From Candidatus Lokiarchaeota archaeon (GTDB lineage: Archaea > Asgardarchaeota > Thorarchaeia > Thorarchaeales > Thorarchaeaceae): a stretch of 64,000 bases of DNA. Both the position numbers and the translations under genes were made by a program. Positions 1 through 64,000 of this stretch are shown piece by piece. The stretch lies in NCBI GenBank assembly GCA_014730275.1, contig WJIL01000117.1, forward strand, positions 1 to 64,000, given 5' to 3'. The notes under the pieces are model-generated. The model did not search any database and was not told the DNA's origin. It saw nothing but the letters and a program-made list of their open reading frames with translations. The first letter of the stretch is position 1; the number at the start of each line of letters is the position of its first letter.

Positions 1-1238
1 CGTTGAGAAATCAGACATAACAAGGCAAAGAATTTTCGTCCCTCCCTGGCAATTGTTTCTATACGATCTTTTGGAATAGCGATTTCTCTGCGGCTTTCTG
101 GACAGAACTGGTGGGCTTCTTCCAAGACTAGTAGAAACGGTGGTATTCGTCCGGATCGTCTAAGATAGAGAAGCTCGTTAGCCAAGTAAGATACGAGGAT
201 TTGCTTCTTCTTCAGACTCACGAAGTCACTCAAGTCGATTAGTAGAAGTTTGCCGGGGCGGATTGCTTTCTCGATTCTGGGGGTGGGTTCTTTGCCAAAA
301 AGAGATGTATCGTCCAAATTGAGCAGCCATCCGATGAGGGCTTCTTTGGTGTTCGTATTGATATTATCGTCTTCTCGCACAGTTGTAATGACATCGCGGA
401 GTGTGTATCCGGATCGCGAATGACTGCGCATCCTAGAAATTACTTTGCGGAGTTCGCGTCGCTGAACAGAGCTCATTCCCGCAACAAGAGCCCCAATAGC
501 ATCAGCACTGAGAGAAATAACAGGGATTTGGAAGTGGGATGCTCGAATGTGCTCGATATCGAGGTCCAAATTAGATTTCCCAAGGTCATCTCCACTCATT
601 TCCTTCAGGTACGTATACTCGCCATGCACGTCAACAACTACAACAGCGAGTCTTCCTTCTTCTTTAGTTCGTGAGAGCAGCTCCTCGAGTAAGACTGAAA
701 CAAAGTACGATTTCCCAGCCCCACTCATTGCCAAGATTGCAAGATGCTTTGATAAAAGGCGGTTCATTGAAGGTACGAATTTGAGATCATGATGTCCAAG
801 CGTCCCAAGATTCAGGCCGTCCTCTTTGTCCAATTTGAGGAAGGCATTCAGTATATCTTCATCTACTCTTGTGACCGTGGCTCCTGGAGGAACTGCTGAA
901 TACGGACGAATTGCCCGGTTATCAGCCCAGAATCCGATTACCTGTGTTTGAGCTATTGTATATTGCCAACGATCGGTTGGAAACATAGAACGGAGTGACT
1001 GACCACGTGACTGGTATTCTCGTACAGCCTCAGCATGTTCGAAGTAACGATTTGTTCGCACCAAATCATGTACACGAGCTATCACCGTCACGCCTTCTTG
1101 CACAACAGAAGAAACAAATTCACCCCGCCGCACAGAGGGTGTTTCATCTTCAAGAACGAAATCAAAAGCATTAACGCTAGGGCCATTACTTGTGCAAACA
1201 ACGGTTCCAAGCTTTGTTTCTATAGGAGCGTAATCCAT
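1..1238 (-). CDS. herA: HerA-type DNA translocase ATPase, C-terminus beyond the window edge
   Basis: HerA is a hexameric DNA-pumping ATPase that works with NurA in DNA-end resection. The reading frame opens with ATG at 1238 and stays open to the window edge, giving about 412 residues without a stop. Residues 1-130 fit the N-terminal HAS-barrel region. A Walker A motif, AMSGAGKSY, lies near residues 170-178, followed by a hydrophobic strand ending in VVVVDVHGEY near 198-208, typical of the HerA family. The nurA stop codon is 1 bp upstream of this start, so the two genes form an operon and this one is translated second. The assignment rests on the Walker motif, HerA-like order and NurA linkage; the catalytic C-terminus is not visible. 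Confidence 0.88.
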   Translation of the reverse strand, partial: MDYAPIETKLGTVVCTSNGPSVNAFDFVLEDETPSVRRGEFVSSVVQEGVTVIARVHDLVRTNRYFEHAEAVREYQSRGQSLRSMFPTDRWQYTIAQTQVIGFWADNRAIRPYSAVPPGATVTRVDEDILNAFLKLDKEDGLNLGTLGHHDLKFVPSMNRLLSKHLAILAMSGAGKSYFVSVLLEELLSRTKEEGRLAVVVVDVHGEYTYLKEMSGDDLGKSNLDLDIEHIRASHFQIPVISLSADAIGALVAGMSSVQRRELRKVISRMRSHSRSGYTLRDVITTVREDDNINTNTKEALIGWLLNLDDTSLFGKEPTPRIEKAIRPGKLLLIDLSDFVSLKKKQILVSYLANELLYLRRSGRIPPFLLVLEEAHQFCPESRREIAIPKDRIETIAREGRKFFALLCLISQ

Positions 1239-1239
1239 C

Positions 1240-2400
1240 TTATGAACCTCCAAAGGGATTTCGAGAGCGGCGTCTGTTGAGTGTAGAGTAGGTAAGGCCC
1301 GATAGGGCGATAAGACGATCAACTATCAAATCAGTTTCCGATTTGCCTATTTTCGCTCGGGCATCAGCTTCTAGAATCGGTGTGGGTACACCATATTCGG
1401 GATGCTGCCACGAAAGCGGCAAAATGGCAGACAATGCTTTCTCCATCTTCTTCAAGTCATCATTTTCATTGAGAAGAATCTCAACTCGAATCGGTAAGTC
1501 ATTCCTTGCTGCTTTTAAATACGTGACCCAAATCGAAGAAGTCCAAGAAGATAAGGCGTGATTGTTATCTTTCCGTTCGTTCGTTATTTCTGCTGATAAC
1601 GGAAAGGCGAAAGTGCGTTCTCCTTCTTCGAGAAACGTATCAAGGAGATCACAATCTCTTGAAATTTTAAGCAACCATCTGTAGTCTACTCCTTCCATGA
1701 GCTCGAAAAGAGCAGGATCTTTGAGAAGATGAGGAAGGATTTCTCCAAGAGTCTTTACAATCCGTGTTGATCGACTATCTTTTACGATCCCCAACAGAAT
1801 TGTTCGCTTCTTGCTACTTTTATGGAAGAGCTGACGATAAAGCGCAGCAACTTCTTGGAATTTGGAATAAGCCAAAGATTTACGGTTGGGGCGGTCTCGA
1901 GGATGAAAAGAGAGGGACCCGTCCATAAGAACAAGATCTGCATGATACTCGTCAATTAGTCCAATGGCAACCTGTAGCTCACTTCGTATACGCTCAAGCG
2001 AGGCAATTTGATCCAGTTCTGAAGTTGATATTTTTTGCGTGAGAGGCCTAACTTCTGGATTTGGAAATGGCTGAGGGAAGAACTCAACATTTGGGCCTTC
2101 TTCGAATCCAAATCCAAATACTACACCAATTCCTCGAGTGAAAAGAAGATCCATTGAACGAAACCGTTTTCGAACTAACCCCCCATCAACACCTGCAACC
2201 TTAAGTCCTGAAAGACTAGTTGGTTTCACAGTATTGATTAGAACCGTTTCAGGAAGACCAGCAGAAACCGAAGGAAAACGAGCCAAATCAATATCATTCT
2301 TTATCTGATTCATGACCTCTCCGAAGGCTCTACGGGTTTTCTCGATCTGCTCTATCTCCTCGACTAAATCGGATAAAGCGCGATCAAGAGATTCATCCAT
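1240..2400 (-). CDS. nurA: NurA 5'-3' nuclease
   Basis: NurA is the nuclease partner of HerA; the complex resects DNA ends for homologous recombination alongside Mre11-Rad50. The 386-residue product has the expected metal-binding elements of the family: VDGG with Asp72, a second acidic motif LVLMDGS with Asp160, and a later GIVKDS segment near residue 207. The first 30 residues are predicted helical and highly charged. The gene starts 2 bp downstream of the pyrG stop on the same strand side and ends 1 bp before herA. Order nurA-herA with near-zero spacing is typical of archaeal resection operons. No truncation is visible. Confidence 0.87.
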   Translation of the reverse strand: MDESLDRALSDLVEEIEQIEKTRRAFGEVMNQIKNDIDLARFPSVSAGLPETVLINTVKPTSLSGLKVAGVDGGLVRKRFRSMDLLFTRGIGVVFGFGFEEGPNVEFFPQPFPNPEVRPLTQKISTSELDQIASLERIRSELQVAIGLIDEYHADLVLMDGSLSFHPRDRPNRKSLAYSKFQEVAALYRQLFHKSSKKRTILLGIVKDSRSTRIVKTLGEILPHLLKDPALFELMEGVDYRWLLKISRDCDLLDTFLEEGERTFAFPLSAEITNERKDNNHALSSWTSSIWVTYLKAARNDLPIRVEILLNENDDLKKMEKALSAILPLSWQHPEYGVPTPILEADARAKIGKSETDLIVDRLIALSGLTYSTLNRRRSRNPFGGS

Positions 2401-2402
2401 AG

Positions 2403-4079
2403 CTACTTGCCTCTCTTTTTCCTTTGTTCTAGCGCGGCCTTAATGAACTGAACGTATAGTGGATGCGGTTCATCGGGGCGAGATTTAAACTCAGGATGAT
2501 ACTGAACGCCAATCCAGAAAGGATGCTCATCTATCTCTATAGCGTTGATTATTCTACCAGTTCCATCATAAGCAGAAACCACCAAACCCTTGTTCTTCAT
2601 TTTATTCACATAACGGTCAATAAGATGGAATCGGTGCCGAAAACGCTCCCGCGTCCTTGATGTATTGTATACTTCGTGAAGATGAGTGCCTTCCACAATT
2701 CGCACCTCTTGGCCTCCAAGACGCATCGTTCCACCTTTGCTTTCAATTGATTTTTGTTCGTCCAAGAGATCTATTACGGGATAGAGACTTGCTTCATCTA
2801 CCTCCGTAGTATGAGCACCATCCCAGCCCATTACTTCCCTGGCAAAAGCGACTGTGCCCAACTGAGCACCATAGCAAATCCCTAGAAACGGCATTTTCGA
2901 TTCCAGCGCCACTGTAGCAGCATATATCATGCCTTCAACACCGCGTTCACCAAATCCAGGAGTCAATAGAACACCGTCTACCGAATCCAAATCTGATTCA
3001 ATAGATTCTTTGCCAGAACAATCTTCCGTCTCAATCCACTTCCTTTCAACCTTGGCACCGAGAGCAGCAGCTGCATGTGATAACGCGACATTTATGCTCT
3101 TGTATGAGTCGCTAAGTGTGGTGTATTTCCCAGGCATGCCAATTACGACCTTCTTTGTTGGCGTTTCAAAGGATTGGACCATTTCTCTCCACATATCTGT
3201 TTGAGGTTCCTTTTGTTCCATACCTAGATGATCTATGAGAATGTTTCCAAGATTCTGTTCCTCAAAGAATAATGGCAAACGATAGATTACGGGGATATCG
3301 GGATTTGAAATCACTCGGTCTTCAGATACATTGCAGAATAATGCAATTTTGCTCTTCTCGGGTTCACCCAATTCGCTTTCTGCCCTGCAGACTATCACGT
3401 CGGCTTGTAGACCTAATCCTTGAAGTGTGCGAACACTGTGCTGGGTAGGTTTTGTTTTGAATTCACCAGTAGATTGAAGAAAAGGGACAAGAGTAACGTG
3501 GACAAAGGCAACTCGATTTCTACCAACGTCAATAGCCAATTGTCTGACTGCTTCTAGAAATGGCATTGCTTCAATGTCACCAACAGTCCCCCCGATTTCC
3601 ACGAGTAGAACATCAGGAACTGGTTTCTTCCTAACTACATCCCATATTCGCGATTGGATTTGATCGGTTACATGGGGAATAATCTGAACGGTACGGCCTA
3701 AGAAACTGCCTTTTCGCTCACCTAAAATCACCGAAGTATAAATCTGTCCAGAGGTTATATTCTGTGAAGGGTGAACCTGCATACCTGTAAACCGTTCATA
3801 GGTGCCAAAATCTAGGTCGATTTCAGATATCTTAAATTCAAAATCGCCAGCTGGATTAAATATCCAGGGTTCGTCAGTAACAAAGACCTCGCCATGCTCA
3901 ATTGGATTAAGCGTTCCGGGGTCAATATTGAGATATGGATCGATTTTGATTATTCGAATATTGTAGTCTCTGAACTGAAACAGCTTCGCTAAAGACGCGG
4001 TTGTTACACCTTTACCAATTCCCGATAGTACTCCACCCGTTACGAATACGAAACGTGTTTCAAAGCTTTGATTACTCAA
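2403..4079 (-). CDS. pyrG: CTP synthase
   Basis: CTP synthase converts UTP to CTP using ATP and glutamine. The 558-residue protein has the usual two-domain layout. The N-terminal synthetase domain carries [16 protein letters not shown] near residue 16, a P-loop-like variant of the family signature, and the [11 protein letters not shown]-type segment. The C-terminal class I glutamine amidotransferase domain has the nucleophile motif GICYGAQ (usual form GICLGMQ) and the His-Glu pair in YHPEF near residue 535. Length is normal for the family. The ORF lies head of the nurA-herA run with 2 bp spacing, so the three genes may be co-transcribed. A 116-bp spacer separates it from the GTPase gene upstream. 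Confidence 0.96.
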
Positions 4080-4195
4080 ACAAATATCCTCACATTCAGG
4101 GCAGGAATGTAGCTTCCCCGGTTTTACACTCGCAAACTCCTATTGCTGTTTAAGTTATTCGTTACTAGGTTATGCTCCAAACAATGTTTGCAACT

Positions 4196-4774
4196 CTAAC
4201 TAGGTGAAGCCAGTAAACTTGAACGCATAGCGCTATCAAAAATCATTCTGAATGCCTGCATAATATTTGTTCCATCAAGTGCAACACTATGTAGTACCTC
4301 AACTGAAGGAGGTATGCCAAGCTTACTTCGAAATTCTGTCTCATGCACAGTATCTGGCAAGTCTTGCTTATTCAAGCATATTACAATAGGAAGCGATTTG
4401 TTTTCCAGATTAAGCATTGAGTTGAGTTCATGCCAGCTTTCTAGATTTGCGTCTAGTAGATGCCTTTGTGAATCTGCAATGAAGATAAGACCGTCTGTTC
4501 CCACGAGGACAGTTTCTCTTGTAGATCTGTAGAAATCTTGTCCAGTAGCAGACCATATATGAGTATCAATTTTCCAATCATTCTCTAACAGAAATGGTAT
4601 GGAACCGTAATCGCAAAACATGGTTCGACCAACCGTATTTTCTATTGATGCGAGTTCATCAATATAGTCAAATGAAGAAAAAAGCCAACGGATTGCGGTT
4701 GTTTTGCCACTCATGGCAGGACCATAGAAAACAATTTTCAAAGATATCGTTTTTGAGCTATAATCAACAATCAC
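4196..4774 (-). CDS. Small Ras-superfamily GTPase, MglA/Arf-like
   Basis: The 192-residue protein has G-domain motifs in order: G1 GPAMSGKT at residues 18-25, a G2 Thr near 48-51, G3-like WSATGQD at 74-80, G4 NKQD at 135-138 and a SVALDG segment in the G5 place. The 'YGPxxSGKT' opening and the GQ in switch II resemble bacterial MglA and eukaryotic Arf/Rag-type GTPases, which are unusually abundant in Asgard archaea. There is no CAAX box or obvious N-terminal glycine for lipidation. It is last in an operon with a roadblock-domain protein and an unknown protein; roadblock proteins commonly act as partners or activating proteins of this GTPase class. The specific cellular process is unknown. Confidence 0.85.
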   Translation of the reverse strand: MIVDYSSKTISLKIVFYGPAMSGKTTAIRWLFSSFDYIDELASIENTVGRTMFCDYGSIPFLLENDWKIDTHIWSATGQDFYRSTRETVLVGTDGLIFIADSQRHLLDANLESWHELNSMLNLENKSLPIVICLNKQDLPDTVHETEFRSKLGIPPSVEVLHSVALDGTNIMQAFRMIFDSAMRSSLLASPS

Positions 4775-4804
4775 TTCTGTATCACCATATCCATTGTTTT
4801 GTGT

Positions 4805-5722
4805 TTATCCGCCCCACATGCTATCGACCCAAGCACCGAGACCAGAGAATCGCCCGTTTCTTACACAGTCAGTGAAGTCTTCATGCCACTCTGCATGTAT
4901 TAGCTGTAGAAGTGAATCTATGTCACCATCTTCCCAACCAATTGCCTCACAAAGGCTTCTGTAATTGAGAGTTGTAGGAGCACCTAGCTCCCTAGCAAGT
5001 CTAACTCTAGAAAGTATTGTAGCTGCTCGTCGTGCAGCATGAATGTACTTGTTTACCTCCTCATCAAATACATCACTTGTCAGTTTCTCCGCCTCATCCT
5101 CCAATTCCAAGACGATTCGCATTATATGATCGGACACATTCAAGTCACGGAGAGACTTGCTAAGCAATCTACGAATTCGCTCAAGAGATTGACTCCTCTT
5201 GAGGGTTATTTTCTTCACAATACTCCTTTCGAGCTCCAAATTGCCTTTGGGAGGGCGCGCAAGCGAGAAGGACATAACAGAGGGGGATTTCACTAAGAGT
5301 GTTCCAATGTTGCCGCAGTATTCCAACGCTTTCGTCTCAATAATTGAGACCGCATTCTTAGCGTGTGATTCAGTAACCGAATTTGACATAGGAACTGCGA
5401 TAATCCAACTTGAGAAATTGGATATCCGTTCAATCATTAAGCCGATATTACAGGAGAAACAACAGAAAATGCTCCGGTCTACATGAGAATTATGTTTTTC
5501 CTCCGTCCAAACAGCCTGGAGTTCATCTTGGGTAGTGAAGTGGCGCCAAAAAACCATCTGGTGGCGCTGTGGACAAAGTAACGCTAGACTTGATACCAAA
5601 TCGTCAAGCAATGCGGTATCTAGACCGCGTACCAATAAGGGAATTCTATTGAGAATAGTATTGAGTACCTGGGGAAACTGCTCATCGAGAATCTCAATTA
5701 GTTGCATCACAGAATAGGTCAT
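4805..5722 (-). CDS. Unknown protein of a GTPase/roadblock operon
   Basis: I do not recognise this 305-residue protein. It is soluble, with no signal peptide or membrane segment. The N-terminal 60 residues look helical (MQLIEILDEQFPQVL onward); there is a Cys cluster near residues 87-90 (FCCFSC) inside a beta-rich middle; residues 165-240 are strongly helical and charged, suggestive of a coiled coil; the end is Trp-rich (AWVDSMWGG). Its start overlaps the stop of the upstream roadblock gene as TAATG, implying translational coupling, and the GTPase gene follows after 30 bp. The fixed three-gene context suggests an effector or regulator of the GTPase, but that is only inference. Confidence 0.7.
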   Translation of the reverse strand: MTYSVMQLIEILDEQFPQVLNTILNRIPLLVRGLDTALLDDLVSSLALLCPQRHQMVFWRHFTTQDELQAVWTEEKHNSHVDRSIFCCFSCNIGLMIERISNFSSWIIAVPMSNSVTESHAKNAVSIIETKALEYCGNIGTLLVKSPSVMSFSLARPPKGNLELERSIVKKITLKRSQSLERIRRLLSKSLRDLNVSDHIMRIVLELEDEAEKLTSDVFDEEVNKYIHAARRAATILSRVRLARELGAPTTLNYRSLCEAIGWEDGDIDSLLQLIHAEWHEDFTDCVRNGRFSGLGAWVDSMWGG

Positions 5723-6666
5723 TAGTCTCGCCTCGCCACCGTTAATTCACTATCGGGCCTCTTAGAGAAAAGCAAATCACGCAAGTCATCAGGTAGCGAG
5801 GGACTAGAAACAGATGCAGATTTCAAAGCTCGTCTGAGTTCCGCAATGTAATGCTTCAGAAGCAGTCGCATAAGACCAAGCTTCTGGCTTTCTTTTGAGA
5901 CCCAGAGACTGAAGACACCATGGGGAACATCGTAGATGAAGTGACGCCGATTGTTTGTTTCACAAAGAACTGTATGGAGTTTGCTATTTCTCAATGTACG
6001 AATAACCTGTTCTGAAGTATCATGTAGGGCAAAAGACATCGCAGCAAGCCGATCGCTTGTGAAACCATCAAGTGATATCCGAACACCTCCACTTAGGGCA
6101 AGGAAAGTGGATTGGACATCCGAGATATTATCATGTACTTGTGCAAGAATAGCTCTTAGCTCAGAAGTCTGCCTCCTTGTCAACGAAATAACTTCCCGGC
6201 TAATCTGTTGCGTATCTTTCCGTCCTTCAGCAACCGAGAATCCCCGAAGTACATGTTTTGTTTCCTCTGAGCTAAAAGACCGCAAAGGGGGAAGAGAGCC
6301 GCTCATTTGCTCATTCAAAAGATAGGATATTCGAGAGAGCGTGCTACGCATTTCAATAAACAGGGCAGCCAAATTGACTCTTGGTGCAGTCGTAATGGTC
6401 AAGAAGTAATTGGGAGTCCGAGGGAGGGCGGCTAGGAAAACTTTGGAAGTATCTGATTCCATCAATAGGTACTTGAAATCACGGTGAACTAGCTTAACAA
6501 CACCAAATATCCCACACGCTGCAGAAGCTACTGCGAACACCTCATCCTTGCTAAACCAAATGCCAGCACTCGCTACTGGTAAGCCGTCCTTCTGTATAAG
6601 GACAACATTTTCCACACCAGTAATTGAGCGAATATCCTGCAGTGAATCGTTGAGTTCGTCAGTCAC
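5722..6666 (-). CDS. Roadblock/LC7-domain protein
   Basis: The first 110 residues match the roadblock/LC7 fold: an initial helix (LNDSLQDIRSITGVE), then a strand VVLIQKDGLPVAS with the characteristic 'DGLPVAS' turn, then KDEVFAVASAACGIFG and a second sheet, FKYLLME...KVFLAALP. Such domains pair with Ras-like GTPases (MglB with MglA, MAPKAPK-scaffold p14/MP1 with Rag). The remaining 200 residues are not recognised and contain several helices and a Ser-rich tail, so this is a roadblock domain fused to an extra module. It is first in the operon with the 305-residue protein and the GTPase. Membrane segments are absent. Confidence 0.72.
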   Translation of the reverse strand: MTDELNDSLQDIRSITGVENVVLIQKDGLPVASAGIWFSKDEVFAVASAACGIFGVVKLVHRDFKYLLMESDTSKVFLAALPRTPNYFLTITTAPRVNLAALFIEMRSTLSRISYLLNEQMSGSLPPLRSFSSEETKHVLRGFSVAEGRKDTQQISREVISLTRRQTSELRAILAQVHDNISDVQSTFLALSGGVRISLDGFTSDRLAAMSFALHDTSEQVIRTLRNSKLHTVLCETNNRRHFIYDVPHGVFSLWVSKESQKLGLMRLLLKHYIAELRRALKSASVSSPSLPDDLRDLLFSKRPDSELTVARRD

Positions 6667-6716
6667 AATATGGGCCCCTAACTATTGGATAGTTCAAAGT
6701 AGATTTTCCTACAGAA

Positions 6717-6728
6717 GTATTTAAGCTC
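6717..6728 (-). promoter_or_regulatory. TATA-type promoter of the roadblock-GTPase operon
   Basis: On the minus strand this reads GAGCTTAAATAC, a good archaeal BRE-TATA. It lies about 55 bp upstream of the roadblock start codon, which predicts a leader of roughly 30 nt. Confidence 0.5.
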
Positions 6729-6832
6729 CGACAGGAAGAAGTATCAATTGGAAAACTATCCTTTGACATGAAGGTTTCAAAATAAACGCATACAAAGATG
6801 CCAGATACTAGCTAATCCGGAGCGATGTTCAG

Positions 6833-8128
6833 TTACATATGAATCAGAGCAGCATCCGGCACCTCTTGAAAGATTTCTCTGGCAGCTTGACCTACTTTTG
6901 TTCTATGTTCGTCTGTGGTATATACGCGGATTACATCAAGATATACCTTCATCATCTCCGCAATATTCGAATAATCGGACAGATTACGAGAATGCCGCTT
7001 TCCGTCTATCAATTCGAAGATACTTACTTCCATAGGATCCAATTGATGGGGGTTATAAGGTACTGAAGGTAGTGTAGGTACATCAACGATTACTTGTGAA
7101 GGCGAAATATCGGCATTTGAAGCGATTTCTTGTTCTATACTTCCTCGAACTTTTGGTTTTGTCAGAATCTTGGAGACAAAATGGTCTTTTGTATGCAAAA
7201 CTTTCTCAAATGCAGATTTATACAAAATACGATTGTCTAGAAGATCCACAAGTTCTGAAGCCTCTTGAGCTGCAGGTGAAGTGTTTTCATCAATACGACG
7301 AATCTGAGATAATACAGAATAGTCATGGAGTCGTAAGAATTCATTAGGTGTAGAGAAACTCGTTAGATTGAGGATGCGATCGGCAGCCTTCATCATTTGT
7401 ATAAGCATAATCTCAACACTTCGAACGGTCTTGTGATAATACACATTTAGAAACATTTCATATCTTGCTACTAGGAATGATTCCAAGGCACCTCTAGCAG
7501 CCAAATCAAATTCAATCATACCTTTGTCCGAAACGAATATACTATTAGCTAGTCGGTAGATGTCAACAAGTCCATAATTAACTCCACAGTAGAAGGAGTC
7601 ACGTATTAGATAGTCCATCTTGTCGGAATCTACTTGACCTGCAACAATGCCGCTAAGAACTGCATCTATCTTGTTATTCGCGCGACCACGTACTAAATCA
7701 CAGATTCGGTCTTTGGAAGCAGTGCTCTCATCTAAAATGTCTGCAATTTCGCTCTCTCTTATCAGCCATTCTGTAACATCTTCATGATTTAACTCGCGCT
7801 TCTCACCAAGTACTTCTTCGAATACATGGCTAAATGGGCCATGTCCCAAGTCATGAAGAAGTGCAGCTATCCGGACATCTTGGAGTGTATCCTCAGGAAT
7901 GCCCATTTGGCTGATGATTCTTCTACCAATGCGGCCTGCTATGTACATCACACCTAATGAATGACTGAAACGGGTATGCTCTGCGGTGGGATAGACAAAG
8001 TGACCTCCCGAAAGCTGCTTTACAAATCTAAGCCGCTGAAAAGCAACGGTATCGATGATTTCAGCTTCAGTAGCTGTGAGACTAATAAAACCATGAACAG
8101 GATCGTTAATATCAATATCAAACTCCAA
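6833..8128 (-). CDS. HD-domain phosphohydrolase (dGTPase/SAMHD1-like)
   Basis: The 431-residue protein has the HD-superfamily metal ligands in order: a first His in EHTRFSHSLG near residue 50, the HD pair in LLHDLGHGPFSH near 91-101, and a distal Asp in QVDSDKMDYLIRDS near 165. The opening DPVHGFISLTATEAEIIDTVAFQRL is typical of the COG1078 group of predicted dNTP/phosphohydrolases related to SAMHD1. The likely reaction is hydrolysis of nucleotides, but the substrate cannot be read from the sequence. It starts 15 bp after the stop of the XRE regulator gene on the same strand, so the pair is probably co-transcribed. Length is normal. Confidence 0.85.
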   Translation of the reverse strand: MEFDIDINDPVHGFISLTATEAEIIDTVAFQRLRFVKQLSGGHFVYPTAEHTRFSHSLGVMYIAGRIGRRIISQMGIPEDTLQDVRIAALLHDLGHGPFSHVFEEVLGEKRELNHEDVTEWLIRESEIADILDESTASKDRICDLVRGRANNKIDAVLSGIVAGQVDSDKMDYLIRDSFYCGVNYGLVDIYRLANSIFVSDKGMIEFDLAARGALESFLVARYEMFLNVYYHKTVRSVEIMLIQMMKAADRILNLTSFSTPNEFLRLHDYSVLSQIRRIDENTSPAAQEASELVDLLDNRILYKSAFEKVLHTKDHFVSKILTKPKVRGSIEQEIASNADISPSQVIVDVPTLPSVPYNPHQLDPMEVSIFELIDGKRHSRNLSDYSNIAEMMKVYLDVIRVYTTDEHRTKVGQAAREIFQEVPDAALIHM

Positions 8129-8143
8129 TTTGTAGAGTTCCTC

Positions 8144-8887
8144 CTAGAGCTTGGGCTCAAAAGATCTTATGTTCCTTATCAGAGCCTCCGTTGTTTCTAG
8201 CTCGGATATGCACAAAGGAACATGAATGCTGTCTGCGATTCTGACCGCCAAAGGATCTAATTCTTCTACTCCTTGGATGACAACAACTGCAGGTTTCACT
8301 GCTACCGATGTACCTATTTGGCTTGCCTTTATGGCTACCATCGGAGATCTCCCAGTAGAGACATTGGTAAGAATAGCTGCTCTCTGCGTAGTGCCACCAT
8401 ACAAACGGAGTAATTGTTTGGGAGTAAGATTAACTATTGCCTTTACGCTATCCAAAGCTGTGTACCCATATATATCACGATCGAGTAGGTTGCTATGAGT
8501 TAAGATTTTACAATCCAATTGATTCACTAATAGTCTGGCGGGAATAGGAAAACCAAATTCACGACTGTCTAGAAGAGCATCAGAAGCAATCTCTGGAGCT
8601 AAGAGCTTTTTAAAAGCTAATGCAATCCGGCTACCATTTTCTGCATCAATTTCAAGGAGACCCTCAACGAATCTGCGTATGGTGTCAACACGCGGAGATT
8701 TTCGCCGCCCACTTTCATAATCACTAATGACTGATGGGGAAACATCCAGATGTTCTGCAAGGCTTTTCTGGGAAATCTGAAATTTCTCTCGCCACCGTTT
8801 CATTACTGCACCAGGGTTATTTTCAGCTAGACATATTTCCCCGGCCATTGCTTCAGCCAATCGATGCAGTGAGTCTCCCGGTTCCAT
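8144..8887 (-). CDS. XRE-family transcriptional regulator with C-terminal effector-like domain
   Basis: Residues 30-85 form a lambda-repressor-type helix-turn-helix: MKRWREKFQISQKSLAEHL followed by SPSVISDYESGRRKSPRV. The remaining 160 residues form a second domain with strands such as AAILTNVSTGRSPMVAIKAS and VAVKPAVVVIQGVEELDP, resembling the archaeal COG1709 group of predicted regulators. Such a layout suggests a ligand-sensing repressor or activator, but no ligand can be named. It precedes the HD phosphohydrolase by 15 bp, and it is divergent from the GPN-loop GTPase gene, so it could control either side. Length 247 residues; ATG start at 8887. Confidence 0.82.
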   Translation of the reverse strand: MEPGDSLHRLAEAMAGEICLAENNPGAVMKRWREKFQISQKSLAEHLDVSPSVISDYESGRRKSPRVDTIRRFVEGLLEIDAENGSRIALAFKKLLAPEIASDALLDSREFGFPIPARLLVNQLDCKILTHSNLLDRDIYGYTALDSVKAIVNLTPKQLLRLYGGTTQRAAILTNVSTGRSPMVAIKASQIGTSVAVKPAVVVIQGVEELDPLAVRIADSIHVPLCISELETTEALIRNIRSFEPKL

Positions 8888-8998
8888 GATAATTAACAGA
8901 AGCTGTATTCACATAAGACTTTTGTAGTAGAAAGAGGGGAGATTTGCCAACCGAAGAACTCAAAGAGGTATCAGAGATTCGTCATCTTGGTTTTGTTG

Positions 8999-9769
8999 AT
9001 GCTCTGGACATTCATTGTCGGTACAGCGGGTTCAGGAAAGTCTCTGTTAGCAGCATCCATGGAAAAATGGCTAACATCTTCTGAAATGAGTGTGACCGTA
9101 GTAAATCTGGATCCAGGCGTTGAATCTCCACCCTACACCAGCGACGTTGATATTCGTGAGTATGTAGATTACTGGGAGTTGATGGACAAGTTCAACTTAG
9201 GGCCAAACGGTGGCCTTGTAGCTTCAATAGATATGGCGGTAAATCAGATTGAAGATTTTAGGCAAGAGATACTGGATATGGGGCGGGACTATGTTATTGT
9301 AGACTGTCCCGGCCAGATGGAGCTTTTCGCATATCGAAATTCCGGCCCGCTGATGGTTTCCAGTTTGAAAGGTCAGGATATTGGTCTCTCACTCTATCTG
9401 TTAGATTCGAATATTGCTCGAACTCCAAAGGGTTACTTATCTTCTATATTGCTTGGCGTATCGATTAACATCCGTTTTGGTCTTCCTCAGTTGAACGTAC
9501 TTAGTAAACCAGATATTCTCACGAAGGAAGAAGTTGACCGAATAGTAGAATGGTCAAGCAACCAATTCGTATTGGAAGAGGCCGTTGATGCCACCACGCA
9601 GGGCCTAGTACGTCAATACTCCAGATCCATACTGAGGCTTCTTGATGATACACAGCGGGGAGCAACCGTCATTCCGGTCTCTGGGAAAATGATGACCGGG
9701 ATGGAGCATCTTTATGGGGAAATGCAGCGAATATTCGCTGGAGGGGAAGACTACAGTCCAGGATGGTAA
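8999..9769 (+). CDS. GPN-loop GTPase
   Basis: This is a GPN-loop GTPase, a family whose eukaryotic members help assemble RNA polymerase II. The P-loop is GTAGSGKS near residue 8; the diagnostic Gly-Pro-Asn motif sits in LGPNGG near residue 62; NLDPGVE follows the P-loop as in all members; and the guanine-specificity segment is NVLSKPD. I place the start at ATG 8999, giving 256 residues with the family-typical short lead to the P-loop; an in-frame TTG at 8987 would add four residues. It is followed after 3 bp by the Trm-G10 gene, so the two are an operon. No truncation. Confidence 0.88.
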   Translation: MLWTFIVGTAGSGKSLLAASMEKWLTSSEMSVTVVNLDPGVESPPYTSDVDIREYVDYWELMDKFNLGPNGGLVASIDMAVNQIEDFRQEILDMGRDYVIVDCPGQMELFAYRNSGPLMVSSLKGQDIGLSLYLLDSNIARTPKGYLSSILLGVSINIRFGLPQLNVLSKPDILTKEEVDRIVEWSSNQFVLEEAVDATTQGLVRQYSRSILRLLDDTQRGATVIPVSGKMMTGMEHLYGEMQRIFAGGEDYSPGW

Positions 9770-9772
9770 GGT

Positions 9773-10804
9773 GTGCAATTGCCGCAGTTCTTTGTGTTTC
9801 TGAGCGGAGAAAACCAGTCGCTAGGAATAAATGAAACGGAAGCATTGCTAGAATTAAGGGGTGTAAATCCCGATATTTCTTGGTTTGGTAGACTGGGCGT
9901 TTTTGAAACTGAGGATGATCATACCAGGTTTCTTCGAAAAAGAGGGGCGATGCTCAAGTACAGTGGAGTAGTCATCGCAGAAATAAGAGCAGCAATTAAG
10001 GAAATCGAGTATATTTCCGAGTCAAAGATAGAATCCGTAATTGGGCATGAGCAATCCTTTCGCATAAGAACACAGTCCCTAGATTCCGATGATGATAAAG
10101 AATTGAGAAAAAGGATGACAGTTACTCTTGGTAGGATGATAAAAACGGTCACAGGAGCAAGCGTGTCTCTGGAAAATCCAGATGTGGAATTCCGGCTCTT
10201 TGTGCTGGGAGAGGTGGTGTTTGTCTGTAAATCGATTGAGTCTGATTTGCGTTCCCATCTTGTTAAGAAACAGTCTAAGAGGCTTCCATCATTTCATCCT
10301 TCAGTTATGAATGCGTTAGTAGCAATGTCAATGTGTAATCTAGCCAAGCTAGAAAGAAATCATGTAGTTTTGGATCCGTATTGTGGTGTTGGAGGAATAC
10401 TGTTTGAAGCGTCAAGAATTGGCTGCAGAGTCATTGGGATGGATGTGGAATGGCTGCGTTTGAGGGGGGCCAAGAATAATCTCGTGAGCTTGGAAGATGG
10501 AGAATTCAACTTACTTCAAGGTGATGCCCGATCTATACCTTTGCGTGGTTGTGATAGAATTGTTACAGATCCACCGTACGGTCGGGCGAGCTCTACATAT
10601 GGATCCAAAGTCAGTAATCTTCTTTCTACATTATTAGAACAGATACCCGAACTACTAAACAAAGAGGGGAGAGCTTGTATATGCAGTTGCAGCGAGATGG
10701 AGCTTTACAAGCTTGCAGAGGAGATGGGGTTTACCATTGAAAGAAAGGTTAGTATCAGAGTTCATCGAAGTCTGACCAGAGAAATAATCGTGTTGAAGAA
10801 CTAA
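9773..10804 (+). CDS. trm-G10: tRNA (guanine(10)-N2)-dimethyltransferase
   Basis: This SAM-dependent enzyme methylates G10 of tRNA. The C-terminal Rossmann methyltransferase domain has motif I in VLDPYCGVGGILFEA near residue 200 and the catalytic DPPYG motif near residue 265, both diagnostic of the Trm-G10/Trm11 group. Residues 60-165 correspond to the THUMP RNA-binding domain. The start is GTG at 9773, 3 bp after the GPN GTPase stop, and gives 343 residues, normal for the family. The 3' end overlaps the convergent exosome-related gene by 4 bp. Note that one tRNA in this window has its intron exactly after G10. Confidence 0.9.
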   Translation: MQLPQFFVFLSGENQSLGINETEALLELRGVNPDISWFGRLGVFETEDDHTRFLRKRGAMLKYSGVVIAEIRAAIKEIEYISESKIESVIGHEQSFRIRTQSLDSDDDKELRKRMTVTLGRMIKTVTGASVSLENPDVEFRLFVLGEVVFVCKSIESDLRSHLVKKQSKRLPSFHPSVMNALVAMSMCNLAKLERNHVVLDPYCGVGGILFEASRIGCRVIGMDVEWLRLRGAKNNLVSLEDGEFNLLQGDARSIPLRGCDRIVTDPPYGRASSTYGSKVSNLLSTLLEQIPELLNKEGRACICSCSEMELYKLAEEMGFTIERKVSIRVHRSLTREIIVLKN

Positions 10805-11226
10805 GCACCGATTATATCGCCTTCCTCCGTTCTAGGAGAAAACCATCGGAGAAAATCATCGAATTCACTTCGACTGACAAAAGACAAATGAAGACGTATT
10901 GAACCTAACGAGGGTTTGTGTTGCAGTTCATCTATTACTCTTAGTCTACCCGAGTAGGCAGCTTGTTTGTCTAGAAAAATATCAGTTTCCAAAGATTCGA
11001 GATTTCGAATTAATCTTGCGCGTACAACGTCAAGAATCTGCAAATCATAAATCAAATCCCGAATCAAATCAACCATACTACGGTTATCAGAAACGAAAAC
11101 CAATGTTTTCACATGTTCTTCTGAGATGATTTCGAACGAAAGGTGTCCAAAAAGATTCGTTACTGAAGCTTCCACACGTTCAATTTCTTCTGTAGGATAG
11201 ACTGGACATTCAACTCTTAGTTTCAA
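10801..11226 (-). CDS. RNA-binding/exosome-linked protein (UPF0201, COG1325)
   Basis: The 141-residue protein opens with a strand-helix pattern, LRVECPVYPTEEIERVEASVTNLFG, that is characteristic of UPF0201, a small archaeal family predicted to be linked to the exosome. Later segments (DKQAAYSGRLRVID and GSIRLHLSF) also fit. Its start overlaps the stop of the upstream UPF0200 kinase-like gene by 4 bp (ATGA). In several archaea these two families are fused in one polypeptide, so the overlap here supports a shared function. The biochemical role is not established. It converges with trm-G10 and overlaps that gene by 4 bp. Confidence 0.8.
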   Translation of the reverse strand: MKLRVECPVYPTEEIERVEASVTNLFGHLSFEIISEEHVKTLVFVSDNRSMVDLIRDLIYDLQILDVVRARLIRNLESLETDIFLDKQAAYSGRLRVIDELQHKPSLGSIRLHLSFVSRSEFDDFLRWFSPRTEEGDIIGA

Positions 11227-11798
11227 CTTGATTTGAACACCTCAATTTTTTCTTGTGCTAGATTGCGAATTTCATCGATTGTTCCTTCATTTACCAGCAT
11301 TATGTCACTTAACGCAATGACCCCACCAAGTCCTACTGAAATCTCTCGCAAGTCCCGTTCCCTGAAAGACTCCCAATCCAATGGAGCATCCTTTCGGTCA
11401 CGATCCCGTAATCTCTTGAATCTTGTAGAGGGTGAAGCATGAACACAAAGAATCTTTACGGTTTCTGAGTAGTCCTCAAATACTTCAACCTCTGAAAGGC
11501 TTCTACAACCTTCGATTGTTGCGATATTAGATTCTAACTCATCGAGTTTAGGAATGCACCTCTTTGCGACAGCTCCGGGACCATCTTTTTGGCGCATATC
11601 GAGCATTACGCTTTTAGTATTGATTGAGTCGGGTTCCAATCCGCGCCGTCGGGTCTCCATTCTAATAACATCACCCATTGTAATAACGGGAATTCCAGCT
11701 TTGCTGAATTCATCAGCAACTTCGGTCTTTCCTGAGCCGGGCATACCCGCAATCAAGATTAAATCCATTGGTGTTTTATCTCCTTGAAAGGTAATCAT
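11223..11798 (-). CDS. P-loop nucleotide kinase-like protein (UPF0200)
   Basis: The protein (191 residues) begins with a Walker A motif, AGMPGSGKTE, and has a nucleoside-monophosphate-kinase layout: GDVIRMETRRRG as the substrate lid-like segment and a mobile Arg-rich region, FKRLRDRDRKDAP. These features match the UPF0200 family of archaeal putative kinases, sometimes annotated as dephospho-CoA kinase-like. The substrate is unknown. Translational coupling to the UPF0201 protein (ATGA overlap) is the strongest contextual clue and suggests an RNA-related role. ATG start at 11798 is not preceded by a strong ribosome-binding site; an internal ATG ten codons in (MDLILIAGMPG) would still leave the full P-loop. 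Confidence 0.8.
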   Translation of the reverse strand: MITFQGDKTPMDLILIAGMPGSGKTEVADEFSKAGIPVITMGDVIRMETRRRGLEPDSINTKSVMLDMRQKDGPGAVAKRCIPKLDELESNIATIEGCRSLSEVEVFEDYSETVKILCVHASPSTRFKRLRDRDRKDAPLDWESFRERDLREISVGLGGVIALSDIMLVNEGTIDEIRNLAQEKIEVFKSS

Positions 11799-12015
11799 AA
11801 TAGGGGATTTTGGTTCAAAGGAGTGAATGTCACTCTTTTGATTTGCTGTATCCCTAATGGGTTTTAAGAATCAGGTATGTCCGCAGAATAATACAAGAAA
11901 CTTCACAGGGACCAATGTATCCTAGGAAGGTATCCAATCTAAAGATTTGAGCAGATTTTGAGGTTCAAAAACACTATTACCCCCAAGCCAATTTTCAACT
12001 ACATGGTGAATTGAG

Positions 12016-12594
12016 TTGAGTGATTCGGTGAGAGCCTTTCTAAGTATAGATATTGAGGATGAAGATTTGCTTTCTAGGATAAATCAAGTTCAATCGAAGC
12101 TCGACCAAGATGCTGCTAAGATGAAGCTTATGTCACAGGAAAATATCCATTTTACCTTGAAATTCTTTGGCGATACAAATCCTGGAAGACTCGACGAAAT
12201 CAAAAAAAGTCTGGAGGATTTGAGCTTTCAACCTTTTAGAATTGGATTGGAAGGGGTTGGCGTCTTTCCCGCTCTTCGACGCCCAAGAATCATCTGGATC
12301 GGGGTTTCAAATAACTCGGAGAAATTCAAGCACTTGAAAAGGATGGTAGATGATAGAATTCGGAAATTGGGATATAAACCCGAGCGCAGGAAATATACAC
12401 CCCATGCAACGATAGCACGGGTGCGTCATGTAAGAAACAAGCGCGATATTGTAAGCTGTATCGATGGTCTATCAGGGGTTACAATCGGTGAAATGATTAT
12501 TGATTCCATTAAAATGAAGAAGAGCACCTTAACCTCTTCCGGTCCGATATACGACACTCTATGGGCAATAGAATCTAGCAGGGAGAATAGATAG
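12016..12594 (+). CDS. thpR: RNA 2',3'-cyclic phosphodiesterase (2H family)
   Basis: The 192-residue protein is a two-His phosphoesterase with both catalytic HxT motifs: HFTLKF near residue 46 and HATIARV near residue 132. This family (ThpR, formerly LigT) opens 2',3'-cyclic phosphates at RNA ends, as produced by the tRNA splicing endonuclease, and was first noted as a 2'-5' RNA ligase of tRNA halves. That is relevant here because every tRNA gene in the window has an intron. The start is TTG at 12016; GGTG 8 bp upstream is a weak ribosome-binding site. It stands alone between two spacers, with tRNA-Pro convergent 10 bp downstream. Confidence 0.9.
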   Translation: MSDSVRAFLSIDIEDEDLLSRINQVQSKLDQDAAKMKLMSQENIHFTLKFFGDTNPGRLDEIKKSLEDLSFQPFRIGLEGVGVFPALRRPRIIWIGVSNNSEKFKHLKRMVDDRIRKLGYKPERRKYTPHATIARVRHVRNKRDIVSCIDGLSGVTIGEMIIDSIKMKKSTLTSSGPIYDTLWAIESSRENR

Positions 12595-12604
12595 GAGAAA
12601 GGTA

Positions 12605-12709
12605 TGGTGGGCCGGGCGTGACTTGAACACGCGGTCTCATGCACCCCAAGCATGAATCAGTTTGGCTACCTGATAGTCTCAGGTAGATACCAAGCTAGAC
12701 TACCGACCC
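12605..12709 (-). tRNA. tRNA-Pro(GGG) with an intron in the D loop
   Basis: The acceptor stem is GGGTCGG pairing with CCGGCCC (one G-U), followed by discriminator A and an encoded CCA (12605-12607). The anticodon arm is CATGC/GCATG around loop TTGGGGT, giving anticodon GGG; the T arm is GCGTG-TTCAAGT-CACGC. A 28-nt insert (12660-12687) interrupts the D loop. Around it TTGG pairs with CCAA as a 4-bp central helix flanked by 3-nt bulges TAT and ACT, with an 8-bp hairpin inside, a clear bulge-helix-bulge. Cutting after the second base of each bulge yields a standard D arm. Confidence 0.93.
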
Positions 12710-12858
12710 GCGAGTGGTGTTCTTGCGGTGAATAGAGGGCAAGATAAAGATTACTTATTCAACAAAGATGTTTTTGGAATGTTACAACTGGTGGAATACA
12801 CTCAATTGTGAGTGATTCATAAGACAAGAAATAGAAGTTTTCATGAGGGATACATTTT

Positions 12859-13914
12859 ATGTCTACAGGTATCTTCTATCATCCCGCATATGAAAAGCAT
12901 ATGCTAAGTCCGGGGCATCCAGAGAGACCCGCACGTGTAAAGGCTATAATCGAAAATCTACAACAGGAATCCCTATTGAGGGATAACAGGGCACGGATTG
13001 TCACACCCTCGAAAGCACAGTTGGATTCGATATACAGCGTGCACGATGCTCAATATATCAGAAATATCAAGAATAAGTCTGAACAGGGGGGAGGATGGTT
13101 CACACTGGATACGTCATCTAACGAACACACCTATGAAGCAGCGTTACTATCCGCAGGTGGAGGAATAGATGCAGTGGAAGGGGTACTTAGCGGTTTATAC
13201 GATAATGCATATGTAGTCTGTAGACCGCCAGGACATCATGCGGAGTATTCACGAGCGATGGGTTTCTGTTACATAAACAACATAGCAGTGGCTGCAAGCT
13301 ATCTAATCAATGAAAAAGGACTTGATAGAGTTCTGATTTTGGACTATGATGCACATCATGGTAACGGAACACAGAATGCATTCTATTCGGATGATAGAGT
13401 TCTTTACCTTGGCATTCATCAGGATGGTAGAACACTCTTTCCTGGAACCGGTTCACTTGAAGAACTTGGAAACAATAGAGGAAAGGGGTACAACGTGAAT
13501 TTCCCCATGTATCCTGGAAGTGGGGACCAGTCATATTCACTTGTCTTTGACAGCATAATTGAGGATCTATTTGATGTGTATCATCCCGAATTTCTGTTAG
13601 TTTCAGCAGGCTTCGACTGTCACTACAGCGATAGGTTGACTAACTTAGGCTTAACCATGTCAGGGATTGCAAATATCAATTCGAGGCTGGCTAAACTCGC
13701 TTCAAAACACACGGGGGGTAAGATAGCTTACTTCCTAGAGGGGGGTTATGAGCTAAATGTTCTTGCAAAAGGGTCTTCTAGCTTGGTCCGAGAGCTCCTT
13801 GATCTAAAAGGAAAATCACTGGAAAAAGGATACCAAGAGAAGAAAAAGACCATCGATTATACAAAGTCGTTGGTTGACGATGTTAGAAACCGCCTGCAAG
13901 ACTTAATTTTCTGA
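12859..13914 (+). CDS. Histone deacetylase-family amidohydrolase
   Basis: The 351-residue protein belongs to the arginase/deacetylase superfamily. It shows the class II HDAC-like opening YHPAYEKHMLSPGHPERPAR, the catalytic His pair in RPPGHHAE near residue 124, the zinc-binding DYDAHHGNGTQ near 170, GIHQDGRTLFPGTG near 195 and a late Asp in SAGFDCH near 255. Such archaeal enzymes may deacetylate proteins such as chromatin components, polyamines or acetoin-related substrates; the substrate cannot be determined. It is a single gene between tRNA-Pro and the convergent mcm, with ATG start at 12859 and no strong ribosome-binding site. Confidence 0.92.
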   Translation: MSTGIFYHPAYEKHMLSPGHPERPARVKAIIENLQQESLLRDNRARIVTPSKAQLDSIYSVHDAQYIRNIKNKSEQGGGWFTLDTSSNEHTYEAALLSAGGGIDAVEGVLSGLYDNAYVVCRPPGHHAEYSRAMGFCYINNIAVAASYLINEKGLDRVLILDYDAHHGNGTQNAFYSDDRVLYLGIHQDGRTLFPGTGSLEELGNNRGKGYNVNFPMYPGSGDQSYSLVFDSIIEDLFDVYHPEFLLVSAGFDCHYSDRLTNLGLTMSGIANINSRLAKLASKHTGGKIAYFLEGGYELNVLAKGSSSLVRELLDLKGKSLEKGYQEKKKTIDYTKSLVDDVRNRLQDLIF

Positions 13915-13951
13915 TGGCGATTCCATCTTCGGAAGGTTCCTTGTTGGGGCT

Positions 13952-16024
13952 TCAGCCCTTTATTCGCTCAATTTTGCCTTCGCTGGGACTATAAATAAGC
14001 CCCTCAGCGAGAAGTTTCTCTATTACCTCAACCGCTCGCTCTCGTGAAACTCCCATTTCTGAGACTCGTTGAAGTAACGCTTCTTCGCTAACAGTTGATG
14101 AATCATCCGATTCTAATTCTTTCATTGCATCGAGAATCTTGTCGGAAGAACTCCGCTGTGCGGCACTCATTGTTGAAACAAGTTTGTCGATATCAATTCT
14201 CCCCGTTCCATCCAGAGCTACCATGCGAAGTGATTCCTCCATGAGTCGGACGGCGGCCTGAGCGTCTTCTTTTGTTACTTCGGATCTCAAGCCCATTCTT
14301 GCTCTGGCCTCGGCCAGACGAACGAGTGATTCCAACTGACGTGCTGTAATTGGGACCGGGGCGCCTCCACCTTCTGCACTCTTTCGGAGACCAACGTAAA
14401 AATCCTCAATAACTTCCGCAGCCTCAGCTGTCAATCGCGGGATTACATATCTATTTGCATAGCCAATATATTTGCGAAGAAACTCTGGATCGATAGGAGG
14501 GACTCCTTCTTGGCTTTTTGTTTGCTTAAGTTGGTGCATCCCCAAAATGAACTGTGCAAGTTCGCGGTCCTTTTCTGCCTCAACTCGGTCTATGAGGATC
14601 CACAATAAGTCAAACCTCGATAGGATAGTGAATGGCAACTTGATGTTATCTTGAACCGAACGCTGGGGTTCATATCTACCAAGAGAAGGATTTGCGGCAG
14701 CCAGTATTGAGGTCCGGGCATTCAGAGTTGCGACAATACCAGCTTTAGCGATACTTACAGTATGCTGCTCCATCGCCTCGTGAATAGCAGTCCTATCATT
14801 CGGGTCCATTTTGTCAAACTCATCAATACAAGCAATGCCTTGATCTGCTAGTACCAAGGCCCCTGCTTCCAATGTCATAGCACCGGTGTCAGTATCATGA
14901 ACAACGGCAGCTGTGAGTCCAGCTGCGCTTGTACCCTTTCCTGATGTATAGAGACTTCTTGATGCCAAGCTTGAAACGAATTTCAGTATCTGGCTCTTAC
15001 CCGTACCAGGGTCACCAATCATCAGAATATTTGATTTGCCTCTTAAACGGGTTCCATCAGGCAGGGTCTTACCAACACCACCAAATAGGAGGAGGGCTAT
15101 TGATTCTTTGATGCGTTCATGTCCATGAATAGAAGGAGCAATTGAGGCATAGATCCTCTCGTGAACATATGGGTCTTCAGCCAATTCCCTAATTCGTTTT
15201 TCATCTTCTTCAGTGATATCTACTTGTTCATATTCTTTCTCTGCGATTTCGATACCAACAGCATCAATATTGACATTGAATGTTGCCAGACGGCCTCGGC
15301 GTCTGGAAAAGTCAGGAGAAGTCTGAAGAATTCCCGTTATCCGCACCAAATCCCCGGGACGCGATAAATCTACGATATCACCTTCAAGAACAACATCCAC
15401 CGACCGTGGCATTTGACCCGGTGGTAGTTCCTCGGGGGATTCTTGGATTCGGACTTTTTGCCAATCCATGAAACGGGATTTCTTCGGAAGCAGTCTCATC
15501 GAGGTTTTCTTTCCGCATACAGGGCAAATTGGAGGTTCGGTATAACGTCCGTCTTCTTGCGGCTGGGGAATTTCTTCATCACATAATCGGCATTTGAAGA
15601 CAGCGTCAACTAGAAGGGGCTTAACTTCACTTGCACGCATCATAAGACCGCTAATCTGTATGAGACGACCAATATGTTTCGATCGCAAAGCCCTAAGAGC
15701 AACGTGCTCTGGATAGTTTACAATTCGCGCTCGTATTGTTCCTTCAGGGAGTCTTTGTACATAATCCGGGTCTTCAACTCTCAGAACCGATATTAGTCCA
15801 TTGTTTGCTGTTTCTAAGAAGGAAGTAGGGTTCTCAGCAGCTTCGACCATGAACACATTATCGAAAGTTGAAAGGTCCTCAAAATCAATGCTTAGGCTTG
15901 TTTCATCATTGATGGACATCTGTTGAATCTGGCGCCAGTATATTAAGTTCCCGTGTTCATTCTTGTATGTTCGTAGAAACTCTTCGAAGCGCTCTTGGAT
16001 ACCATCTTTGGATGTTGCCATCAA
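13952..16024 (-). CDS. mcm: Replicative DNA helicase MCM
   Basis: MCM is the hexameric replicative helicase. The 690-residue protein has the N-terminal domain with a zinc knuckle (CRLC near residue 143 and CPVC near 165), then the AAA+ core with Walker A GDPGTGKSQ near 337, Walker B CIDEFDKM near 397, and an Arg finger SRFD near 453, followed by a C-terminal winged helix. Length and order are normal for archaea. It lies 96 bp downstream of gins23 on the same strand, a linkage also seen in Sulfolobus, and has its own TATA-like promoter in that spacer. Confidence 0.97.
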   Translation of the reverse strand: MMATSKDGIQERFEEFLRTYKNEHGNLIYWRQIQQMSINDETSLSIDFEDLSTFDNVFMVEAAENPTSFLETANNGLISVLRVEDPDYVQRLPEGTIRARIVNYPEHVALRALRSKHIGRLIQISGLMMRASEVKPLLVDAVFKCRLCDEEIPQPQEDGRYTEPPICPVCGKKTSMRLLPKKSRFMDWQKVRIQESPEELPPGQMPRSVDVVLEGDIVDLSRPGDLVRITGILQTSPDFSRRRGRLATFNVNIDAVGIEIAEKEYEQVDITEEDEKRIRELAEDPYVHERIYASIAPSIHGHERIKESIALLLFGGVGKTLPDGTRLRGKSNILMIGDPGTGKSQILKFVSSLASRSLYTSGKGTSAAGLTAAVVHDTDTGAMTLEAGALVLADQGIACIDEFDKMDPNDRTAIHEAMEQHTVSIAKAGIVATLNARTSILAAANPSLGRYEPQRSVQDNIKLPFTILSRFDLLWILIDRVEAEKDRELAQFILGMHQLKQTKSQEGVPPIDPEFLRKYIGYANRYVIPRLTAEAAEVIEDFYVGLRKSAEGGGAPVPITARQLESLVRLAEARARMGLRSEVTKEDAQAAVRLMEESLRMVALDGTGRIDIDKLVSTMSAAQRSSSDKILDAMKELESDDSSTVSEEALLQRVSEMGVSRERAVEVIEKLLAEGLIYSPSEGKIERIKG

Positions 16025-16103
16025 TTCTCACCTCGATAGATAATATGTAAGATGTGCGGCAAGGACTTACAACTGCTCCGCATTTTGCTAGTCCCGTGTT
16101 TGT

Positions 16104-16113
16104 GTATTTAAGC
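16104..16113 (-). promoter_or_regulatory. TATA-type promoter of mcm
   Basis: GCTTAAATAC on the minus strand, about 84 bp upstream of the mcm start codon and 7 bp after the gins23 stop. It would let mcm be transcribed independently of gins23. Confidence 0.45.
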
Positions 16114-16120
16114 ACCCGTG

Positions 16121-16696
16121 TTAGGCGCCCCACTCTCGAACAGCAGTCCTCCAAGAGGACAATAGTTCGACTAATTCTTCACAAAGCCACCTTTCTTCCA
16201 TAGTCATGTATTCTCGCTTATCCTGATAAGCACCAGATTTGGCTACCCGAATTATTTTCGAGAGCCGTGTCTCTACCAATGAAGGAATCATACGCTGCAT
16301 TTTCTCGATTTCGTCAAAACTACGCGGATCTAGTGATGTTTTATCGCTTTGGAGACGTGTCATCTTGCGTTCAAGTGCTGCATAGAGATGAGGGTGAAAA
16401 GATTGAAGTTTATGAGGGTGTCTATCTTCCGCGCGATATTGATTCTGAAGACGTCTAAGGGATTCCAATGCATCCTCTGGCGCAATGTCAACGATATCAT
16501 TAGAATCAAGTTTCTCAATAATCCAGTTGGGAAGACGGGCTTCTTCGCCGGCTCTAAAAGGGCCAATCGTCCAATCTCCAATTGTTAGTTCTTCGAAATC
16601 TTGGCGGAAAATACACTTACGCTTCGCGTTGAGAAAAAGCATCAAATATCTTTGAACCATCTTTCGAGGAATATCATTCTCTGATATCAAATACAA
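16121..16696 (-). CDS. gins23: GINS complex subunit, Gins23 type
   Basis: GINS joins MCM and the Cdc45/RecJ-like protein in the archaeal CMG-type helicase. The 191-residue product has the small beta domain first (residues 35-70, with IGPFRAGEEARLPNWIIEKL, the typical GINS 'P-W-xx-L' signature) and the helical domain after it (residues 75-190). This B-then-A order identifies the Psf2/Psf3-like Gins23 class rather than Gins51. Synteny with mcm supports the call. The spacer of 274 bp upstream to the divergent rfcS holds a TATA-like ACTTAAAGGC on the minus strand at 16782-16791 and nothing else that I can name. Confidence 0.82.
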   Translation of the reverse strand: MYLISENDIPRKMVQRYLMLFLNAKRKCIFRQDFEELTIGDWTIGPFRAGEEARLPNWIIEKLDSNDIVDIAPEDALESLRRLQNQYRAEDRHPHKLQSFHPHLYAALERKMTRLQSDKTSLDPRSFDEIEKMQRMIPSLVETRLSKIIRVAKSGAYQDKREYMTMEERWLCEELVELLSSWRTAVREWGA

Positions 16697-16970
16697 GCCT
16701 CCATTTTCCTAGTATTGAGATTACCTAGAGGGACAAAAGCATTCCCATAATATCGAGGGATAAAGCCATCGTTCTCACGATGCCTTTAAGTTGGGTGAAC
16801 TAACCACACGTATAGGTGGAACCAACACCCTCGGGGTGAATTTCTATTGGCAGAACAATAAAACAAAAAGCAACTGTCGAATTACCGAACAGGAGAAAAT
16901 GTACGAATACATATTGGTATGACATTAACATCTGCAAAATTGGTTTCACCAATAAGGAGACAACGTAATA

Positions 16971-17933
16971 ATGGAATTGGATCTCTGGACCGAAAAGTAC
17001 CGCCCAAAAACACTTTCCGAAATCATAGGACAAGAATCAGTTGTACAAAGATTAATGCGATTTGTGGAAAATGGGGCTGTGCCTCATTGTCTTTTCGCGG
17101 GACCACCAGGAACCAGCAAAACAACAGCTGGGATGGCAATGGCTAGAGATTTGTTCGGGGATACCTTTGGACGCAATTTCATGGAATTGAACGCAAGTGA
17201 TGAAAGAGGAATCGATGTAGTGAGAAATCAAATCAAAAGCTTTGCCAGATCCATACCTTCTGGTGATGCACCTTTCAAGATTCTAGTTCTGGATGAGGCG
17301 GACCATCTGACAGGAGATGCACAACATGCGCTTAGACGCACAATGGAATCATACGCTAGTTCATGCAGAATGATTTTGATTTGCAACTACTCCAGTAGAA
17401 TAATACCACCCATTCAATCCAGATGTGCAGTTTTCAAGTTCTCGCCCTTGGATGACGAAGCCATCGTAGAAAGATTGGAATACATAGCAGATGCGGAGAA
17501 TGTGAGTACAGACAAACAAGGAATTGAAGCAATACTGTATCTAGCAAATGGAGATATGCGTGCCGCCATTAATCTTCTGCAAGCAGCTTCTTCTACTGGC
17601 GAGAAAGTTACTGGTCCTGTTGTTTACAGTATATCTGGTCGTGCCAGTCCAAAGGAAGTTCGTGGTCTTCTCAAATCCTCCTCAGAGGGGAAATATGAAG
17701 AAGCAATTACTTCTATGAAGAGTCTAATTTATGAGAATGGTGTATCACCAATAGATTTGATTAGACAGATTCATCGAGAACTTCTCGGTCTAGATATGTC
17801 CAAGAAGAGGACTATGTCAACATTAGAGAAAGCAGCAGAGGCTGAATTTCGTATTTCGGAAGGTGCAAGTGGTGAAATTCAACTTGCAGCTTTGTTAGCG
17901 TACATAGGATTGGAGAATAATACTGATGAGTAA
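16971..17933 (+). CDS. rfcS: Replication factor C small subunit
   Basis: RFC-S forms most of the clamp loader that places PCNA on DNA. The 320-residue AAA+ protein starts with LDLWTEKYRPKTLSEIIGQ, has a Walker A at residues 45-52, Walker B LVLDEADHLT, and the RFC-box Arg finger SRC near residue 152, then the lid and collar domains. One oddity is the Walker A: it reads GPPGTSKT, with Ser in place of the normally invariant Gly before the catalytic Lys. The 3' end overlaps the rfcL start by 8 bp, so the two subunits are translationally coupled. Confidence 0.96.
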   Translation: MELDLWTEKYRPKTLSEIIGQESVVQRLMRFVENGAVPHCLFAGPPGTSKTTAGMAMARDLFGDTFGRNFMELNASDERGIDVVRNQIKSFARSIPSGDAPFKILVLDEADHLTGDAQHALRRTMESYASSCRMILICNYSSRIIPPIQSRCAVFKFSPLDDEAIVERLEYIADAENVSTDKQGIEAILYLANGDMRAAINLLQAASSTGEKVTGPVVYSISGRASPKEVRGLLKSSSEGKYEEAITSMKSLIYENGVSPIDLIRQIHRELLGLDMSKKRTMSTLEKAAEAEFRISEGASGEIQLAALLAYIGLENNTDE

Positions 17934-19149
17934 GGAGAGTCTACCTTGGCCAGAAATACATAGGCCAAAAACAGCTGAGAATCTAGTAGGCAACAGTAGA
18001 AGTATTCAAGAGCTGAGAAGGTGGATTCTTTCATGGAGGAACAACATACCTAGGAAAAGAGGGGCTCTACTAATAGGACCACCTGGTGTGGGTAAGACAG
18101 CTGCAGTGGGAGCTTTAGCCAATGACCTAAACATGGAATTAGTAGAATTTAATGCCAGTGATAAAAGAAACAAATCCAGCATAGAGAAACAGGTATGGAG
18201 AGCAGCTACCCAGCAAACTATTGATGGGAGACGACGGCTTCTCTTGCTGGACGAGGTAGATGGTCTTTCAGGTACTAGCGACAGAGGTGGTATTGGTGCA
18301 ATTAAGAAAATCCTAGATCTGGCTGTCCATCCTATAGTTATGACAGCCAACAATCCCAAGAGTCGAAAGCTCAAACGACTGAGGAAAAAATCCCTCGTCT
18401 TGCATTTCAAGCCTATTGAGGCGGAAGATATGTTGATAGTCCTTGATCGCATAGCCTCCGCACACGAAGGAGAGATAAACAAAGGAACAATCAAGAGAAT
18501 CTTGGAAAATTCTGAGGGGGATCTTCGTGCTGCGATTTCAGACCTTGAAACTGTGATGAAGGCAGGCTCAGTAGTTGGAATGAATGATGTTTCTCCAAGA
18601 AACGTAAGAAGGGATGTGGAAGATACACTAAGACGGCTATTCATGAGTACTGATACGAAATCTGCAAGACGAGTTGTATCTCAAGGGGATGTAAATTATG
18701 ACGATTTGTTGCTTTGGCTTGAGGAGAATCTTCATCTCCATCTTAGAAAGAAACATGAACTAGAGGCAGGACTGGATGCAGTTTCGAATGCGGACCTGTT
18801 CTTAGGAAGAATAATGAGAGATCAAGAGTGGAAACTATTATCCTACGTGTATGATTTTCTTTCGGCAGGAATGGCAACAAGTCGAACGGAGACACCATTT
18901 CGTCGGGTGGAATACTCAAGGCCCTCTTGGCCACTTATGGTCTGGAAAGGTAACAGAAGTCAGAAGAAGTATTCGGATATTCTTTCCCGCGTATCGAATC
19001 TATCAAGAGTCTCTACACGAAGAGTAATGAAAACTCATGGAGAAGCCATAAGTACGATTCTCAAAAGAAATCCAAAGCTAGCAAAAGAATTCTCTGAATG
19101 GTTGAATGTGAAAAGTACCAATATTAGGAAAATGGCAAATCGTCATTGA
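17926..19149 (+). CDS. rfcL: Replication factor C large subunit
   Basis: RFC-L is the fifth subunit of the archaeal clamp loader. The 407-residue product opens with LPWPEIHRPKTAENLVGN, has a normal Walker A GPPGVGKT near residue 49 and Walker B LLLLDEVDGLS near 108. It lacks the SRC finger of the small subunit, as usual for RFC-L. It is at the short end for the family; I see no C-terminal PIP-box (QxxLxxFF), since the tail is ...KSTNIRKMANRH. The start overlaps rfcS by 8 bp; its 3' end overlaps the convergent truA by 26 bp. Confidence 0.92.
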   Translation: MSKESLPWPEIHRPKTAENLVGNSRSIQELRRWILSWRNNIPRKRGALLIGPPGVGKTAAVGALANDLNMELVEFNASDKRNKSSIEKQVWRAATQQTIDGRRRLLLLDEVDGLSGTSDRGGIGAIKKILDLAVHPIVMTANNPKSRKLKRLRKKSLVLHFKPIEAEDMLIVLDRIASAHEGEINKGTIKRILENSEGDLRAAISDLETVMKAGSVVGMNDVSPRNVRRDVEDTLRRLFMSTDTKSARRVVSQGDVNYDDLLLWLEENLHLHLRKKHELEAGLDAVSNADLFLGRIMRDQEWKLLSYVYDFLSAGMATSRTETPFRRVEYSRPSWPLMVWKGNRSQKKYSDILSRVSNLSRVSTRRVMKTHGEAISTILKRNPKLAKEFSEWLNVKSTNIRKMANRH

Positions 19150-19933
19150 GGCTATTCAGAGTTCTGGTTACCCGTTCAAGCATATCACTGTAATCGCGAA
19201 GTTTTCCCCGAATTCGATATAAAGCGCTAATATTCGATTTCATTTCCAGCGGTACCACCGATTCCATCAGAACAAGGCATTCTGGAGGGGCAGGATGGAT
19301 TCCCCCCGAAATATCATTTCCGGATAATAGTCCACCAACAATTGAAGCGTTCATCTTATGCATTCCAACTTCAATCAATACACTAACAATCTTACGAACC
19401 ATCTTCCATAGAAAACTAGTTCCATATATATCAGTCACAAAGAGTCCATTTTGGTTTCTGACAGCAATATTCAAGATGGTTGCGACATTCGTGCGATATG
19501 GGTCGGGCTTAGCGAAACCGGAGAAATCATGAGTTCCCACTAACTGCTGAGCAACCTGCTGCACCGTTGTCACATCAAGTCCTTCACTGGTTGGCCAATA
19601 ATATCTATAGTGCCGAAATAGAATATCATATCGCACATTGAAATTCGGGGGCGCTTCAGCAGCTGCCCAGAGGACTATATCATCAGGCAGGATTCTATTC
19701 ACTTCTTCGATTTCCAATTTTTTCTTCGTGTTAACAAGGCCAATTTGGCCTAGGCTATGAACGCCACGATCTGTTCTCCCAGCGAGCTGTATTGTCTTCG
19801 CTGTGTGTTCTTCGCCACTCCAATCGGAGAAAGCACAAATGAGCTCTCCTTGAATTGTTGCCAAATCAGGTTGTATCTGTGATCCATGGTAGCGGCTTCC
19901 CAAGTAGAAAATACGTAGTAAATATGAGGTCAT
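19124..19933 (-). CDS. truA: tRNA pseudouridine synthase A
   Basis: TruA makes pseudouridine at positions 38-40 in tRNA anticodon arms. The catalytic Asp lies in AGRTDRGVHSLGQ near residue 54, and YLGSRYHGSQIQP at the N-terminus is family-typical. I chose ATG 19933 (269 residues) because AGGTGA sits 7 nt upstream of it and because the protein then begins MTSYLLRIFYLG; the upstream ATG at 19960 would overlap the ArsR-like gene by 13 bp and adds an atypical tail. It is third in a minus-strand run after cdc6 and the regulator, and overlaps the convergent rfcL 3' end. Confidence 0.93.
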   Translation of the reverse strand: MTSYLLRIFYLGSRYHGSQIQPDLATIQGELICAFSDWSGEEHTAKTIQLAGRTDRGVHSLGQIGLVNTKKKLEIEEVNRILPDDIVLWAAAEAPPNFNVRYDILFRHYRYYWPTSEGLDVTTVQQVAQQLVGTHDFSGFAKPDPYRTNVATILNIAVRNQNGLFVTDIYGTSFLWKMVRKIVSVLIEVGMHKMNASIVGGLLSGNDISGGIHPAPPECLVLMESVVPLEMKSNISALYRIRGKLRDYSDMLERVTRTLNSLNDDLPFS

Positions 19934-19947
19934 GAAGTATTCACCTA

Positions 19948-20232
19948 CTAGGATTGCCAAAGGTCAATAAGATTCTTGATAGACCGAGCGCGGAGGTCTT
20001 CGATTCTGTACCGGTAGATTTTGATTCTACCGAAAACCTTCTCTTCTACTAAATCAGCATCCATGAGGGCTTCTAAATGGGATTTCGTTGTGCTATGATT
20101 CAAGCTGACTCTCTTACAGAGTTCAGAAATGTTCAATTCTTGAGAGAGAGCAAGTTCTTTGATGATTTTCATTCTACCCTTGGATGAAAATACCTCTTCA
20201 ATCGGGGGATTGGACTCGTGATCAGTAGTCAT
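19948..20232 (-). CDS. ArsR-like winged-helix transcriptional regulator
   Basis: This 94-residue protein is a single winged helix-turn-helix: GRMKIIKELALSQELNISELCKRVSLNHSTTKSHLEALMDADLVEE is the classical helix pattern, followed by a wing, KVFGRIKIYRYR. It has no metal-binding Cys cluster, so it is unlikely to be a metal sensor. It lies between cdc6 (18 bp upstream) and truA (15 bp downstream of its stop to the chosen start), so the three genes look like one transcript. AGGAGG overlapping the cdc6 stop is 14 nt from the chosen ATG, a longer spacing than usual. Its targets are unknown. Confidence 0.85.
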   Translation of the reverse strand: MTTDHESNPPIEEVFSSKGRMKIIKELALSQELNISELCKRVSLNHSTTKSHLEALMDADLVEEKVFGRIKIYRYRIEDLRARSIKNLIDLWQS

Positions 20233-20250
20233 AATAGAAGCATAAGCCTC

Positions 20251-21456
20251 CTATTCATTCAAGAAGTCGAGCAAAAATGCTTCCAGCATTCCTGCGGGTA
20301 CGTCTGAGAGACCAATAAGCGTTGTCTGCCCCCTTTGCCCTTCACCGGATCGTTTTGTGTCAATCACACCATGTGCATTCAAATCCTGAACCCATTCCCA
20401 AACCTGAGTGTGTGCGCGCGAATCTTCACCATATTCTTCACAGACAGTTCGATACATCTCTTCCACTTCACCCATTGTTACATATGCACTTCGTACTTCT
20501 TTCAGTTGGCGTGCAGCAGCCAACAACAGAAGCTTATTTTGTAGGGGCAGAGTTGAGAAAACCTCCTTTCGTAGCTCCGGGTGTGTATCAGCTTTAGCTT
20601 TTCGTGCAAAATCAGGTATTACGACATCAGAGCGCTCTGTATCAGCTTGTTTGCCAGCACGCCAAAGAATCTCTATAGCGTATCTCGCATCACCACGTTC
20701 AGAAGCTATGTCAGAAATGACCTGAAGGGTTTCTTCCATTACAGTATTATCTTTGAAAGCCATTTCTGAGCGTTGATTAATGATGTCGTAAAGTGCTTCT
20801 GAGTCATATTTCTCAAAGCGAAGAATATTGCGCTGTAAGGTGCTCAGTGTACTAGAATCGAATGCAGATTCATCTAGAGGTATATCTCGCCCAATACCAA
20901 TCATTGAAAGCCTTTGGGGAGAATTGAGGCGATCATCATTCAACCGCGTCAAATCGTAGACTATGCTTCCACCCTTTTGTGTTATGAAATAGTCAAGCTC
21001 GTCAAGGATAAGCAGAAGGTATCTATCTTCAGAATCAAGAACATCCATTATGAGTTGAAGTAGCTCCTCGGGCGAATGACCTCTCCGAGGAAATTTTGGT
21101 TTGAATTCCTTGAGGATTCGCAGATAAACTAAGTACTTGCTCTTGTTTACTCTACAGTTTACATGTATTTTGTGTAGGTGAATGTTTCTTCTTCTCGCAG
21201 CACGAATCATTTGCTCCGCAAAGCGTTTTGCAACAGCTGTTTTGCCAGTACCAACAGGACCTTCAATTATGAATTTGTGGCTGGTCTTTCCAGGGGAGGT
21301 TATCAGCGTTTTGAAGCTCCGAGCTAGTGTCCGAAGCTCATTCTCTCGATGAGGTAAAGTTTCTGGCACATAGTCTATTGATAGATATTGCTCCGATTTG
21401 AATACTGTATGTCTGCTGAGTTCATCTTCAACAAAATCTACCGGCATTACATTCAA
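20251..21456 (-). CDS. cdc6: Orc1/Cdc6 replication initiator
   Basis: Orc1/Cdc6 binds origin recognition boxes and loads MCM. The 401-residue protein has Walker A GPVGTGKTAVAKRF near residue 66, Walker B LLLILDELDYF near 147, sensor 1 LSMIGIGRD near 185 and a C-terminal winged-helix domain from about residue 300. RYAIEILWRAGKQA carries the sensor 2 Arg. Length is normal. The nearest origin-box sequence seen is about 17 kb away (38.9 kb), not next to this gene. The TATA element lies 24 bp before the ATG, so the mRNA is probably leaderless. Confidence 0.95.
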   Translation of the reverse strand: MNVMPVDFVEDELSRHTVFKSEQYLSIDYVPETLPHRENELRTLARSFKTLITSPGKTSHKFIIEGPVGTGKTAVAKRFAEQMIRAARRRNIHLHKIHVNCRVNKSKYLVYLRILKEFKPKFPRRGHSPEELLQLIMDVLDSEDRYLLLILDELDYFITQKGGSIVYDLTRLNDDRLNSPQRLSMIGIGRDIPLDESAFDSSTLSTLQRNILRFEKYDSEALYDIINQRSEMAFKDNTVMEETLQVISDIASERGDARYAIEILWRAGKQADTERSDVVIPDFARKAKADTHPELRKEVFSTLPLQNKLLLLAAARQLKEVRSAYVTMGEVEEMYRTVCEEYGEDSRAHTQVWEWVQDLNAHGVIDTKRSGEGQRGQTTLIGLSDVPAGMLEAFLLDFLNE

Positions 21457-21475
21457 AGAATTTTGAGGGGCAGAT

Positions 21476-21485
21476 ACTTAAAAGC
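21476..21485 (-). promoter_or_regulatory. TATA element of cdc6, predicted leaderless
   Basis: GCTTTTAAGT on the minus strand is centred 24 bp upstream of the cdc6 ATG. Archaeal transcription starts about 25 bp after the TATA centre, so the start codon should be at or next to the 5' end of the mRNA. Confidence 0.5.
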
Positions 21486-21663
21486 ATTTTGTGGTTTATA
21501 CGTTTAATCGAATACTCGTATAGGAGGTGACCGAAAGTATTAGTGGCGAGTTCCTCACTCAAGATCCATATCATCGTCACAAAGACTCATTGGGGTCATA
21601 ACAGTCATCACTCGCCTAGAAATCTATAGAGGGTATTCCCTTAAAGATGATGAAAAACGAAAA

Positions 21664-21764
21664 TGGTGCGGCCGCCGGGATTTGAATTCCCGCGGGCATA
21701 ACATTCCCGTCTCGGGTCGGAAGCTTGGGAAGCTTCAGTCCTAACCATGCTAGACCACGGCCGC
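21664..21764 (-). tRNA. tRNA-Gly(CCC) with an intron in the T arm
   Basis: The acceptor stem is GCGGCCG/CGGCCGC with discriminator A and encoded CCA (21664-21666). The D arm GTC...GAC and anticodon arm GAAGC-TTCCCAA-GCTTC (anticodon CCC) are normal. The T arm can only be formed if a 24-nt insert (21687-21710) is removed between positions 53 and 54: CCCG pairs with CGGG as the central helix, bulges are AGA and AAT, and an inner CGGG/CCCG stem closes the intron. After splicing the T loop is TTCAAAT on stem CCGAG/CCCGG, with one A-C mismatch at 52-62. Confidence 0.88.
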
Positions 21765-21892
21765 CAAAATGGCTGAATTCAGGATTGTGATAAAAGCATA
21801 TCGAAAGACACTAATGAATATCCAAGAGGTTGAATCCATGACAAGCAAAGAAACGGGTTATGGCCACCATGTCAAGCCTTATGTGGTGCTCA

Positions 21893-21902
21893 CATTAAAT
21901 CA
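21893..21902 (+). promoter_or_regulatory. TATA element of korA, predicted leaderless
   Basis: The sequence CATTAAATCA has its TTAAAT core at 21895-21900, 24-25 bp upstream of the korA ATG, which predicts a leaderless message. No ribosome-binding site precedes the ATG, in agreement. Confidence 0.45.
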
Positions 21903-21921
21903 TTTTTTGAGTGTCACATAA

Positions 21922-23049
21922 ATGTCCTCTAAGAACCTTTCAGTAAAGTTCTGGCAAGGTAACAAAGCCTGTGCTGAAGGGGCTCTCGCTGCAGGTTGTC
22001 GTTTCTTTTCAGGATACCCAATAACCCCCGCATCAGAAATCGCAGAGGTAATGTCGGAAAGACTTCCTGAAGAAAATGGGGTGTATCTTCAAATGGAAGA
22101 CGAAATAGGCGCCATCTCAGCAATTATTGGGGCTTCCTGGGGTGGAAGAATGTCGATGACTGCCACGTCGGGGCCGGGTTTCAGTTTGATGCAGGAGAAT
22201 CTCGGATATGCTATTATGACCGAGACACCATGTGTCATAGTAAACGTTCAGAGGGCGGGCCCTAGTACTGGTCAAGCTACTAAGGCAGCTCAAGGAGATT
22301 TCATGCAATCTAGGTGGGGAACACATGGAGATCACGAGAGTGTTGTCCTAGCTCCAAATTCTGCACAAGAAATGTATGATCTTACGATTAGGGGATTTGA
22401 AATTGCAGAAAAACTGAGACATCCAGTAATCGTCTTGGCTGACGAGGTGGTCGCACATTCTAGGGAGAGAGTCCAAATTGATGATACAATAGATAGGACG
22501 GTATCACGAAAACTGGCCAAGGAGGGCAACTTGCCATTCGGAGCAGTAGATAAAACGGGGCATTCAATTATGCCGAGATTTGGGGATGGGCATAAATTGC
22601 TAATAACCGGATCGACTCACGATAGAAAAGGATTCAGGGAAACTGCAAACCCGGAAGTTCATGATAAGTTGGTTCGGCGAATAACTACGAAAATCAGGAA
22701 CAATTCCCAGTTTCTCAAGGACACGGTCATCACAGGTCCGGAGAGAGCAGAATGGGGTATAATCTCCTTTGGATGTACTTCAAGAACAGTAGAACAGGTA
22801 ATTACAGAAAACCATGAACAAGTTTCATTAAAATCTATGAGACTTAGAACACTCTGGCCATTTCCGGATGATGAGGTTTTGAAGTTTGCATCCACGGTAG
22901 AACAACTATTGGTTCCGGAGCTGAATTTAGGACAATTGAGTCGAGAGGTGTCTCGGGCAATTGATGGGGAAGTCAATGTAGTACCATTGAGAAAAATCGG
23001 TGGAGGTCGTGTGATAGACCCATCTGATATATTGCGCAAAGTATCCTGA
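21922..23049 (+). CDS. korA: 2-oxoacid:ferredoxin oxidoreductase alpha subunit
   Basis: The 375-residue protein is the KorA-type alpha subunit that, with a TPP-binding beta subunit, oxidises 2-oxoacids (often 2-oxoglutarate) to acyl-CoA with reduction of ferredoxin. Diagnostic segments are GNKACAEGALAAGCRFFSGYPITPASEI, YLQMEDEIGAISAIIGASWGG and SGPGFSLMQENLGYA. The C-terminus (LRKIGGGRVIDPSDILRKV) matches the normal end of the family, so the gene is complete. The odd point is that no beta subunit follows: a convergent surface-protein gene begins right there and its frame runs 391 bp back through korA on the opposite strand. The partner must be encoded elsewhere or has been lost. Confidence 0.9.
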   Translation: MSSKNLSVKFWQGNKACAEGALAAGCRFFSGYPITPASEIAEVMSERLPEENGVYLQMEDEIGAISAIIGASWGGRMSMTATSGPGFSLMQENLGYAIMTETPCVIVNVQRAGPSTGQATKAAQGDFMQSRWGTHGDHESVVLAPNSAQEMYDLTIRGFEIAEKLRHPVIVLADEVVAHSRERVQIDDTIDRTVSRKLAKEGNLPFGAVDKTGHSIMPRFGDGHKLLITGSTHDRKGFRETANPEVHDKLVRRITTKIRNNSQFLKDTVITGPERAEWGIISFGCTSRTVEQVITENHEQVSLKSMRLRTLWPFPDDEVLKFASTVEQLLVPELNLGQLSREVSRAIDGEVNVVPLRKIGGGRVIDPSDILRKVS

Positions 23050-25331
23050 TTTGTAACAGGAATCGACACAGGTGATCCTTGAGCTTTGATTGTAGTAATT
23101 GTAATACGTGTCTCCATCCATATAACTATCTGCGTAGATATAGTCTGATTGACGCGATAAGGATGACAGACATTTAATAAAAGCTGATGGGGACCCGGAG
23201 AAAGATGCAAAGGTAAGCCGATTTGAATAGTGGGCGCTTGGGTCAGATTCGCGAAAATATTGGTTGCAACCCGTACGCCTTCAATTTCCGCAGAAACATA
23301 AACTGTAGATATGCTTGTATTATCCCAATCAACCATTAGCAGGTCAAATGATAGCTCATCATTATACCTAGCTTGAAAATTAGAACAGCTTGCATTCATA
23401 TCGTCTATTACTATAAGCGTGAAATAGGAGGGGTTTCTGAACATGTAGCTTGTGTTGAGGGATTCATAACTGATTTGATATGGACCTAAGGAAATATTGG
23501 TGGGTATGTTCAAGTTTGCAATTTTTGTTGAATTCATAGAGACTTCGATTGATAGATTGCAGCGAAGATTATCATTGGTTAGTAGAATATCAATTGAAGT
23601 AGGAAATGTGCTTTCAGAAACTACTTGAAAGGAAAGGGTCAAAGTTGAGTTTCTAAAGGCATCTAGAGAAGAATTTTGTAACTTGAAAACTAGTGAATGA
23701 TGGAGATCGATTGTATGCCAGTACATTCGTTCTTCAGAATACTTGGCTGGGGAAGATCCCAAGTGAAAGCAAAAATCATATGGGCCGGTGGAATAGGAAG
23801 AGTACACTATCCAGCTGAGAGTAGCTACGCCTTCAAAATCGGTCAAAGCCGTTGTCAAAGTATTATTCAGATAATCAGTTACTACAATCTGAATATCAGT
23901 TAAGGGCATATTCATTGGATTTAGGACAGTTGCATTCATTGCTATTTCGCTATCCAAAAAGGCCTGTGTCACATTTTCCGTAATGATAACTGGAAGATAA
24001 TAGATAGTGAAATTATAGGAGAATGTGCGGCTAGTATAGAATATTGATTCATTGGAAATAATCAGAAGAGAGCTTTCGCCCCACAATTCCTGAGGGATTG
24101 AGTAGTTGTAACATAAAATTCCGGATTCATTTGTATATAACAAAGATGTAGATACGGAGTAGTTGTTGTTTGTAATCTCTAATGAAATAGGATGGTTTGC
24201 CACGTTTTCATTAGTCAGTAAATCTTGGAAAGACAAGATGAATTCAACATTTTTTCCTGCCAGCGCCTTACCTTTTATGGAAATATTAGAGTCAATAGGT
24301 CGAGTTTCAGCTTCAATTATCAAACTCGTATTTACGGATGCATAGTTTGGATTGGTTGCTTGAATAAGAACGCTATAGTTACCGGGAGGAACTTCAAAGG
24401 GAATAGAACAATTGTATTTGCCATCCTGCAGGTGGTCTATTGTTCCGTTTGAAAAGGCGGTTGACCACGTAAGCGAGCTATCAGTAATTGCTTTGTTTTT
24501 TCCATTGACGTGTTGAACAACTATATTTGCAGAATCAGAATGGTTTCCGTTAGAAGATAGGCAATATACAGATGGATCAGCAGATAGAACAGTAAGTGAA
24601 GAGTTGGCAGGCAAAATAGACACAATGAAAGAATCAGAGAAAGGAACGAAAGAATCGGTACCGTTGCTTTCTAGAGACAAGTTGTAATCTCCAGTCGGAA
24701 GACTTGCATTATTGAGATCGAAAAGGATATGGCCGGTGGCATTTACTGTCGGTAACCAGTTGGCAACACATCGATTGCCAGAGTCATATAGCTTTGCCAT
24801 AACAGGAACACCTTGTTCAAACACGTCTTGATTGTACCTAGACCCCAATTTGAATACAAATGTATGATTCAATCCATATTCGAATTCAAGTGGATTGATT
24901 GGTGAAGCCAACAGATTGCCTCTTGTAAAATTGATTTGAATGGTTTCACTTTCGCCATGAGTGTACTTGTCATACATTTCAACATCGAACATAGCATGTC
25001 CAGTACTGCCATTGACACCAGGTGAAACGGTATTCGGGGTTAATACAAAAGAAGACTGAAGAATTCTAGGGTCGGGAGACGGAGGAATAAAATAAGCGTC
25101 TTCATAAATCTGCTGTGAATCCTCAGATACAGTAAACGACACATAACACCAACCATCACTCCCAAAATCTGCAGTAAGCTTCGCGGCCATTTCGATAGTC
25201 TCTCCGACTTCATAAACCATCTGATCTGTCTGGAAGTAATCGAGTTGGAAATAGAAGGCTGAAACTGGCATAACGAAAGCTAGAAGGACAACACATGATA
25301 TTTGAATGAGTAGCAGGGGCTTAACTTGCAT
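22659..25331 (-). CDS. Large secreted Ig-like repeat protein with an abnormal 3' end
   Basis: A signal peptide (residues 1-25, LLLIQISCVVLLAFVMPVSA) precedes about 750 residues of beta-rich, Asn/Ser/Thr-rich sequence with repeated Ig-like or Big-type units and many N-x-S/T glycosylation sequons. It is thus an envelope protein. The start is ATG 25331 (GTG 25340 is in frame). The last 130 residues are encoded antisense to korA, have a different composition (Pro, Arg, Cys), and lack the C-terminal membrane anchor seen in the similar protein at 29654-31687. I infer the native 3' end was lost and translation now reads through to a chance stop. The true coding end may be near 23050. Confidence 0.6.
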   Translation of the reverse strand: MQVKPLLLIQISCVVLLAFVMPVSAFYFQLDYFQTDQMVYEVGETIEMAAKLTADFGSDGWCYVSFTVSEDSQQIYEDAYFIPPSPDPRILQSSFVLTPNTVSPGVNGSTGHAMFDVEMYDKYTHGESETIQINFTRGNLLASPINPLEFEYGLNHTFVFKLGSRYNQDVFEQGVPVMAKLYDSGNRCVANWLPTVNATGHILFDLNNASLPTGDYNLSLESNGTDSFVPFSDSFIVSILPANSSLTVLSADPSVYCLSSNGNHSDSANIVVQHVNGKNKAITDSSLTWSTAFSNGTIDHLQDGKYNCSIPFEVPPGNYSVLIQATNPNYASVNTSLIIEAETRPIDSNISIKGKALAGKNVEFILSFQDLLTNENVANHPISLEITNNNYSVSTSLLYTNESGILCYNYSIPQELWGESSLLIISNESIFYTSRTFSYNFTIYYLPVIITENVTQAFLDSEIAMNATVLNPMNMPLTDIQIVVTDYLNNTLTTALTDFEGVATLSWIVYSSYSTGPYDFCFHLGSSPAKYSEERMYWHTIDLHHSLVFKLQNSSLDAFRNSTLTLSFQVVSESTFPTSIDILLTNDNLRCNLSIEVSMNSTKIANLNIPTNISLGPYQISYESLNTSYMFRNPSYFTLIVIDDMNASCSNFQARYNDELSFDLLMVDWDNTSISTVYVSAEIEGVRVATNIFANLTQAPTIQIGLPLHLSPGPHQLLLNVCHPYRVNQTISTQIVIWMETRITITTIKAQGSPVSIPVTNQDTLRNISDGSITRPPPIFLNGTTLTSPSIARDTSRLNCPKFSSGTNSCSTVDANFKTSSSGNGQSVLSLIDFNETCSWFSVITCSTVLEVHPKEIIPHSALSGPVMTVSLRNWELFLIFVVIRRTNLS

Positions 25332-25447
25332 TGCTTCCACTATAGTTGATTTGTATGCTCTCTAAAAAAGGCCCCAAGCTGCTAACGACAAGTTTAATTC
25401 GGACCCCAAACGAGGGTTATTCGTCTCGATTATGGAGAGCTCTGGAT

Positions 25448-25813
25448 ATGGTTGTTAAACTTGAAAATGCCAAAATTAAATCAATGGAAGAAACTGAAAC
25501 AAAGAATCTAAGGCTTTTAGAAATATCTTCACGTAAAGGGGAGGCAAATCTGACTCTTGAATTGCCAGAAGTGCTTTGCGAGACATTAGATTCAGAAGAA
25601 CCAGTAGATGTGCACATCTCACCACGAGAAACAAAGAGGGGGAGCCAGTCCAGTATCTATGCCAAAGGCACGATTTTCAAAATCGAAGGCGAGGAGGATC
25701 TAAGGGTGGTAGGTTCTATTGGGGGGTTAAGAATGGTGATTAGCATTAAAGGAGCATCTTCAACTGAAAGACGATCATTTGAATCAGAAGAATTCTATAT
25801 AGCTATTTCGTAA
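25448..25813 (+). CDS. rpo8: RNA polymerase subunit Rpo8 (RPB8-like), probable
   Basis: The 121-residue product (MVVKLENAKIKSMEE...) resembles archaeal Rpo8/RpoG, the homologue of eukaryotic RPB8: an N-terminal strand, a TLELPEV segment in the middle and, most telling, IYAKGTIFKIEGEEDLRV followed by IGGLRMVI, which matches the family pattern 'Y-x-GxVYxI ... GGLLxRL'. Rpo8 is found in TACK and Asgard archaea, not in Euryarchaeota. I chose ATG 25448 because GGAGA lies 9 nt upstream and the length is then normal; the frame is open to 25346. A TATA-like AGTTTAATTC is at 25391-25400. tfb lies 266 bp downstream; that spacer shows only a long inverted AGGGGAA/TTCCCCT pair. Confidence 0.55.
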   Translation: MVVKLENAKIKSMEETETKNLRLLEISSRKGEANLTLELPEVLCETLDSEEPVDVHISPRETKRGSQSSIYAKGTIFKIEGEEDLRVVGSIGGLRMVISIKGASSTERRSFESEEFYIAIS

Positions 25814-26079
25814 GCCTTGAGGGGAAAAGAAAAATCGAAAACAATTGAAGCGGTTTTTGTTCGTTCCCCTGGCATAGCATTGATAGTTGGTATCATTGGT
25901 AGGACTAAGAGTTTTTGGAGAATAGTTTCGGTTCACCCCCATTCCCAGTAGGCCGTCTTTGACTGGTAATAGGTAAGTAGAGATATGATTGAATGTATAA
26001 TCCATTGTTTTCTCCGTACAAAGAAGTTGTGAAATCCAAAAGGGGATAGACTACACAGGATATAATCGGGTATTACGCT

Positions 26080-27105
26080 TTGACAGACAACTCTGCTGAT
26101 TCATATCGAGAGCTTCTTGGCACTTGTCCGGATTGTTCTGGTGCTCTCGCAACAAGTGATGGATATATCGTCTGTCTAGACTGTGGACTAGTAGTATCAA
26201 GAGAATACGTAAATCCTTCATATCAGATGGGGCAACAGAAGTCAGATGATAGCCCCGATGCAGCGATGTATGTATCGTTAGGAAATAGAATGCATATAGT
26301 AGATGGGCTGGGAAGCTATATTGGATTTCACAGGGACAAATACTTCCGTGATTCTAAAGGTAGTGCATTATCAGGAAGGATTCAGAAGAAATTCCAACGT
26401 TTGAAGAGTGTATATAGTACTAGAATCAGAATAGGGGACGATGAAGCTAAGTATCGGGCACTACGAACGCTCAATCGCGTTTCTAAGCTCCTGATGATAA
26501 GCGAACAAGTTCGAAATCGAACCGCCTACTTGTACAAGAAACTGGTAAACGAAGCAGAAGACAAGATGACTAACAATATCATCTTAATTGCAGTTTGTCT
26601 TCTTATGGCCGTTAGGGAATTCAAAGAAGAGGCTCCAATAACGCTCGAGGAGATAGCCGAAACTTTCGATAAGTGTGGTCACAGGGTCAGTGTTCGGACC
26701 ATAGTCAGGGAAGCGATTAATCTTCGGTCAGCGACCGGATATGTTCCAAGAATTCGAAAGCCGAGGGAATATGTGCCCAGAATACTATCTATGTTAATGA
26801 ATAAGTCAGAAGTGGTTGAGAGAGTTCAATCAAGAGATTGGGAACCAAAGGAATACGAGAACAAGCTGAGGAAAATTCTAATGAAAATTTTGAGGGGATT
26901 TCCATCCTCACGAAGAGGGGGCAGAAATCCATTTATTTTTGCTGTGTCCGCAGCCTATGCTGCTGACAGAGTCATATCTATCAAAGCAGGAAAACAATCG
27001 GTATTAACACAGAAACTCACTTCTGAAGCAACTGATGTGGCAGAATATAGCATTCGTGATCATTTCGGAGTAATCAAGAAATGTATTAGGATAACAAGTC
27101 AGTAG
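26080..27105 (+). CDS. tfb: Transcription initiation factor IIB
   Basis: TFB bridges TBP-bound promoters and RNA polymerase. The 341-residue protein has an N-terminal zinc ribbon (CPDC near residue 15 and CLDC near 33), a B-finger/linker region, and two cyclin repeats (about 120-220 and 235-335). Zn ribbon to cyclin order and length are normal. The start is TTG at 26080 (MTDNSADSY). The cyclin repeats are more basic than usual (many Arg/Lys), and the second is less regular, so it may be one of several TFB paralogues. Neighbouring rpo8 supports a transcription cluster. Confidence 0.9.
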   Translation: MTDNSADSYRELLGTCPDCSGALATSDGYIVCLDCGLVVSREYVNPSYQMGQQKSDDSPDAAMYVSLGNRMHIVDGLGSYIGFHRDKYFRDSKGSALSGRIQKKFQRLKSVYSTRIRIGDDEAKYRALRTLNRVSKLLMISEQVRNRTAYLYKKLVNEAEDKMTNNIILIAVCLLMAVREFKEEAPITLEEIAETFDKCGHRVSVRTIVREAINLRSATGYVPRIRKPREYVPRILSMLMNKSEVVERVQSRDWEPKEYENKLRKILMKILRGFPSSRRGGRNPFIFAVSAAYAADRVISIKAGKQSVLTQKLTSEATDVAEYSIRDHFGVIKKCIRITSQ

Positions 27106-27265
27106 TGTATCCAATCAGGAGGCGCAACTCAAACTAGATTTCTCAATTTGAAGGGGGGCTTAAATCCGTAGCCCTAAACCGGTGATGGGAACTGGAATCA
27201 TCTCTGACTTCATTTCGCGGCGTGATAAACAACTAACATTGGTTCGTATCTTGATGTGAAAAACA

Positions 27266-28936
27266 ATGGGCTCTGATACAGTTGATAAGAAGATGATGTC
27301 AAGAAACAGGCAAGATGTAAAACTATTGGAATGTCCTAAAACCCGTTGTGTTGAATGTGAAAGTTACAAAGAGGGGGAATGTCAGAGAATTCGCCAATGG
27401 AAAGAGCAGAAAGAATACGACACTCGTTTAGTACTACTTGAAACTGAGAGAGGCTATATTCATCTTGCGCCTTCAAATAGGAAACAAGTGAAAGGCCCCC
27501 CTTGGTTAACAAAGGGATGGGACTCGGCGTATTTGAGTCAAAGCGCGAGGCTTTCTTTGTCAGGAATTGTGGATGCATATCGAGTAGGAGCGTATCTAGT
27601 CTATTTCGTTAGAGGTGATCATAGCAAGGCACCAGTTCATCATGCAATACCAATGCTAAGAACACCGCTCGAACATTCCCTGTTTGAGGAGGTTTTTATG
27701 GAGTACCCCCAGATAGAAGGGGAGAGTCCCTTTGTAAGGGGGGGTTTGAATGATAGGCTAACTAACGAGAAGGAAATCATCTTTGATCATCTTTCTGAAA
27801 TCATTCCTGAAATGAATAATGATATGAAAACACGAATTTCCCATATCGTTGCTCATCGCAAATCTGTTCTTGCTCCTATTTTCCCCCTCCTGTTTGACGA
27901 GGAGGTCGAAGAGGTTTTCTTGAGTAGACCGGGAGCCGATATCTATTTCGATCATTGTCGACTAGGACGGTGTGATACCGAAATTACCTTTGAGAATGAG
28001 GATGTTAATCGGTTTATGACGTTCATACGAGCTGAAAGCAACTTCCATCTTGATCATAACAATCCGTCATTGAAGACAGAAATTGGACTTGCTGATGTGC
28101 TCTTGCGGGTATCAGCTGCTATTCCCCCATTAAGCCCAGATGGACTAACTCTAGAAATCAGGCGTGCACGTTCGAATCCCTTTACCATTGTAGATCTTGT
28201 GAAGAATAGGACTCTCTCGATAGGAACTGCAGCTTTTTTGATATCGGCAATACATGCAAGAGCGAACATAACAATTACAGGTGAGCCAGGTAGTGGAAAA
28301 ACTACTCTCCTCAATGCCCTTGATATGATGACTCCTCCCCACTGGCGGAAACTGTATGTTGAGGATGCAATTGAAAGTCGTCTATGGAAGAACCATAAAC
28401 AGACAAGATTCAGGGTTTCGCCTTATGATGAGGGGAAAGCAGGGCTAAGTAAGACCCATGAAATTGTGAAATGTCTACATCGCTCTCCAGACTACATGAT
28501 TCTTGGAGAAATTCAGACGTCCGAGCATAGCTCAGCTCTTTTTCAAGCATTAGCCGCCGGACTGCGAACCATCCAAACTTGCCACAGTAGGAATTCATCA
28601 TGTTTGATATCGCGTTGGAGAGATTCACATGGAATTAGTGAACACGAGATTGCAATGATGGATTTGATAGTTACAATGAAACAGAGAGAACCAGGTATTT
28701 CGGACCGACATGTTGCAGAGGTAGCGAAGATTCAACGAAAAAGAGAGAATGGTTTGATAGTTTTTGACGGTTTGACCGTTCTCTATGAGAAGAGTGGTAA
28801 ATCAGATTACGCTAATGTTCTCGAACTAGATGAAAGCTATATTCCCAAAAACAATGAAGGTTCGATTGAAGAGAATCTTGAAATGTTAGTAAGCGGGCAT
28901 CATAAGGATTGGCCGCGAATTTTCGGTGAAATATGA
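27266..28936 (+). CDS. VirB11/GspE-type secretion ATPase
   Basis: The 556-residue protein has the secretion-superfamily ATPase core: Walker A ITGEPGSGKTTLLNAL near residue 340, an Asp box (KLYVEDAIE) near 365, Walker B-like DYMILGEIQTSEH near 412, and a His box TIQTCHSRN near 435. Such ATPases power archaeal pili, archaella or secretion. N-terminal to the core is an unusual Cys cluster, C23-x4-C28-x2-C31-x7-C39, that could bind zinc or an iron-sulphur cluster. The gene lies upstream of a pilin-like peptide gene, but no TadC/FlaJ-like membrane platform gene is present nearby. The ATG at 27266 has no clear ribosome-binding site. Confidence 0.85.
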   Translation: MGSDTVDKKMMSRNRQDVKLLECPKTRCVECESYKEGECQRIRQWKEQKEYDTRLVLLETERGYIHLAPSNRKQVKGPPWLTKGWDSAYLSQSARLSLSGIVDAYRVGAYLVYFVRGDHSKAPVHHAIPMLRTPLEHSLFEEVFMEYPQIEGESPFVRGGLNDRLTNEKEIIFDHLSEIIPEMNNDMKTRISHIVAHRKSVLAPIFPLLFDEEVEEVFLSRPGADIYFDHCRLGRCDTEITFENEDVNRFMTFIRAESNFHLDHNNPSLKTEIGLADVLLRVSAAIPPLSPDGLTLEIRRARSNPFTIVDLVKNRTLSIGTAAFLISAIHARANITITGEPGSGKTTLLNALDMMTPPHWRKLYVEDAIESRLWKNHKQTRFRVSPYDEGKAGLSKTHEIVKCLHRSPDYMILGEIQTSEHSSALFQALAAGLRTIQTCHSRNSSCLISRWRDSHGISEHEIAMMDLIVTMKQREPGISDRHVAEVAKIQRKRENGLIVFDGLTVLYEKSGKSDYANVLELDESYIPKNNEGSIEENLEMLVSGHHKDWPRIFGEI

Positions 28937-29128
28937 GAAAGAATCTATATGCCTGGGGGATCTTGTTTCGGGGTCGATTTTGGCAGGTGAACGGTGAGAC
29001 ATTAAATATTCACACGGTTCCCAAAACTATAGGAAATGGTTTGTCATGATTTTCGAATATCAAGAGAATAATCCGACTCTGTTGGGTTAAAATAGTGCAT
29101 TAACAACTTGCTATTGAGAATGTTGATA

Positions 29129-29335
29129 ATGACAGGAAGAAGCAATCCTCTGCAAGATACTAGAGGCGGCCCCCTTGTTGAAGAGAGTCTATTGTTGGGA
29201 ATAGCGGTTGTTACAGTTTCTATTGTAATTGCAGTTATATTGCAAGCTACTGGATGGGCTCAAGAGGTCATCTCGGATCTGCTTGGATTGTTAGAAGACA
29301 GTTGGAGCAATTTATCAGATCTGTTGAATCCCTAG
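29129..29335 (+). CDS. Small pilin-like membrane peptide
   Basis: This 68-residue protein has a hydrophilic N-terminus, then the sequence RGGPLVEESLLLGIAVVTVS leading into one long hydrophobic helix. A basic residue plus Gly just before the hydrophobic stretch, with Glu at mature position +5 if cleaved after RG, is the class III (type IV pilin) signal pattern. The C-terminus is short (DLLGLLEDSWSNLSDLLNP). It lies 192 bp downstream of the VirB11-like ATPase gene, which fits a secretion or pilus role. The start is uncertain: TTG 29108 and ATG 29120 are in frame. It may instead be an unrelated single-pass membrane peptide. Confidence 0.6.
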   Translation: MTGRSNPLQDTRGGPLVEESLLLGIAVVTVSIVIAVILQATGWAQEVISDLLGLLEDSWSNLSDLLNP

Positions 29336-29536
29336 CAATTTGATGTTCTTTCCTGAAAGCGAATCCCACTATTCTTTGCTTGCTTCTTTGTAAATGCAAG
29401 GATTCTTCCTCAACATCACAAATGTGAAATACTGCAGTAGGAGTTATTGGAGATTGATTAGGAAAATCAAATGCCGTTGAGAAAGGCTTATTTGAGCTGA
29501 AAATGGTGCTGTCCCGCTCCGAGCTGGCGCAACGAA

Positions 29537-29646
29537 GCTCCGGTAGAGGTCTTGGGTATTTGCCCTAAGGCTACCGAGTGTAGTCCGGCCCAGCATGAGG
29601 GACTCTCGATCCCTCGACCCGGGTTCAAGTCCCGGCCGGAGCACCA
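29537..29646 (+). tRNA. tRNA-Glu(CTC) with an intron in the D stem
   Basis: The acceptor stem is GCTCCGG/CCGGAGC with discriminator A and encoded CCA (29644-29646). The anticodon arm is AGGGA-CTCTCGA-TCCCT (anticodon CTC) and the T arm CCGGG-TTCAAGT-CCCGG. A 32-nt intron (29547-29578) follows G10, the first D-stem base. CGGT pairs with ACCG as the central helix, with bulges AGA and AGT and a nine-pair inner stem (three wobble pairs). Splicing gives TA-GTG...CAT, a normal D arm. A second GCTCCGA lies just upstream at 29511 but does not fold into the gene. Confidence 0.92.
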
Positions 29647-29653
29647 ATTATTC

Positions 29654-31687
29654 CTATCCTAGGAGATATCTCTTTCTGAGAGGGGGCAACAAGACCAGTG
29701 AAAATGAGAAGGCTATGGATAAGGTGAAAGGAAGCAAACCAAAACCATTCGATTTACTAATATCGAAACCCGTTACTTCGATTTCGAGAAAACCATCGTA
29801 GTCTTTGATTCCTTGAGTTGATTCTATATGGTATTCTAGGGTGTAAGTACCTGGATGATTAGGAATTCCAAGCGAAAGATCCAACAAGCCACTTTTTGAC
29901 GTTCTGGTGCGGTAGCTCTGGTTTAACCATTTATAGGTAGTCTGTAAGCCCTCAATCATAGAGCCATTGAGGGCTAGCAGCATCATTTTGACAGAAATTC
30001 GCTTCTCCATCGGTATGAATCGGGATGAAATAGACCATGGAACAACCGGGATGCTATGCGATACGTTAATCTGGAAGATTCGGGTTCTATTTAGAATGAA
30101 GCCAGATTTGTTTCCTCCATAATGCAGAGCAATGGAGTGGTAACCTTCTTTTTCGGGGATAGTGATGCTGCCCGAGATTTGGCCATTTCCATCACTATGA
30201 ACTGCTCCGTACTCATTGTTATTCATCAGGATCTGAACTTCACTGTAAAATATAGGACCATATGAATCAGTCAATGAAACTAGAAAGGAGATAGTCTGTC
30301 CGGGTGCTGCATAACCCATTGTACTACAATATAGGAATTCGAATTCGGGCTGAGACCAAACATAAACTTGGAAAGAATAAGTATGATTCAATAAATAGGG
30401 CATATCGTAAATGTGAAGCAAAAGGTCTCTGCTTCCAAGTTGTTTTGTAAAGAAAATAGTAAAAGAATAAATTCCGTTTTCTTGTCGAATTCCTGAAGCA
30501 TTCTCTCTTGAAATTGTATCAGTTATGGTTACATTTGCGCGTGGAATTGGGCGATTAAAAGCGTCGCGTAACTCCATCGTTATTATATTAGGGGAATTCA
30601 CAGTCAGTGTTTCTTTCTCATCAAAATCTACGAAGCAAGGGCTTGATAATATGATTGTTCGAAAAGAGTCCGATGCTTCATACCGTTCACTACCATGATA
30701 GTGTATACTCATTGTATGATTGCCTACACTGAATGACTCATTGAAATGAACGTCTACGAAAGCAGTGCCATAGGTTGTAGTGAATTGAGTGTCATAATAT
30801 TCATTGTTGATTCTAATCTCAATACTTGCATTTCTTACTGATTCTTCTCCTGATGATAGGGTAACAGAAAAGCGATGGCTATCGTTAAGTCTGCTATAGA
30901 GTGTGGTATTATCTGAGATGAAAATTTTCGTTGCCTTTTTCTCTAAAGTAAAACCAACACTTGAATGACTAGGCTGGAGATACTCAGTGGAGTTTCCGCC
31001 GTACATTATGTTGATTGTATTATAACCAAGATTAGCCCAAGATAGATTGCATTCTAAAAAGAGTTCGAATGAACCATTCTCGCCTGTGAAAGTAGATTGA
31101 ATTGTTTGACCACCGCTCAAAAGCCTGATTAGTTGAGAATTCAAAGGAAATCCTGTATCGTCAGTCAGGCGTACAGACATGTTAAGAGTATCAAACGGAT
31201 GTAGACTGTTGTTATGAATGGTTGGTGTGATAGTAGTAGATGATAGTATGGTAATAACCGTCCATTGTACTGATGGAGAAAGGGCCAAGGTTTCGTTCCC
31301 CCGGAAGGTTATGTTGAGGGTTGTTTCGCCTAAGGGATGGATAATCGGTATTTGCCATTCAACAGATGCAAAACCATTTTCGTCGGTTATTGAGGAACCA
31401 ATATAGGTGTCGTACGTTTGGTCAAAAAATTCTACCTCTTGATTAGAAACTGGATCGCCGTAGGTTCCATTTTGAAGAAGGTAGCATTCAATGGTAATCT
31501 TTTCGCCTCGAGCATAAGCGGGAGTTTCACTTCCTTCGACCGGAACTGAATTGCATGACAAAAAGATGAAAAGCAATACAGCTACTATCATCACGAATCT
31601 TGATTCTGCTGAATCAAAACTCATCCTGATTTCTTGAGATGTGCTGTTCAACATTTCCAGATTCCAACCCAACTCATAATTTGACAT
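29654..31687 (-). CDS. Membrane-anchored Ig-like repeat surface protein
   Basis: A hydrophobic segment near residues 33-50 (FVMIVAVLLFIFLSCNS) serves as signal peptide, followed by about 600 residues of repeating beta units, each with a 'LTDxxGxP...VSxxxGxxxxxxTxxxGSF' pattern typical of bacterial/archaeal Ig-like (Big) domains, and many N-x-S/T sequons. The C-terminus ends GFGLLPFTLSIAFSFSLVLLPPLRKRYLLG, a membrane anchor with a basic stop, so the protein should be displayed outside the cell. I placed the start at ATG 31687 (677 residues) with GAGGT 10 nt upstream; TTG 31708 is in frame. Same family as the protein at 22659-25331. It converges with tRNA-Glu. Confidence 0.75.
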   Translation of the reverse strand: MSNYELGWNLEMLNSTSQEIRMSFDSAESRFVMIVAVLLFIFLSCNSVPVEGSETPAYARGEKITIECYLLQNGTYGDPVSNQEVEFFDQTYDTYIGSSITDENGFASVEWQIPIIHPLGETTLNITFRGNETLALSPSVQWTVITILSSTTITPTIHNNSLHPFDTLNMSVRLTDDTGFPLNSQLIRLLSGGQTIQSTFTGENGSFELFLECNLSWANLGYNTINIMYGGNSTEYLQPSHSSVGFTLEKKATKIFISDNTTLYSRLNDSHRFSVTLSSGEESVRNASIEIRINNEYYDTQFTTTYGTAFVDVHFNESFSVGNHTMSIHYHGSERYEASDSFRTIILSSPCFVDFDEKETLTVNSPNIITMELRDAFNRPIPRANVTITDTISRENASGIRQENGIYSFTIFFTKQLGSRDLLLHIYDMPYLLNHTYSFQVYVWSQPEFEFLYCSTMGYAAPGQTISFLVSLTDSYGPIFYSEVQILMNNNEYGAVHSDGNGQISGSITIPEKEGYHSIALHYGGNKSGFILNRTRIFQINVSHSIPVVPWSISSRFIPMEKRISVKMMLLALNGSMIEGLQTTYKWLNQSYRTRTSKSGLLDLSLGIPNHPGTYTLEYHIESTQGIKDYDGFLEIEVTGFDISKSNGFGLLPFTLSIAFSFSLVLLPPLRKRYLLG

Positions 31688-31893
31688 GACTCTATTAACC
31701 TCGTACAATTCAGAGCGGGTGTATTTTGGGAAACGAGATTAGCGCGAAGATATGAATATCGAGTATTTGGTGACTTCATATTACTTAGTACGGTACATCT
31801 CAACAGGTCATCCTGATAGATTTAGCTTCTAAATGCGAATGGAGAGAGAAAGAATTGCAAACATGCTTGAAGGCCTGTGGGGTATCTTAGGAA

Positions 31894-34800
31894 ATGGATA
31901 TCAAGTTTTCAAAGTGTATACGAATCATATGGCCAATTTCAACCGTATCTTCAGTATTTTATTTTGTAATGGCATATATCCTACCAATCACAGACGTTGC
32001 GCCGCCATTAGCTGTACCTATGAGAGCCTTGGTCGAAAGTCTTCTTCTTCTATTTCCTCCGATTACTGGGGGCGTTGTGATAGGTTCTAGAATCAAATCT
32101 CAGAAGATATCCACGTCGATAGAAAATGATATTCTTGTTGTACAGCTGGACAGGTCTATCCTTGCAACCTGTGTTCTTCAACTCAATTCGGTTACCGAAT
32201 CTGTGAAGATTGACGAAAAGGGAGAGCACAAATACGTAGTATCAGCACTTCTTGCACTTCGTGAAGGTATGGATGATTATACGTCTATGGCATATGAAGT
32301 GGGTACTATCAATCAAGAACCTTTCATCCGGCTATTCATAACAGCGCGGGGAGATTCAGTCACAAGCCTGCGACAGCAGCTCCAAATCGATTCTACTAGA
32401 TGCGAAGCTATCTTACGCAGCACGCTCAATACAGTTGAGGTAAGAAGATTAAGAGGGGAAGAACTAAGAGAAGCTATTGAGACCATGCGTGAAACGAATC
32501 TAGAAACGCGACGAGATGACCGAACTAGCCGGGATGAAACTCATAAGAGAATCATTGTTGTTACTGGAACTCCGAGTGTCAATCCTAAAGAAGAAACCTC
32601 ACAGATAGGAACGTTTCTAGTAGGTCTTCTAAGACAAGGATACAATGCAAGTCTGACTTGTGCATTCAAGCCTGCAAATCCCGGAAGGGAGAAGAGGGCA
32701 TTGGAAAATCGCTGGAAGAAAATTCGTAGAAAGGAGCGTGAGAAGAGGGAATCGCTCTCTGATTATGCTATGAAAGAGAGGTTGCTGGAGGAGTACAAAG
32801 AAATAGGTAATGTTGACGCATGGTTTGAAGCGGGGATCTACGTAGTAATACAAGCTAACTCGCCAAATGAGTTGAGACTTGTTGAAGAAGGCGTTAGGGG
32901 GCTTCTAATATCGATATGGGGGGAGAAGGGGTCTATTTCACTAGAATCCGCGAAATTGGGAGGTAGAAACAGCTATCGAGTATTGAACAGACGAGCTGTG
33001 AAAAGTTCCAAAATACATTTGAAAAGGCTTGTTGCCTACTTCAACACACCGTCTCAGCAGCTGCCAGTAGTGTCAGGAAAGGCTGCACCATTCTTTTCTA
33101 TTCCGGAAAATGAGATTATCGAAAATGAGTTGGTGATTGGACGAGCAGTATTCAATTCTCGATGTCTTGGTAAGGTAGGATTAAAGAAGGATTGGCTCAG
33201 AGAGCATATAGCAGTGATGGGAGCAACAGGCACAGGAAAAACCACATTGGTAAAGAGACTCATTGCCGAGTTAAGTATCAAAACGGAAGTCCCATGGTTA
33301 GTATTCGATGTAAAGGGTTCTGAATATTCGGATCTTCAAGAAGGCGGATTTGGGTCGGTTGATGTTTTGATCCCTGGTGCGGAAGATGATTTCGTTCTGA
33401 ACCTTTTTGCGCCAGAAGGAGACAGTCCCGAAAGGCACGCACATATTACTTTCACCATTATCAGAGAGCTATTGAATGAGAGGGATGTTTCATCTGAGCT
33501 TTCACCAGCCATGGAAAGACTTCTACGAGAATCTGTGGAGAAAGTAGTCCTAGAAGAAGAGGAGAAGACAGTGGCTTCTCTTGAACGAAGAATCTCGTCT
33601 TTGGATGCCAGAAGCCGCATTTCCGAAATGACTAGGGATGCATTGATAAACCGACTTCAAGTCTTGTTCAGAGAGCCCTTAGCTACAGTTTTTGGACCGG
33701 GGAAAAGGACGTTAGAAATTTCAACATTACTTGACAGAAGAGTCATTGTAGATTTGAGTTATGTAGCGCGGATTGGCGGCATGGATGCAGCGAGGCTCTT
33801 GTACAATGTCATTGTGAAAAGAGTCTTTGATTCTGCGATGCAGAGAGGTGTAACTGAAGGGCTTCGACATGTTGTGGTTCTTGAGGAGGCGTACAATTTG
33901 GTGCCGGAGAGTTACACGAGAAGTTCAGCTGCAGATGTCACAACGGGAGAGTCCATGGTCATGCTTCAAAGAGCAACTGGACAGGCTGTCGTGGTGGTTT
34001 CAACAAGACCGAACATATCATCGAATATTCTAGCCAATACTTCTACGAAAATCACTTTTAGATTACCCTATGATAGCGCTGTTGGTAGAAAATATCTTTC
34101 TCTAGATGATAGACAGGAGGAATATTTACAGTCACTTAGCGTAGGCAATGCTTTGATTAAATTGCCAGATGTGAGTGTCTTTGAAATTGAAACGCTGATG
34201 CCGCAATATGGTCAGCAGGAATCTACATCACGTATTTGCAATCAGATTGACAATAAGATCAGTAAAGGGGCTGATTCTGTTTGTGTTGAAAAGGGAGAGG
34301 CACCTAAGAGAAGAGAACATGTCTTAGGAGAGATATCTGGATTAGTAACTGGGTATCTTGCATCCCATGATTTTGTAACGAAAGGGCAATTGGAGGAGTT
34401 CTTGGCCAATCTCAACTATGGTGACATTGATATGACACAGGAAGAGCTCATCGAGGAGCTCATATCACTTTCAATAATCCAGAGGGAGGCACTTCCTGTC
34501 GTTAAGGGGGGCTTTGTATTCTCTGTCCCGGGTAACGCCAACGAATCAATAGAAGCAGCAATATCAGAGTACATACTGGAGAAATCGAATGAGATACGCA
34601 AATTCGAACATGATGGTTCAGAAACCTCTCCTAATTTTCTTGTGGAGAGTAACGCCATTTTGATAGTACCTGAACGGATTAGAATATCATCTATTGAAGA
34701 AATACTTAGTACAATTAAAAAATGTATGAGGAAAATGGGGAATACAATTGAAGAATTGTATGTAATAGTTAGAGGAAGCATTGCGGCAGCGAAAGTTCGT

Positions 34801-35580
34801 GAAAGAATTGAAGGAATCGATGGATTCGATTCTGTAACCATCATACCTGCGTTTCAGAGCTCAATTGATAGAATGATCAGTACGTGCACGGGTTCCCAAA
34901 TGGGTGAGAAATCGACTATTGAAAAGAGCCACGAAATTGAGTCGCCTTTGGAGCAGTCCAACAAGACAATCAAGAAATCGAAAGCAAGCATTGGTGGAAG
35001 AATCTGGTTTGGTTTATTGCGGGAATTCCTTTCCGTTTCTGGAGGAGCAACTGAGTGGGGGGATTTTCTCAGGTTCATTAGTACAACAGCCATTCAATCA
35101 AAAAAGGCAAGATCCGTTCCATTACATGAAAGCGATGGCATGCGAGCTCTTTCCCAGATGATCAAGGCAGGGGAGTGTCATCTTTTGAGATTGACCAAAG
35201 AGTCGAAACTGCACAATTTAGGGCCAGGTCGTTGGGTACTTGGAGCGAAGAAGTTTCGAAACATCAAGTCAATAGCTTTAGATAGTATTGAGCAAAAATT
35301 GAAAAGTATTGAGAGAAAAATCGTGTCGAATCATTATCCTTTCGATTTTTGTGTAGGGAACAAGTCTTATGCGATATTGCCTGAAAAAAGCAGACTGAAA
35401 CGTATAATCAGTTCAAATTCAGAAGCAACCTGCGATTCATGTGAAACACATGAGGCGGTATGTATTTTGGGAGATTCCAGTGTAGTGGAAGATGATGCTA
35501 CTATACCAGACAATGTAACAATTAGGTATTGGAGAGAAGGAATTTCTTCCAATTTAGGGAGTTTGTTCATGGTTGAATGA
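31894..35580 (+). CDS. Membrane-anchored HerA/VirB4/VirD4-like ATPase
   Basis: The 1228-residue protein begins with two membrane segments (residues 10-32 and 38-66), then a cytoplasmic region and a DUF87/HerA-type ATPase core: Walker A MGATGTGKTTLVKRL near 441-455, Walker B HVVVLEEAYNLVP near 658, and STRPNISSNIL with the sensor near 707. About 400 residues after the core are not recognised; they carry winged-helix-like segments and a CDSCETHEAVC cluster near 1190. The layout resembles conjugation or secretion motors (VirB4, VirD4) or membrane-bound DNA translocases. It follows a surface protein, a pilin-like peptide and a VirB11-like ATPase. The 3' end overlaps the convergent ipk by 14 bp. 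Confidence 0.82.
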   Translation: MDIKFSKCIRIIWPISTVSSVFYFVMAYILPITDVAPPLAVPMRALVESLLLLFPPITGGVVIGSRIKSQKISTSIENDILVVQLDRSILATCVLQLNSVTESVKIDEKGEHKYVVSALLALREGMDDYTSMAYEVGTINQEPFIRLFITARGDSVTSLRQQLQIDSTRCEAILRSTLNTVEVRRLRGEELREAIETMRETNLETRRDDRTSRDETHKRIIVVTGTPSVNPKEETSQIGTFLVGLLRQGYNASLTCAFKPANPGREKRALENRWKKIRRKEREKRESLSDYAMKERLLEEYKEIGNVDAWFEAGIYVVIQANSPNELRLVEEGVRGLLISIWGEKGSISLESAKLGGRNSYRVLNRRAVKSSKIHLKRLVAYFNTPSQQLPVVSGKAAPFFSIPENEIIENELVIGRAVFNSRCLGKVGLKKDWLREHIAVMGATGTGKTTLVKRLIAELSIKTEVPWLVFDVKGSEYSDLQEGGFGSVDVLIPGAEDDFVLNLFAPEGDSPERHAHITFTIIRELLNERDVSSELSPAMERLLRESVEKVVLEEEEKTVASLERRISSLDARSRISEMTRDALINRLQVLFREPLATVFGPGKRTLEISTLLDRRVIVDLSYVARIGGMDAARLLYNVIVKRVFDSAMQRGVTEGLRHVVVLEEAYNLVPESYTRSSAADVTTGESMVMLQRATGQAVVVVSTRPNISSNILANTSTKITFRLPYDSAVGRKYLSLDDRQEEYLQSLSVGNALIKLPDVSVFEIETLMPQYGQQESTSRICNQIDNKISKGADSVCVEKGEAPKRREHVLGEISGLVTGYLASHDFVTKGQLEEFLANLNYGDIDMTQEELIEELISLSIIQREALPVVKGGFVFSVPGNANESIEAAISEYILEKSNEIRKFEHDGSETSPNFLVESNAILIVPERIRISSIEEILSTIKKCMRKMGNTIEELYVIVRGSIAAAKVRERIEGIDGFDSVTIIPAFQSSIDRMISTCTGSQMGEKSTIEKSHEIESPLEQSNKTIKKSKASIGGRIWFGLLREFLSVSGGATEWGDFLRFISTTAIQSKKARSVPLHESDGMRALSQMIKAGECHLLRLTKESKLHNLGPGRWVLGAKKFRNIKSIALDSIEQKLKSIERKIVSNHYPFDFCVGNKSYAILPEKSRLKRIISSNSEATCDSCETHEAVCILGDSSVVEDDATIPDNVTIRYWREGISSNLGSLFMVE

Positions 35581-36358
35581 GTGTACAAACCGGTGTTTTA
35601 CCTTTTAGAAGATCAGATAACCTGCCAGAGATATTCAAATTGAAGATGGCAATTCTTGTACTTTGATTTATGGTGAGTAATTCCCTAACTTTATTGTTCA
35701 TACCCCCAGTGACATCTACAGATGAAGATGGGCCAGTGCTGGATAAGACTTCTTTCATCTCCTTGGAGTGTATTACAGGTATTACTTTTGCATGGGGAGT
35801 ATTATCGGGATTTTCATCAAAAACGCCATCCACATCTGTTCCGATGTAAACCCCCAGTGGATTAAGTCTGTTGGCCAAGTATACTACAATTGTATCTCCA
35901 CTCAATATGGAAGCTCCCAGAGTCTCATCAAAACATACATCACCATGAGTAACTACGAGGAAATCGGAATTCAGTGCTTTTTCAATCAACGAACAGGGAA
36001 AATGCCGTATATTGGTATCTCTGAGATAAGTGAAAGCGAAAGGTGGAAAAGCAACAGCCGGTAGACCTGAATCCTGCAAAGAGCCAACTACTTCCGAAGA
36101 AAGAAGTGACATATTCTTCCGGATTTTGGGTATACCAGCCAAACGTTTTCGCCTTGGCGTGTTAGGGTTGCCAAACCCATAACGACTAGCTGGTTGATGA
36201 CCGTGGGCCCCACCGCCCAGCACAGCTATCATTGGGCCGTTGTGAATGCTTAGTTCTCGTGCTATTCGATTTATCCGATCCTTGTTGACAGATGGGGGAT
36301 ATTCGCCCTTGTTGGTAATTACTGAACCGCCGAGCTTCACAATCATTAGGTCATTCAA
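35567..36358 (-). CDS. ipk: Isopentenyl phosphate kinase
   Basis: IPK phosphorylates isopentenyl phosphate to isopentenyl diphosphate in the archaeal mevalonate pathway that supplies lipid precursors. The 263-residue amino-acid-kinase-fold protein has the opening MIVKLGGSVITNK, the glycine-rich loop LGGGAHGHQPASRYG with the substrate-binding His, and the diagnostic THGDVCFDETLGASILSGDTI segment near residue 140, which separates IPK from fosfomycin or UMP kinases. DVTGGMNNKV near 220 is the nucleotide-binding end. Length is normal. It converges with the HerA-like gene and is divergent from rps10. One GTATTA element lies within its coding sequence. Confidence 0.92.
   Translation of the reverse strand: MNDLMIVKLGGSVITNKGEYPPSVNKDRINRIARELSIHNGPMIAVLGGGAHGHQPASRYGFGNPNTPRRKRLAGIPKIRKNMSLLSSEVVGSLQDSGLPAVAFPPFAFTYLRDTNIRHFPCSLIEKALNSDFLVVTHGDVCFDETLGASILSGDTIVVYLANRLNPLGVYIGTDVDGVFDENPDNTPHAKVIPVIHSKEMKEVLSSTGPSSSVDVTGGMNNKVRELLTINQSTRIAIFNLNISGRLSDLLKGKTPVCTLIQP
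35770..35785 (+). repeat. GTATTA element inside ipk
   Basis: GTATTACAGGTATTAC, 16 bp, matching the 9-bp-period element found in the 48.8-55.8 kb region. Here it lies in coding sequence (minus-strand VIPVI), so it may be fortuitous; it is in the same plus orientation. Confidence 0.5.
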
Positions 36359-36449
36359 GAGACTAGCCTACCGGTATTTCCTGGATACGGAAACCAAATA
36401 ACGTCTTTTACTCTTTTCTTTTGTTTCAAGGGACCATGCATAAGACAAG

Positions 36450-36459
36450 CTTTTTATCC
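36450..36459 (+). promoter_or_regulatory. TATA-type promoter of rps10
   Basis: CTTTTTATCC lies about 55 bp upstream of the uS10 ATG and predicts a leader of about 30 nt. It is in the divergent spacer with ipk. Confidence 0.4.
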
Positions 36460-36509
36460 AGATTGAAAAAGGTTGCAGAAGACACCTACCAAGACGGGTG
36501 CGATTCCAA

Positions 36510-36821
36510 ATGTCACAAAGAGCAAGAATAAGGTTGTCAAGTACGAGCACTGAACATCTAGATGATGTATGCAGTCAGATTAAGCGCATTACCCGCAAGA
36601 CAGGTGTCCGTATGGCCGGACCCATTCCCTTACCTACTAGAAGAATGGTTGTTCCTACTCGAAAAACTCCGTGTGGACAAGGATCCCAATCTTGGGACAA
36701 GTGGGAGATGAGAATCCACAAACGCTTGATTGATATTGATGCGGACGAAAGAGCCATTAGACAAATCATGCGTGTAAAGATACCAGATTCTGTATACATT
36801 GAAATAGAGCTTACTGGTTAA
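36510..36821 (+). CDS. rps10: 30S ribosomal protein uS10
   Basis: uS10 is part of the 30S head. The 103-residue product carries the whole archaeal family: [24 protein letters not shown] at the start, then [40 protein letters not shown], and a closing strand VYIEIEL. I chose ATG 36510 (MSQRARIRL) since archaeal uS10 proteins start this way; an in-frame GTG 36498 would add four residues. It stands without its usual neighbours (EF-1A, L3 or other ribosomal genes) and is followed 86 bp later by glmS. Confidence 0.96.
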
Positions 36822-36845
36822 TGGAAAGCTTTCCCAGATTGAAGC

Positions 36846-36854
36846 TTCTTATAC
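36846..36854 (+). promoter_or_regulatory. TATA-type promoter of glmS
   Basis: TTCTTATAC lies about 58 bp before the GTG start of glmS; GGAG lies 10 nt upstream of that start. Confidence 0.35.
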
Positions 36855-36907
36855 GCATTGGCTTCAGTATTTGAAGTTGAACAACGAGATATCAGGAGAA
36901 TTTCAGC

Positions 36908-38725
36908 GTGTGTGGTATTGTAGGTGTCGTCCAAAAGCGTGGAGAAGTTGCACCTTTTCTTCATCAGGCATTAAAACGACTCGAGTATAGAGGATATGAT
37001 TCAGTAGGTTTGACAACCATCTACGAAGGAAAGCTTCACACTAAGAAGGATAAGGGAAAAATAGACGAGGTTCACAAACGACTGAATCTCGATGATTTGC
37101 CAGGAAAGATGGGAATAGGCCATACTAGATGGGCAACTCATGGCGTTCCTTCTCTTGTAAACGCACACCCACATTTTGATTGTGATAACAGAGTTGCTGT
37201 TGTGCACAATGGTGTAATAGATAATTTCATGAAGTTAAGAAAAGAATTGAAGAAAAACCACGAATTCGAATCGGAAACAGACACAGAAGTAATTCCTCAC
37301 ATGATTGAAGACCTACTTGAACAGGGTTACGATTTGAAAGAAGCTGTTGCTGAAGTCACGACAAGAATAGATGGCACATATGCAATAGTAGCTATGAGAG
37401 TAGAAGAACCAAATCGTATAGTTTGCACAAGAGATGGGAATCCCCTGGTGATTGGGAAGGGAGAAGATGCATCATATGTCTCATCAGATATTCCGGCTTT
37501 TCTTCCTATGACAAGAGACATGATTCTTCTGTTGGACGGAGAAATTGCGACAATTACTCAACAGGATATTGAAATTGAGAAACTCTTTGATGGTTCTAAA
37601 GTTGAAAGGGATGCTGTAAAAATCAGCTGGACTGCTGACCAAGCCGAAAAAGCGGGTTTTCCTCATTTTATGCTGAAGGAAATTCATGAGCAGCCGGATG
37701 CCGTACGGAACACTCTCAGACTCCGCAACGAAACAATTGAGAAGGCCGCAGAGATGATTTTCAATTCTGAGCGGATTTATGTAATAGCGATGGGAACTTC
37801 AGGTCATGCAGGAATGGCCTGTAGACATATGTTTGCATCGATATCAGAAATCGTTCCGGTTTTTGAGCTAGCAAGCGATTTTGAAGACACAATATATGAT
37901 ACCTTGTCTGAAGACGATTTAGTACTAGCAATTACTCAGTCAGGTGAAACTACTGATACGGTGAGCGCAGCTAAGTATGCGAAGAAATTTGGTTCAACTG
38001 TTATTGCAGTGACCAATGTTGTAGGTAGCTCAATCACGAGGGTAGCAGATCACACAATAATCACACAAGCGGGACCGGAAATTGGAGTGGCTGCTACTAA
38101 AACATTCATGGTCCAATTAACTGCGTTGGCCCAGATTGCTATTGAGCTAGGTCGTTTTTCCGGGTCAAAAAAGGAACTCATTGAGAGAAAGGAAAAATCC
38201 CTTGAGGAAATCCCTGAGGTAATATCCACGGTAATAGCTACAGAAGAAGAAAAAGCAAGGAGCGTAGCTGGAGTATATTATGATGTTCCGAGTCTTCTAT
38301 TCTTAGGGCGTGGTATATCTATAGCAACAGCTCAAGAAGGTGCACTCAAACTAAAGGAAATTGCGTATAATCATGCAGAAGCCTATAGTGCAGGGGAATC
38401 CAAACATGGTCCAATAGCATTGGTTGAAGAAGGATACCCAGTCATTTTTGTTGCCCCCAAAGACCAAACAAGGGAAAGGCTTGTTGGAAATATCATGGAA
38501 ATGAAAGCGAGGGGAGCTTCTATCATCTCAGTGATTGAAAAAGGAGATGAAGAATTGAAGGACCTTTCGGATCATGTTTTCGAAGTTCCTCAAGGCATTG
38601 AGCCTGAGTTTTCAGTAATGCCTTTTGTGATACCGTTGCAGCTATTCAGCTACTACATGGCTACAAGAAAGGGATATGATCCAGATAAACCGCGTAATCT
38701 GGCCAAATCTGTAACAGTACTGTGA
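36908..38725 (+). CDS. glmS: Glutamine:fructose-6-phosphate aminotransferase
   Basis: GlmS makes glucosamine-6-phosphate, the entry to amino-sugar and glycan synthesis. The 605-residue protein begins MCGIVGVVQKRG with nucleophile Cys2 after removal of Met, has the glutaminase motifs GIGHTRWATHG near residue 69 and DNRVAVVHNGVI near 94, and two SIS sugar isomerase domains (about 285-420 and 455-595) with TSGHAGMA and QSGETTDT. It ends with the typical KPRNLAKSVTV tail. The start is GTG. It ends 1 bp before a 518-bp spacer containing the origin candidate. Abundant glycosylated surface proteins in this window would need its product. Confidence 0.96.
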   Translation: MCGIVGVVQKRGEVAPFLHQALKRLEYRGYDSVGLTTIYEGKLHTKKDKGKIDEVHKRLNLDDLPGKMGIGHTRWATHGVPSLVNAHPHFDCDNRVAVVHNGVIDNFMKLRKELKKNHEFESETDTEVIPHMIEDLLEQGYDLKEAVAEVTTRIDGTYAIVAMRVEEPNRIVCTRDGNPLVIGKGEDASYVSSDIPAFLPMTRDMILLLDGEIATITQQDIEIEKLFDGSKVERDAVKISWTADQAEKAGFPHFMLKEIHEQPDAVRNTLRLRNETIEKAAEMIFNSERIYVIAMGTSGHAGMACRHMFASISEIVPVFELASDFEDTIYDTLSEDDLVLAITQSGETTDTVSAAKYAKKFGSTVIAVTNVVGSSITRVADHTIITQAGPEIGVAATKTFMVQLTALAQIAIELGRFSGSKKELIERKEKSLEEIPEVISTVIATEEEKARSVAGVYYDVPSLLFLGRGISIATAQEGALKLKEIAYNHAEAYSAGESKHGPIALVEEGYPVIFVAPKDQTRERLVGNIMEMKARGASIISVIEKGDEELKDLSDHVFEVPQGIEPEFSVMPFVIPLQLFSYYMATRKGYDPDKPRNLAKSVTVL

Positions 38726-38780
38726 GAAATAACATCGTAGTATGGCGGGAATATGTACACACTTCACACTATCTACACAT

Positions 38781-39194
38781 ATTCACATTGATTTACTGTG
38801 AATGGCGCCAAGAATGTGAATACAATTTTTCTAACAAAGTGGAAACAGTTCTAATATCAAAATAAAGAGCCCATAACTTTGATTACCCATGTGAATAAGG
38901 CCACCCCTTCGTTTCCACTGGAGATTGGCTACCAGAGTTATGAAGCATTATTTCAAGTATTCACAAATCCGATAACAAAGTGAACACACGAAAAATTGGA
39001 GAGATTTTCTTAAAACGTATTTTAGTAGTTATAGGGTTCATTTTTACCCAAAAAAGGTCTATAATGACTTATTTTATTCTTTCAATGGAGACAGAAAGTT
39101 TTTTGGTAGTATATTGCGCTATGGAGCTACTATCGAGGTATATATGATTCACATACTCACACTTATTTGCAGAGTCAATTGTAAAGATGTGAAT
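38781..39194. repeat. Array of seven TGTGAAT/ATTCACA 7-mers
   Basis: Exact copies start at 38781, 38797, 38815, 38890, 38959, 39147 and 39188, four as TGTGAAT and three as ATTCACA; a one-mismatch copy (CTTCACA) lies at 38762. The first two form an inverted pair with a 9-bp spacer. By chance a 7-mer is expected well below one time in this length. Likely protein-binding sites, either origin iterons or operators for the adjacent 206-residue regulator. Confidence 0.7.
38904..38923 (-). promoter_or_regulatory. Origin recognition box (ORB)
   Basis: The minus strand reads CTCCAGTGGAAACGAAGGGG, which fits the conserved archaeal ORB (core CCAGTGGAAAC, then an A/G-rich spacer and the G-string) recognised by Orc1/Cdc6. 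Confidence 0.8.
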
Positions 39195-39243
39195 GGCTTC
39201 CTAGCAGGAGCAACATCGACAAAAATGGAGCTGTGGAATTATC

Positions 39244-39864
39244 TTGGATGAGAGCGATAGAACACCCTATGTATACGAATTCACATACAGCTCTGGTCCA
39301 GGTTCAAGAGAGATTTTTGAATGCAAGTATGTTCAACCGGATGAAGCTCTTAATAGATTCAAGAAGATTTTGAGACTTACTGAGAATCCCTTTGATTTCA
39401 AGATTCTAGTACATGATGAGGCCACAGGAGAAGAATCGAGTTTCCAAATCCGAGGTTCTGTGGATGAAATGTTTGAGAAATTCCGGGTGTTTCTTGAGAC
39501 TAGCACAGGTTATGAATTTCACGAAGAGGAAGCAGTGCAAGAATCGATACTAGATGAAATTCATTTCGATTCCATGAGCAACTTCGAAAAGATGCAGATG
39601 GTAATCTATGCATCGTTCAAACATGGGAAATTCTCTTCATTGGACGTTGCAGAAATCTATGAAACTACTTTTGGCGAAAAAATGCCAAAAAGCACTGCCT
39701 CAACATACCTTGCAAGAATGTGGGACGATGGGGAAGGAGATGTAGAAAGGTATGGAAACAGGACAGGGTACACATATAGACTCAAGACTGAACTGAATCA
39801 GGTTCAAAGCGATATCAAACGAGCTGAAAAAATCCTGTCGACATTCCAGATACAAAGAGAGTGA
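39244..39864 (+). CDS. Unknown protein with C-terminal winged helix-turn-helix
   Basis: I do not recognise this 206-residue protein. The N-terminal half (residues 5-85) is beta-rich with alternating charged residues; residues 115-180 look like a winged helix (FEKMQMVIYASFKHGKFSSLDVAEIYETTFGEKMPKSTASTYLARMW, then GNRTGYTYRL as the wing), which is followed by a short coiled tail. The start is TTG at 39244 (MDESDRTPY) with a weak GGAG. It directly follows the ORB/TGTGAAT spacer, so it could bind those sites as an autoregulator or origin-linked factor. Neither role is shown by the sequence alone. Confidence 0.6.
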   Translation: MDESDRTPYVYEFTYSSGPGSREIFECKYVQPDEALNRFKKILRLTENPFDFKILVHDEATGEESSFQIRGSVDEMFEKFRVFLETSTGYEFHEEEAVQESILDEIHFDSMSNFEKMQMVIYASFKHGKFSSLDVAEIYETTFGEKMPKSTASTYLARMWDDGEGDVERYGNRTGYTYRLKTELNQVQSDIKRAEKILSTFQIQRE

Positions 39865-39892
39865 ACTGAAGATAGTGAAAGGCCAGTGCTAC

Positions 39893-41209
39893 TCATACTG
39901 GTTTCTTTTGTTCTTCAAATTCGATATTATGCTTCTCCAGCTCATTCAGGATTGGATCGTATATTTCCGGAACAGTGGGGCGGAATACTCCTTTCAGATT
40001 GATTTCATTTTGCAAAATCATATGACTGGCAATAGCAACCGGTAATGCAACTGTTCTCGACATAGAAGAAGGACCACCAGGATGTCCATAGTCAATTAGT
40101 GTGGAGGTAATTTCCTCTTTCTTGTCATCATAGTCAACAAGAAATTGATGGCGCATAACTATCATGTCACGTTCATTTGGACCGTATTGCAGCTTCTCCT
40201 CAAATAGGTTGCATAACGCATCTAAGGGCGTCGGGGTCTCCTTAGGGATGGTCTTGTCCTTGAACAGACCAAGCCATTCTAGTCTATCGAGTACAGGACT
40301 ATCCGGATCTAAATTTGCAGCTCCTGTAACAGCTGTTCTCAAATTATCTTGAGAAGAACCAGTCAAATCACGGACCAAGTCGTTATAGGTCATTCCATCC
40401 AAATCTTGTTCTTCGAGGCTGAGGAGACCCAAATCAGTAATTGCCTTAAGAGTTCTGCACCAACCGGGATAGCGCAGGGTCCCTCGAATCATTGTCTTTG
40501 TCTCAGGGATGGAGTAAATATCAATATAGGAGATACTATCTCGATTCGGATAACCTTCAAAGGTTCCTAATCCTGGAATCTCCATTTGTTCACAGTTTCC
40601 GAAAAGCTCAGAAGCAGGAATATCAACTTCCCCACCATCGCGGAGGAAATGAGCATCGTTAGTTCCTGCAAGAAGCACGCCTCTTGGACTCCAAGAAAGT
40701 TTGTAGCCAAAGGGATTATCATTATCATCGGGCGCAGGAAGCCCACCTGTATATGAAGTGAAACTCTCAATCTTGCCACCTTGGTTGTGAACCGCGTCGA
40801 TGATTTTTTTGGCGCTCATGTGATCAATACCGGGATCCACACCACATTCATTCAACAGAATGATATCGGCTTCTTTGGCATCATCGTCTAAAGCCCACAT
40901 TTCATCAGAGATGTAAGAAGTGGTACAGAAATGAGTTTCATGCAAGATCGCAACTTTCGCGGCTTGCACGTGGAAAATATAGGGCAGAAGCGAGCAAACT
41001 AAATCAGCACTTGAAACCATCTTTTCTAATAGTTCATGATCTGTTTTGATATTGAATCGTTTCGCCTCGGCATTATCATAGCTACCAACGAGTTTCTCAG
41101 CTTTTTCTTTTGTTCTACTAGCCACAACTACATTGTAACCATGGCCGCATAAATAGTCAACATATGGTTTTGCAACAAGACCTGCACCCAAACATAAGAT
41201 TTCTTTCAC
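39893..41209 (-). CDS. Saccharopine dehydrogenase (glutamate-forming)
   Basis: The 438-residue protein matches the SDH half of eukaryotic LKR/SDH (AASS), which cleaves saccharopine to glutamate and aminoadipate semialdehyde. The Rossmann motif MKEILCLGAGLVAKPYVDYL starts the protein; ECGVDPGIDHMSA near residue 130, SYTGGLPAPDDNDNPFGYKLSWSPRG near 165, and RYPGWC near 245 are family signatures. The gene begins 2 bp after the LKR gene stop on the same strand, so the pair is an operon corresponding to the two fused domains of the eukaryotic enzyme. An alternative direction, lysine synthesis, is possible but the LKR partner makes catabolism more likely. Confidence 0.88.
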   Translation of the reverse strand: MKEILCLGAGLVAKPYVDYLCGHGYNVVVASRTKEKAEKLVGSYDNAEAKRFNIKTDHELLEKMVSSADLVCSLLPYIFHVQAAKVAILHETHFCTTSYISDEMWALDDDAKEADIILLNECGVDPGIDHMSAKKIIDAVHNQGGKIESFTSYTGGLPAPDDNDNPFGYKLSWSPRGVLLAGTNDAHFLRDGGEVDIPASELFGNCEQMEIPGLGTFEGYPNRDSISYIDIYSIPETKTMIRGTLRYPGWCRTLKAITDLGLLSLEEQDLDGMTYNDLVRDLTGSSQDNLRTAVTGAANLDPDSPVLDRLEWLGLFKDKTIPKETPTPLDALCNLFEEKLQYGPNERDMIVMRHQFLVDYDDKKEEITSTLIDYGHPGGPSSMSRTVALPVAIASHMILQNEINLKGVFRPTVPEIYDPILNELEKHNIEFEEQKKPV

Positions 41210-41211
41210 GT

Positions 41212-42519
41212 CTATTCCTCCGGTAGATGTTCTTTCAGATATTCAAATTCGTTTGTTAAATCTCCTTTGTAGACAATAATAGCATCCCTAAGTTCACGAG
41301 GAAGCTCTAGGTCTGTGTAGGACGATGAAAAATCAGCTGAAGCAAGAGAGGGGACAAAAGGTAAGAGAGTTTCGCTGAAGGAATACGAGGATTCCTTGGG
41401 TAATTCTGCAGGAAGATTGTCTACAGCCACCACTACAGGACCCTCACCTTTCACACTGTGTACAATTCTATCTTCTTTGACAATATATGTGAAGGCAGGT
41501 TTGTTTGGTTTGGTAGAAGTTTCAGTAAATTCTATTGCGCCATTTATATCACAGGATATATCTCCAACAATCCTGAGTTTGTCAACACTTTCCTTCCAAT
41601 GTTCTCTCATGAAATCCTTCGTTAAAAGTCGAGGATACTTGGGACTCCAATATATACAGTTCATTAACACAGTAAGATACGGAGCATACCGATGAAATTT
41701 GCCCTCATAGGCCTTCGAACCTTTCGCATAATAATCCTGTAAATCAAAATCAGTACTTTTGTCGATAGGTCTGACCATATGTTCTTCCCTGAAAACACAC
41801 TTGTACAAGGTATGTTCAAGTGGCTCTAGATTGTCCAGATCTTCAGGATTTACGGTCTTGTGTGGAAGAACGTCAAAGAGTTTCTGTGCTCCAGAAGAAA
41901 CATTTCCATATCCAGCGAAGCCCACTACAAATGGAAGAGTAGATTGGGGAAGACCCTGGTTCTCTATTCTTTCACCCAGTTTCTTGAACTCTTGTCGAAG
42001 CTCGCCAAGCCCATCGCAATCGAGAGTTGCCTTTAACTCTAGAAATGGATTAGGATCGAGTTGTTCATACTGAAGTCTTTGACCGAGAAGCCTCAGTGTA
42101 TCAGAGATTCCAGCCATGCCAGCCCAGTTGCCAAAATAGACGAGCCGCGATCCTTCATCATTGACAATAAGCTCATAATCGAGAAGTGTTGCGCCAGTAT
42201 TCATTATATGTCTGAGCATGGGCATATTATGTTCTTGACCTTTGATTGTATGACTAAAGAAAGCATAGACTTTGTTAGGTTCAAAAACAGAATCGGGCAT
42301 CTCTTTAAGACCAAGGATAACCGATGCGTCGCTACCCTTGACTTTTGATAGAGTTGCGCCTACATCTTTGTATTCTTTGTCGTCGAAAGCTCGTTGGTCA
42401 CTCGGTTCAACAATAAAATCAATGCTTTCATCTGAAATGAGCTTGCCTACATGTTCAGGTACCAGAGGGGTTCTAGCTTCAAAAGCTTTCTCTTCCTTGC
42501 GAATAGCGAGAGTAACCAT
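41212..42519 (-). CDS. Lysine-ketoglutarate reductase (AASS N-terminal type)
   Basis: The protein (435 residues from ATG 42519) resembles the lysine-ketoglutarate reductase half of the bifunctional aminoadipic semialdehyde synthase: it has the alanine dehydrogenase/PNT-like start IRKEEKAFEARTPLVPEHV, FFSHTIKGQEHNMPMLRHI, LLDYELIVND with YFGNWAGMAGISDTLRLLG, and a central Rossmann segment FVVGFAGYGNVSSGAQ. It condenses lysine with 2-oxoglutarate to saccharopine. I preferred ATG 42519 because GGTGA lies just upstream; TTG 42540 adds seven residues. It forms an operon with the saccharopine dehydrogenase gene 2 bp downstream. Confidence 0.87.
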   Translation of the reverse strand: MVTLAIRKEEKAFEARTPLVPEHVGKLISDESIDFIVEPSDQRAFDDKEYKDVGATLSKVKGSDASVILGLKEMPDSVFEPNKVYAFFSHTIKGQEHNMPMLRHIMNTGATLLDYELIVNDEGSRLVYFGNWAGMAGISDTLRLLGQRLQYEQLDPNPFLELKATLDCDGLGELRQEFKKLGERIENQGLPQSTLPFVVGFAGYGNVSSGAQKLFDVLPHKTVNPEDLDNLEPLEHTLYKCVFREEHMVRPIDKSTDFDLQDYYAKGSKAYEGKFHRYAPYLTVLMNCIYWSPKYPRLLTKDFMREHWKESVDKLRIVGDISCDINGAIEFTETSTKPNKPAFTYIVKEDRIVHSVKGEGPVVVAVDNLPAELPKESSYSFSETLLPFVPSLASADFSSSYTDLELPRELRDAIIVYKGDLTNEFEYLKEHLPEE

Positions 42520-42613
42520 GCATTCACCAGCTTTCAACAAATGTCTTGGTGGATATTGAATGTCGCTAGAAACATCGATTTAACATTTTCCTCTCAGAAA
42601 CATATTACAGACT

Positions 42614-42949
42614 TTGAAATTTGGAACAGGTGTTCTACTATTTCTGGTGAGCGCAGTGAAATTGTACCTATTTCTATATGATTGTAATAGCTCAAAAGGG
42701 GCAAATTCCAAAAGGGTTTCATTCACAAAGAAGCTATATGGCTACAAGTACAAATGGAAAACTACGGGAGGATATAAGGAACGTAGAAAACCCGGTCTTC
42801 TCGACACGTGCAAAGATGCAAGAAGAGTAAATGATTCTGCTATAGTAGTTCCGGAGATATGTTACCAGGAATGTTTAGATCTCTTCAACAGATTTCAAGA
42901 TATACTTGAATTCCGTATTTTTGAAGTAGTCAACGAGATATTACAATGA
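42614..42949 (+). CDS. Small hypothetical protein
   Basis: This 111-residue frame is not recognised, but its second half looks like real protein: SFTKKLYGYKYKWKTTGGYKERRKPGLLDTCKDARRVNDSAIVVPE, then a helix-rich end (ECLDLFNRFQDILEFRIFEVVNEIL). The first 33 residues are less protein-like, so the start may lie downstream at an in-frame GTG or TTG. It is divergent from the LKR gene, with no recognisable ribosome-binding site, and precedes the 332-bp spacer before iorA. It might be a small nucleic-acid-binding protein, to judge from its basic, aromatic middle, but this is a guess. Confidence 0.45.
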   Translation: MKFGTGVLLFLVSAVKLYLFLYDCNSSKGANSKRVSFTKKLYGYKYKWKTTGGYKERRKPGLLDTCKDARRVNDSAIVVPEICYQECLDLFNRFQDILEFRIFEVVNEILQ

Positions 42950-43045
42950 AAGAATATAAAGTTGTTACACGTGTTCCACTTTTCTCTATGACCCCCTTGT
43001 TTCATGTAGAAAAAATAAGAAGAAATAAGAGGGTCTATGGAAAGG

Positions 43046-43056
43046 TATATATATAA
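43046..43056 (+). promoter_or_regulatory. Strong TATA box upstream of iorA
   Basis: TATATATATAA, preceded by purine-rich BRE-like GGAAAGG. It is about 226 bp upstream of the iorA TTG, predicting an unusually long leader of about 200 nt. Confidence 0.55.
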
Positions 43057-43130
43057 GTTAGTCTATATTCATTTTATCTCCATTTTTCTAAAGGATAGAC
43101 AACTAGCTTTTCAGCTTCTCCATTTTTCAT

Positions 43131-43150
43131 TTCCACTGGAAATAGAGGGG
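43131..43150 (+). promoter_or_regulatory. ORB-like palindromic site
   Basis: TTCCACTGGAAATAGAGGGG matches 15 of 20 positions of the ORB at 38904, including the TGGAAA core and GGGG tail. The part ATTTCCACTGGAAAT (43129-43143) is a perfect palindrome about a central C, so an operator is an alternative. Confidence 0.45.
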
Positions 43151-43281
43151 AGTTACTCATGTATTACAGATAATACAACATTAGAACACGTGTAACAAAT
43201 CTTCATTCACCACAAGACTGATAGCGTAACTTAATTTTTCCTGAAGTTGAAGTAGCCTTGGCCCAGATCGGAGGCAAATAA

Positions 43282-45171
43282 TTGACAAAAGTTGATACTC
43301 TTTTGGAAGATACACCTGGAAAGGAAGTTCTACTATTGGCTAACGAAGCCATTGCAAGAGGGGTACTCGAATCTGCTGTTCGTCTTGTGGCATTATATCC
43401 TGGAACCCCAAGTAGTGAGATTGGTAACAATCTTGCCAGAATGGCACCTCATCTTGAAAACTTCTACTTTGAATTTAGTTCGAATGAGAAGGTAGCCATG
43501 GAAGTTGCAGGTGCTGCCGCCATTTCTGGAGCAAGATCCATGATGGTTTGCAAGGGACCAGGACTTAATGTTGCAGCAGATCCATTCTTCTCGCTAGCAT
43601 ATGTGGGTGTCAGGGCTGGCATGGTTATTGTCGTAGCTGATGATCCAAGTATGTGGAGTTCCCAGAATGAGAACGATTCGCGATACTATGCCTTAATGGG
43701 AAACATGCCAATGCTTGAGCCTGCTGATCCTATTGAGGCGAAAGAGATGCTTCATAAGGCGTATGAATACTCTGAACGTCTCGAATTACCCTTTCTTCTT
43801 CGTACGACTACTCGTGTTAATCATACGCGTGCCCCAATCATTTATGATGACATTCCAGCTCGTCCTGAAACGGTATCTTTCGAAAAGGACCCTTTCCGTT
43901 TTGTTCCCGTTCCAGCTGTGGCTAGGAAACGACATCCATGGCTTTTGGAACAAATAGAAAAAGCTCGAGAAATTTCCAACTCCTCCGAACTCAATTTCTT
44001 TGAGAGTTCAGGAGACTTCGGTATCATTACTAGTGGAGTCTCGTATAACTATGTTCTTGAAGCGTTATCAACAATGGAAATCGATGCTGAGATACTAAAG
44101 ATTGGGATGTCACATCCTGTTCCAGATGAGAAGATTAAGGAACTTCTCGGTCGACATGAACGAATAGTCATCGTTGAGGAGCTTCAGCCTTTTCTTGAAA
44201 CTCATGCCCGAAGAATAGCCCAGCTACAGGAAATTAATGTAACCATCCTCGGAAAAGAACAAGATTACTTCCCTGAGGTATACGAATATACTCCTAAGAT
44301 TGTAATGAATGCATTTTCAAAAATGATGAATCGGGAGTCACCTGTTGACTGGGAAGACATCGAAGATACCAAGAAGGAGTTACCAGAACTCCCTCCTCGT
44401 CCCCCTCTTCTGTGTCCCGGTTGCCCTCACCGAGCAACTTACTACGCAATTCGAACTGCTACTCGTGGAAAGGCCATCTATCCTTCAGATATTGGCTGTT
44501 ACACGTTGAGTATTTCTCCTCCCTTGGAAACAGCTGATATCCTCTTTGATATGGGTTCTTCAGTTACCACGGCTTGTGGAATTGCTCGCGTAACGGATCA
44601 GGATGTTGTTGCTTCTATAGGTGACAGTACTTTCTTTGCTTCGGGTTTGCCGGGTATCGCCAATGCTGTCTATAATCAGCATCCAATAGCCCTTGTAGTA
44701 CTAGATAATAGAACTACTGCTATGACTGGACATCAACCCCATCCTGGTACAGGCTTAACTGGCATGGGGGAACAGGTTCCCGGTTTGGATATAGAAAAAG
44801 TCTGCGAGGGTCTGGGTGTTCGATATGTAAAAACGGTCAATCCTTTTGATTCAATGGCTGATCTTGTAGCAGATATCCGACAGATGTTGGACTGGATACG
44901 TGAGAATCAAGCACCTGCTGTGATGATTTCAAAGGCTCCTTGTGCGCTTCTTACAGCTGCAGAACGAAGAAGAAAAGAGGAGCGCCCTTCCCCCTATTAC
45001 GTCGATGAAGAGACTTGTACGGGGTGCAAAAGATGTCTCAATCGCTTGTCTTGTCCTGCCATGTATTTGGATACGGAAACAGGCAAAGCAGCCATTGACA
45101 AGGATCTCTGTAACTTCTGTGGTACTTGTGTGGATGTATGTCCTGTAGGAGCCATTATGCAGGAGGAATAA
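43282..45171 (+). CDS. iorA: Indolepyruvate:ferredoxin oxidoreductase alpha subunit
   Basis: IorA/IorB oxidise aryl pyruvates from aromatic amino acids to aryl-CoA with ferredoxin reduction. The 629-residue protein starts with the pyrimidine-binding domain (LYPGTPSSEIGNNLAR), continues with a TPP-binding domain (CPGCPHRATYY near residue 376 and GDSTFFASGLPGIANAVYN near 450), and ends in a two-cluster ferredoxin domain, with CTGCKRCLNRLSC near 578 and CNFCGTCVDVCPVGA near 607. The start is TTG at 43282 with GGAGG 7 nt upstream. It is followed by iorB after 2 bp. In archaea it serves amino-acid fermentation, fitting the nearby lysine degradation and ADP-forming acyl-CoA synthetase genes. Confidence 0.95.
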   Translation: MTKVDTLLEDTPGKEVLLLANEAIARGVLESAVRLVALYPGTPSSEIGNNLARMAPHLENFYFEFSSNEKVAMEVAGAAAISGARSMMVCKGPGLNVAADPFFSLAYVGVRAGMVIVVADDPSMWSSQNENDSRYYALMGNMPMLEPADPIEAKEMLHKAYEYSERLELPFLLRTTTRVNHTRAPIIYDDIPARPETVSFEKDPFRFVPVPAVARKRHPWLLEQIEKAREISNSSELNFFESSGDFGIITSGVSYNYVLEALSTMEIDAEILKIGMSHPVPDEKIKELLGRHERIVIVEELQPFLETHARRIAQLQEINVTILGKEQDYFPEVYEYTPKIVMNAFSKMMNRESPVDWEDIEDTKKELPELPPRPPLLCPGCPHRATYYAIRTATRGKAIYPSDIGCYTLSISPPLETADILFDMGSSVTTACGIARVTDQDVVASIGDSTFFASGLPGIANAVYNQHPIALVVLDNRTTAMTGHQPHPGTGLTGMGEQVPGLDIEKVCEGLGVRYVKTVNPFDSMADLVADIRQMLDWIRENQAPAVMISKAPCALLTAAERRRKEERPSPYYVDEETCTGCKRCLNRLSCPAMYLDTETGKAAIDKDLCNFCGTCVDVCPVGAIMQEE

Positions 45172-45173
45172 AG

Positions 45174-45782
45174 ATGTCTAGTAATAATCGTAATACAATA
45201 AACATAGTGATTTCAGGTGTCGGAGGACAAGGTGTTCTCACCTTAGCAGAACTGTTGGCGAAAGCTGCCCTAAACGAGTCATATAACGTACGAGTCGGAG
45301 AAATTCATGGAATGGCTCAGCGGGGGGGACATGTAGTTTGTACTGTGAGGATTGGGCCAATGGCAAAAGGTCCTATCGTTGATGAAGGCTTTGCTGATAT
45401 TTTGGTTGGCTTTGAGCCAGTAGAGACTCTTCGAGAAATAAGTAGAATCAAAAAAGATGGTCATGTTTTGATGAGTTCACATATTCAGTATCCGGTTGCG
45501 GTGTCAATGGGGAAGGCTGAGTATCCTTCAATTGATGAAATAACTTCGAACATAGAGAAGCTCACGAGCAATATTACTGAACTCGATGCAATGAATCTTG
45601 CAAAAGAAGCGGGAAGTTCTCGAGCAATGAATATGGTTCTTTTCGGTGCTATAGTAGCTACTGATTTGCTACCAATTACGAAAGAAACTGCAATTGATGT
45701 TGTGAAGAAGAAATTCCCTGGCAAATTCGAGGAAATCAATGTAAAGGCAATTGAATTGGGATTCTCTAAAGTTGTGAACTAG
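45174..45782 (+). CDS. iorB: Indolepyruvate:ferredoxin oxidoreductase beta subunit
   Basis: The 202-residue IorB subunit is a gamma-type oxidoreductase domain: it opens NTINIVISGVGGQGVLTLAELLAKAAL and contains GEIHGMAQRGGHVVCTVRIG near residue 45, both diagnostic. I chose ATG 45174 because GGAGGAATAAAG lies just upstream, matching the 2-bp gap after iorA; the frame itself is open earlier inside iorA. It is the last gene of a two-gene operon. hypF on the other strand converges, with 52 bp between the stops. Confidence 0.95.
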   Translation: MSSNNRNTINIVISGVGGQGVLTLAELLAKAALNESYNVRVGEIHGMAQRGGHVVCTVRIGPMAKGPIVDEGFADILVGFEPVETLREISRIKKDGHVLMSSHIQYPVAVSMGKAEYPSIDEITSNIEKLTSNITELDAMNLAKEAGSSRAMNMVLFGAIVATDLLPITKETAIDVVKKKFPGKFEEINVKAIELGFSKVVN

Positions 45783-45834
45783 ATTTAACTGATTCTAGAT
45801 TTAAGAACTTGATCAATCATTCACATTCGAGTAT

Positions 45835-48231
45835 CTACTCTGCTTCGCGAATAGCGGCAACAGCAACTTGCCCAAGTGAAACCCCTGCGTCTCCCGGAGG
45901 GACCTTTTTATGTATCAATGGTGTTTTCCCTACGGCTTCGATTTGTGATACTATTGCTTTTGTAAGAATACGATTTAGAGCAACGCCTCCTGAGAATCCA
46001 ATGTGTTGTATATCTTCTTTGTCTGCTGTTCTAATAGCCAATTCAGCAAACCCCTTTCCGAGCGACCATTGAGCTGCATATGCGATTTCTCGCGGATCAT
46101 ATCCTTTTTTCTTCAATTCTACTACTGATTTCAAGAATTCAGTAGTATCCAGTTCTCTTCCTCTTCTTGTCTTTAAGTACACCGGTTCAATTTTCAAATC
46201 CGTCTCTCTTGCGTGAGCTTCAAGTTTCATTGGACACTCGCCATCGTAAGTGTTCTGAGAACAGACTCCAAGCGCCAATGAGATTGCATCTAGGACTCGT
46301 CCTGTACTGCTACTTGCTAAGGTGTTTATCTCATTCTCTATCATATCGATGAGCACTGAGATAGAATCTTTGGTTGCTATAGTATTTTTGCTTATTCGTG
46401 CATTTCCCACTAACCCAATGATTTCATCAATCGGAATCGAATTATGGAGAATACTCAAGAGCGCTCTCGTGCTGAACTTGGCTGAAAGATCCCCTCCCGG
46501 ATATACTTGCTGCATTAAGCCGGATTCTCGCGAGTAGTCCAAAGCGTTACCTAACAGAATTTCCCCTCCCCATCCACTTCCATCACGTCCGTATCCATAC
46601 CCATCGGCTGTAATACACACAATACGCGTATCAAGCTCTAATTCATGATCGACAAGTATGGAGGCTAGGTGGGCATGGTGGTGTTGCACGCGTTGTAGCG
46701 GTATGTCATTCATTCTGGCTTGTTCCTCGGCATATTCTGTACTTAGGAATTGAGGATGCAAATCACATGCGATAGCATCTAGATTTTCAATTCCTAGAAG
46801 ATGTATCATATGTTGAATGGCTTCATCGAGAAATTCTAAGCTTTCAAGGCTATTTGTGTCGCCTATGTGTTGGGTCATATAGATATTGCCTGATTTAGAA
46901 ATTGATGCTGTCGCCTTTTCTTCTGGTCCGACTCCCAATATGTTTATTTCTTTGAATGATTTCTTCAACGGAATTGGATTTGGAACAAAACCCCGCGAGC
47001 GTCTTATGAAGACCGCATTCTCTTTGTGAACGACTTTCAAAACAGAATCGTCGGCTCGTTGATCAATCTCCCGATCATGAACCAGAAAGTAGTCAGCTAT
47101 ATTGGTAAGCTCTGAGAGAATAGTCCTTGGGTCTTTGTACATTGGTATGCCACTTGGATTGGCACTTGTCATTACGAATGCAGGTTCTTGACTGAAATGA
47201 AAAAGTAGATGATGTAGCGGTGCATAGGGCAACATAACCCCCACTGTATCCAACCCAGGAGCTATTTCTTCAAGCGACTTGGCTGGTATTTCGCTAATTG
47301 CTCCATGATTTTTCATTATTGGTATTTCTTTCTTTTTGATTAGTACAATAGGCCGCCTCCATGACTCGAGTAATTCCCTTTCATATACTGAAGGAACAAG
47401 GAATTGATTCATTCTCTCTATGCTCTCTGTCATGATTGCAAAAGGTTGATTTCGCCTTTGTTTTCTGCTTCTCAATTTCCTAATTGGTTCCAATTCCGTA
47501 GTTTTTGTAGCAAGATGTGTTCCTGTAATCCCTTGTATTGCAACAATAGATCCGTTTGCTAGTAGTCGAACAGTCTCAGATACTGCTTCATGTCCGCGTG
47601 CAATTTCTTTTTCATTGCTTACGAGTTTGTATGTGGGACCACATTTGGGACAAGCTGTAGTTTGAGCATGATACCGACGATTTAATGGGTTGGTGTAACC
47701 TGTATTACAATTATTACAAAGTGGAAATTCATCCATGGTTGTGTTTGGCCTATCATATGGCAAGTCGGTTATGGTGGAGAATCTAGGTCCACAAGCTGCA
47801 CAAGCTGTAAAGGGATAAAGGTACCAACGCGAAGAGGGATCTAACATTTCCTCTATGCAATTATGGCAAACAGCTATATCTGGTGGAATCTCGGGTGCTG
47901 CATCTTCGCTTCTTTTTTCCGATGATTTCACGATTTCAAAATCACTGTATTTATCTTCCGCTTCTCTCCATTCAATGTCAAGCGATTCAATGCGGGATAT
48001 CGATGGTGGATTATGGTTCAATTCATTGATTAGATTCAGGATACTCTGGCGATTACCTTCTGCTATTATCTTTACACCAGCATCTCCGAGGTTCAAAACA
48101 TATCCTTTCAGAGATTCTCTCTTGGCTACACGGTAAATGAATGGCCTGAATCCCACTCCCTGTACAATTCCAGTGACATGGATTTCAGCCCTTACTGTCA
48201 ATCTTGGATGGACCTCTGTTGAATCTATCAA
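45835..48231 (-). CDS. hypF: Carbamoyltransferase HypF for [NiFe]-hydrogenase maturation
   Basis: HypF uses carbamoyl phosphate and ATP to make the cyanide ligand of [NiFe]-hydrogenase with HypE. The 798-residue protein has every domain in order: acylphosphatase (GIVQGVGFRPFIYR, residues 20-90), two zinc-finger-like pairs (CHNC, CAAC, CNNC, CPKC between 115 and 200), a YrdC-like domain (220-400) and a Kae1-like carbamoyltransferase domain with HHHAHLAS near 500. The start is TTG at 48231. No other hyp or hydrogenase genes lie in this window, so it is separated from its usual partners. Confidence 0.96.
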   Translation of the reverse strand: MIDSTEVHPRLTVRAEIHVTGIVQGVGFRPFIYRVAKRESLKGYVLNLGDAGVKIIAEGNRQSILNLINELNHNPPSISRIESLDIEWREAEDKYSDFEIVKSSEKRSEDAAPEIPPDIAVCHNCIEEMLDPSSRWYLYPFTACAACGPRFSTITDLPYDRPNTTMDEFPLCNNCNTGYTNPLNRRYHAQTTACPKCGPTYKLVSNEKEIARGHEAVSETVRLLANGSIVAIQGITGTHLATKTTELEPIRKLRSRKQRRNQPFAIMTESIERMNQFLVPSVYERELLESWRRPIVLIKKKEIPIMKNHGAISEIPAKSLEEIAPGLDTVGVMLPYAPLHHLLFHFSQEPAFVMTSANPSGIPMYKDPRTILSELTNIADYFLVHDREIDQRADDSVLKVVHKENAVFIRRSRGFVPNPIPLKKSFKEINILGVGPEEKATASISKSGNIYMTQHIGDTNSLESLEFLDEAIQHMIHLLGIENLDAIACDLHPQFLSTEYAEEQARMNDIPLQRVQHHHAHLASILVDHELELDTRIVCITADGYGYGRDGSGWGGEILLGNALDYSRESGLMQQVYPGGDLSAKFSTRALLSILHNSIPIDEIIGLVGNARISKNTIATKDSISVLIDMIENEINTLASSSTGRVLDAISLALGVCSQNTYDGECPMKLEAHARETDLKIEPVYLKTRRGRELDTTEFLKSVVELKKKGYDPREIAYAAQWSLGKGFAELAIRTADKEDIQHIGFSGGVALNRILTKAIVSQIEAVGKTPLIHKKVPPGDAGVSLGQVAVAAIREAE

Positions 48232-48363
48232 TACTCATGATATTAATTCAATGAAGTGGCAATAGCATTCGAATCTAGTCTGTTATGGTTTTGTGGTGTA
48301 CTGTCCACTATTTTTGTTATACATGCTCTTAAGGTTCAATGCGTATATGATAACTGATTCGCA

Positions 48364-48777
48364 TTGACTGGTCGTGGAACGAAAAACAATATACACATCA
48401 ATAGAGGAAAACCAAAGGCAACACCCTCCATCCTTGCATCCATACCCCAATGTCTGCGCACAGCACTCATGGAGAAAATAGATGAATCGAAAGAGTGCAA
48501 GAATTCCCTTTTGATATCGAGCAATACTCTTGCAAATCGATTCATTCTTAATCAGTGGGGCATACGACCATCTCAACGCAGGCAGTACACGAATCTCTTC
48601 TCAGTCGTTCGTGAGAGATGTAGAACTCTATTCAATTACTATTCAAAAAGACGAAAAATACAATGGAACGATGGCGAAAAGAGTTACTATTTCGGTGTTC
48701 ATCGTTTTGATAAGGTTCGGGGGAATGTGATTCTTCGATTCGTGTCAATTCCCCCTGATAGACAATGGGCCTTTTAG
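48364..48777 (+). CDS. Hypothetical basic protein
   Basis: This 137-residue frame is not recognised. It is basic, Arg/Lys-rich and has a plausible helical middle (SILASIPQCLRTALMEKIDESKECKNSLLISSNTLANRFILNQWGI) and a possible wing-like end (GEKSYYFGVHRFDKVRGNVILRFVSIP), so a DNA-binding winged helix is conceivable. The start TTG 48364 lacks a strong ribosome-binding site, and the first 20 residues are unlike protein, so the true start may be internal. It is divergent from hypF and followed 6 bp after its stop by a GTATTA element. Could also be non-coding. Confidence 0.42.
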   Translation: MTGRGTKNNIHINRGKPKATPSILASIPQCLRTALMEKIDESKECKNSLLISSNTLANRFILNQWGIRPSQRRQYTNLFSVVRERCRTLFNYYSKRRKIQWNDGEKSYYFGVHRFDKVRGNVILRFVSIPPDRQWAF

Positions 48778-48783
48778 CTTTTT

Positions 48784-48799
48784 GTATTATCTGTATTAC
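48784..48799 (+). repeat. GTATTA element 1
   Basis: GTATTATCTGTATTAC, just downstream of the 137-residue gene. First of the main cluster; two 7-mers at a 9-bp period. Confidence 0.75.
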
Positions 48800-49023
48800 A
48801 AACTATTTTGAGAATCTTAGATTCCATCTTTTCTTCTTGTGAGCGATTAGCTTAAGTTGATTAGGAAGAATCCCGTATACGGAACTGTATCCGTAGAAAC
48901 ACACAGATGTTTGCCCCATCAATCAGCACTCATAACGCCTTAAATTCAAAATGAGGATTTATGAACGGTGATACAAAAAACCACGTGAAGAAACAACATC
49001 TGGTCCACTGAGGTTGAATTAAG

Positions 49024-49557
49024 TTGAGCGAAGAAGAAGAACTGAAACACATTGCCAGGAATGCGAGACAGGTACTGAAGGAACCCCTTCTCAAATCATT
49101 GTTACCGAAATCCAGTCTTACAAATACGCAACTGGAGACACTACTCATCGATATTGTTGTAGAAGACAAGTATGGAGATCACATTACCTATGATGAAAAG
49201 GCCAATTTGAGATCTAATTCAACAAGTGAAGGAATGGGTGTAACAAGAGGGGCTTTCAATAGAACACTGAAGCAAGCACGACGAAACGTTACTGAATGTC
49301 TATACACCATGCTTCTTCTAGCCTATCTAGGTCTCTTTGATTATACGATTTTCAGACCTTTTGAGGAAGTAGCAACCAGAATCGGCAACTACCGGAGGAT
49401 TAGGGAAACGCTAGCTGGGAAGCGAAGTATTTCAGAAGAAGAGCTAGAGAGTTATACAGCTACCGAGAAAACACTCCAAAATGCTATAGATCAGCTAGCT
49501 AGCTCTCTACCTATGAAAACAACTCTCTCTAAAAAGCAATCTAACTTATCAGAATGA
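49024..49557 (+). CDS. Hypothetical protein with helix-turn-helix-like middle
   Basis: I cannot name this 177-residue protein. It is all-helical by pattern. Residues 35-95 (NTQLETLLIDIVVEDKYGDHITYDEKANLRSN, then GVTRGAFNRTLKQARRNVTECLY) resemble a sigma-region-4 or tetra-helical HTH, with RGAFNRTLKQARR as the putative recognition helix. A Leu-rich segment (MLLLAYLGLF) and a coiled-coil tail follow. The start is TTG 49024 with GAGGT about 10 nt upstream. It is one of the orphan genes lying within the GTATTA-element region, so it is a candidate DNA-binding partner of those elements. Confidence 0.65.
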   Translation: MSEEEELKHIARNARQVLKEPLLKSLLPKSSLTNTQLETLLIDIVVEDKYGDHITYDEKANLRSNSTSEGMGVTRGAFNRTLKQARRNVTECLYTMLLLAYLGLFDYTIFRPFEEVATRIGNYRRIRETLAGKRSISEEELESYTATEKTLQNAIDQLASSLPMKTTLSKKQSNLSE

Positions 49558-49566
49558 GATGTACTA

Positions 49567-49782
49567 ATGACCGTATTAAACGTATTACAACAAAATACTG
49601 CGATAAACATCAAATTTCTTTCCCAGCTCGATTTCTATGGAACTGGTACATATGTTAAAACTAGCCGGATTACAACAGTCGACTTACGAAGAAAAATGCT
49701 CGAGTGTGCCAAGTCGATGATGGTGCCGGATTACCGGAGCTCTGCCCATCAACTCTTCGATCTCGCTATTGGAACTTCTTAG
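49567..49782 (+). CDS. Short hypothetical ORF, doubtful
   Basis: The 71-residue frame starts ATG 9 bp after the preceding stop. Its first codons are formed by a GTATTA element, and residues 40-66 (VDLRRKMLECAKSMMVPDYRSSAHQLFDLA) look helical. No domain is recognised. It may be the end of a decayed gene or non-coding. Confidence 0.28.
   Translation: MTVLNVLQQNTAINIKFLSQLDFYGTGTYVKTSRITTVDLRRKMLECAKSMMVPDYRSSAHQLFDLAIGTS
49573..49588 (+). repeat. GTATTA element 2
   Basis: GTATTAAACGTATTAC, 15 bp after the stop of the 177-residue gene and within the start of the doubtful 71-residue ORF. Confidence 0.72.
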
Positions 49783-50094
49783 AGGTATGTGGTTTGTTGA
49801 GGAGATAGAAATGCCAACATCGTATACGTAGAGTCAAGGGGAACTAACCTGCATCCGGTTAGGTTACCACGCATCAATCTGACACACTCAAGGAATACTA
49901 TGGAAAGAGGGTAAATAGTTCTAATCTTAGAACGAGGTATTTTTGACTATTTTGAAAACCAACCAATTCTCAAAATAGAATGAAAGGACAAAATACTGTT
50001 CAATAAATCCTCTCGTATTAGTTGTATTACCATTTCTGTTGCTAGCTTTTTCGTTTATCGAAATAATGTTTTATTATAGACACTGGTGCATTAG
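49783..50094 (+). other. 312-bp spacer without a clear gene
   Basis: Contains a hairpin CTAACC/GGTTAG at 49848-49866 (loop about 7 nt), no following T-run, and GTATTA element 3 at 50015-50030. TTATTATAG at 50072 is a possible TATA element for the next gene, about 20 bp before its ATG. I see no RNA gene. Confidence 0.4.
50015..50030 (+). repeat. GTATTA element 3
   Basis: GTATTAGTTGTATTAC, 64 bp upstream of the start of the 421-residue orphan gene. Confidence 0.75.
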
Positions 50095-51360
50095 ATGTTG
50101 GAACGAATGAATTCTGAAGATAGATTTCACGAATTGCGTGAGATGATCCAAAGGGAAATCGAAGTTGGTCATTTCAGAAAGATGAAAGAGCTCTTGGTTC
50201 GAGCAATAGCGGATCGAAGAGAAAAAGATACAATGGATATTCTAGCTGGAATTGAAATTGAATCGGATTGGTCAACTGCTTGTGATCTTCTTTTGGAAGT
50301 AGAAGACGCCACATACGTTTGTCCTATTGGAATTGAGAACCCAGTAACTGAGTTGGAGCCTCTCAAATACAGAGAAGTGATTTTCTCCATATTCTATTCG
50401 TCTGGACTTGAGCCAGTTGATATTCCCACAAAGAAAATGATCAATGAAGTGAGGGCTTGTGAATCTATGTCGTCAGCATGCAATAAATTCAGTAGTATAT
50501 CTATGGAAACAGCAAGGAAGCAATTTGATAGCGGGGATACACTATTCTTTAATCCTATGAGTTTTGCTGAGTTGGATGGAGAATTTTTGAATAGACTACA
50601 TTCTACTCGACAAGCAAATTTGATTCGAATCAATTCATTGGATCCTAATAGTCCATTGGACATTACTCCACTATGGTCTGATGAAATTTGCAGGCGACAC
50701 CTCATTGATTTGGGAATTACAGGACGATTCATTTCCGACGAAGATTTTAGTGATGTATTATCCGTAATACAACAAGTCAGTAAAGGACCTCCCGATAGTG
50801 AAACCATTGGTTTGAGCGAAGAATTCCAGTTATCATCTCCGAGCAACAAGAAGTATCATCAATTACATGAGGCGCTTATTGACCAGAATATTGCAGATAT
50901 CAATGCTCTTGGAAGTAAACATGCAGTACCCGTTTTAAAAAACGTAACTGAATCTAACCTGCTAACTTACCGAACGGAGGAAACCAGTCGAAGATACAGA
51001 GAGTTCCTTGATTCAATTAATTCACATGTTATTGTCCGTTCAAACGATTCCATAGTAGTCTTTCAGAAGATTATTGAAGAAGATTTCCCACGCATTTTGA
51101 CTCCTGTAATAACTGCACTATCAAATTTCTATGACGGAAGCTCTGCTTCGGTAATAGCATCTATTCTTTGTAGGACAATTTCTCCTACAATCTTGGAGCA
51201 TTGTGTTCGATCCATAAAGAATCTCTACACAAAATGTCCCGAGGTTCTTCCTCAAGTGAAGTCAATGCTGAATGAAGACTGTCACAATCATCAGAAACTG
51301 GAAAAATTGGTGAAAGAATTTTCTAAGCGTGAATCTGGGTGGTATTACAAGTATTACTAA
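50095..51360 (+). CDS. Large orphan helical protein
   Basis: This 421-residue protein is not recognised. It is predicted mostly helical and cytoplasmic (no signal or membrane segment). A first block (1-75) has paired amphipathic helices (FHELREMIQREIEVGHFRKMKELLVRAIADRR), and the last block (320-410) has HEAT/ARM-like helical hairpins (SASVIASILCRTISPTILEHCVRSIKNLYTK). The final residues WYYKYY are encoded by a GTATTA element, an odd case where the repeat forms the 3' end of the gene. The ATG at 50095 has no ribosome-binding site, consistent with a leaderless mRNA. Function unknown. Confidence 0.65.
   Translation: MLERMNSEDRFHELREMIQREIEVGHFRKMKELLVRAIADRREKDTMDILAGIEIESDWSTACDLLLEVEDATYVCPIGIENPVTELEPLKYREVIFSIFYSSGLEPVDIPTKKMINEVRACESMSSACNKFSSISMETARKQFDSGDTLFFNPMSFAELDGEFLNRLHSTRQANLIRINSLDPNSPLDITPLWSDEICRRHLIDLGITGRFISDEDFSDVLSVIQQVSKGPPDSETIGLSEEFQLSSPSNKKYHQLHEALIDQNIADINALGSKHAVPVLKNVTESNLLTYRTEETSRRYREFLDSINSHVIVRSNDSIVVFQKIIEEDFPRILTPVITALSNFYDGSSASVIASILCRTISPTILEHCVRSIKNLYTKCPEVLPQVKSMLNEDCHNHQKLEKLVKEFSKRESGWYYKYY
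51342..51357 (+). repeat. GTATTA element 4
   Basis: GTATTACAAGTATTAC, occupying the last five sense codons of the 421-residue gene (YYKYY) up to its stop. Confidence 0.72.
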
Positions 51361-51402
51361 GAGTTAGTTAGTTATAAAACGTCAAACAAATGAGATTCCA
51401 GT

Positions 51403-52794
51403 ATGCAGCCCAATTTGACGTACGATGAGATTGATGATTTCTTCAATCCCCGAAGTGTCGCTCTTGTTGGAGCTTCGGCTGATTACAGAAAGCTGGGGAA
51501 CTCAATTCTTTCGAATCTTCTGGCCTCAGAGGTAGAGGTGTATCCAGTTACAAGGAGTAGAGAGAAGGTCTTGGGTAGTACTGCTTATTCGAATCTAGAA
51601 GAGATTCCTGAAGATGTTGATTTAGTTATTATTGCTGTAGCAGCAAAGTACTGCCCCCAATTAATGCATGAAGTAAGAGCTGCTGGTGCTAGGAATGCTG
51701 TTATCATATCCGGTGGATTTAGTGAAAGCGGAGAAAGAGGAACTCAACTAGAACAGGAATTACACCAAGCTGCTAGAGAATCAGGCGTGCATTTCATTGG
51801 TCCTAACTGTGTAGGTGTGTCCAATTCGCGTCTATTCAATGGCACTTTTACTATGATGCCTGAACGAGGGAATATTGCTCTAATTTCCCAGAGTGGTGCC
51901 TTAGGTGGTATGCTAATTTACACGACAAAAGCTAAACGGATTGGAATGAGCAAATTCGTGAGTATTGGAAATGCAACTGATATTGGATTCACTGATCTTC
52001 TCGGTTATCTGGCTGAAGATTCCCAAACAAAGGTCATAACGGTATACGTTGAGGGAGTAGAGGAAGGACGCTCATTCTATGAAGCCCTTAGTTCAGCATC
52101 CAGAAAAAAACCAGTAGTTGTATTGAAAGGTGGCACAAGTGATGCCGGCAGTCGTGCTACTCTTTCACATACTGGATCTCTGGCTGGTTCCCCTCAGGTC
52201 TTTGAAGGTATGATTCGTCAGTCGGGTTGTGTTACTGCTCCAACTTTCGACAGCTTGTTTGAAATCGCAAAGCTCTTTGACTATCAGCCCCTCCCAAAAG
52301 GTTGTAATATTGGTATTATTAGTAATACAGGCGGTGCTGCAGTACTTGCAACTGATTCTGCCTCACAACTTGGACTTAACATTCCCCCTCTGAGTCCTTC
52401 AACACGGAATGAGTTATCTAAACTGTTGCCTCCGATGGCCAGTGTGGAGAATCCTGTGGATGTTGTCGCCAGTGGGGGTCGTAGAGAATACAAACTAGCG
52501 ACTCGGCTGTTACTGGAAGATTCTGCCATTGATATACTTCTGGCTATTTGTGGTGTTCCGACCTTCGCTGGTATGACACAGACTGAGCATGCGGCGGGCG
52601 CCCTTGAAGGGATAAGAATAGCCAATACTGGCAAACCTGTTGTTGGGGTCTGGCTTGCTGGAGAAATCGGAAAGCCCGGGAAGGATCTCTTAGAGATGAA
52701 TCGAATCCCTTGCTACGACGATCCAAATATGGCGGCACTTTGTTGTGCAAAGATGAGTGAATATGCCCGGATGCTTAATCGCAATGATTTGTAG
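51403..52794 (+). CDS. acdA: ADP-forming acyl-CoA synthetase alpha subunit
   Basis: This enzyme converts acyl-CoA, ADP and phosphate to acid, CoA and ATP, the energy-conserving step of archaeal peptide and sugar fermentation. The 463-residue alpha subunit has an N-terminal CoA-binding Rossmann domain (FFNPRSVALVGASADYRKLGNSIL), GPNCVGVSN near residue 138, two succinyl-CoA-ligase-like domains and the phosphorylated His in ATLSHTGSLAG near residue 256. No beta subunit (ATP-grasp) gene follows in the window, which is common because acdB is often unlinked. It matches IorAB and KorA functionally: their acyl-CoA products can be its substrates. Confidence 0.92.
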   Translation: MQPNLTYDEIDDFFNPRSVALVGASADYRKLGNSILSNLLASEVEVYPVTRSREKVLGSTAYSNLEEIPEDVDLVIIAVAAKYCPQLMHEVRAAGARNAVIISGGFSESGERGTQLEQELHQAARESGVHFIGPNCVGVSNSRLFNGTFTMMPERGNIALISQSGALGGMLIYTTKAKRIGMSKFVSIGNATDIGFTDLLGYLAEDSQTKVITVYVEGVEEGRSFYEALSSASRKKPVVVLKGGTSDAGSRATLSHTGSLAGSPQVFEGMIRQSGCVTAPTFDSLFEIAKLFDYQPLPKGCNIGIISNTGGAAVLATDSASQLGLNIPPLSPSTRNELSKLLPPMASVENPVDVVASGGRREYKLATRLLLEDSAIDILLAICGVPTFAGMTQTEHAAGALEGIRIANTGKPVVGVWLAGEIGKPGKDLLEMNRIPCYDDPNMAALCCAKMSEYARMLNRNDL

Positions 52795-52806
52795 CATCGA
52801 ACTAGC

Positions 52807-52822
52807 GTATTACGAGTATTAC
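52807..52822 (+). repeat. GTATTA element 5
   Basis: GTATTACGAGTATTAC, in the 32-bp convergent spacer between acdA and the ribbon-helix-helix gene. Confidence 0.75.
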
Positions 52823-52826
52823 GAAA

Positions 52827-53102
52827 CTACGACTTGAGGTGTTGTCCTGCAATTTTCGGGAATTTATCTGATACCGCTTGTCTTAGTTGTTGATCGACCC
52901 ACATGCTCAAATTAATGGCATTCTCCTCTCTCACCGCTTGAAGACATGATCTCAAATCGGCACCAATTGAGAAGGAGACTATTGGGCTCTTCCTTTCACT
53001 GTTAGGAACTGACTCTCTGTCGTCCTTCGTTTCCTCCTTCTCTGCCTCCCCCTTCTCTGTTTCCTTTTCCTCTTTCTTTCGGTATTTTCCAAGAACACTC
53101 AT
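52827..53102 (-). CDS. Small charged protein with ribbon-helix-helix-like domain
   Basis: The 91-residue protein has an acidic-basic N-terminal tail (residues 6-38, mostly Lys and Glu) followed by a ribbon-helix-helix-type domain: strand IVSFSIGA (41-48), helix DLRSCLQAVREEN (49-61), and helix NLSMWVDQQLRQAVSDK (64-80). Such domains bind short repeated operators or centromeres as dimers. The ATG is 2 bp after the stop of the ATPase gene, so the two are co-transcribed. This resembles partition pairs (motor plus RHH adaptor), and a GTATTA element flanks the operon on each side. DNA-binding is inferred, not shown. Confidence 0.62.
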   Translation of the reverse strand: MSVLGKYRKKEEKETEKGEAEKEETKDDRESVPNSERKSPIVSFSIGADLRSCLQAVREENAINLSMWVDQQLRQAVSDKFPKIAGQHLKS

Positions 53103-53104
53103 TC

Positions 53105-54079
53105 TTACCTGACCTCCTTGAGAATTTCAGAATATGCATCAGCTACGGTTTCCGCAATATCAACAGTAACGGTTGGATCTCCTGATTTTCTTAGATTCTC
53201 TGCTGCGACTTGTTGACATGCTCTTGCTAACATTCTAAGATCTCTCGGATTTCCATTCGCCGCCTCGTTTATTATCTCGATAGATGTTTCTTCAAATGGT
53301 TCTAGTTGGAAATCATCAGAATTGAACTGGTCGATATCTCCTCTTGCATAAGCAAGTCTTCTGCCGATGAACTCGCGTGCTTTACTTCCATCCAGTGGGG
53401 GCACATCTAAAGGTTCTGTTCGGTTTGCTATCTGGGGAAGAAAAGAAAGCATGGCATTCCAGTATAGTTTGGTTCCTGACATTATCAGGGTCACAATTGG
53501 TTCATCAAGTCCTTCAGGATGATCATCAACCATCTCCTCTGTTGGCAGGTCTGCCAAGAAACGAAGCTTGTGAAAAGCCGCCTCTTGGTTATCTGCTACA
53601 TCTTCGATGAAAAGCGCGGTACGACAGTCTTCTTCAATGTACCTTCGCAAGCTTTCCTTTGCTACAGCTTCAATAATCTGAGTTGACTCCCACGATCTTC
53701 GATACTTGATTCTAAGCGAATCAGCAATGGCTGCTGACATCTGCTTTTCATATAGGCCCGTCATGCCCACATATCCTGTGACGAATCTGTTCCCTCGCCT
53801 ATCCGCAAGAGTAGGTAGGTCTCTTAAGGCTAAGAGCATAAGCGTACTTTTTCCGGATCCTACTGGTCCTCTCAAAAATATGTGTCTTTCATTGATTAGC
53901 ACTATATCTACTAGTGTATCAAGAAAATCCGGATGCTCGACATAGAGACGAGCATCTGGCATTTTGAAACCTCGAAACGGCGAAAACCTCATTCCAAGCT
54001 TCTCTTCCCAAGCTCTCAAGGCTTCCTTTCTCGTATTGAAATGTCTAATCAATGCACTTTCGTGAACTGCAATCGTCAT
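53105..54079 (-). CDS. AAA-type (Orc1/Cdc6- or TniB-like) ATPase
   Basis: This 324-residue protein is a AAA ATPase. Walker A is RGPVGSGKSTLM at residues 70-81, Walker B TALFIEDVADN at 154-164, sensor 1 LIMSGTKLYWN near 203 and a lid signature NGNPRDLRMLARACQQ near 277. The fold is closest to Orc1/Cdc6, TniB/IstB or STAND-like loaders, not the ParA deviant Walker type. No winged helix follows, so it is not a standard replication initiator. It is first in an operon with the RHH-like protein, and a GTATTA element lies 19 bp upstream of its start codon. A role in DNA segregation, loading or mobile-element handling is possible. Confidence 0.75.
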   Translation of the reverse strand: MTIAVHESALIRHFNTRKEALRAWEEKLGMRFSPFRGFKMPDARLYVEHPDFLDTLVDIVLINERHIFLRGPVGSGKSTLMLLALRDLPTLADRRGNRFVTGYVGMTGLYEKQMSAAIADSLRIKYRRSWESTQIIEAVAKESLRRYIEEDCRTALFIEDVADNQEAAFHKLRFLADLPTEEMVDDHPEGLDEPIVTLIMSGTKLYWNAMLSFLPQIANRTEPLDVPPLDGSKAREFIGRRLAYARGDIDQFNSDDFQLEPFEETSIEIINEAANGNPRDLRMLARACQQVAAENLRKSGDPTVTVDIAETVADAYSEILKEVR

Positions 54080-54097
54080 GAATTATTGTACACTCCT

Positions 54098-54113
54098 GTA
54101 TTACGGGTATTAG
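54098..54113 (+). repeat. GTATTA element 6 (promoter of the ATPase-RHH operon)
   Basis: GTATTACGGGTATTAG, one mismatch at the last base, 19 bp upstream of the ATPase start codon (54079) and therefore likely in its promoter. Confidence 0.72.
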
Positions 54114-54283
54114 TACATCCTACAATACACAGTGTTGTAATACAATTATTGTAGTTATAACCCTTTCTAGCAAATTTGCGACTTTTCTTAGCAACGTGTC
54201 CACAACTTTTTTCAGCAATCGATAGGCCCAATGACACCAGTCATAGAAGAAGAGTTTCCACCAAATAAGGGAAGCAGGAAATT

Positions 54284-54562
54284 ATGGAATTAGATAGAAT
54301 TCAAAGAATACTCAACTCATTCATGGCAATCAGCTTTCTGGTTTTCGTCGGCCTTGCAGGCTATATTTTTCTCAGAGACATATCTCTAACTAACCAAACT
54401 GTAGCACTCCCATTTGCATTTCTTTATCTTAGTATAGTTACTCTGATTACTACTGCCCGAATTGCAGAGAATCCTGATGGTCTGAGCGATTACCTGCGCG
54501 GATGGGTGGCTGTTTGCGCTTTTGGAACCCTTATCAGCGCACTTGCTTTCATGGTTCCGTAG
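54284..54562 (+). CDS. Small three-helix membrane protein
   Basis: The 92-residue protein contains three hydrophobic helices (residues 10-29, 38-58, 71-90), joined by short loops, with a charged N-terminus (MELDRIQRIL). I do not recognise the family. It precedes atpD by 65 bp and might belong to the same transcript, but a role in the ATP synthase is not indicated; the archaeal c-type subunits have two helices and a conserved acidic residue not present here. The ATG at 54284 has GGAAG in reach. Confidence 0.68.
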   Translation: MELDRIQRILNSFMAISFLVFVGLAGYIFLRDISLTNQTVALPFAFLYLSIVTLITTARIAENPDGLSDYLRGWVAVCAFGTLISALAFMVP

Positions 54563-54627
54563 AATCATTGCTGAATTCATAGCCGTTTGGATTAGTTAGT
54601 TCAACATACATTCGAGTGTGAACCTGT

Positions 54628-55257
54628 TTGACGGATATACTGCCAGGAACAAAAACCACGCGCATGGAACTACTGAATCTCCGAAAGCGAAAGCAGCTAG
54701 CTGAGCGTGGCCACGATCTTCTGAAAGAGAAAAGAGATTCTTTGATAATGGAATTTTTCAATGCGATTGCTGAAATAAGGGAAGCTCGGGCTGATGTAGA
54801 AGATACTCTTTCCGAGGCGTTCTCAGCATTGACACAAGCAAAGATGTTGATGGGTCCTGAACGCTTGGTTGAATTTGCTCATACCAGTAGGGCGGAAACT
54901 GAGCTTAACACAACTACGCGTTCAATGATGGGTGTAACTGTCCCCATTCTTTCTCTTCGTCAATCTGCTCCTGATATGCCATATTCCCTTCCTGATTCAA
55001 GTGCAAAGCTGGATACAATGACAGAGAAATTCACAGAAGCATTGAGGGCCATCGTTCGCCTTGCAGAAATAGAATCTACTGTAAAGCGTTTGGCTCATGA
55101 AATAGAAAGCACAAAAAGGCGCGTATCAGCTCTTGAGACGGTTGTCATTCCGAGATTGGAGGCAACTGCAAGATATGTCAAATTAGCACTTGAAGAACGT
55201 GAACGCTCCGATTTCTATCGAACCAAACTCGTACGGGATCAGATTTCCGATTCTTAA
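54628..55257 (+). CDS. atpD: A/V-type ATP synthase subunit D
   Basis: Subunit D forms the central rotor shaft of the archaeal A1Ao ATP synthase. The 209-residue protein is a long antiparallel coiled coil: PGTKTTRMELLNLRKRKQLAERGHDLLKEKRDSL at the N-terminus is the family hallmark, and the C-terminal helix (ESTKRRVSALETVVIPRLEATARYVKLALEERERSDFYRTKLVRD) is equally typical. Start TTG at 54628. The other atp genes are not in this window, so the gene is split from the usual operon. It overlaps the convergent nac by 4 bp. Confidence 0.93.
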   Translation: MTDILPGTKTTRMELLNLRKRKQLAERGHDLLKEKRDSLIMEFFNAIAEIREARADVEDTLSEAFSALTQAKMLMGPERLVEFAHTSRAETELNTTTRSMMGVTVPILSLRQSAPDMPYSLPDSSAKLDTMTEKFTEALRAIVRLAEIESTVKRLAHEIESTKRRVSALETVVIPRLEATARYVKLALEERERSDFYRTKLVRDQISDS

Positions 55258-55637
55258 CCGCTCTTCAATTTCAGTATGGCTGCTGCCAAATCTCCCTCAG
55301 TTTCTTCGAGTGCCTTCTTGGCTGCCTCGATGCTCACACCAGTTTGATTTGAAACTAGAGCGGCATCTTCCATAGGAATCTCGACCTTCTTTTTCTTTTT
55401 CTTGCTTTCCGTCTTAGAGCTTTCTTCTCCTCTTGGACGCTCTTGCCTATCTCCACCAATCTGAAAAGTTTCACTTCCAGATTGCTTTATCATGGTCACT
55501 TCCGGTTTTGGAAAATACCACTCCTTGTCGTCAAATCTAATGATGACTTCCTCTACTCCTTTGATTTCTTCTTGTTCTATGCCCATCTTCTTCATCATTC
55601 TGGCTAGCTGTTTAGGAGATAAACCTCTGAATCCCAT
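55254..55637 (-). CDS. nac: Nascent polypeptide-associated complex protein
   Basis: Archaeal NAC binds nascent chains on ribosomes as a homodimer. The 127-residue product has the start MGFRGLSPKQLARMMKKMG, the NAC domain strands EVIIRFDDKEWYFPKPEVTMIKQSGSETFQIGG, a Lys-rich linker and a C-terminal UBA domain (ALVSNQTGVSIEAAKKALEETEGDLAAAILKL). All domains are intact. Upstream is a 361-bp spacer with two GTATTA elements. Confidence 0.95.
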   Translation of the reverse strand: MGFRGLSPKQLARMMKKMGIEQEEIKGVEEVIIRFDDKEWYFPKPEVTMIKQSGSETFQIGGDRQERPRGEESSKTESKKKKKKVEIPMEDAALVSNQTGVSIEAAKKALEETEGDLAAAILKLKSG

Positions 55638-55998
55638 TTGAATTGACCTCTTTTCCTTTCAGTCATCTTAGTTGAATAAACCCATCCATTAAATGCTTGC
55701 GTTATCGAAGAGGAAAACTAAATCAAAGCCAAAACCAAATCCCCCTTTGCTTATAGATTGCGTTGTATTATCAGTATTACAAATCATTTCGTATTAATAG
55801 TATTACAAGAGATAGTTCCTGAGAATCACAAATATGAATGAAACTCTACAATTGGCGTTGATATCCTATTAATGGGGTATTAGAAAACATGCTGCCTTCT
55901 CAATGCATTTCTCCCTTCTCTAAGAAATCCGCCGGAGTGACCAGCTAGTTTCATTGTTCAATCGGCTTTCATCTAAGGATTTGTTGCTTGATAATGGG
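55638..55998. repeat. 361-bp spacer with two GTATTA elements
   Basis: Elements GTATTATCAGTATTAC (55765-55780) and GTATTAATAGTATTAC (55791-55806) lie 26 bp apart start to start, both in plus orientation. The rest of the spacer, between nac and the pan 3' end, holds no recognisable ORF; the TAATGGGG stretch near 55870 is only AT-rich. Confidence 0.75.
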
Positions 55999-57201
55999 CT
56001 AGCAATACATATTGCTTGGCTGTTCCCTCTCATTTCCTCTATTGCCTACCTTGGAGATAGCATTACGGAAATCAGATTGTTTTACACATGTCCTGCCTTC
56101 TCGAATTGCAAACATTCCTGCTTCAGTACAAATCGCCTTGATGTCTGCACCGGTTTGTCCCTTTGTTGCGCTGACTAGTTGGTGAAGACTCAACTCAGAA
56201 TGGAGATTCATACCGCGGGTATGAATCTTGAAGATTTCTTCTCTACTGATACTATCTGGCAGTGGGAAGTCAATTATTCTATCAAACCGTCCTGGTCTTA
56301 GCAGTGCTGGATCTAATATATCGGGCCGATTTGTGGCACCGATTACTGCTACCTCCCCTCTTGCTTCAAACCCATCCAGTTCACTCAGAAGCTGCATCAA
56401 TGTTCGCTGGACTTCTCTATCTCCTGAAGTTGCAATATCTAGCCTATGGGAACCGACTGCATCAAGCTCGTCAATAAAGACAACCGCTGGAGCTTTTTCT
56501 TTCCCCATCATGAATATCTCTCTTACGAGCCTTGCACCTTCTCCAATAAACTTCTGTACAAGCTCCGAACCTATTACTCTGATGAAGGTAGCATTTGTTT
56601 CGTGAGCAACAGCCCTCGCAGACAGCGTCTTTCCTGTTCCTGGCTTTCCAGTCAGGAGCACACCCTTCGGAGGTTCAATTCCAACTTCTTCGAACAACTC
56701 TGGCTTCAAGAGTGGAAGTTCAACAGTTTCCTTGATTTCCCTCAGCTGTTCATCAAGTCCACCGATATCTTCGTAGGAAACGTCTGGCGCTTCTTCAATT
56801 TCCATAGCTCTTATCATCGGATCTCGAGATGGAGGAAGCTCCTGAGTCACAGCAAATGATCTTTGATTGAGTGCCACACGCATTCCTGATTGCAGCTTCT
56901 CATCTGGAATGGATGAAGCCACATGCACAACAAAGCTTGGCCCCGTTGAGCTCTTCACAATTGCCCTGCCGTCTTCCAATATATCCACAAGAGTCGCCGC
57001 TATCAATGGTGACTGTCTGAGCTTTTCTAATTCTGTTCTAAGTGTCTGTGTTTCCTTCTCTAGACGACTACGTTCTGCATGGAGTATTTGCTTCTCGGTT
57101 TCTAGTGCACGTAGACGTCTTTCCAAGTGCCGAGTGTAGTTGTCTGCATACCCTGATTCTTCGACGCTCTTGTCGTCTTTTGCGTCAGTCGTCCCCGGCA
57201 A
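55999..57201 (-). CDS. pan: Proteasome-activating nucleotidase
   Basis: PAN is the hexameric AAA+ unfoldase that feeds the 20S proteasome. The 400-residue protein has an N-terminal coiled coil (about 14-65), an OB domain, then the AAA core: Walker A GKPGTGKT near 188, Walker [12 protein letters not shown] near 243, and [12 protein letters not shown]. The C-terminus is ...QPSNMYC; Tyr as penultimate residue after a hydrophobic Met fits the HbYX gate-opening motif. Length is normal. The gene is solitary, 360 bp from nac and divergent from mbf1. Confidence 0.96.
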
Positions 57202-57365
57202 TTTATGACACCTTGAATGGCAATTAACTGGGTCTTAAATTAAGTTTATTCATAATGACTCATAATACGGGTGGAGTTAGAGATGACATCTCAACTTCAA
57301 GCATGTTGACTCGGATATGTTTATCTATGAAGACTTCGAACATTCATATAACGAGGTAACGATTT

Positions 57366-57947
57366 TTGCCAAGCTGCGAACTTTGCGGCAGAGAAATAAA
57401 AGGTCGAGGTCGCAGGACAAAGATTGATGGTGTCCCTATGCTAGTTTGCTCCCAATGTGCCTCTCAATTCGGTCAGAGCAAACCGGCCTCAACGACTAGT
57501 AAATCATCAAGATCCAAACGAAGCACTTCTTGGGTCAAAAGTGGAAGTTCAGCATCTCCTTCTCAGAAAAGACTCAAGAAGAAAAAGAAGAAGCCCCAAC
57601 GAAATACAAGAAGACGAGGGGTGTTGCTTGATGATATGATGGTAGTAAAGGACTATGCAGAAAAGATTCGAACATCAAGACAGAAGAAAGGCCTCTCCCA
57701 AGAACAGCTCGCCCAGAGAGTCGGTGAAAGAATTTCTACTCTTCAATCAATTGAGGCAGGCCGTTTGAAACCCACTATGAAAACCATTCGAGGCATTGAG
57801 CGTGAATTGGGAATTTCATTACTTGAACCCATTCGAAGCGCTTCTGCCGCTCCTAGATCTTCCAAAGGCAATAAGCGACTCACTTTGGGTGATGTTGTAA
57901 AAGTGAAACGAAAAAAGAGCCAGAAAAGAGAAAATTCTGAAGATTGA
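57366..57947 (+). CDS. mbf1: Archaeal multiprotein bridging factor 1
   Basis: aMBF1 has an N-terminal zinc ribbon (CELCGREI near residue 4 and CSQCASQ near 28) and a C-terminal Cro-type HTH (DYAEKIRTSRQKKGLSQEQLAQRVGERISTLQSIEAGRLKPT, about 95-140), joined by a Lys/Ser-rich linker. It is thought to bridge transcription or translation components. The 193-residue frame starts TTG at 57366 (MPSCELCGRE). It overlaps by 4 bp the upstream-extended tfe frame, but the likely tfe start lies 132 bp further on. Confidence 0.93.
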   Translation: MPSCELCGREIKGRGRRTKIDGVPMLVCSQCASQFGQSKPASTTSKSSRSKRSTSWVKSGSSASPSQKRLKKKKKKPQRNTRRRGVLLDDMMVVKDYAEKIRTSRQKKGLSQEQLAQRVGERISTLQSIEAGRLKPTMKTIRGIERELGISLLEPIRSASAAPRSSKGNKRLTLGDVVKVKRKKSQKRENSED

Positions 57948-58078
57948 ACCATCGGGAAGAAAAGGTCTTATATTGCGTCAGAACAATATATTATTTGACA
58001 GTAGTAGTTAGAGACCAGAGTTTTCGCTCCCAACAAATCTCGACTCTGCATTTGATATCTCATGACAAGGTGGCTTCG

Positions 58079-58606
58079 ATGGCTGAAACTGATTTCAATA
58101 CCGACTTATTTAGGCTTGTAGTTGAAGAGATTGCCGGCAAAGAGGGGGTAGAGGTAGCTTCAGTACTTGTTAATAGTGACGAGACCACGGACGAGGAAAT
58201 AGCGACAAAGACCGACCTCAAGCTGAATACTGTCCGGAAAACATTATACAAGCTACACGATAATCAACTAGCCTCATATCGCAGAATCCGAGATAGTGAT
58301 ACTGGTTGGTTCCTATACTACTGGCGAATTCATCCGCAGAAAGCGCAGGCCTTGATAAACAGAAAGAAACGTATGGTTCTAAACTTGCTAGAACAGCGGC
58401 TTCAACATGAAAGCAGCAATGATTTGTATGTATGTGTAAATAGAGATTCTTCACCCGTGCCTTTTGAAGAGGCTATGAATCTAAGCTTCAGATGTCCGGT
58501 ATGCGGTGATCGCCTTGAGTATGTTGATAATAAGAAAACAATTGATTTCTTGAAGAAACGAGTTGAAGAACTCAGAGCAGATTTGAAGGCCACATCTGCA
58601 TCATAA
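58079..58606 (+). CDS. tfe: Transcription factor E
   Basis: TFE-alpha stabilises the open promoter complex. The 175-residue protein starts at ATG 58079, with AAGGTGG 8 nt upstream; the open frame extends to 57944 but without protein-like sequence. The winged helix is at 5-95 (EIATKTDLKLNTVRKTLYKLHDNQLASYRRIRDSDTGWFLYYWRI), and a zinc ribbon follows. One knuckle is degenerate: YVCVNRDS has a single Cys where homologues have CxxC, while the second, CPVCGD near 140, is intact. A coiled tail (FLKKRVEELRADL) ends it. Confidence 0.92.
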   Translation: MAETDFNTDLFRLVVEEIAGKEGVEVASVLVNSDETTDEEIATKTDLKLNTVRKTLYKLHDNQLASYRRIRDSDTGWFLYYWRIHPQKAQALINRKKRMVLNLLEQRLQHESSNDLYVCVNRDSSPVPFEEAMNLSFRCPVCGDRLEYVDNKKTIDFLKKRVEELRADLKATSAS

Positions 58607-58674
58607 CCTGTATGTGACCAGATAGTCTCTGATATTCTATCACATCACAATAGAGAAACCATGAGGAAGTACTA

Positions 58675-59430
58675 TTGACCAAAGTGACTTTAATTCCGCG
58701 AGCATATGGACCGGAATCGACCCATCTCTTGGATATTTTTAGCAGGCGGATTAGAAGTCTATCTGAGGATTTACACATCTCCCAGCTTCGCATTAGTACA
58801 AATTCCCGGGGTCACATAGAAATCACAATGGGTGGAGATGATGAGGAATTTCTGCGAAATGTGCTCGATCAACGCTACGGAATCGTACCAAGTTTTGAAA
58901 AGGTAAGCATAGATATAGAATACTCTGGATATTTAGTTGATGTTGGGCAAGTTGGATATGGGCTATACATCGATATTGGACTGTCACCGAATCCACCTAC
59001 AGATTTGTTAATTCCACTTCACAGATTGCGTGAGCAATTCGATATGCCGGGAAAATCACTTAATGAGATTTGCCGAAAACAAGTTCTTGTTGAGAACCTT
59101 CCGGTTAATACTCGTATTACAAACATAGATTCACGAAAGGCTGAACTGGAAGGAGAATTCGCAGAATCTTATATTGATCGAATTAATGCTTGGGCAAATG
59201 AAACTCATCAGCGACTACTTATTTTTGGGTCAACATATAGGATGATTGACAATGCCCTATCCAATACCAATCACAAACAGGATGTGATTGAAATTGAGCG
59301 AATAGGAACCTTCGAGTTTTCAGTTACTTGTAAATTGGGAACTAGAGCTACAGGTATTCTAGCCGCTATTGGCCCCCGCCTTCGTGGAATACCCGTTTAT
59401 CCATTCATACCTAAGAAAGTGCGAGGATAA
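58675..59430 (+). CDS. DUF2110-family archaeal protein
   Basis: This 251-residue protein resembles the archaeal DUF2110 family, which often follows tfe. It has a ferredoxin-like alternation near the N-terminus (TKVTLIPRAYG, then QLRISTNSRGHIEITMGGDDEEFLRNVL), a central beta barrel with GYGLYIDIGLSPNP that resembles an S1/OB type RNA-binding segment, and a domain with TRATGILAAIGPRLRG at the end. A translation- or RNA-linked role is likely given the S4/FtsJ methyltransferase gene 4 bp downstream. The start is TTG at 58675. Confidence 0.65.
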   Translation: MTKVTLIPRAYGPESTHLLDIFSRRIRSLSEDLHISQLRISTNSRGHIEITMGGDDEEFLRNVLDQRYGIVPSFEKVSIDIEYSGYLVDVGQVGYGLYIDIGLSPNPPTDLLIPLHRLREQFDMPGKSLNEICRKQVLVENLPVNTRITNIDSRKAELEGEFAESYIDRINAWANETHQRLLIFGSTYRMIDNALSNTNHKQDVIEIERIGTFEFSVTCKLGTRATGILAAIGPRLRGIPVYPFIPKKVRG

Positions 59431-59434
59431 AACC

Positions 59435-60124
59435 GTGCCAAGATTAGATAGGTGGCTCCGAGATAATGGGTATTTCAGTTCCCGCCAGACAGCGAAACGG
59501 GCAATTAAGAACGGTTTAGTGCTCGTAAACGAAAAGCGGGCAAAACCTTCCACACATGTGACCACAACGGACGAAATCCATATCTCTGAAGAAGCGCGAG
59601 ACATGCCTCTCGGGTATCTCAAACTCAAGGAAATAGACCAAATTTTGGAAACCAAAATCATCTCTCAAAATGACTACGTTCTCGATATTGGCAGTTCTGC
59701 TGGTGGGTTCATTCTCTATGCTAAGGAACAAGGCGCAAGAGTTCTTGGGATTGAGATCTCGGGCGACTTCCTCCCTCGATTGAGAGAAATAGCGCGTCAT
59801 TCTGAGGATGTCTCGATTCTAGAAGCTGATGCTTTTACAATGCCACTAGGAAACATTCCGTGTGGCGACTTCAACGTGATTCTGATTGATGTAACTACAG
59901 AACCTCGGTCTACACTGAAGCTTGCTCGGAGATTCTGTCGGTGCTTGAATTCTTCTGGTAAGATTTTGGTGGCTTTCAAATCCAATCCAATTCCCGATAC
60001 CGTTGATATCTCCCGCAATTCAATTGAAGACTTAGGTTTCGCTAATTGCAAGTCTATTGTATTAGATGAAAAAAGGCAGGAATTCCACATCTTTGCAATT
60101 AAGCCTGAAAATCATACAAAATGA
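59435..60124 (+). CDS. S4-domain FtsJ-like RNA methyltransferase
   Basis: The 229-residue protein begins with an S4 RNA-binding domain (RLDRWLRDNGYFSSRQTAKRAIKNGLVLVNEKR, residues 3-35) and continues with a Rossmann methyltransferase: motif I VLDIGSSAGGFILYA near residue 88, an acidic residue in VLGIEISGD and a DVTTEPRSTLKLA segment. The S4-plus-FtsJ layout is that of TlyA/hemolysin A-type 2'-O-methyltransferases. I chose GTG 59435 because GAGG lies 8 nt upstream and the S4 domain then starts directly; the frame is open from 59369. It is the second gene of a pair with the DUF2110 gene. Confidence 0.82.
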   Translation: MPRLDRWLRDNGYFSSRQTAKRAIKNGLVLVNEKRAKPSTHVTTTDEIHISEEARDMPLGYLKLKEIDQILETKIISQNDYVLDIGSSAGGFILYAKEQGARVLGIEISGDFLPRLREIARHSEDVSILEADAFTMPLGNIPCGDFNVILIDVTTEPRSTLKLARRFCRCLNSSGKILVAFKSNPIPDTVDISRNSIEDLGFANCKSIVLDEKRQEFHIFAIKPENHTK

Positions 60125-60263
60125 ATATATCAAGACAACGTGAGACTTCTATCTCTAGTGTTCCTATGATAATCAGTAGATATCTTCCAAGACAATGTTT
60201 TTAATCTGAAGGCTATCCACTGCTTACTGGGTAAAGACTCTTACTTGGTTTAGCCCACATATG

Positions 60264-60370
60264 GGGCGGTTGTCTAGCTCGGCTATGATGTCTCGTTTAC
60301 ACCGAGAATAACAGACGAGGTACTCGCTGTTCTCGACGGTCGCTGGTTCAAATCCGGCCCGCCCCACCAT
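60264..60370 (+). tRNA. tRNA-Val(TAC) with an intron in the variable loop
   Basis: The acceptor stem is GGGGCGG/CCGCCCC with discriminator A and encoded CCA (60368-60370). The anticodon arm is TCTCG-TTTACAC-CGAGA (anticodon TAC), and the T arm GCTGG-TTCAAAT-CCGGC. A 29-nt intron (60310-60338) splits the variable loop after position 44. CGAG pairs with CTCG as the central helix, bulges are AAT and ACG, and AACAG/CTGTT plus CGAG/CTCG form the inner hairpin. Cutting after the second bulge base leaves a 5-nt loop AGGTC. Confidence 0.93.
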
Positions 60371-60477
60371 TGCCTGCGAATTACCCTCTCTTCAATGAAA
60401 CGTGGATTCAATCTCTCTCACAAGCCTTAAGGTTATAATACCGTAATCTCTACGCTCTATCTAGTACAGTATCTAAT

Positions 60478-60597
60478 GCGGGAGTAGCCAAGCCCGGCCA
60501 ACGGCGCCAGACTTAAGATCTGTGACAAATCGGGGTCATACAATAAGACATCTGGTCTGGCAGCAGTTCGCGAGTTCGAATCTCGCCTCCCGCACCA
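60478..60597 (+). tRNA. tRNA-Leu(TAA) with a canonical intron at 37/38
   Basis: The acceptor stem is GCGGGAG/CTCCCGC with discriminator A and encoded CCA (60595-60597). The D arm GCC...GGC and T arm GCGAG-TTCGAAT-CTCGC are normal. The anticodon loop is CTTAAGA (anticodon TAA), closed by CCAGA/TCTGG. A 32-nt intron (60518-60549) lies between positions 37 and 38; CTTA pairs with TAAG, with AGA and ACA bulges, and the CCAGA/TCTGG helix is outside, a textbook bulge-helix-bulge. A long variable arm (about 14 nt, CTG/CAG stem) fits a class II tRNA. Confidence 0.94.
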
Positions 60598-60671
60598 TCA
60601 GCTTCAATCAGAAATTCGATGATGATTTCCTTTCAATGATATCCCGATTGAGTCTAGTTGGTGAGAAAAAC

Positions 60672-62000
60672 ATGGAATATGAACGACTAAAATTTCCCGA
60701 AAATTTCCTATGGGGTAGCGCGGCCGCCGCTCATCAAACTGAAGGCGGGAATCGCAATAGCTGGACGGAATGGGAATCGAAACCAGGAACTATCAAAGAT
60801 GGATCAACTTCTGAAGTTGCCTGTGATCACTATAATCGATACAAAGAAGATTTCGACTTAGCAAAAGAACTAGGTCACGAGGTTCACAGATTCTCTATTG
60901 AGTGGAGCAGAATTGAACCCAAAGAGGGCAAGTGGGACGATAGCGAAATTGAACATTACAGGAATGTCATCCAGGCCCTGTTGGATAGAGAAATTCAACC
61001 GATGGTCACACTTCATCATTTCACCAATCCAATCTGGTTTTCTGAAGATGATGGATGGTTGAATCCTTCTAGCCCTGATAGATTTGGTAGATTTGTACGA
61101 AAAGTGGTGGAGCCATTCACCGACTACGGTATAATCTGGAATACCATCAATGAACCGATGGTAGTTGTTACGATGGGATATCTCTTTGGTGATTTTCCTC
61201 CTGGTCTGCAAGATTATGGCAAGGCCTTGACGGCTGCCAAGAATCTATTAAAAGCACATGGGCAGGCAGCTACTGCTATCCGTGAAGTATATGATGAAAA
61301 AGGAATGGAACAACCCGACATCGCTCCAGTTCTTAGTACTTCATATTTCGAGCCTTATGACCCAAATAATGAGGAAGATGTGGAGTTAGCGGAGTATCTC
61401 GATTATCTGTACAATCATGCTTGGCTGGAAGGTGTGATGACATCAACTATACCTGAGATTATGGGTGAAGAGAAAACCTACAAACCATTGGAAGATAGTG
61501 CTGATTTCATTGGTGTGAATTACTATAGCAGAATGCGGGTTTCCTCCTCTCTTGATTTTATGGCAGGAGAAATGCCCCCAAAGGATCCAGATTTGCCACG
61601 TTGCGAAGGTTTGGAGTGGGAATTCTATCCTGAAGGTTACTACCCCATTCTCAAAGCCATTTGGGACAACTGGAAAACTCCGATTTTCTTGACAGAAAAT
61701 GGCATAGGGACCCAAGACGATTCCCTTCGTAGGAGATACATCGTCGCACATCTTCGACAGGTTCACAAAGCTATACGCGATGGCGTGGAAATTCTTGGCT
61801 ATCTTGTATGGAGTCTGACAGATAATTTCGAATGGGCGGAAGGCTATGAAAGCCATTTTGGCTTGGTTGAGGTGGATTACGAAACTCAAGAGCGAATACC
61901 CCGTGAAAGTGCCTATATGTTTAGAGAAATCATTCAAGAGAATGCTCTTACCTCTGAAATCCAAGCCAAACATCTCGATAGTGGGATAAATTCCTCCTAA
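60672..62000 (+). CDS. Glycoside hydrolase family 1 enzyme (beta-glycosidase)
   Basis: This 442-residue GH1 enzyme cleaves beta-glycosides (glucosides or galactosides; exact sugar not readable). It begins LKFPENFLWGSAAAAHQTEGG, has HRFSIEWSRIEPKEG near residue 75, the acid-base motif NTINEP near 157 and the nucleophile motif LTENGIG near 345, and ends with the usual WSLTDNFEWAEGYESHFGL. I start at ATG 60672 with GGTGA upstream; the open frame reaches back into the tRNA-Leu gene. There is no signal peptide, so it is cytoplasmic. It is a single gene between tRNA-Leu and gatD. Confidence 0.93.
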   Translation: MEYERLKFPENFLWGSAAAAHQTEGGNRNSWTEWESKPGTIKDGSTSEVACDHYNRYKEDFDLAKELGHEVHRFSIEWSRIEPKEGKWDDSEIEHYRNVIQALLDREIQPMVTLHHFTNPIWFSEDDGWLNPSSPDRFGRFVRKVVEPFTDYGIIWNTINEPMVVVTMGYLFGDFPPGLQDYGKALTAAKNLLKAHGQAATAIREVYDEKGMEQPDIAPVLSTSYFEPYDPNNEEDVELAEYLDYLYNHAWLEGVMTSTIPEIMGEEKTYKPLEDSADFIGVNYYSRMRVSSSLDFMAGEMPPKDPDLPRCEGLEWEFYPEGYYPILKAIWDNWKTPIFLTENGIGTQDDSLRRRYIVAHLRQVHKAIRDGVEILGYLVWSLTDNFEWAEGYESHFGLVEVDYETQERIPRESAYMFREIIQENALTSEIQAKHLDSGINSS

Positions 62001-62099
62001 TGCTCGAAATTACAGCAATATAGCTTTTGCATTGCTTGGGCGAAGGTTTTATGACGATACAGCGTTGGAGCACAAGCTGAGCTTCACAGGTGTATAATT

Positions 62100-63449
62100 T
62101 TGGTGCAAGAAACGTCGGGATATGTTGGGCTCGCCCTGAGAAAACTCAAGGATGCTGAAGTTCAAGTTGGAGACGAAGTAGAAGTCTCCACAGACAATCA
62201 ACAGCATGTAGGCATTCTTATGCCCCGTGCGCAGATCGGGAGCGATGAAGAGCATATCGTCATCAAGCTGGATAGCGGATATAATATCGGTATTCGCCTG
62301 AATGAAGATTCCAAACTGGATAAACTTCGTGAAGTTTCCAGAACCAAATCTTCTAGAAAGAAAATTGACCGAGAAATTGATGAATCTCTTCCAACTGTTT
62401 CTATCCTAAGTACTGGTGGAACAATTGCTAGCCGCGTCGACTACAAAACTGGAGCCGTTAACCCCGCTCTTAATGCAAAGGATCTCTACGATACTGTTCC
62501 AGAGCTGACCGACTATGCGAATATTCGAGCCAAAGTCGTAATGAGTGTGCTTTCTGAAAATATTGAACCAAATGATTGGAGCTTGATAGCAGAGAGTGTA
62601 GCAGAAGAAATCAGAAAGGATACCGACGGAGTAGTAATAGCCCATGGGACCGATACGTTGGGATTTACTGCAGCAGCACTTGCCTTTGCTCTTCAAAACA
62701 TACCTATTCCAATTGTATTGGTTGGATCCCAACGCTCTTCCGATCGTCCTTCATCTGATGCTTCAATGAATTTGCTACAGGCAGTGCAATTCGTTGGACA
62801 ATCTGATGCTGCAGAAGTCATGGTTGTAATGCATGGGGAAAGTGATGATACATTCACATATGCTCATCGTGGTGTAAGATCTCGGAAATGTCACACTAGC
62901 AGACGCGACGCATTCCAATCCATTAACATCGAACCGCTCTACAAAATTGAGAATGACAAAATATCAGAGATTCAATCTCCAATATTCCGAAGAGATCGAG
63001 ATAGAAAATTCGAATTAAAATCCAATTTTGAGGAACGTGTAGCACTAATCAAAACATATCCCGGTATAAATTCTACGATTATTGATAATCTGATTAATGA
63101 AGGGTACAAGGGATTAGTAATAGAGGGAACTGGTCTAGGCCATGCTCCAGAACATCTACATGAATCTCTGAAAGAAGCAATTGATTCAGATATCATTGTT
63201 ACAATGACTAGTCAATGCATCTGGGGGCGAACAAACCTAAATGTATATCGGCCCGGTGTCGAAATGCTACAGATGGGAGTCGTTCCTTGTAAGGACATGC
63301 TTCCTGAAACGGCTCTTGTGAAACTTATGTGGCTGTTAGGTAATTATGATGATTTGGATGAAATACGGGACCTGATGACACGGAATCTGGTTGGTGAGAT
63401 ACGACCACGTACAGAGATTGACCAACATTGCTCAACAAAGGAGGCATGA
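62100..63449 (+). CDS. gatD: Glu-tRNA(Gln) amidotransferase subunit D
   Basis: GatD/GatE convert Glu-tRNA(Gln) to Gln-tRNA(Gln) in archaea; GatD is the asparaginase-type glutaminase. The 449-residue protein has an N-terminal barrel (about 1-85) and an asparaginase core with the first catalytic Thr in LSTGGTIASRVDY near residue 103, VIAHGTDTLGFTAAALAF near 180, and GTGLGHAPEHLHESL near 345. The start is TTG at 62100 (GTG 62103 is also possible). The 3' end overlaps gatE (ATGATG), so the subunits are translated together. It shows this organism makes Gln-tRNA indirectly. Confidence 0.96.
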   Translation: MVQETSGYVGLALRKLKDAEVQVGDEVEVSTDNQQHVGILMPRAQIGSDEEHIVIKLDSGYNIGIRLNEDSKLDKLREVSRTKSSRKKIDREIDESLPTVSILSTGGTIASRVDYKTGAVNPALNAKDLYDTVPELTDYANIRAKVVMSVLSENIEPNDWSLIAESVAEEIRKDTDGVVIAHGTDTLGFTAAALAFALQNIPIPIVLVGSQRSSDRPSSDASMNLLQAVQFVGQSDAAEVMVVMHGESDDTFTYAHRGVRSRKCHTSRRDAFQSINIEPLYKIENDKISEIQSPIFRRDRDRKFELKSNFEERVALIKTYPGINSTIIDNLINEGYKGLVIEGTGLGHAPEHLHESLKEAIDSDIIVTMTSQCIWGRTNLNVYRPGVEMLQMGVVPCKDMLPETALVKLMWLLGNYDDLDEIRDLMTRNLVGEIRPRTEIDQHCSTKEA

Positions 63450-64000
63450 TGCTTTTGGACAATGATATTTCCTATGAAAATCTGGGACTGAAAGTTGGAC
63501 TTGAAATTCATCAGCAGCTTGATACTCGTCGAAAGCTATACTGTCACTGCCCCCCTGTCATTCGAGATGATGAACCCGATGGAGGCTTTATGAGACAACT
63601 GAGACCTACTCAAAGCGAAATGGGTGAAGTTGACCCAGCTGCTCTGTTTGAGTTTCAACGAGGGATAACTTACTATTACGAGTATTACAAAGAAACCACC
63701 TGTTTGGTAGAAGCAGACGAAGAACCTCCACACAACCTTGCCGAGGAGTCCATCGAAACATCTCTTATGATGGCTATTTTTCTAGAATCCACACCTGTTG
63801 ATGAAATCCATCCGATGCGAAAAATCGTTATTGACGGCAGCAACACGGCTGGATTCCAACGAACGGCTGTAATTGCTCGGGGTGGGGGGATTGATGTTGG
63901 AGGCAAGAAAATCGGTATCCAAACTATCTGCTTAGAGGAGGATGCCGCGCGAAAAATCTCAGAGGATGAGGACAAAAATGTCCGGGTCTATCGACTGGAC
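63446..64000 (+). CDS. gatE: Glu-tRNA(Gln) amidotransferase subunit E, 5' part
   Basis: The frame starts ATG 63446 (or 63449), overlapping the gatD stop, with AGGAGG 5 nt upstream. The first 185 residues match GatE: GLKVGLEIHQQLDTRRKLYCHCPP near residue 13, QRGITYYYEYYKETTCLVEADEEPPH near 70 and IDGSNTAGFQRTAVIA near 127. The rest lies beyond the window. The YYYEYY stretch is encoded by a GTATTA-like sequence. Confidence 0.95.
   Translation, partial: MMLLDNDISYENLGLKVGLEIHQQLDTRRKLYCHCPPVIRDDEPDGGFMRQLRPTQSEMGEVDPAALFEFQRGITYYYEYYKETTCLVEADEEPPHNLAEESIETSLMMAIFLESTPVDEIHPMRKIVIDGSNTAGFQRTAVIARGGGIDVGGKKIGIQTICLEEDAARKISEDEDKNVRVYRLD
63673..63688 (+). repeat. GTATTA-like element in gatE
   Basis: CTATTACGAGTATTAC, one mismatch, at the same 9-bp period and in plus orientation but in coding sequence (YYEYY), so it may be fortuitous. 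Confidence 0.35.

Follow-up and report, generated by a model that had tools for sequence, protein, structure and literature searches.

A candidate ORB-type replication origin of new layout in Thorarchaeia, split in two and linked to a conserved family of predicted winged-helix proteins

Among the described archaeal replication origins, oriC1 of Sulfolobus has the textbook ORB-DUE-ORB layout (PMC12141716), and the origins of Euryarchaeota (Thermococcales, haloarchaea and Methanosarcinales) have orc1-1 beside or near DP1 (PMC2643942). The ORB motif common to archaea reads TCCA[CG]T[TG]GAAA[TC][GA]AAGGGGT (Ori-Finder 2; PMC4164010). In the open-access literature searched, no mapped or described case of a replication origin was found for Asgard archaea or Thorarchaeia. 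Asgard archaea are related to the ancestors of eukaryotes, and no known prokaryotes stand closer to eukaryotes.

The locus discussed here lies in a stretch of 64,000 nucleotides (the window) on contig C117; the assembly, from a Thorarchaeon, amounts to 3.64 Mb in 151 contigs. The nearest relatives are MAGs of Candidatus Thorarchaeota, which places the source among the Asgard archaea. The spacer at 38726–39243, named element A, is bordered by glmS (36908–38725) and by the gene of a 206-residue protein, p206 (39244–39864, plus strand). A preliminary description had proposed this spacer as a replication-origin candidate, and the proposal is supported by unique ORBs, by an architecture common to many genera and by synteny with ORB clusters linked to orc1-1. 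Judging from these sequence comparisons, it is highly probable that the p206 locus forms part of this Thorarchaeon's chromosomal replication origin. The origin very probably has two halves, the spacer and element B, which lies 4 kb away beyond the p206 gene, and the two elements look like a single oriC split by two lysine-metabolism genes. The locus is read as an ORB-type oriC of new layout, accompanied by an unrecognised origin-linked protein family.

Element A by itself has one conserved ORB. This full-length, near-perfect copy with a G-string, CTCCAGTGGAAACGAAGGGG, is found on the minus strand at 38904–38923, where it had been described before, fits the common archaeal motif (PMC4164010) and occurs at the same position in most Thorarchaeia. 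A search of the 3.64-Mb assembly with TCCNNTGGAAACNNAGGGG returned this ORB as the single exact match (reversed control, 0), and with up to one mismatch allowed only one further site appeared, at 43132–43150 in the same window, so that the two best ORBs of the assembly stand 4.2 kb apart. ORB-consensus sequences are thus rare elsewhere in the genome, which speaks for an origin; the equal matches across the genome that the preliminary description had named as counter-evidence were looked for and not found. The second, degenerate box proposed for the spacer fared less well. The exact 9-mer AGTGGAAAC does occur at 38838–38846 (plus strand), 64 bp from the ORB, and it stands there without the remainder of an ORB. 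Since it is not conserved, a congeneric sister genome already having GCGGAAAT in its place, it was dropped as a functional second ORB and is probably due to chance. The claim of an AT-rich block holds: the spacer has 35% GC against 42%, and by computed duplex stability 39018–39077 ranks third among the least stable 60-mers of the 64-kb window; the 100-mer of the same rank also falls in the spacer. Adjacency to glmS was discarded as irrelevant because element A stays with p206 in other genera, where about 3 kb separates glmS from p206. At two loci of other Thorarchaeia genera (L119 and L127) two genes absent from the window's genus stand between glmS and the array; judged by eye, they encode class-V aminotransferase-like and nucleotidyltransferase-like proteins.

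The preliminary description had overlooked a further feature of element A, an array of eight TGTGAAT boxes in about 500 bp of the spacer, the last just inside p206; simulated windows (n = 200) contained at most three TGTGAAT per 520 bp. The boxes include the dyad TTCACA-N9-TGTGAA (boxes t1 and t2, 38782–38802), which is found at one site in the genome, followed by t3 (38815–38821, plus strand), t4 (38890–38896, plus strand), which abuts the ORB, and a second inverted pair, TTCACA/GTGAA (t5 and t6, 38960–38983). Beyond an AT-rich segment of fixed length and poor conservation (38985–39147, 31% GC) follow the conserved ATTCACATACTCACACTTATTTG block (t7, 39147–39171) and t8 (39188–39194, plus strand), which adjoins the start of the p206 gene. 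Across 32 Thorarchaeia sequences, the start-to-start spacings are 15, 18, 75 (74–76), 14, 55–56, 19, 169 (168–170) and about 41 bp; those of t2 to t3 (18 bp), t4 to the ORB (14 bp) and t5 to t6 (19 bp) are the same in 32 of 32, and that of t6 to t7 is 169 ± 1 bp. The only distance that varies freely in these sequences is the last gap, up to the p206 start codon. Spacing is thus locked across about 370 bp, whereas the sequence between the boxes diverges, its identity to the window being 0.36–0.64 overall and about 0.38 for the 169-bp segment. Alignment does not account for the fixed spacing, because the positions of the boxes were located without one. This element architecture is conserved in 12 genera, and upstream of p206 in the genomes of the family the boxes recur, usually with a recognisable ORB. 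Among 59 genomes, the dyad was found at 25 sites at p206-linked loci (24 Thorarchaeia genomes and G040, from another Asgard family) and at no more than 16 sites elsewhere, a few of which may be origin fragments.

Inverted ORBs around an AT-rich element, the classical core, stand not in the spacer but 4 kb away in element B (42964–43196), an ORB-DUE-ORB core with flanking palindromes. The left ORB (42992–43010, minus strand) is degenerate in the window's genus, with four mismatches in the window, and near consensus in most other genera; the right ORB, TCCACTGGAAATAGAGGGG (43132–43150, plus strand), has one mismatch. Between them lies a predicted duplex unwinding element (43011–43131) with 27% GC and a TATA-like box. 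By computed stability, 43046–43105 within this predicted element is the least stable 60-mer of the 64-kb window, and the least stable 100-mer likewise falls in or around element B. On the outside, the left palindromic box GTTACACGTGTTC (42964–42976; GAACACGTGTTC in relatives) is matched by an exact reverse complement, GAACACGTGTAAC, on the right (43184–43196). Of 12 aligned relatives, most show a recognisable inverted ORB pair with GAACACGTGTTC-type palindromes, and in relatives where both ORBs were recognised their starts are usually 142–149 bp apart, with about 143 bp as the usual distance. Based on this layout and on computed stability, initiation is likely to occur at B rather than at A.

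The palindrome GAACACGTGTTC was rejected as an origin-only signal, since several more sites exist per genome. Up to 16 copies were counted per Thorarchaeia genome, with almost none in a reversed control (examples in the source genome are C60:34495, C68:21849, C82:38768 and C97:17910), and it is probably the site of a regulator. Further, many Thorarchaeia have a second conserved locus (L201–L211) with one ORB about 130–150 bp from such a palindrome. Its representatives in the source genome are C68:9789–9807 and C68:9938–9949 (L219:4790 and 4939), with a promoter-like TATA sequence in between, directly before a gene of unknown function. Two readings of this locus are open to choice, a second origin and a promoter under the control of Orc1.

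Comparison with other lineages places p206 beside initiator genes. Seven loci from further Asgard families contain a p206 homologue (in L133 detected by genome search, not tblastn) together with ORBs and with the gene of an Orc1-1-type Cdc6, followed by DP1. The order there is compact, namely HypF / ORB(-) ORB(+) / p206 / ORB(+) / orc1-1 / DP1, with variations. L134, with HypF, ORB(-), ORB(+), p206(-), ORB(+), orc1-1 and DP1, comes close to Thorarchaeia in order and orientation; Thorarchaeia differ from it in having IorAB inserted between HypF and the ORB pair and the two lysine-metabolism genes between the ORB pair and p206, and in lacking orc1-1 and DP1 at this place. In one rearranged Thorarchaeia locus (L121, from G005), LysDH, SDH and p206 stand on one side of element A, and an ORB adjoining IorA lies about 3 kb away on the other. 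Among 20 further Asgard loci, 14 have orc1-1 within about 10 kb of p206 (21 of 27 for the non-Thorarchaeia Asgard loci overall, with ORBs present in nearly every such case), and 14 have an ORB with up to two mismatches near p206; at this threshold the background is eight in 1.2 Mb of chromosome sampled with its origins. The same linkage appears in 11 mostly bathyarchaeal loci, which come from Bathyarchaeota and related MAGs (L294 is labelled Jordarchaeia, L293 Heimdallarchaeota, L291 Culexarchaeum and L290 Crenarchaeota): orc1-1 is within about 10 kb of p206 in nine, and ORBs are near p206 in all 11. As the bathyarchaeal ORBs are mostly two-mismatch matches, this evidence rests on their clustering. 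GC skew was sampled on two chromosomes from relatives of the source, a complete one from Thorarchaeia (G022) and one of 1.4 Mb from an Asgard archaeon (G038), over 31% of one and 28% of the other; it was weak, made no clean turn at the locus and weighs neither for nor against an origin there.

In Thorarchaeia, the initiator genes themselves are found elsewhere. The Cdc6 encoded beside DP1 on contig C70 is, by its sequence, of the Orc1-1 type: its best match is S. solfataricus Cdc6-1 (2qby_A, E = 5.8e-101), and the two have a similar wing, GRYGRTKKI. No ORBs with up to three mismatches occur near this gene. Its Thorarchaeia counterparts are likewise not adjacent to the p206 locus, being 55–64 kb away in several genomes and about 1 Mb away in G022; an initiator gene next to the origin is the usual arrangement for ORB-type origins and not a defining one. 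Gene order across these groups indicates that orc1-1 and DP1 have left an ancestral position beside the origin in Thorarchaeia, and the origin has no initiator gene beside it because the pair, now on C70, moved away. The only orc1/cdc6 gene of the window, correctly reported before as 17 kb off, is the Cdc6 at 20251–21456, a different paralog that is closest to 1fnn. This paralog 2 lies about 17–39 kb from p206 in relatives with both on one contig, and it forms part of a replication island (13952–21456) with MCM, GINS, RFC small, RFC large and TruA. The S. solfataricus cdc6-2 island resembles this MCM-GINS-RFC island (PMC2643942). An AAA+ ATPase encoded at 53105–54079 has a weak, sub-threshold match to the Pfam family ORC-CDC6-like (PF24389, E 8e-4).

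The p206 gene is a single-copy gene found in 29 of the 37 genomes of the family. Of 147 Asgard genomes, 84 have a homologue by a profile built for it, almost all of them one copy only, as do 13 of the 15 genomes from which the other loci were taken. The predicted structure starts with an alpha/beta domain, continues with a winged helix and closes with a long helix at the C-terminus (mean pLDDT 79, pTM 0.46, the arrangement of the domains being uncertain). No Pfam or NCBIfam family scored above its curated cut-off for the p206 of the window, 19 members of the family gave only scattered weak matches to these collections, and no significant match to PDB sequences was obtained. A fold search with Foldseek yielded generic winged helices and nothing at E <= 0.001; C-terminal domains of Cdt1 were among the matches (E ~0.004–0.09), mixed with MarR, RosR and BlaI. 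Outside Thorarchaeia, TGTGAA occurs in the 700 bp upstream of p206 at 5.1 per kb, as compared with 0.69 per kb in the remainder of the same loci, which is a 7.4-fold enrichment. That the motif is enriched upstream of p206 in these lineages too suggests binding by p206, and from such sequence associations we consider it reasonably likely that p206 binds TGTGAAT. In several Asgard loci (L263–L267), TGTGAA is scarce or absent upstream of p206. At some origins, GTTAAC or TGTTAA repeats replace TGTGAA, as at L130 (upstream of p206 at 8254, with eight copies of GTTAAC), L294, L284 and L265, and these repeats perhaps reflect an altered specificity of p206.

In the working proposed for the origin, Orc1-1 encoded on contig C70 would bind the one ORB of A and, in B, both members of the inverted pair. 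Loading of MCM and opening of the DNA would take place at B between the ORBs, where the duplex is weakest. Dimers of p206 would occupy the TGTGAAT boxes in A in a fixed helical phase around the ORB, and p206 and A together would form a rigid nucleoprotein array that regulates initiation, either assisting or restraining Orc1-1. The array may also regulate the p206 gene, as t7 and t8 stand just before it. Points that count against this scheme are the distance of orc1-1 from the locus in Thorarchaeia, the degenerate left ORB of B in the window's genus and the Asgard loci in which p206 hardly has TGTGAA before it. A broader and more tentative proposal, to which we give slightly less than an even chance, is that p206 is an ancient, previously unrecognised origin-binding protein of Asgard archaea and Bathyarchaeia that recognises TGTGAA arrays and cooperates with Orc1-1, either to initiate replication or to control its initiation. 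Its role in Thorarchaeia would be to organise a spacing-locked scaffold at an origin that was pulled apart by inserted genes and whose initiator gene moved away.

The strongest competing explanation is that element A serves solely to regulate p206, a transcription factor that would control its own gene via TGTGAAT operators; the ORB would then mark regulation by Orc1, and replication would start elsewhere or only at B. The array indeed stops shortly before p206, TGTGAA enrichment is a general feature of the regions upstream of p206 homologues, and the winged helix is weakly similar to repressor families such as BlaI/MecI. Further, the second Thorarchaeia locus has a single ORB and a palindrome in an apparent promoter, so that ORBs may double as regulatory sites. 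However, about 370 bp of fixed spacing is rarely needed by an operator region, a full ORB stands inside the array, and in other Asgard families and Bathyarchaeia p206 borders ORB clusters by orc1-1 and DP1. Autoregulation and origin function are compatible; we regard the purely regulatory explanation as improbable. More doubtful still is that element A is a centromere-like or partition site (a parS-type array) bound by p206, near but distinct from the origin. Partition loci are often close to origins, and the short inverted boxes, their fixed spacing and a small winged-helix/HTH gene next door resemble such loci. However, no ParA or SegA-type ATPase was found beside p206 among the neighbouring genes examined, ORBs occur within and beside the array, and the linkage to orc1-1 extends across Asgard archaea and Bathyarchaeia. 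A structured non-coding RNA, in which compensatory change in helices can keep the length constant while the sequence diverges, is close to refuted as the source of the fixed spacing, since the spacer had no Rfam match at E <= 1, the RNAalifold consensus reached -14.3 kcal/mol over 411 columns and showed no covariation (term 0.08), and the predicted pairs connect the DNA repeat boxes themselves. A column-shuffle test for RNA structure gave extreme z-scores, solely because shuffling breaks up the repeat boxes, and was discarded.

Regarding the preferred reading as a split oriC, the predicted boundaries, the boxes and the candidate second binding protein make the firing of an Asgard origin directly testable. 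A single-copy winged-helix family tied to origins in two large groups of archaea qualifies as a candidate for a missing factor of initiation or its control. Base-pair-exact spacing over about 370 bp with drifting DNA in between is, moreover, a strong constraint that any account has to explain.

Of the known systems, oriC1 of Sulfolobus (ORB3-DUE-ORB2) has in common with the Thorarchaeia locus the ORB consensus, an Orc1-1-type initiator and an AT-rich element bracketed by inverted ORBs at a scale of 130–160 bp. It also has an extra short motif with a small non-initiator binder, ucm and UBP, for which TGTGAAT and the candidate p206 would be the counterparts. The Thorarchaeia locus differs in that no initiator gene adjoins it, its origin parts are spread over 4.4 kb and its extra motif forms a fixed-spaced array of TGTGAAT boxes; UBP, which by its published description is saddle-shaped and contacts DNA by beta-hairpins, is set apart from p206 with its predicted winged helix. 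The oriC-orc1-DP1 clusters of Euryarchaeota have the orc1-1/DP1 pairing in common with the other Asgard archaea and Bathyarchaeia studied here, whereas the p206 gene is an extra neighbour and the orc1-DP1 pair is gone from the origin in Thorarchaeia. With the WhiP/Cdt1-like initiators of Sulfolobus oriC3, too, a small winged-helix protein is encoded beside the origin. Different are the make-up of p206, one predicted winged helix with an alpha/beta domain, and the presence of ORBs and orc1-1 at the origins studied here; domains from the C-terminus of Cdt1 are among the weak fold matches of p206, none of them significant. Finally, in bacterial oriC, DnaA boxes stand at conserved spacing with variable DNA between them. 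The likeness to the Thorarchaeia locus consists in many short boxes at conserved spacing and is an analogy only, not membership, as the locus has no DnaA and uses other boxes and another initiator.

Follow-up and report, generated by a model that had tools for sequence, protein, structure and literature searches.

A conserved array of palindromic GTAWTAC boxes beside a putative replication origin in Thorarchaeota: a candidate partition locus with an RHH protein and an ORC/Cdc6-like ATPase

Introduction

Asgard archaea are the closest prokaryotic relatives of eukaryotes, and their chromosome segregation machinery is not known. A 2024 review on the subject reports only that ParA and ParB homologues exist (PMC7617429), and a 2025 study of SegAB contains no Asgard data. 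In the open-access literature we found no prior description of the locus presented here. It lies in a 64-kb stretch of Thorarchaeota DNA (the window), in which a sequence-only reading had noticed a tandem element recurring within 7 kb, in spacers or at the last codons of genes and always on the plus strand. That reading took the element for a protein array or a polar marker such as a centromere-like site, and not for a promoter box. We asked what this array is, whether it has a polarity, which protein reads it and what the locus might do.

Results

Extent of the array and its confinement to one locus

With the pattern GTATTANNNGTATTAC and up to two mismatches, 30 matches were found in the window against a mean of 1.03 (largest value 4) in 100 dinucleotide shuffles, which bears out that the pattern is commoner than chance. 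All copies listed by the sequence-only reading were confirmed at their coordinates, eight exact ones on the plus strand and one with a single mismatch (Table 1). The whole genome (3.64 Mb in 151 contigs) was scanned at one mismatch or fewer, and all 17 matches, as well as 8/8 exact copies, fell on the contig of the window, which makes up 2.8% of the assembly; the 17 matches span 35.8 to 82.8 kb. Assuming uniform placement, the chance of such a result is about 10^-26. The density is thus not uniform over the genome; uniformity was an outcome that the sequence-only reading had named as refuting it.

The array is larger than first described and runs for approx. 13 kb (43161 to 55806), from the origin past the RHH and AAA+ ATPase genes, both of which sit within it. 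The sites are roughly 0.4–1.7 kb apart and reach into housekeeping genes. Spacer sites exist as noticed earlier, but five sites (45181, 46610, 47702, 50755 and 52313) lie inside genes. At the scan threshold 14 array sites were counted in the source genome and up to 21 in its relatives.

Table 1. Features of the locus, in positions of the window.
Feature	Position	Strand	Remarks
orc1/cdc6 initiator gene	20251..21456	-	one of the genome's two Cdc6_C genes
Outlying array copy, other side of origin	35770..35785	.	exact copy
Further ORB (CCCCTTCGTTTCCACTGGA)	38904..38922	-	nearly every scanned family genome has it at approx. -14.7 kb
Putative replication origin core	42967..43193	.	ORB 43130-43150, inverted ORB-like 42990-43004, flanking palindromes ACACGTGT
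Array site inside origin (GTATTACAGATAATAC)	43161..43176	.	
Array site in PORg gene	45181..45196	.	same codons in 14/16 genomes
Array site in HypF gene, aa 540	46610..46625	.	kept in 17/17 genomes
Array site in HypF gene, aa 176	47702..47717	.	kept in 16/17 genomes
Array site, spacer	48784..48799	.	exact copy
P0003, 177-aa HTH-like protein, third conserved locus member	49024..49557	+	weak DUF134 match
Array site, spacer after P0003	49573..49588	.	exact copy
Array site, spacer	50015..50030	.	exact copy
Array site in fast-evolving P0004, aa 225	50755..50770	.	kept in 12/13 genomes
Array site at last codons of P0004	51342..51357	.	exact copy
Array site with three boxes, CoA-ligase gene, aa 305-308	52304..52328	.	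kept in 19/19 genomes
Array site between CoA ligase and RHH genes	52807..52822	.	exact copy
P0001, 91-aa RHH protein, proposed box reader	52827..53102	-	alignment, linkage to ATPase, RHH matches
P0002, 324-aa AAA+ ATPase, ORC/Cdc6-like without winged helix	53105..54079	-	
Array site upstream of ATPase gene	54098..54113	.	one mismatch; second weak site at approx. 54140
Two array sites, 26 bp apart, upstream of NAC gene	55765..55806	.	exact copies at 55765 and 55791

The box is palindromic and the array is not polar

The array is built from a 7-bp near-palindrome, GTAWTAC, with a period of 9 bp. When the loci of 13 genomes were pooled and analysed by expectation-maximisation, the motif obtained had TTGTAWTACAA as its central palindrome, flanked at -9 and +9 bp by weaker copies of the box. 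Apart from the central A or T, a box reads identically on both strands, and sites in which that central base is the other one (43161, 45181, 46610, 50755 and 52313) belong equally to the array. The plus-strand rule holds for the exact copies, but it arose mostly because the search pattern had been written with one orientation of a near-palindromic unit. Over the 19 family genomes the centre base is T or A about evenly, the partner box lies about evenly on either side, and exact forward and reverse copies number 32:11; a 7:0 ratio occurs only in the source genome. We therefore rejected the polar marker. A depletion of the GTAWTAC box elsewhere was looked for and none was found.

Conservation of the sites in the family

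The family set used for comparison comprised 19 genomes from 13 genera, including that of the window; most of the genomes in this work are metagenome-assembled. In 19/19 of them the site density was 0.7–1.45 per kb around the ATPase gene and 0.04–0.2 per kb outside. Sites were kept at the same places in the relatives, recurring across the 13 genera for example at -10.5, -8.3, -6.9, -5.8, -2.8, -1.3, -0.8, +0.5 and +2.2 kb relative to the ATPase gene. In G009, one of the relatives, 413 kb were divided into 10-kb bins: the two that cover the locus contained 16 and 4 sites (cut-off at least 12 bits), every other bin 0–2. In G021, a single-contig Thorarchaeal genome, the whole array segment is absent except orc2, most likely through an assembly gap rather than natural loss.

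About 42% of the array sites (110/262) lie within coding sequence, repeatedly at the same codon: aa 176 and 540 of HypF, 305-308 of the CoA ligase, 225 of P0004, 352 of POR and 17-23 of PORg. At seven recurrent positions in genes 95 exact boxes were observed where synonymous resampling with each genome's own codon usage predicted approx. 22, a ratio that overstates the effect because the positions were chosen for having boxes and the genomes are related. At the CoA ligase site 19 exact boxes stood against 2.3 expected, and at the P0004 site 12 against 0.6, in a protein only about 31% identical between genera. The P0004 case in particular would be hard to explain other than by selection on the DNA. 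P0004 itself (50095-51360) is a fast-evolving protein of 421 aa without a known family; it was not detected in G005, G016 and G013, and elsewhere it carries the conserved array site.

The three proteins of the locus

In an alignment of P0001 the N-terminal motif MS(L/V)LGKYRK is followed by a charged, variable linker and then by a C-terminal RHH domain. The f24 homologue scored above the gathering score of PF01402 (RHH_1), and the fold search with P0001 gave Arc, CopG and MatP with weak E-values. The P0001 gene stands beside the ATPase gene in 43/43 genomes of the family (f1) that have the ATPase. P0002, found in 43/47 family genomes with 74–96% identity, is an AAA+ protein with Walker A GxxGSGKS and the sensor-2 motif GNPRDLR, and not with the ParA-type deviant Walker A. 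Its model (mean pLDDT 81) matched best archaeal Orc1/Cdc6, eukaryotic ORC and TnsC. With Orc1/Cdc6 and TnsC, its best PDB matches, it shares the initiator-clade AAA+ fold, but it differs from them by an identity of only about 12–19%, by its RHH partner and by the missing C-terminal winged helix: PF09079 had no match in P0002, and the genome's two Cdc6_C matches are elsewhere.

Other candidate partition genes were considered as well. The genome's ParA-like genes resemble MinD, Mrp or ArsA types, and none of them adjoins an RHH gene. The two closest (L214 and L215) are MinD/ParA-like ATPases beside longin-like proteins. ParB_N gave no match in 40/47 genomes searched, the Thorarchaeota source genome included.

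A putative replication origin at the left end of the array

The left array end, at 42.97-43.19 kb, looks like an archaeal ORB-type origin, judged by boxes that we identified with the established ORB consensus. An inverted ORB pair, CCCC..TTTCCACTGGA and TCCACTGGAAAT..GGGG, sits inside ACACGTGT palindromes in most family genomes, and the array begins inside this putative origin. The GTAWTAC boxes did not match the ORB consensus; the ORBs stand apart from them, at 38.9 and 43.0-43.15 kb. In most relatives that have both orc genes on one contig, these lie approx. 33–37 and 70–85 kb from the ATPase gene. GC skew, used as a test of the origin over 100 kb and over 413 kb of G009, was too weak to be decisive.

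In most of the scanned family genomes the ORBs are flanked by the palindromes GAACACGTGTTC and ACACGTGT (in the window at 42967-42974 and 43186-43193), which are also enriched near the f11 locus. A gene of 111 aa (42614-42949) adjoins the origin directly. Neither Pfam nor NCBIfam gave a match for it, and its translation, compared by eye, looks similar to that of a small gene close to the Jordarchaeia ATPase (L103-L104, L114). A conserved 206-aa protein of unassigned family (39244-39864) was seen near orc1/cdc6 in Thorarchaeota, Jordarchaeia, f3 and f24.

The trio in other Asgard lineages and the reader of the box

The trio of ATPase, RHH and P0003 genes recurs in Jordarchaeia (f4, f11), in f24 and in f3. 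It is near HypF in most lineages, and within approx. 3–12 kb of orc1/cdc6 wherever the contig is long enough. Some ten GTAWTAC sites with the 9-bp period lie inside 3.5 kb in f24, and genome-wide 22/22 pair matches are at the trio locus. CTCGAG, also considered in f24, was scattered through the region with no concentration at the locus. Genome-wide, GATRTC-N7-GATRTC occurs almost only at the trio locus in four f11 genomes, the reversed control pattern giving 0 matches, and among palindromes near the f4 locus GATATC shows the strongest enrichment (33 vs 5.6). In f3 CTANTAG is enriched but not clearly tandem, and we do not claim it as a box. A contig in a bin labelled Sigynarchaeota (L205, G223) carries a Jordarchaeia-type trio and is possibly misbinned.

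The DNA-reading strand of the RHH protein is IVSFSI or VISATV in the GTAWTAC lineages and NFNVR in the GATATC lineages; that of Arc is QFNLR. The HTH-like segment of P0003, VT[RK]xAFxRxLxQA, is unchanged between lineages with different boxes. Because the box type co-varies with the RHH strand and not with the P0003 segment, the RHH protein is likely the one that reads the GTAWTAC box, a correlation over few lineages, and P0003 is an unlikely reader.

Discussion

The uneven density of the sites and their conservation in place argue for a protein-site array and not a promoter box, as the sequence-only reading had supposed. Its term centromere-like appears to be the best reading of the array, because the array adjoins an ORB-type origin and its likely reader is the RHH protein; the polar part of the proposal was unsupported. 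The anatomy of a partition system is present, with a cluster of cis sites by the origin and the gene of a predicted DNA-binding adaptor beside an ATPase gene. We consider it probable, with real room for doubt, that the array, the RHH protein and an ORC/Cdc6-like AAA+ ATPase in place of ParA form an origin-proximal centromere/partition system analogous to SegAB or ParABS. RHH dimers would bind the palindromic boxes, two or three side by side per site with the 9-bp period, and some 15–20 such sites over 13 kb would label the origin region once it has been replicated, and may also condense it. Through its conserved N-terminal peptide the RHH protein would recruit and stimulate the adjacent ATPase, whose ATP cycle on DNA would separate the sister origin regions, or hold and then release them, with P0003 as an accessory.

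Several observations count against the partition reading. Many Asgard families have no detectable homologue, and the array sites mostly have 2–3 boxes each, where in pSM19035 the RHH protein requires 4 or more contiguous repeats for ATPase activation (PMC9499535). Moreover, the ATPase belongs to the initiator-clade AAA+ proteins, and not to ParA, ParM or TubZ, and would fit just as well into replication control. The main rival is control of origin firing, because the ATPase is initiator-like: the RHH protein and the ATPase would license or time initiation or titrate the initiator, and the boxes, iteron- or datA-like, would set the firing of the adjacent origin. The fold of the ATPase is closest to Orc1/Cdc6, the array starts inside the origin and the trio is always near ORBs or orc1/cdc6, all consistent with such control. 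The boxes, however, are not ORBs and extend 13 kb into housekeeping genes, the ATPase lacks the winged helix, and RHH adaptors that carry an N-terminal ATPase-type tail are characteristic of partition systems. We regard this explanation as rather unlikely.

A purely architectural role, in which the RHH protein bridges boxes and folds the origin domain or loads condensin while the ATPase is no direct motor in segregation, would agree with the regular spread of sites of mainly 2–3 boxes and with the MatP match, a weak one to an RHH chromosome organiser; SegB moreover compacts and loops DNA in vitro (PMC12284271). Against this role, the RHH gene is strictly linked to an AAA+ ATPase gene, which points to a step driven by energy, and we judge it improbable. 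That the boxes are operators of the neighbouring genes is the least probable explanation, with very little to be expected of it. Sites do lie upstream of the ATPase and NAC genes, and autoregulation is a likely side role. As the main role we rejected a promoter or regulon function, since sites lie deep within genes at fixed codons; in addition, the other contigs of the genome have no box pairs at one mismatch or fewer, the neighbouring genes are unrelated, and the sites are conserved over 13 genera.

For the partition reading SegAB is the closest experimental analogue. SegB of the Sulfolobales is an RHH protein that binds TCTAGA-S-TCTAGA sites clustered around segAB and oriC1, with 83.7% of the sites intragenic (PMC12284271). 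Both loci have an RHH protein with a flexible N-terminal part, an adjacent ATPase gene and tandem palindromic boxes, clustered around the operon and oriC and in many cases intragenic. The differences are that SegA is ParA-type whereas P0002 is ORC-like AAA+, that TCTAGA is repeated at 7 bp and GTAWTAC at 9 bp, that SegB sites are scattered whereas the Thorarchaeota sites are mainly in one 13-kb stretch, and that Thorarchaeota has P0003 as a third gene. The RHH profile did not retrieve SegB from the PDB at E up to 10. The Thorarchaeota system is not SegAB, because its ATPase comes from another superfamily clade; neither ATPase type nor sequence places it there.

ParABS of bacterial chromosomes likewise has short palindromic sites clustered near the origin and the binder and ATPase genes, but it relies on an HTH ParB with CTPase, on ParA and on few parS sites with spreading, in contrast to RHH, AAA+ and many spaced sites. 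The type Ib system of pSM19035, ParB(omega)/ParA(delta), places an RHH protein on contiguous 7-bp repeats and directs an N-terminal tail to the ATPase, as is proposed here; it differs in being on a plasmid, in its uninterrupted heptads without spacer and in its ParA-type ATPase. MatP/matS shares an RHH protein with a chromosomal site array, but lies at the terminus instead of the origin and has no ATPase partner gene.

A wider proposal, more tentative and in our estimate somewhat short of even, is that the locus represents a new class of partition machine in several Asgard lineages, with an ORC/Cdc6-like motor, an RHH adaptor and an origin-proximal array, possibly joining licensing and segregation. 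The analysis appears to place the replication origin of Thorarchaeota, and it suggests that an initiator-type AAA+ ATPase can replace ParA. The locus offers concrete sites, proteins and an origin with which chromosome segregation in Asgard archaea can be tested.
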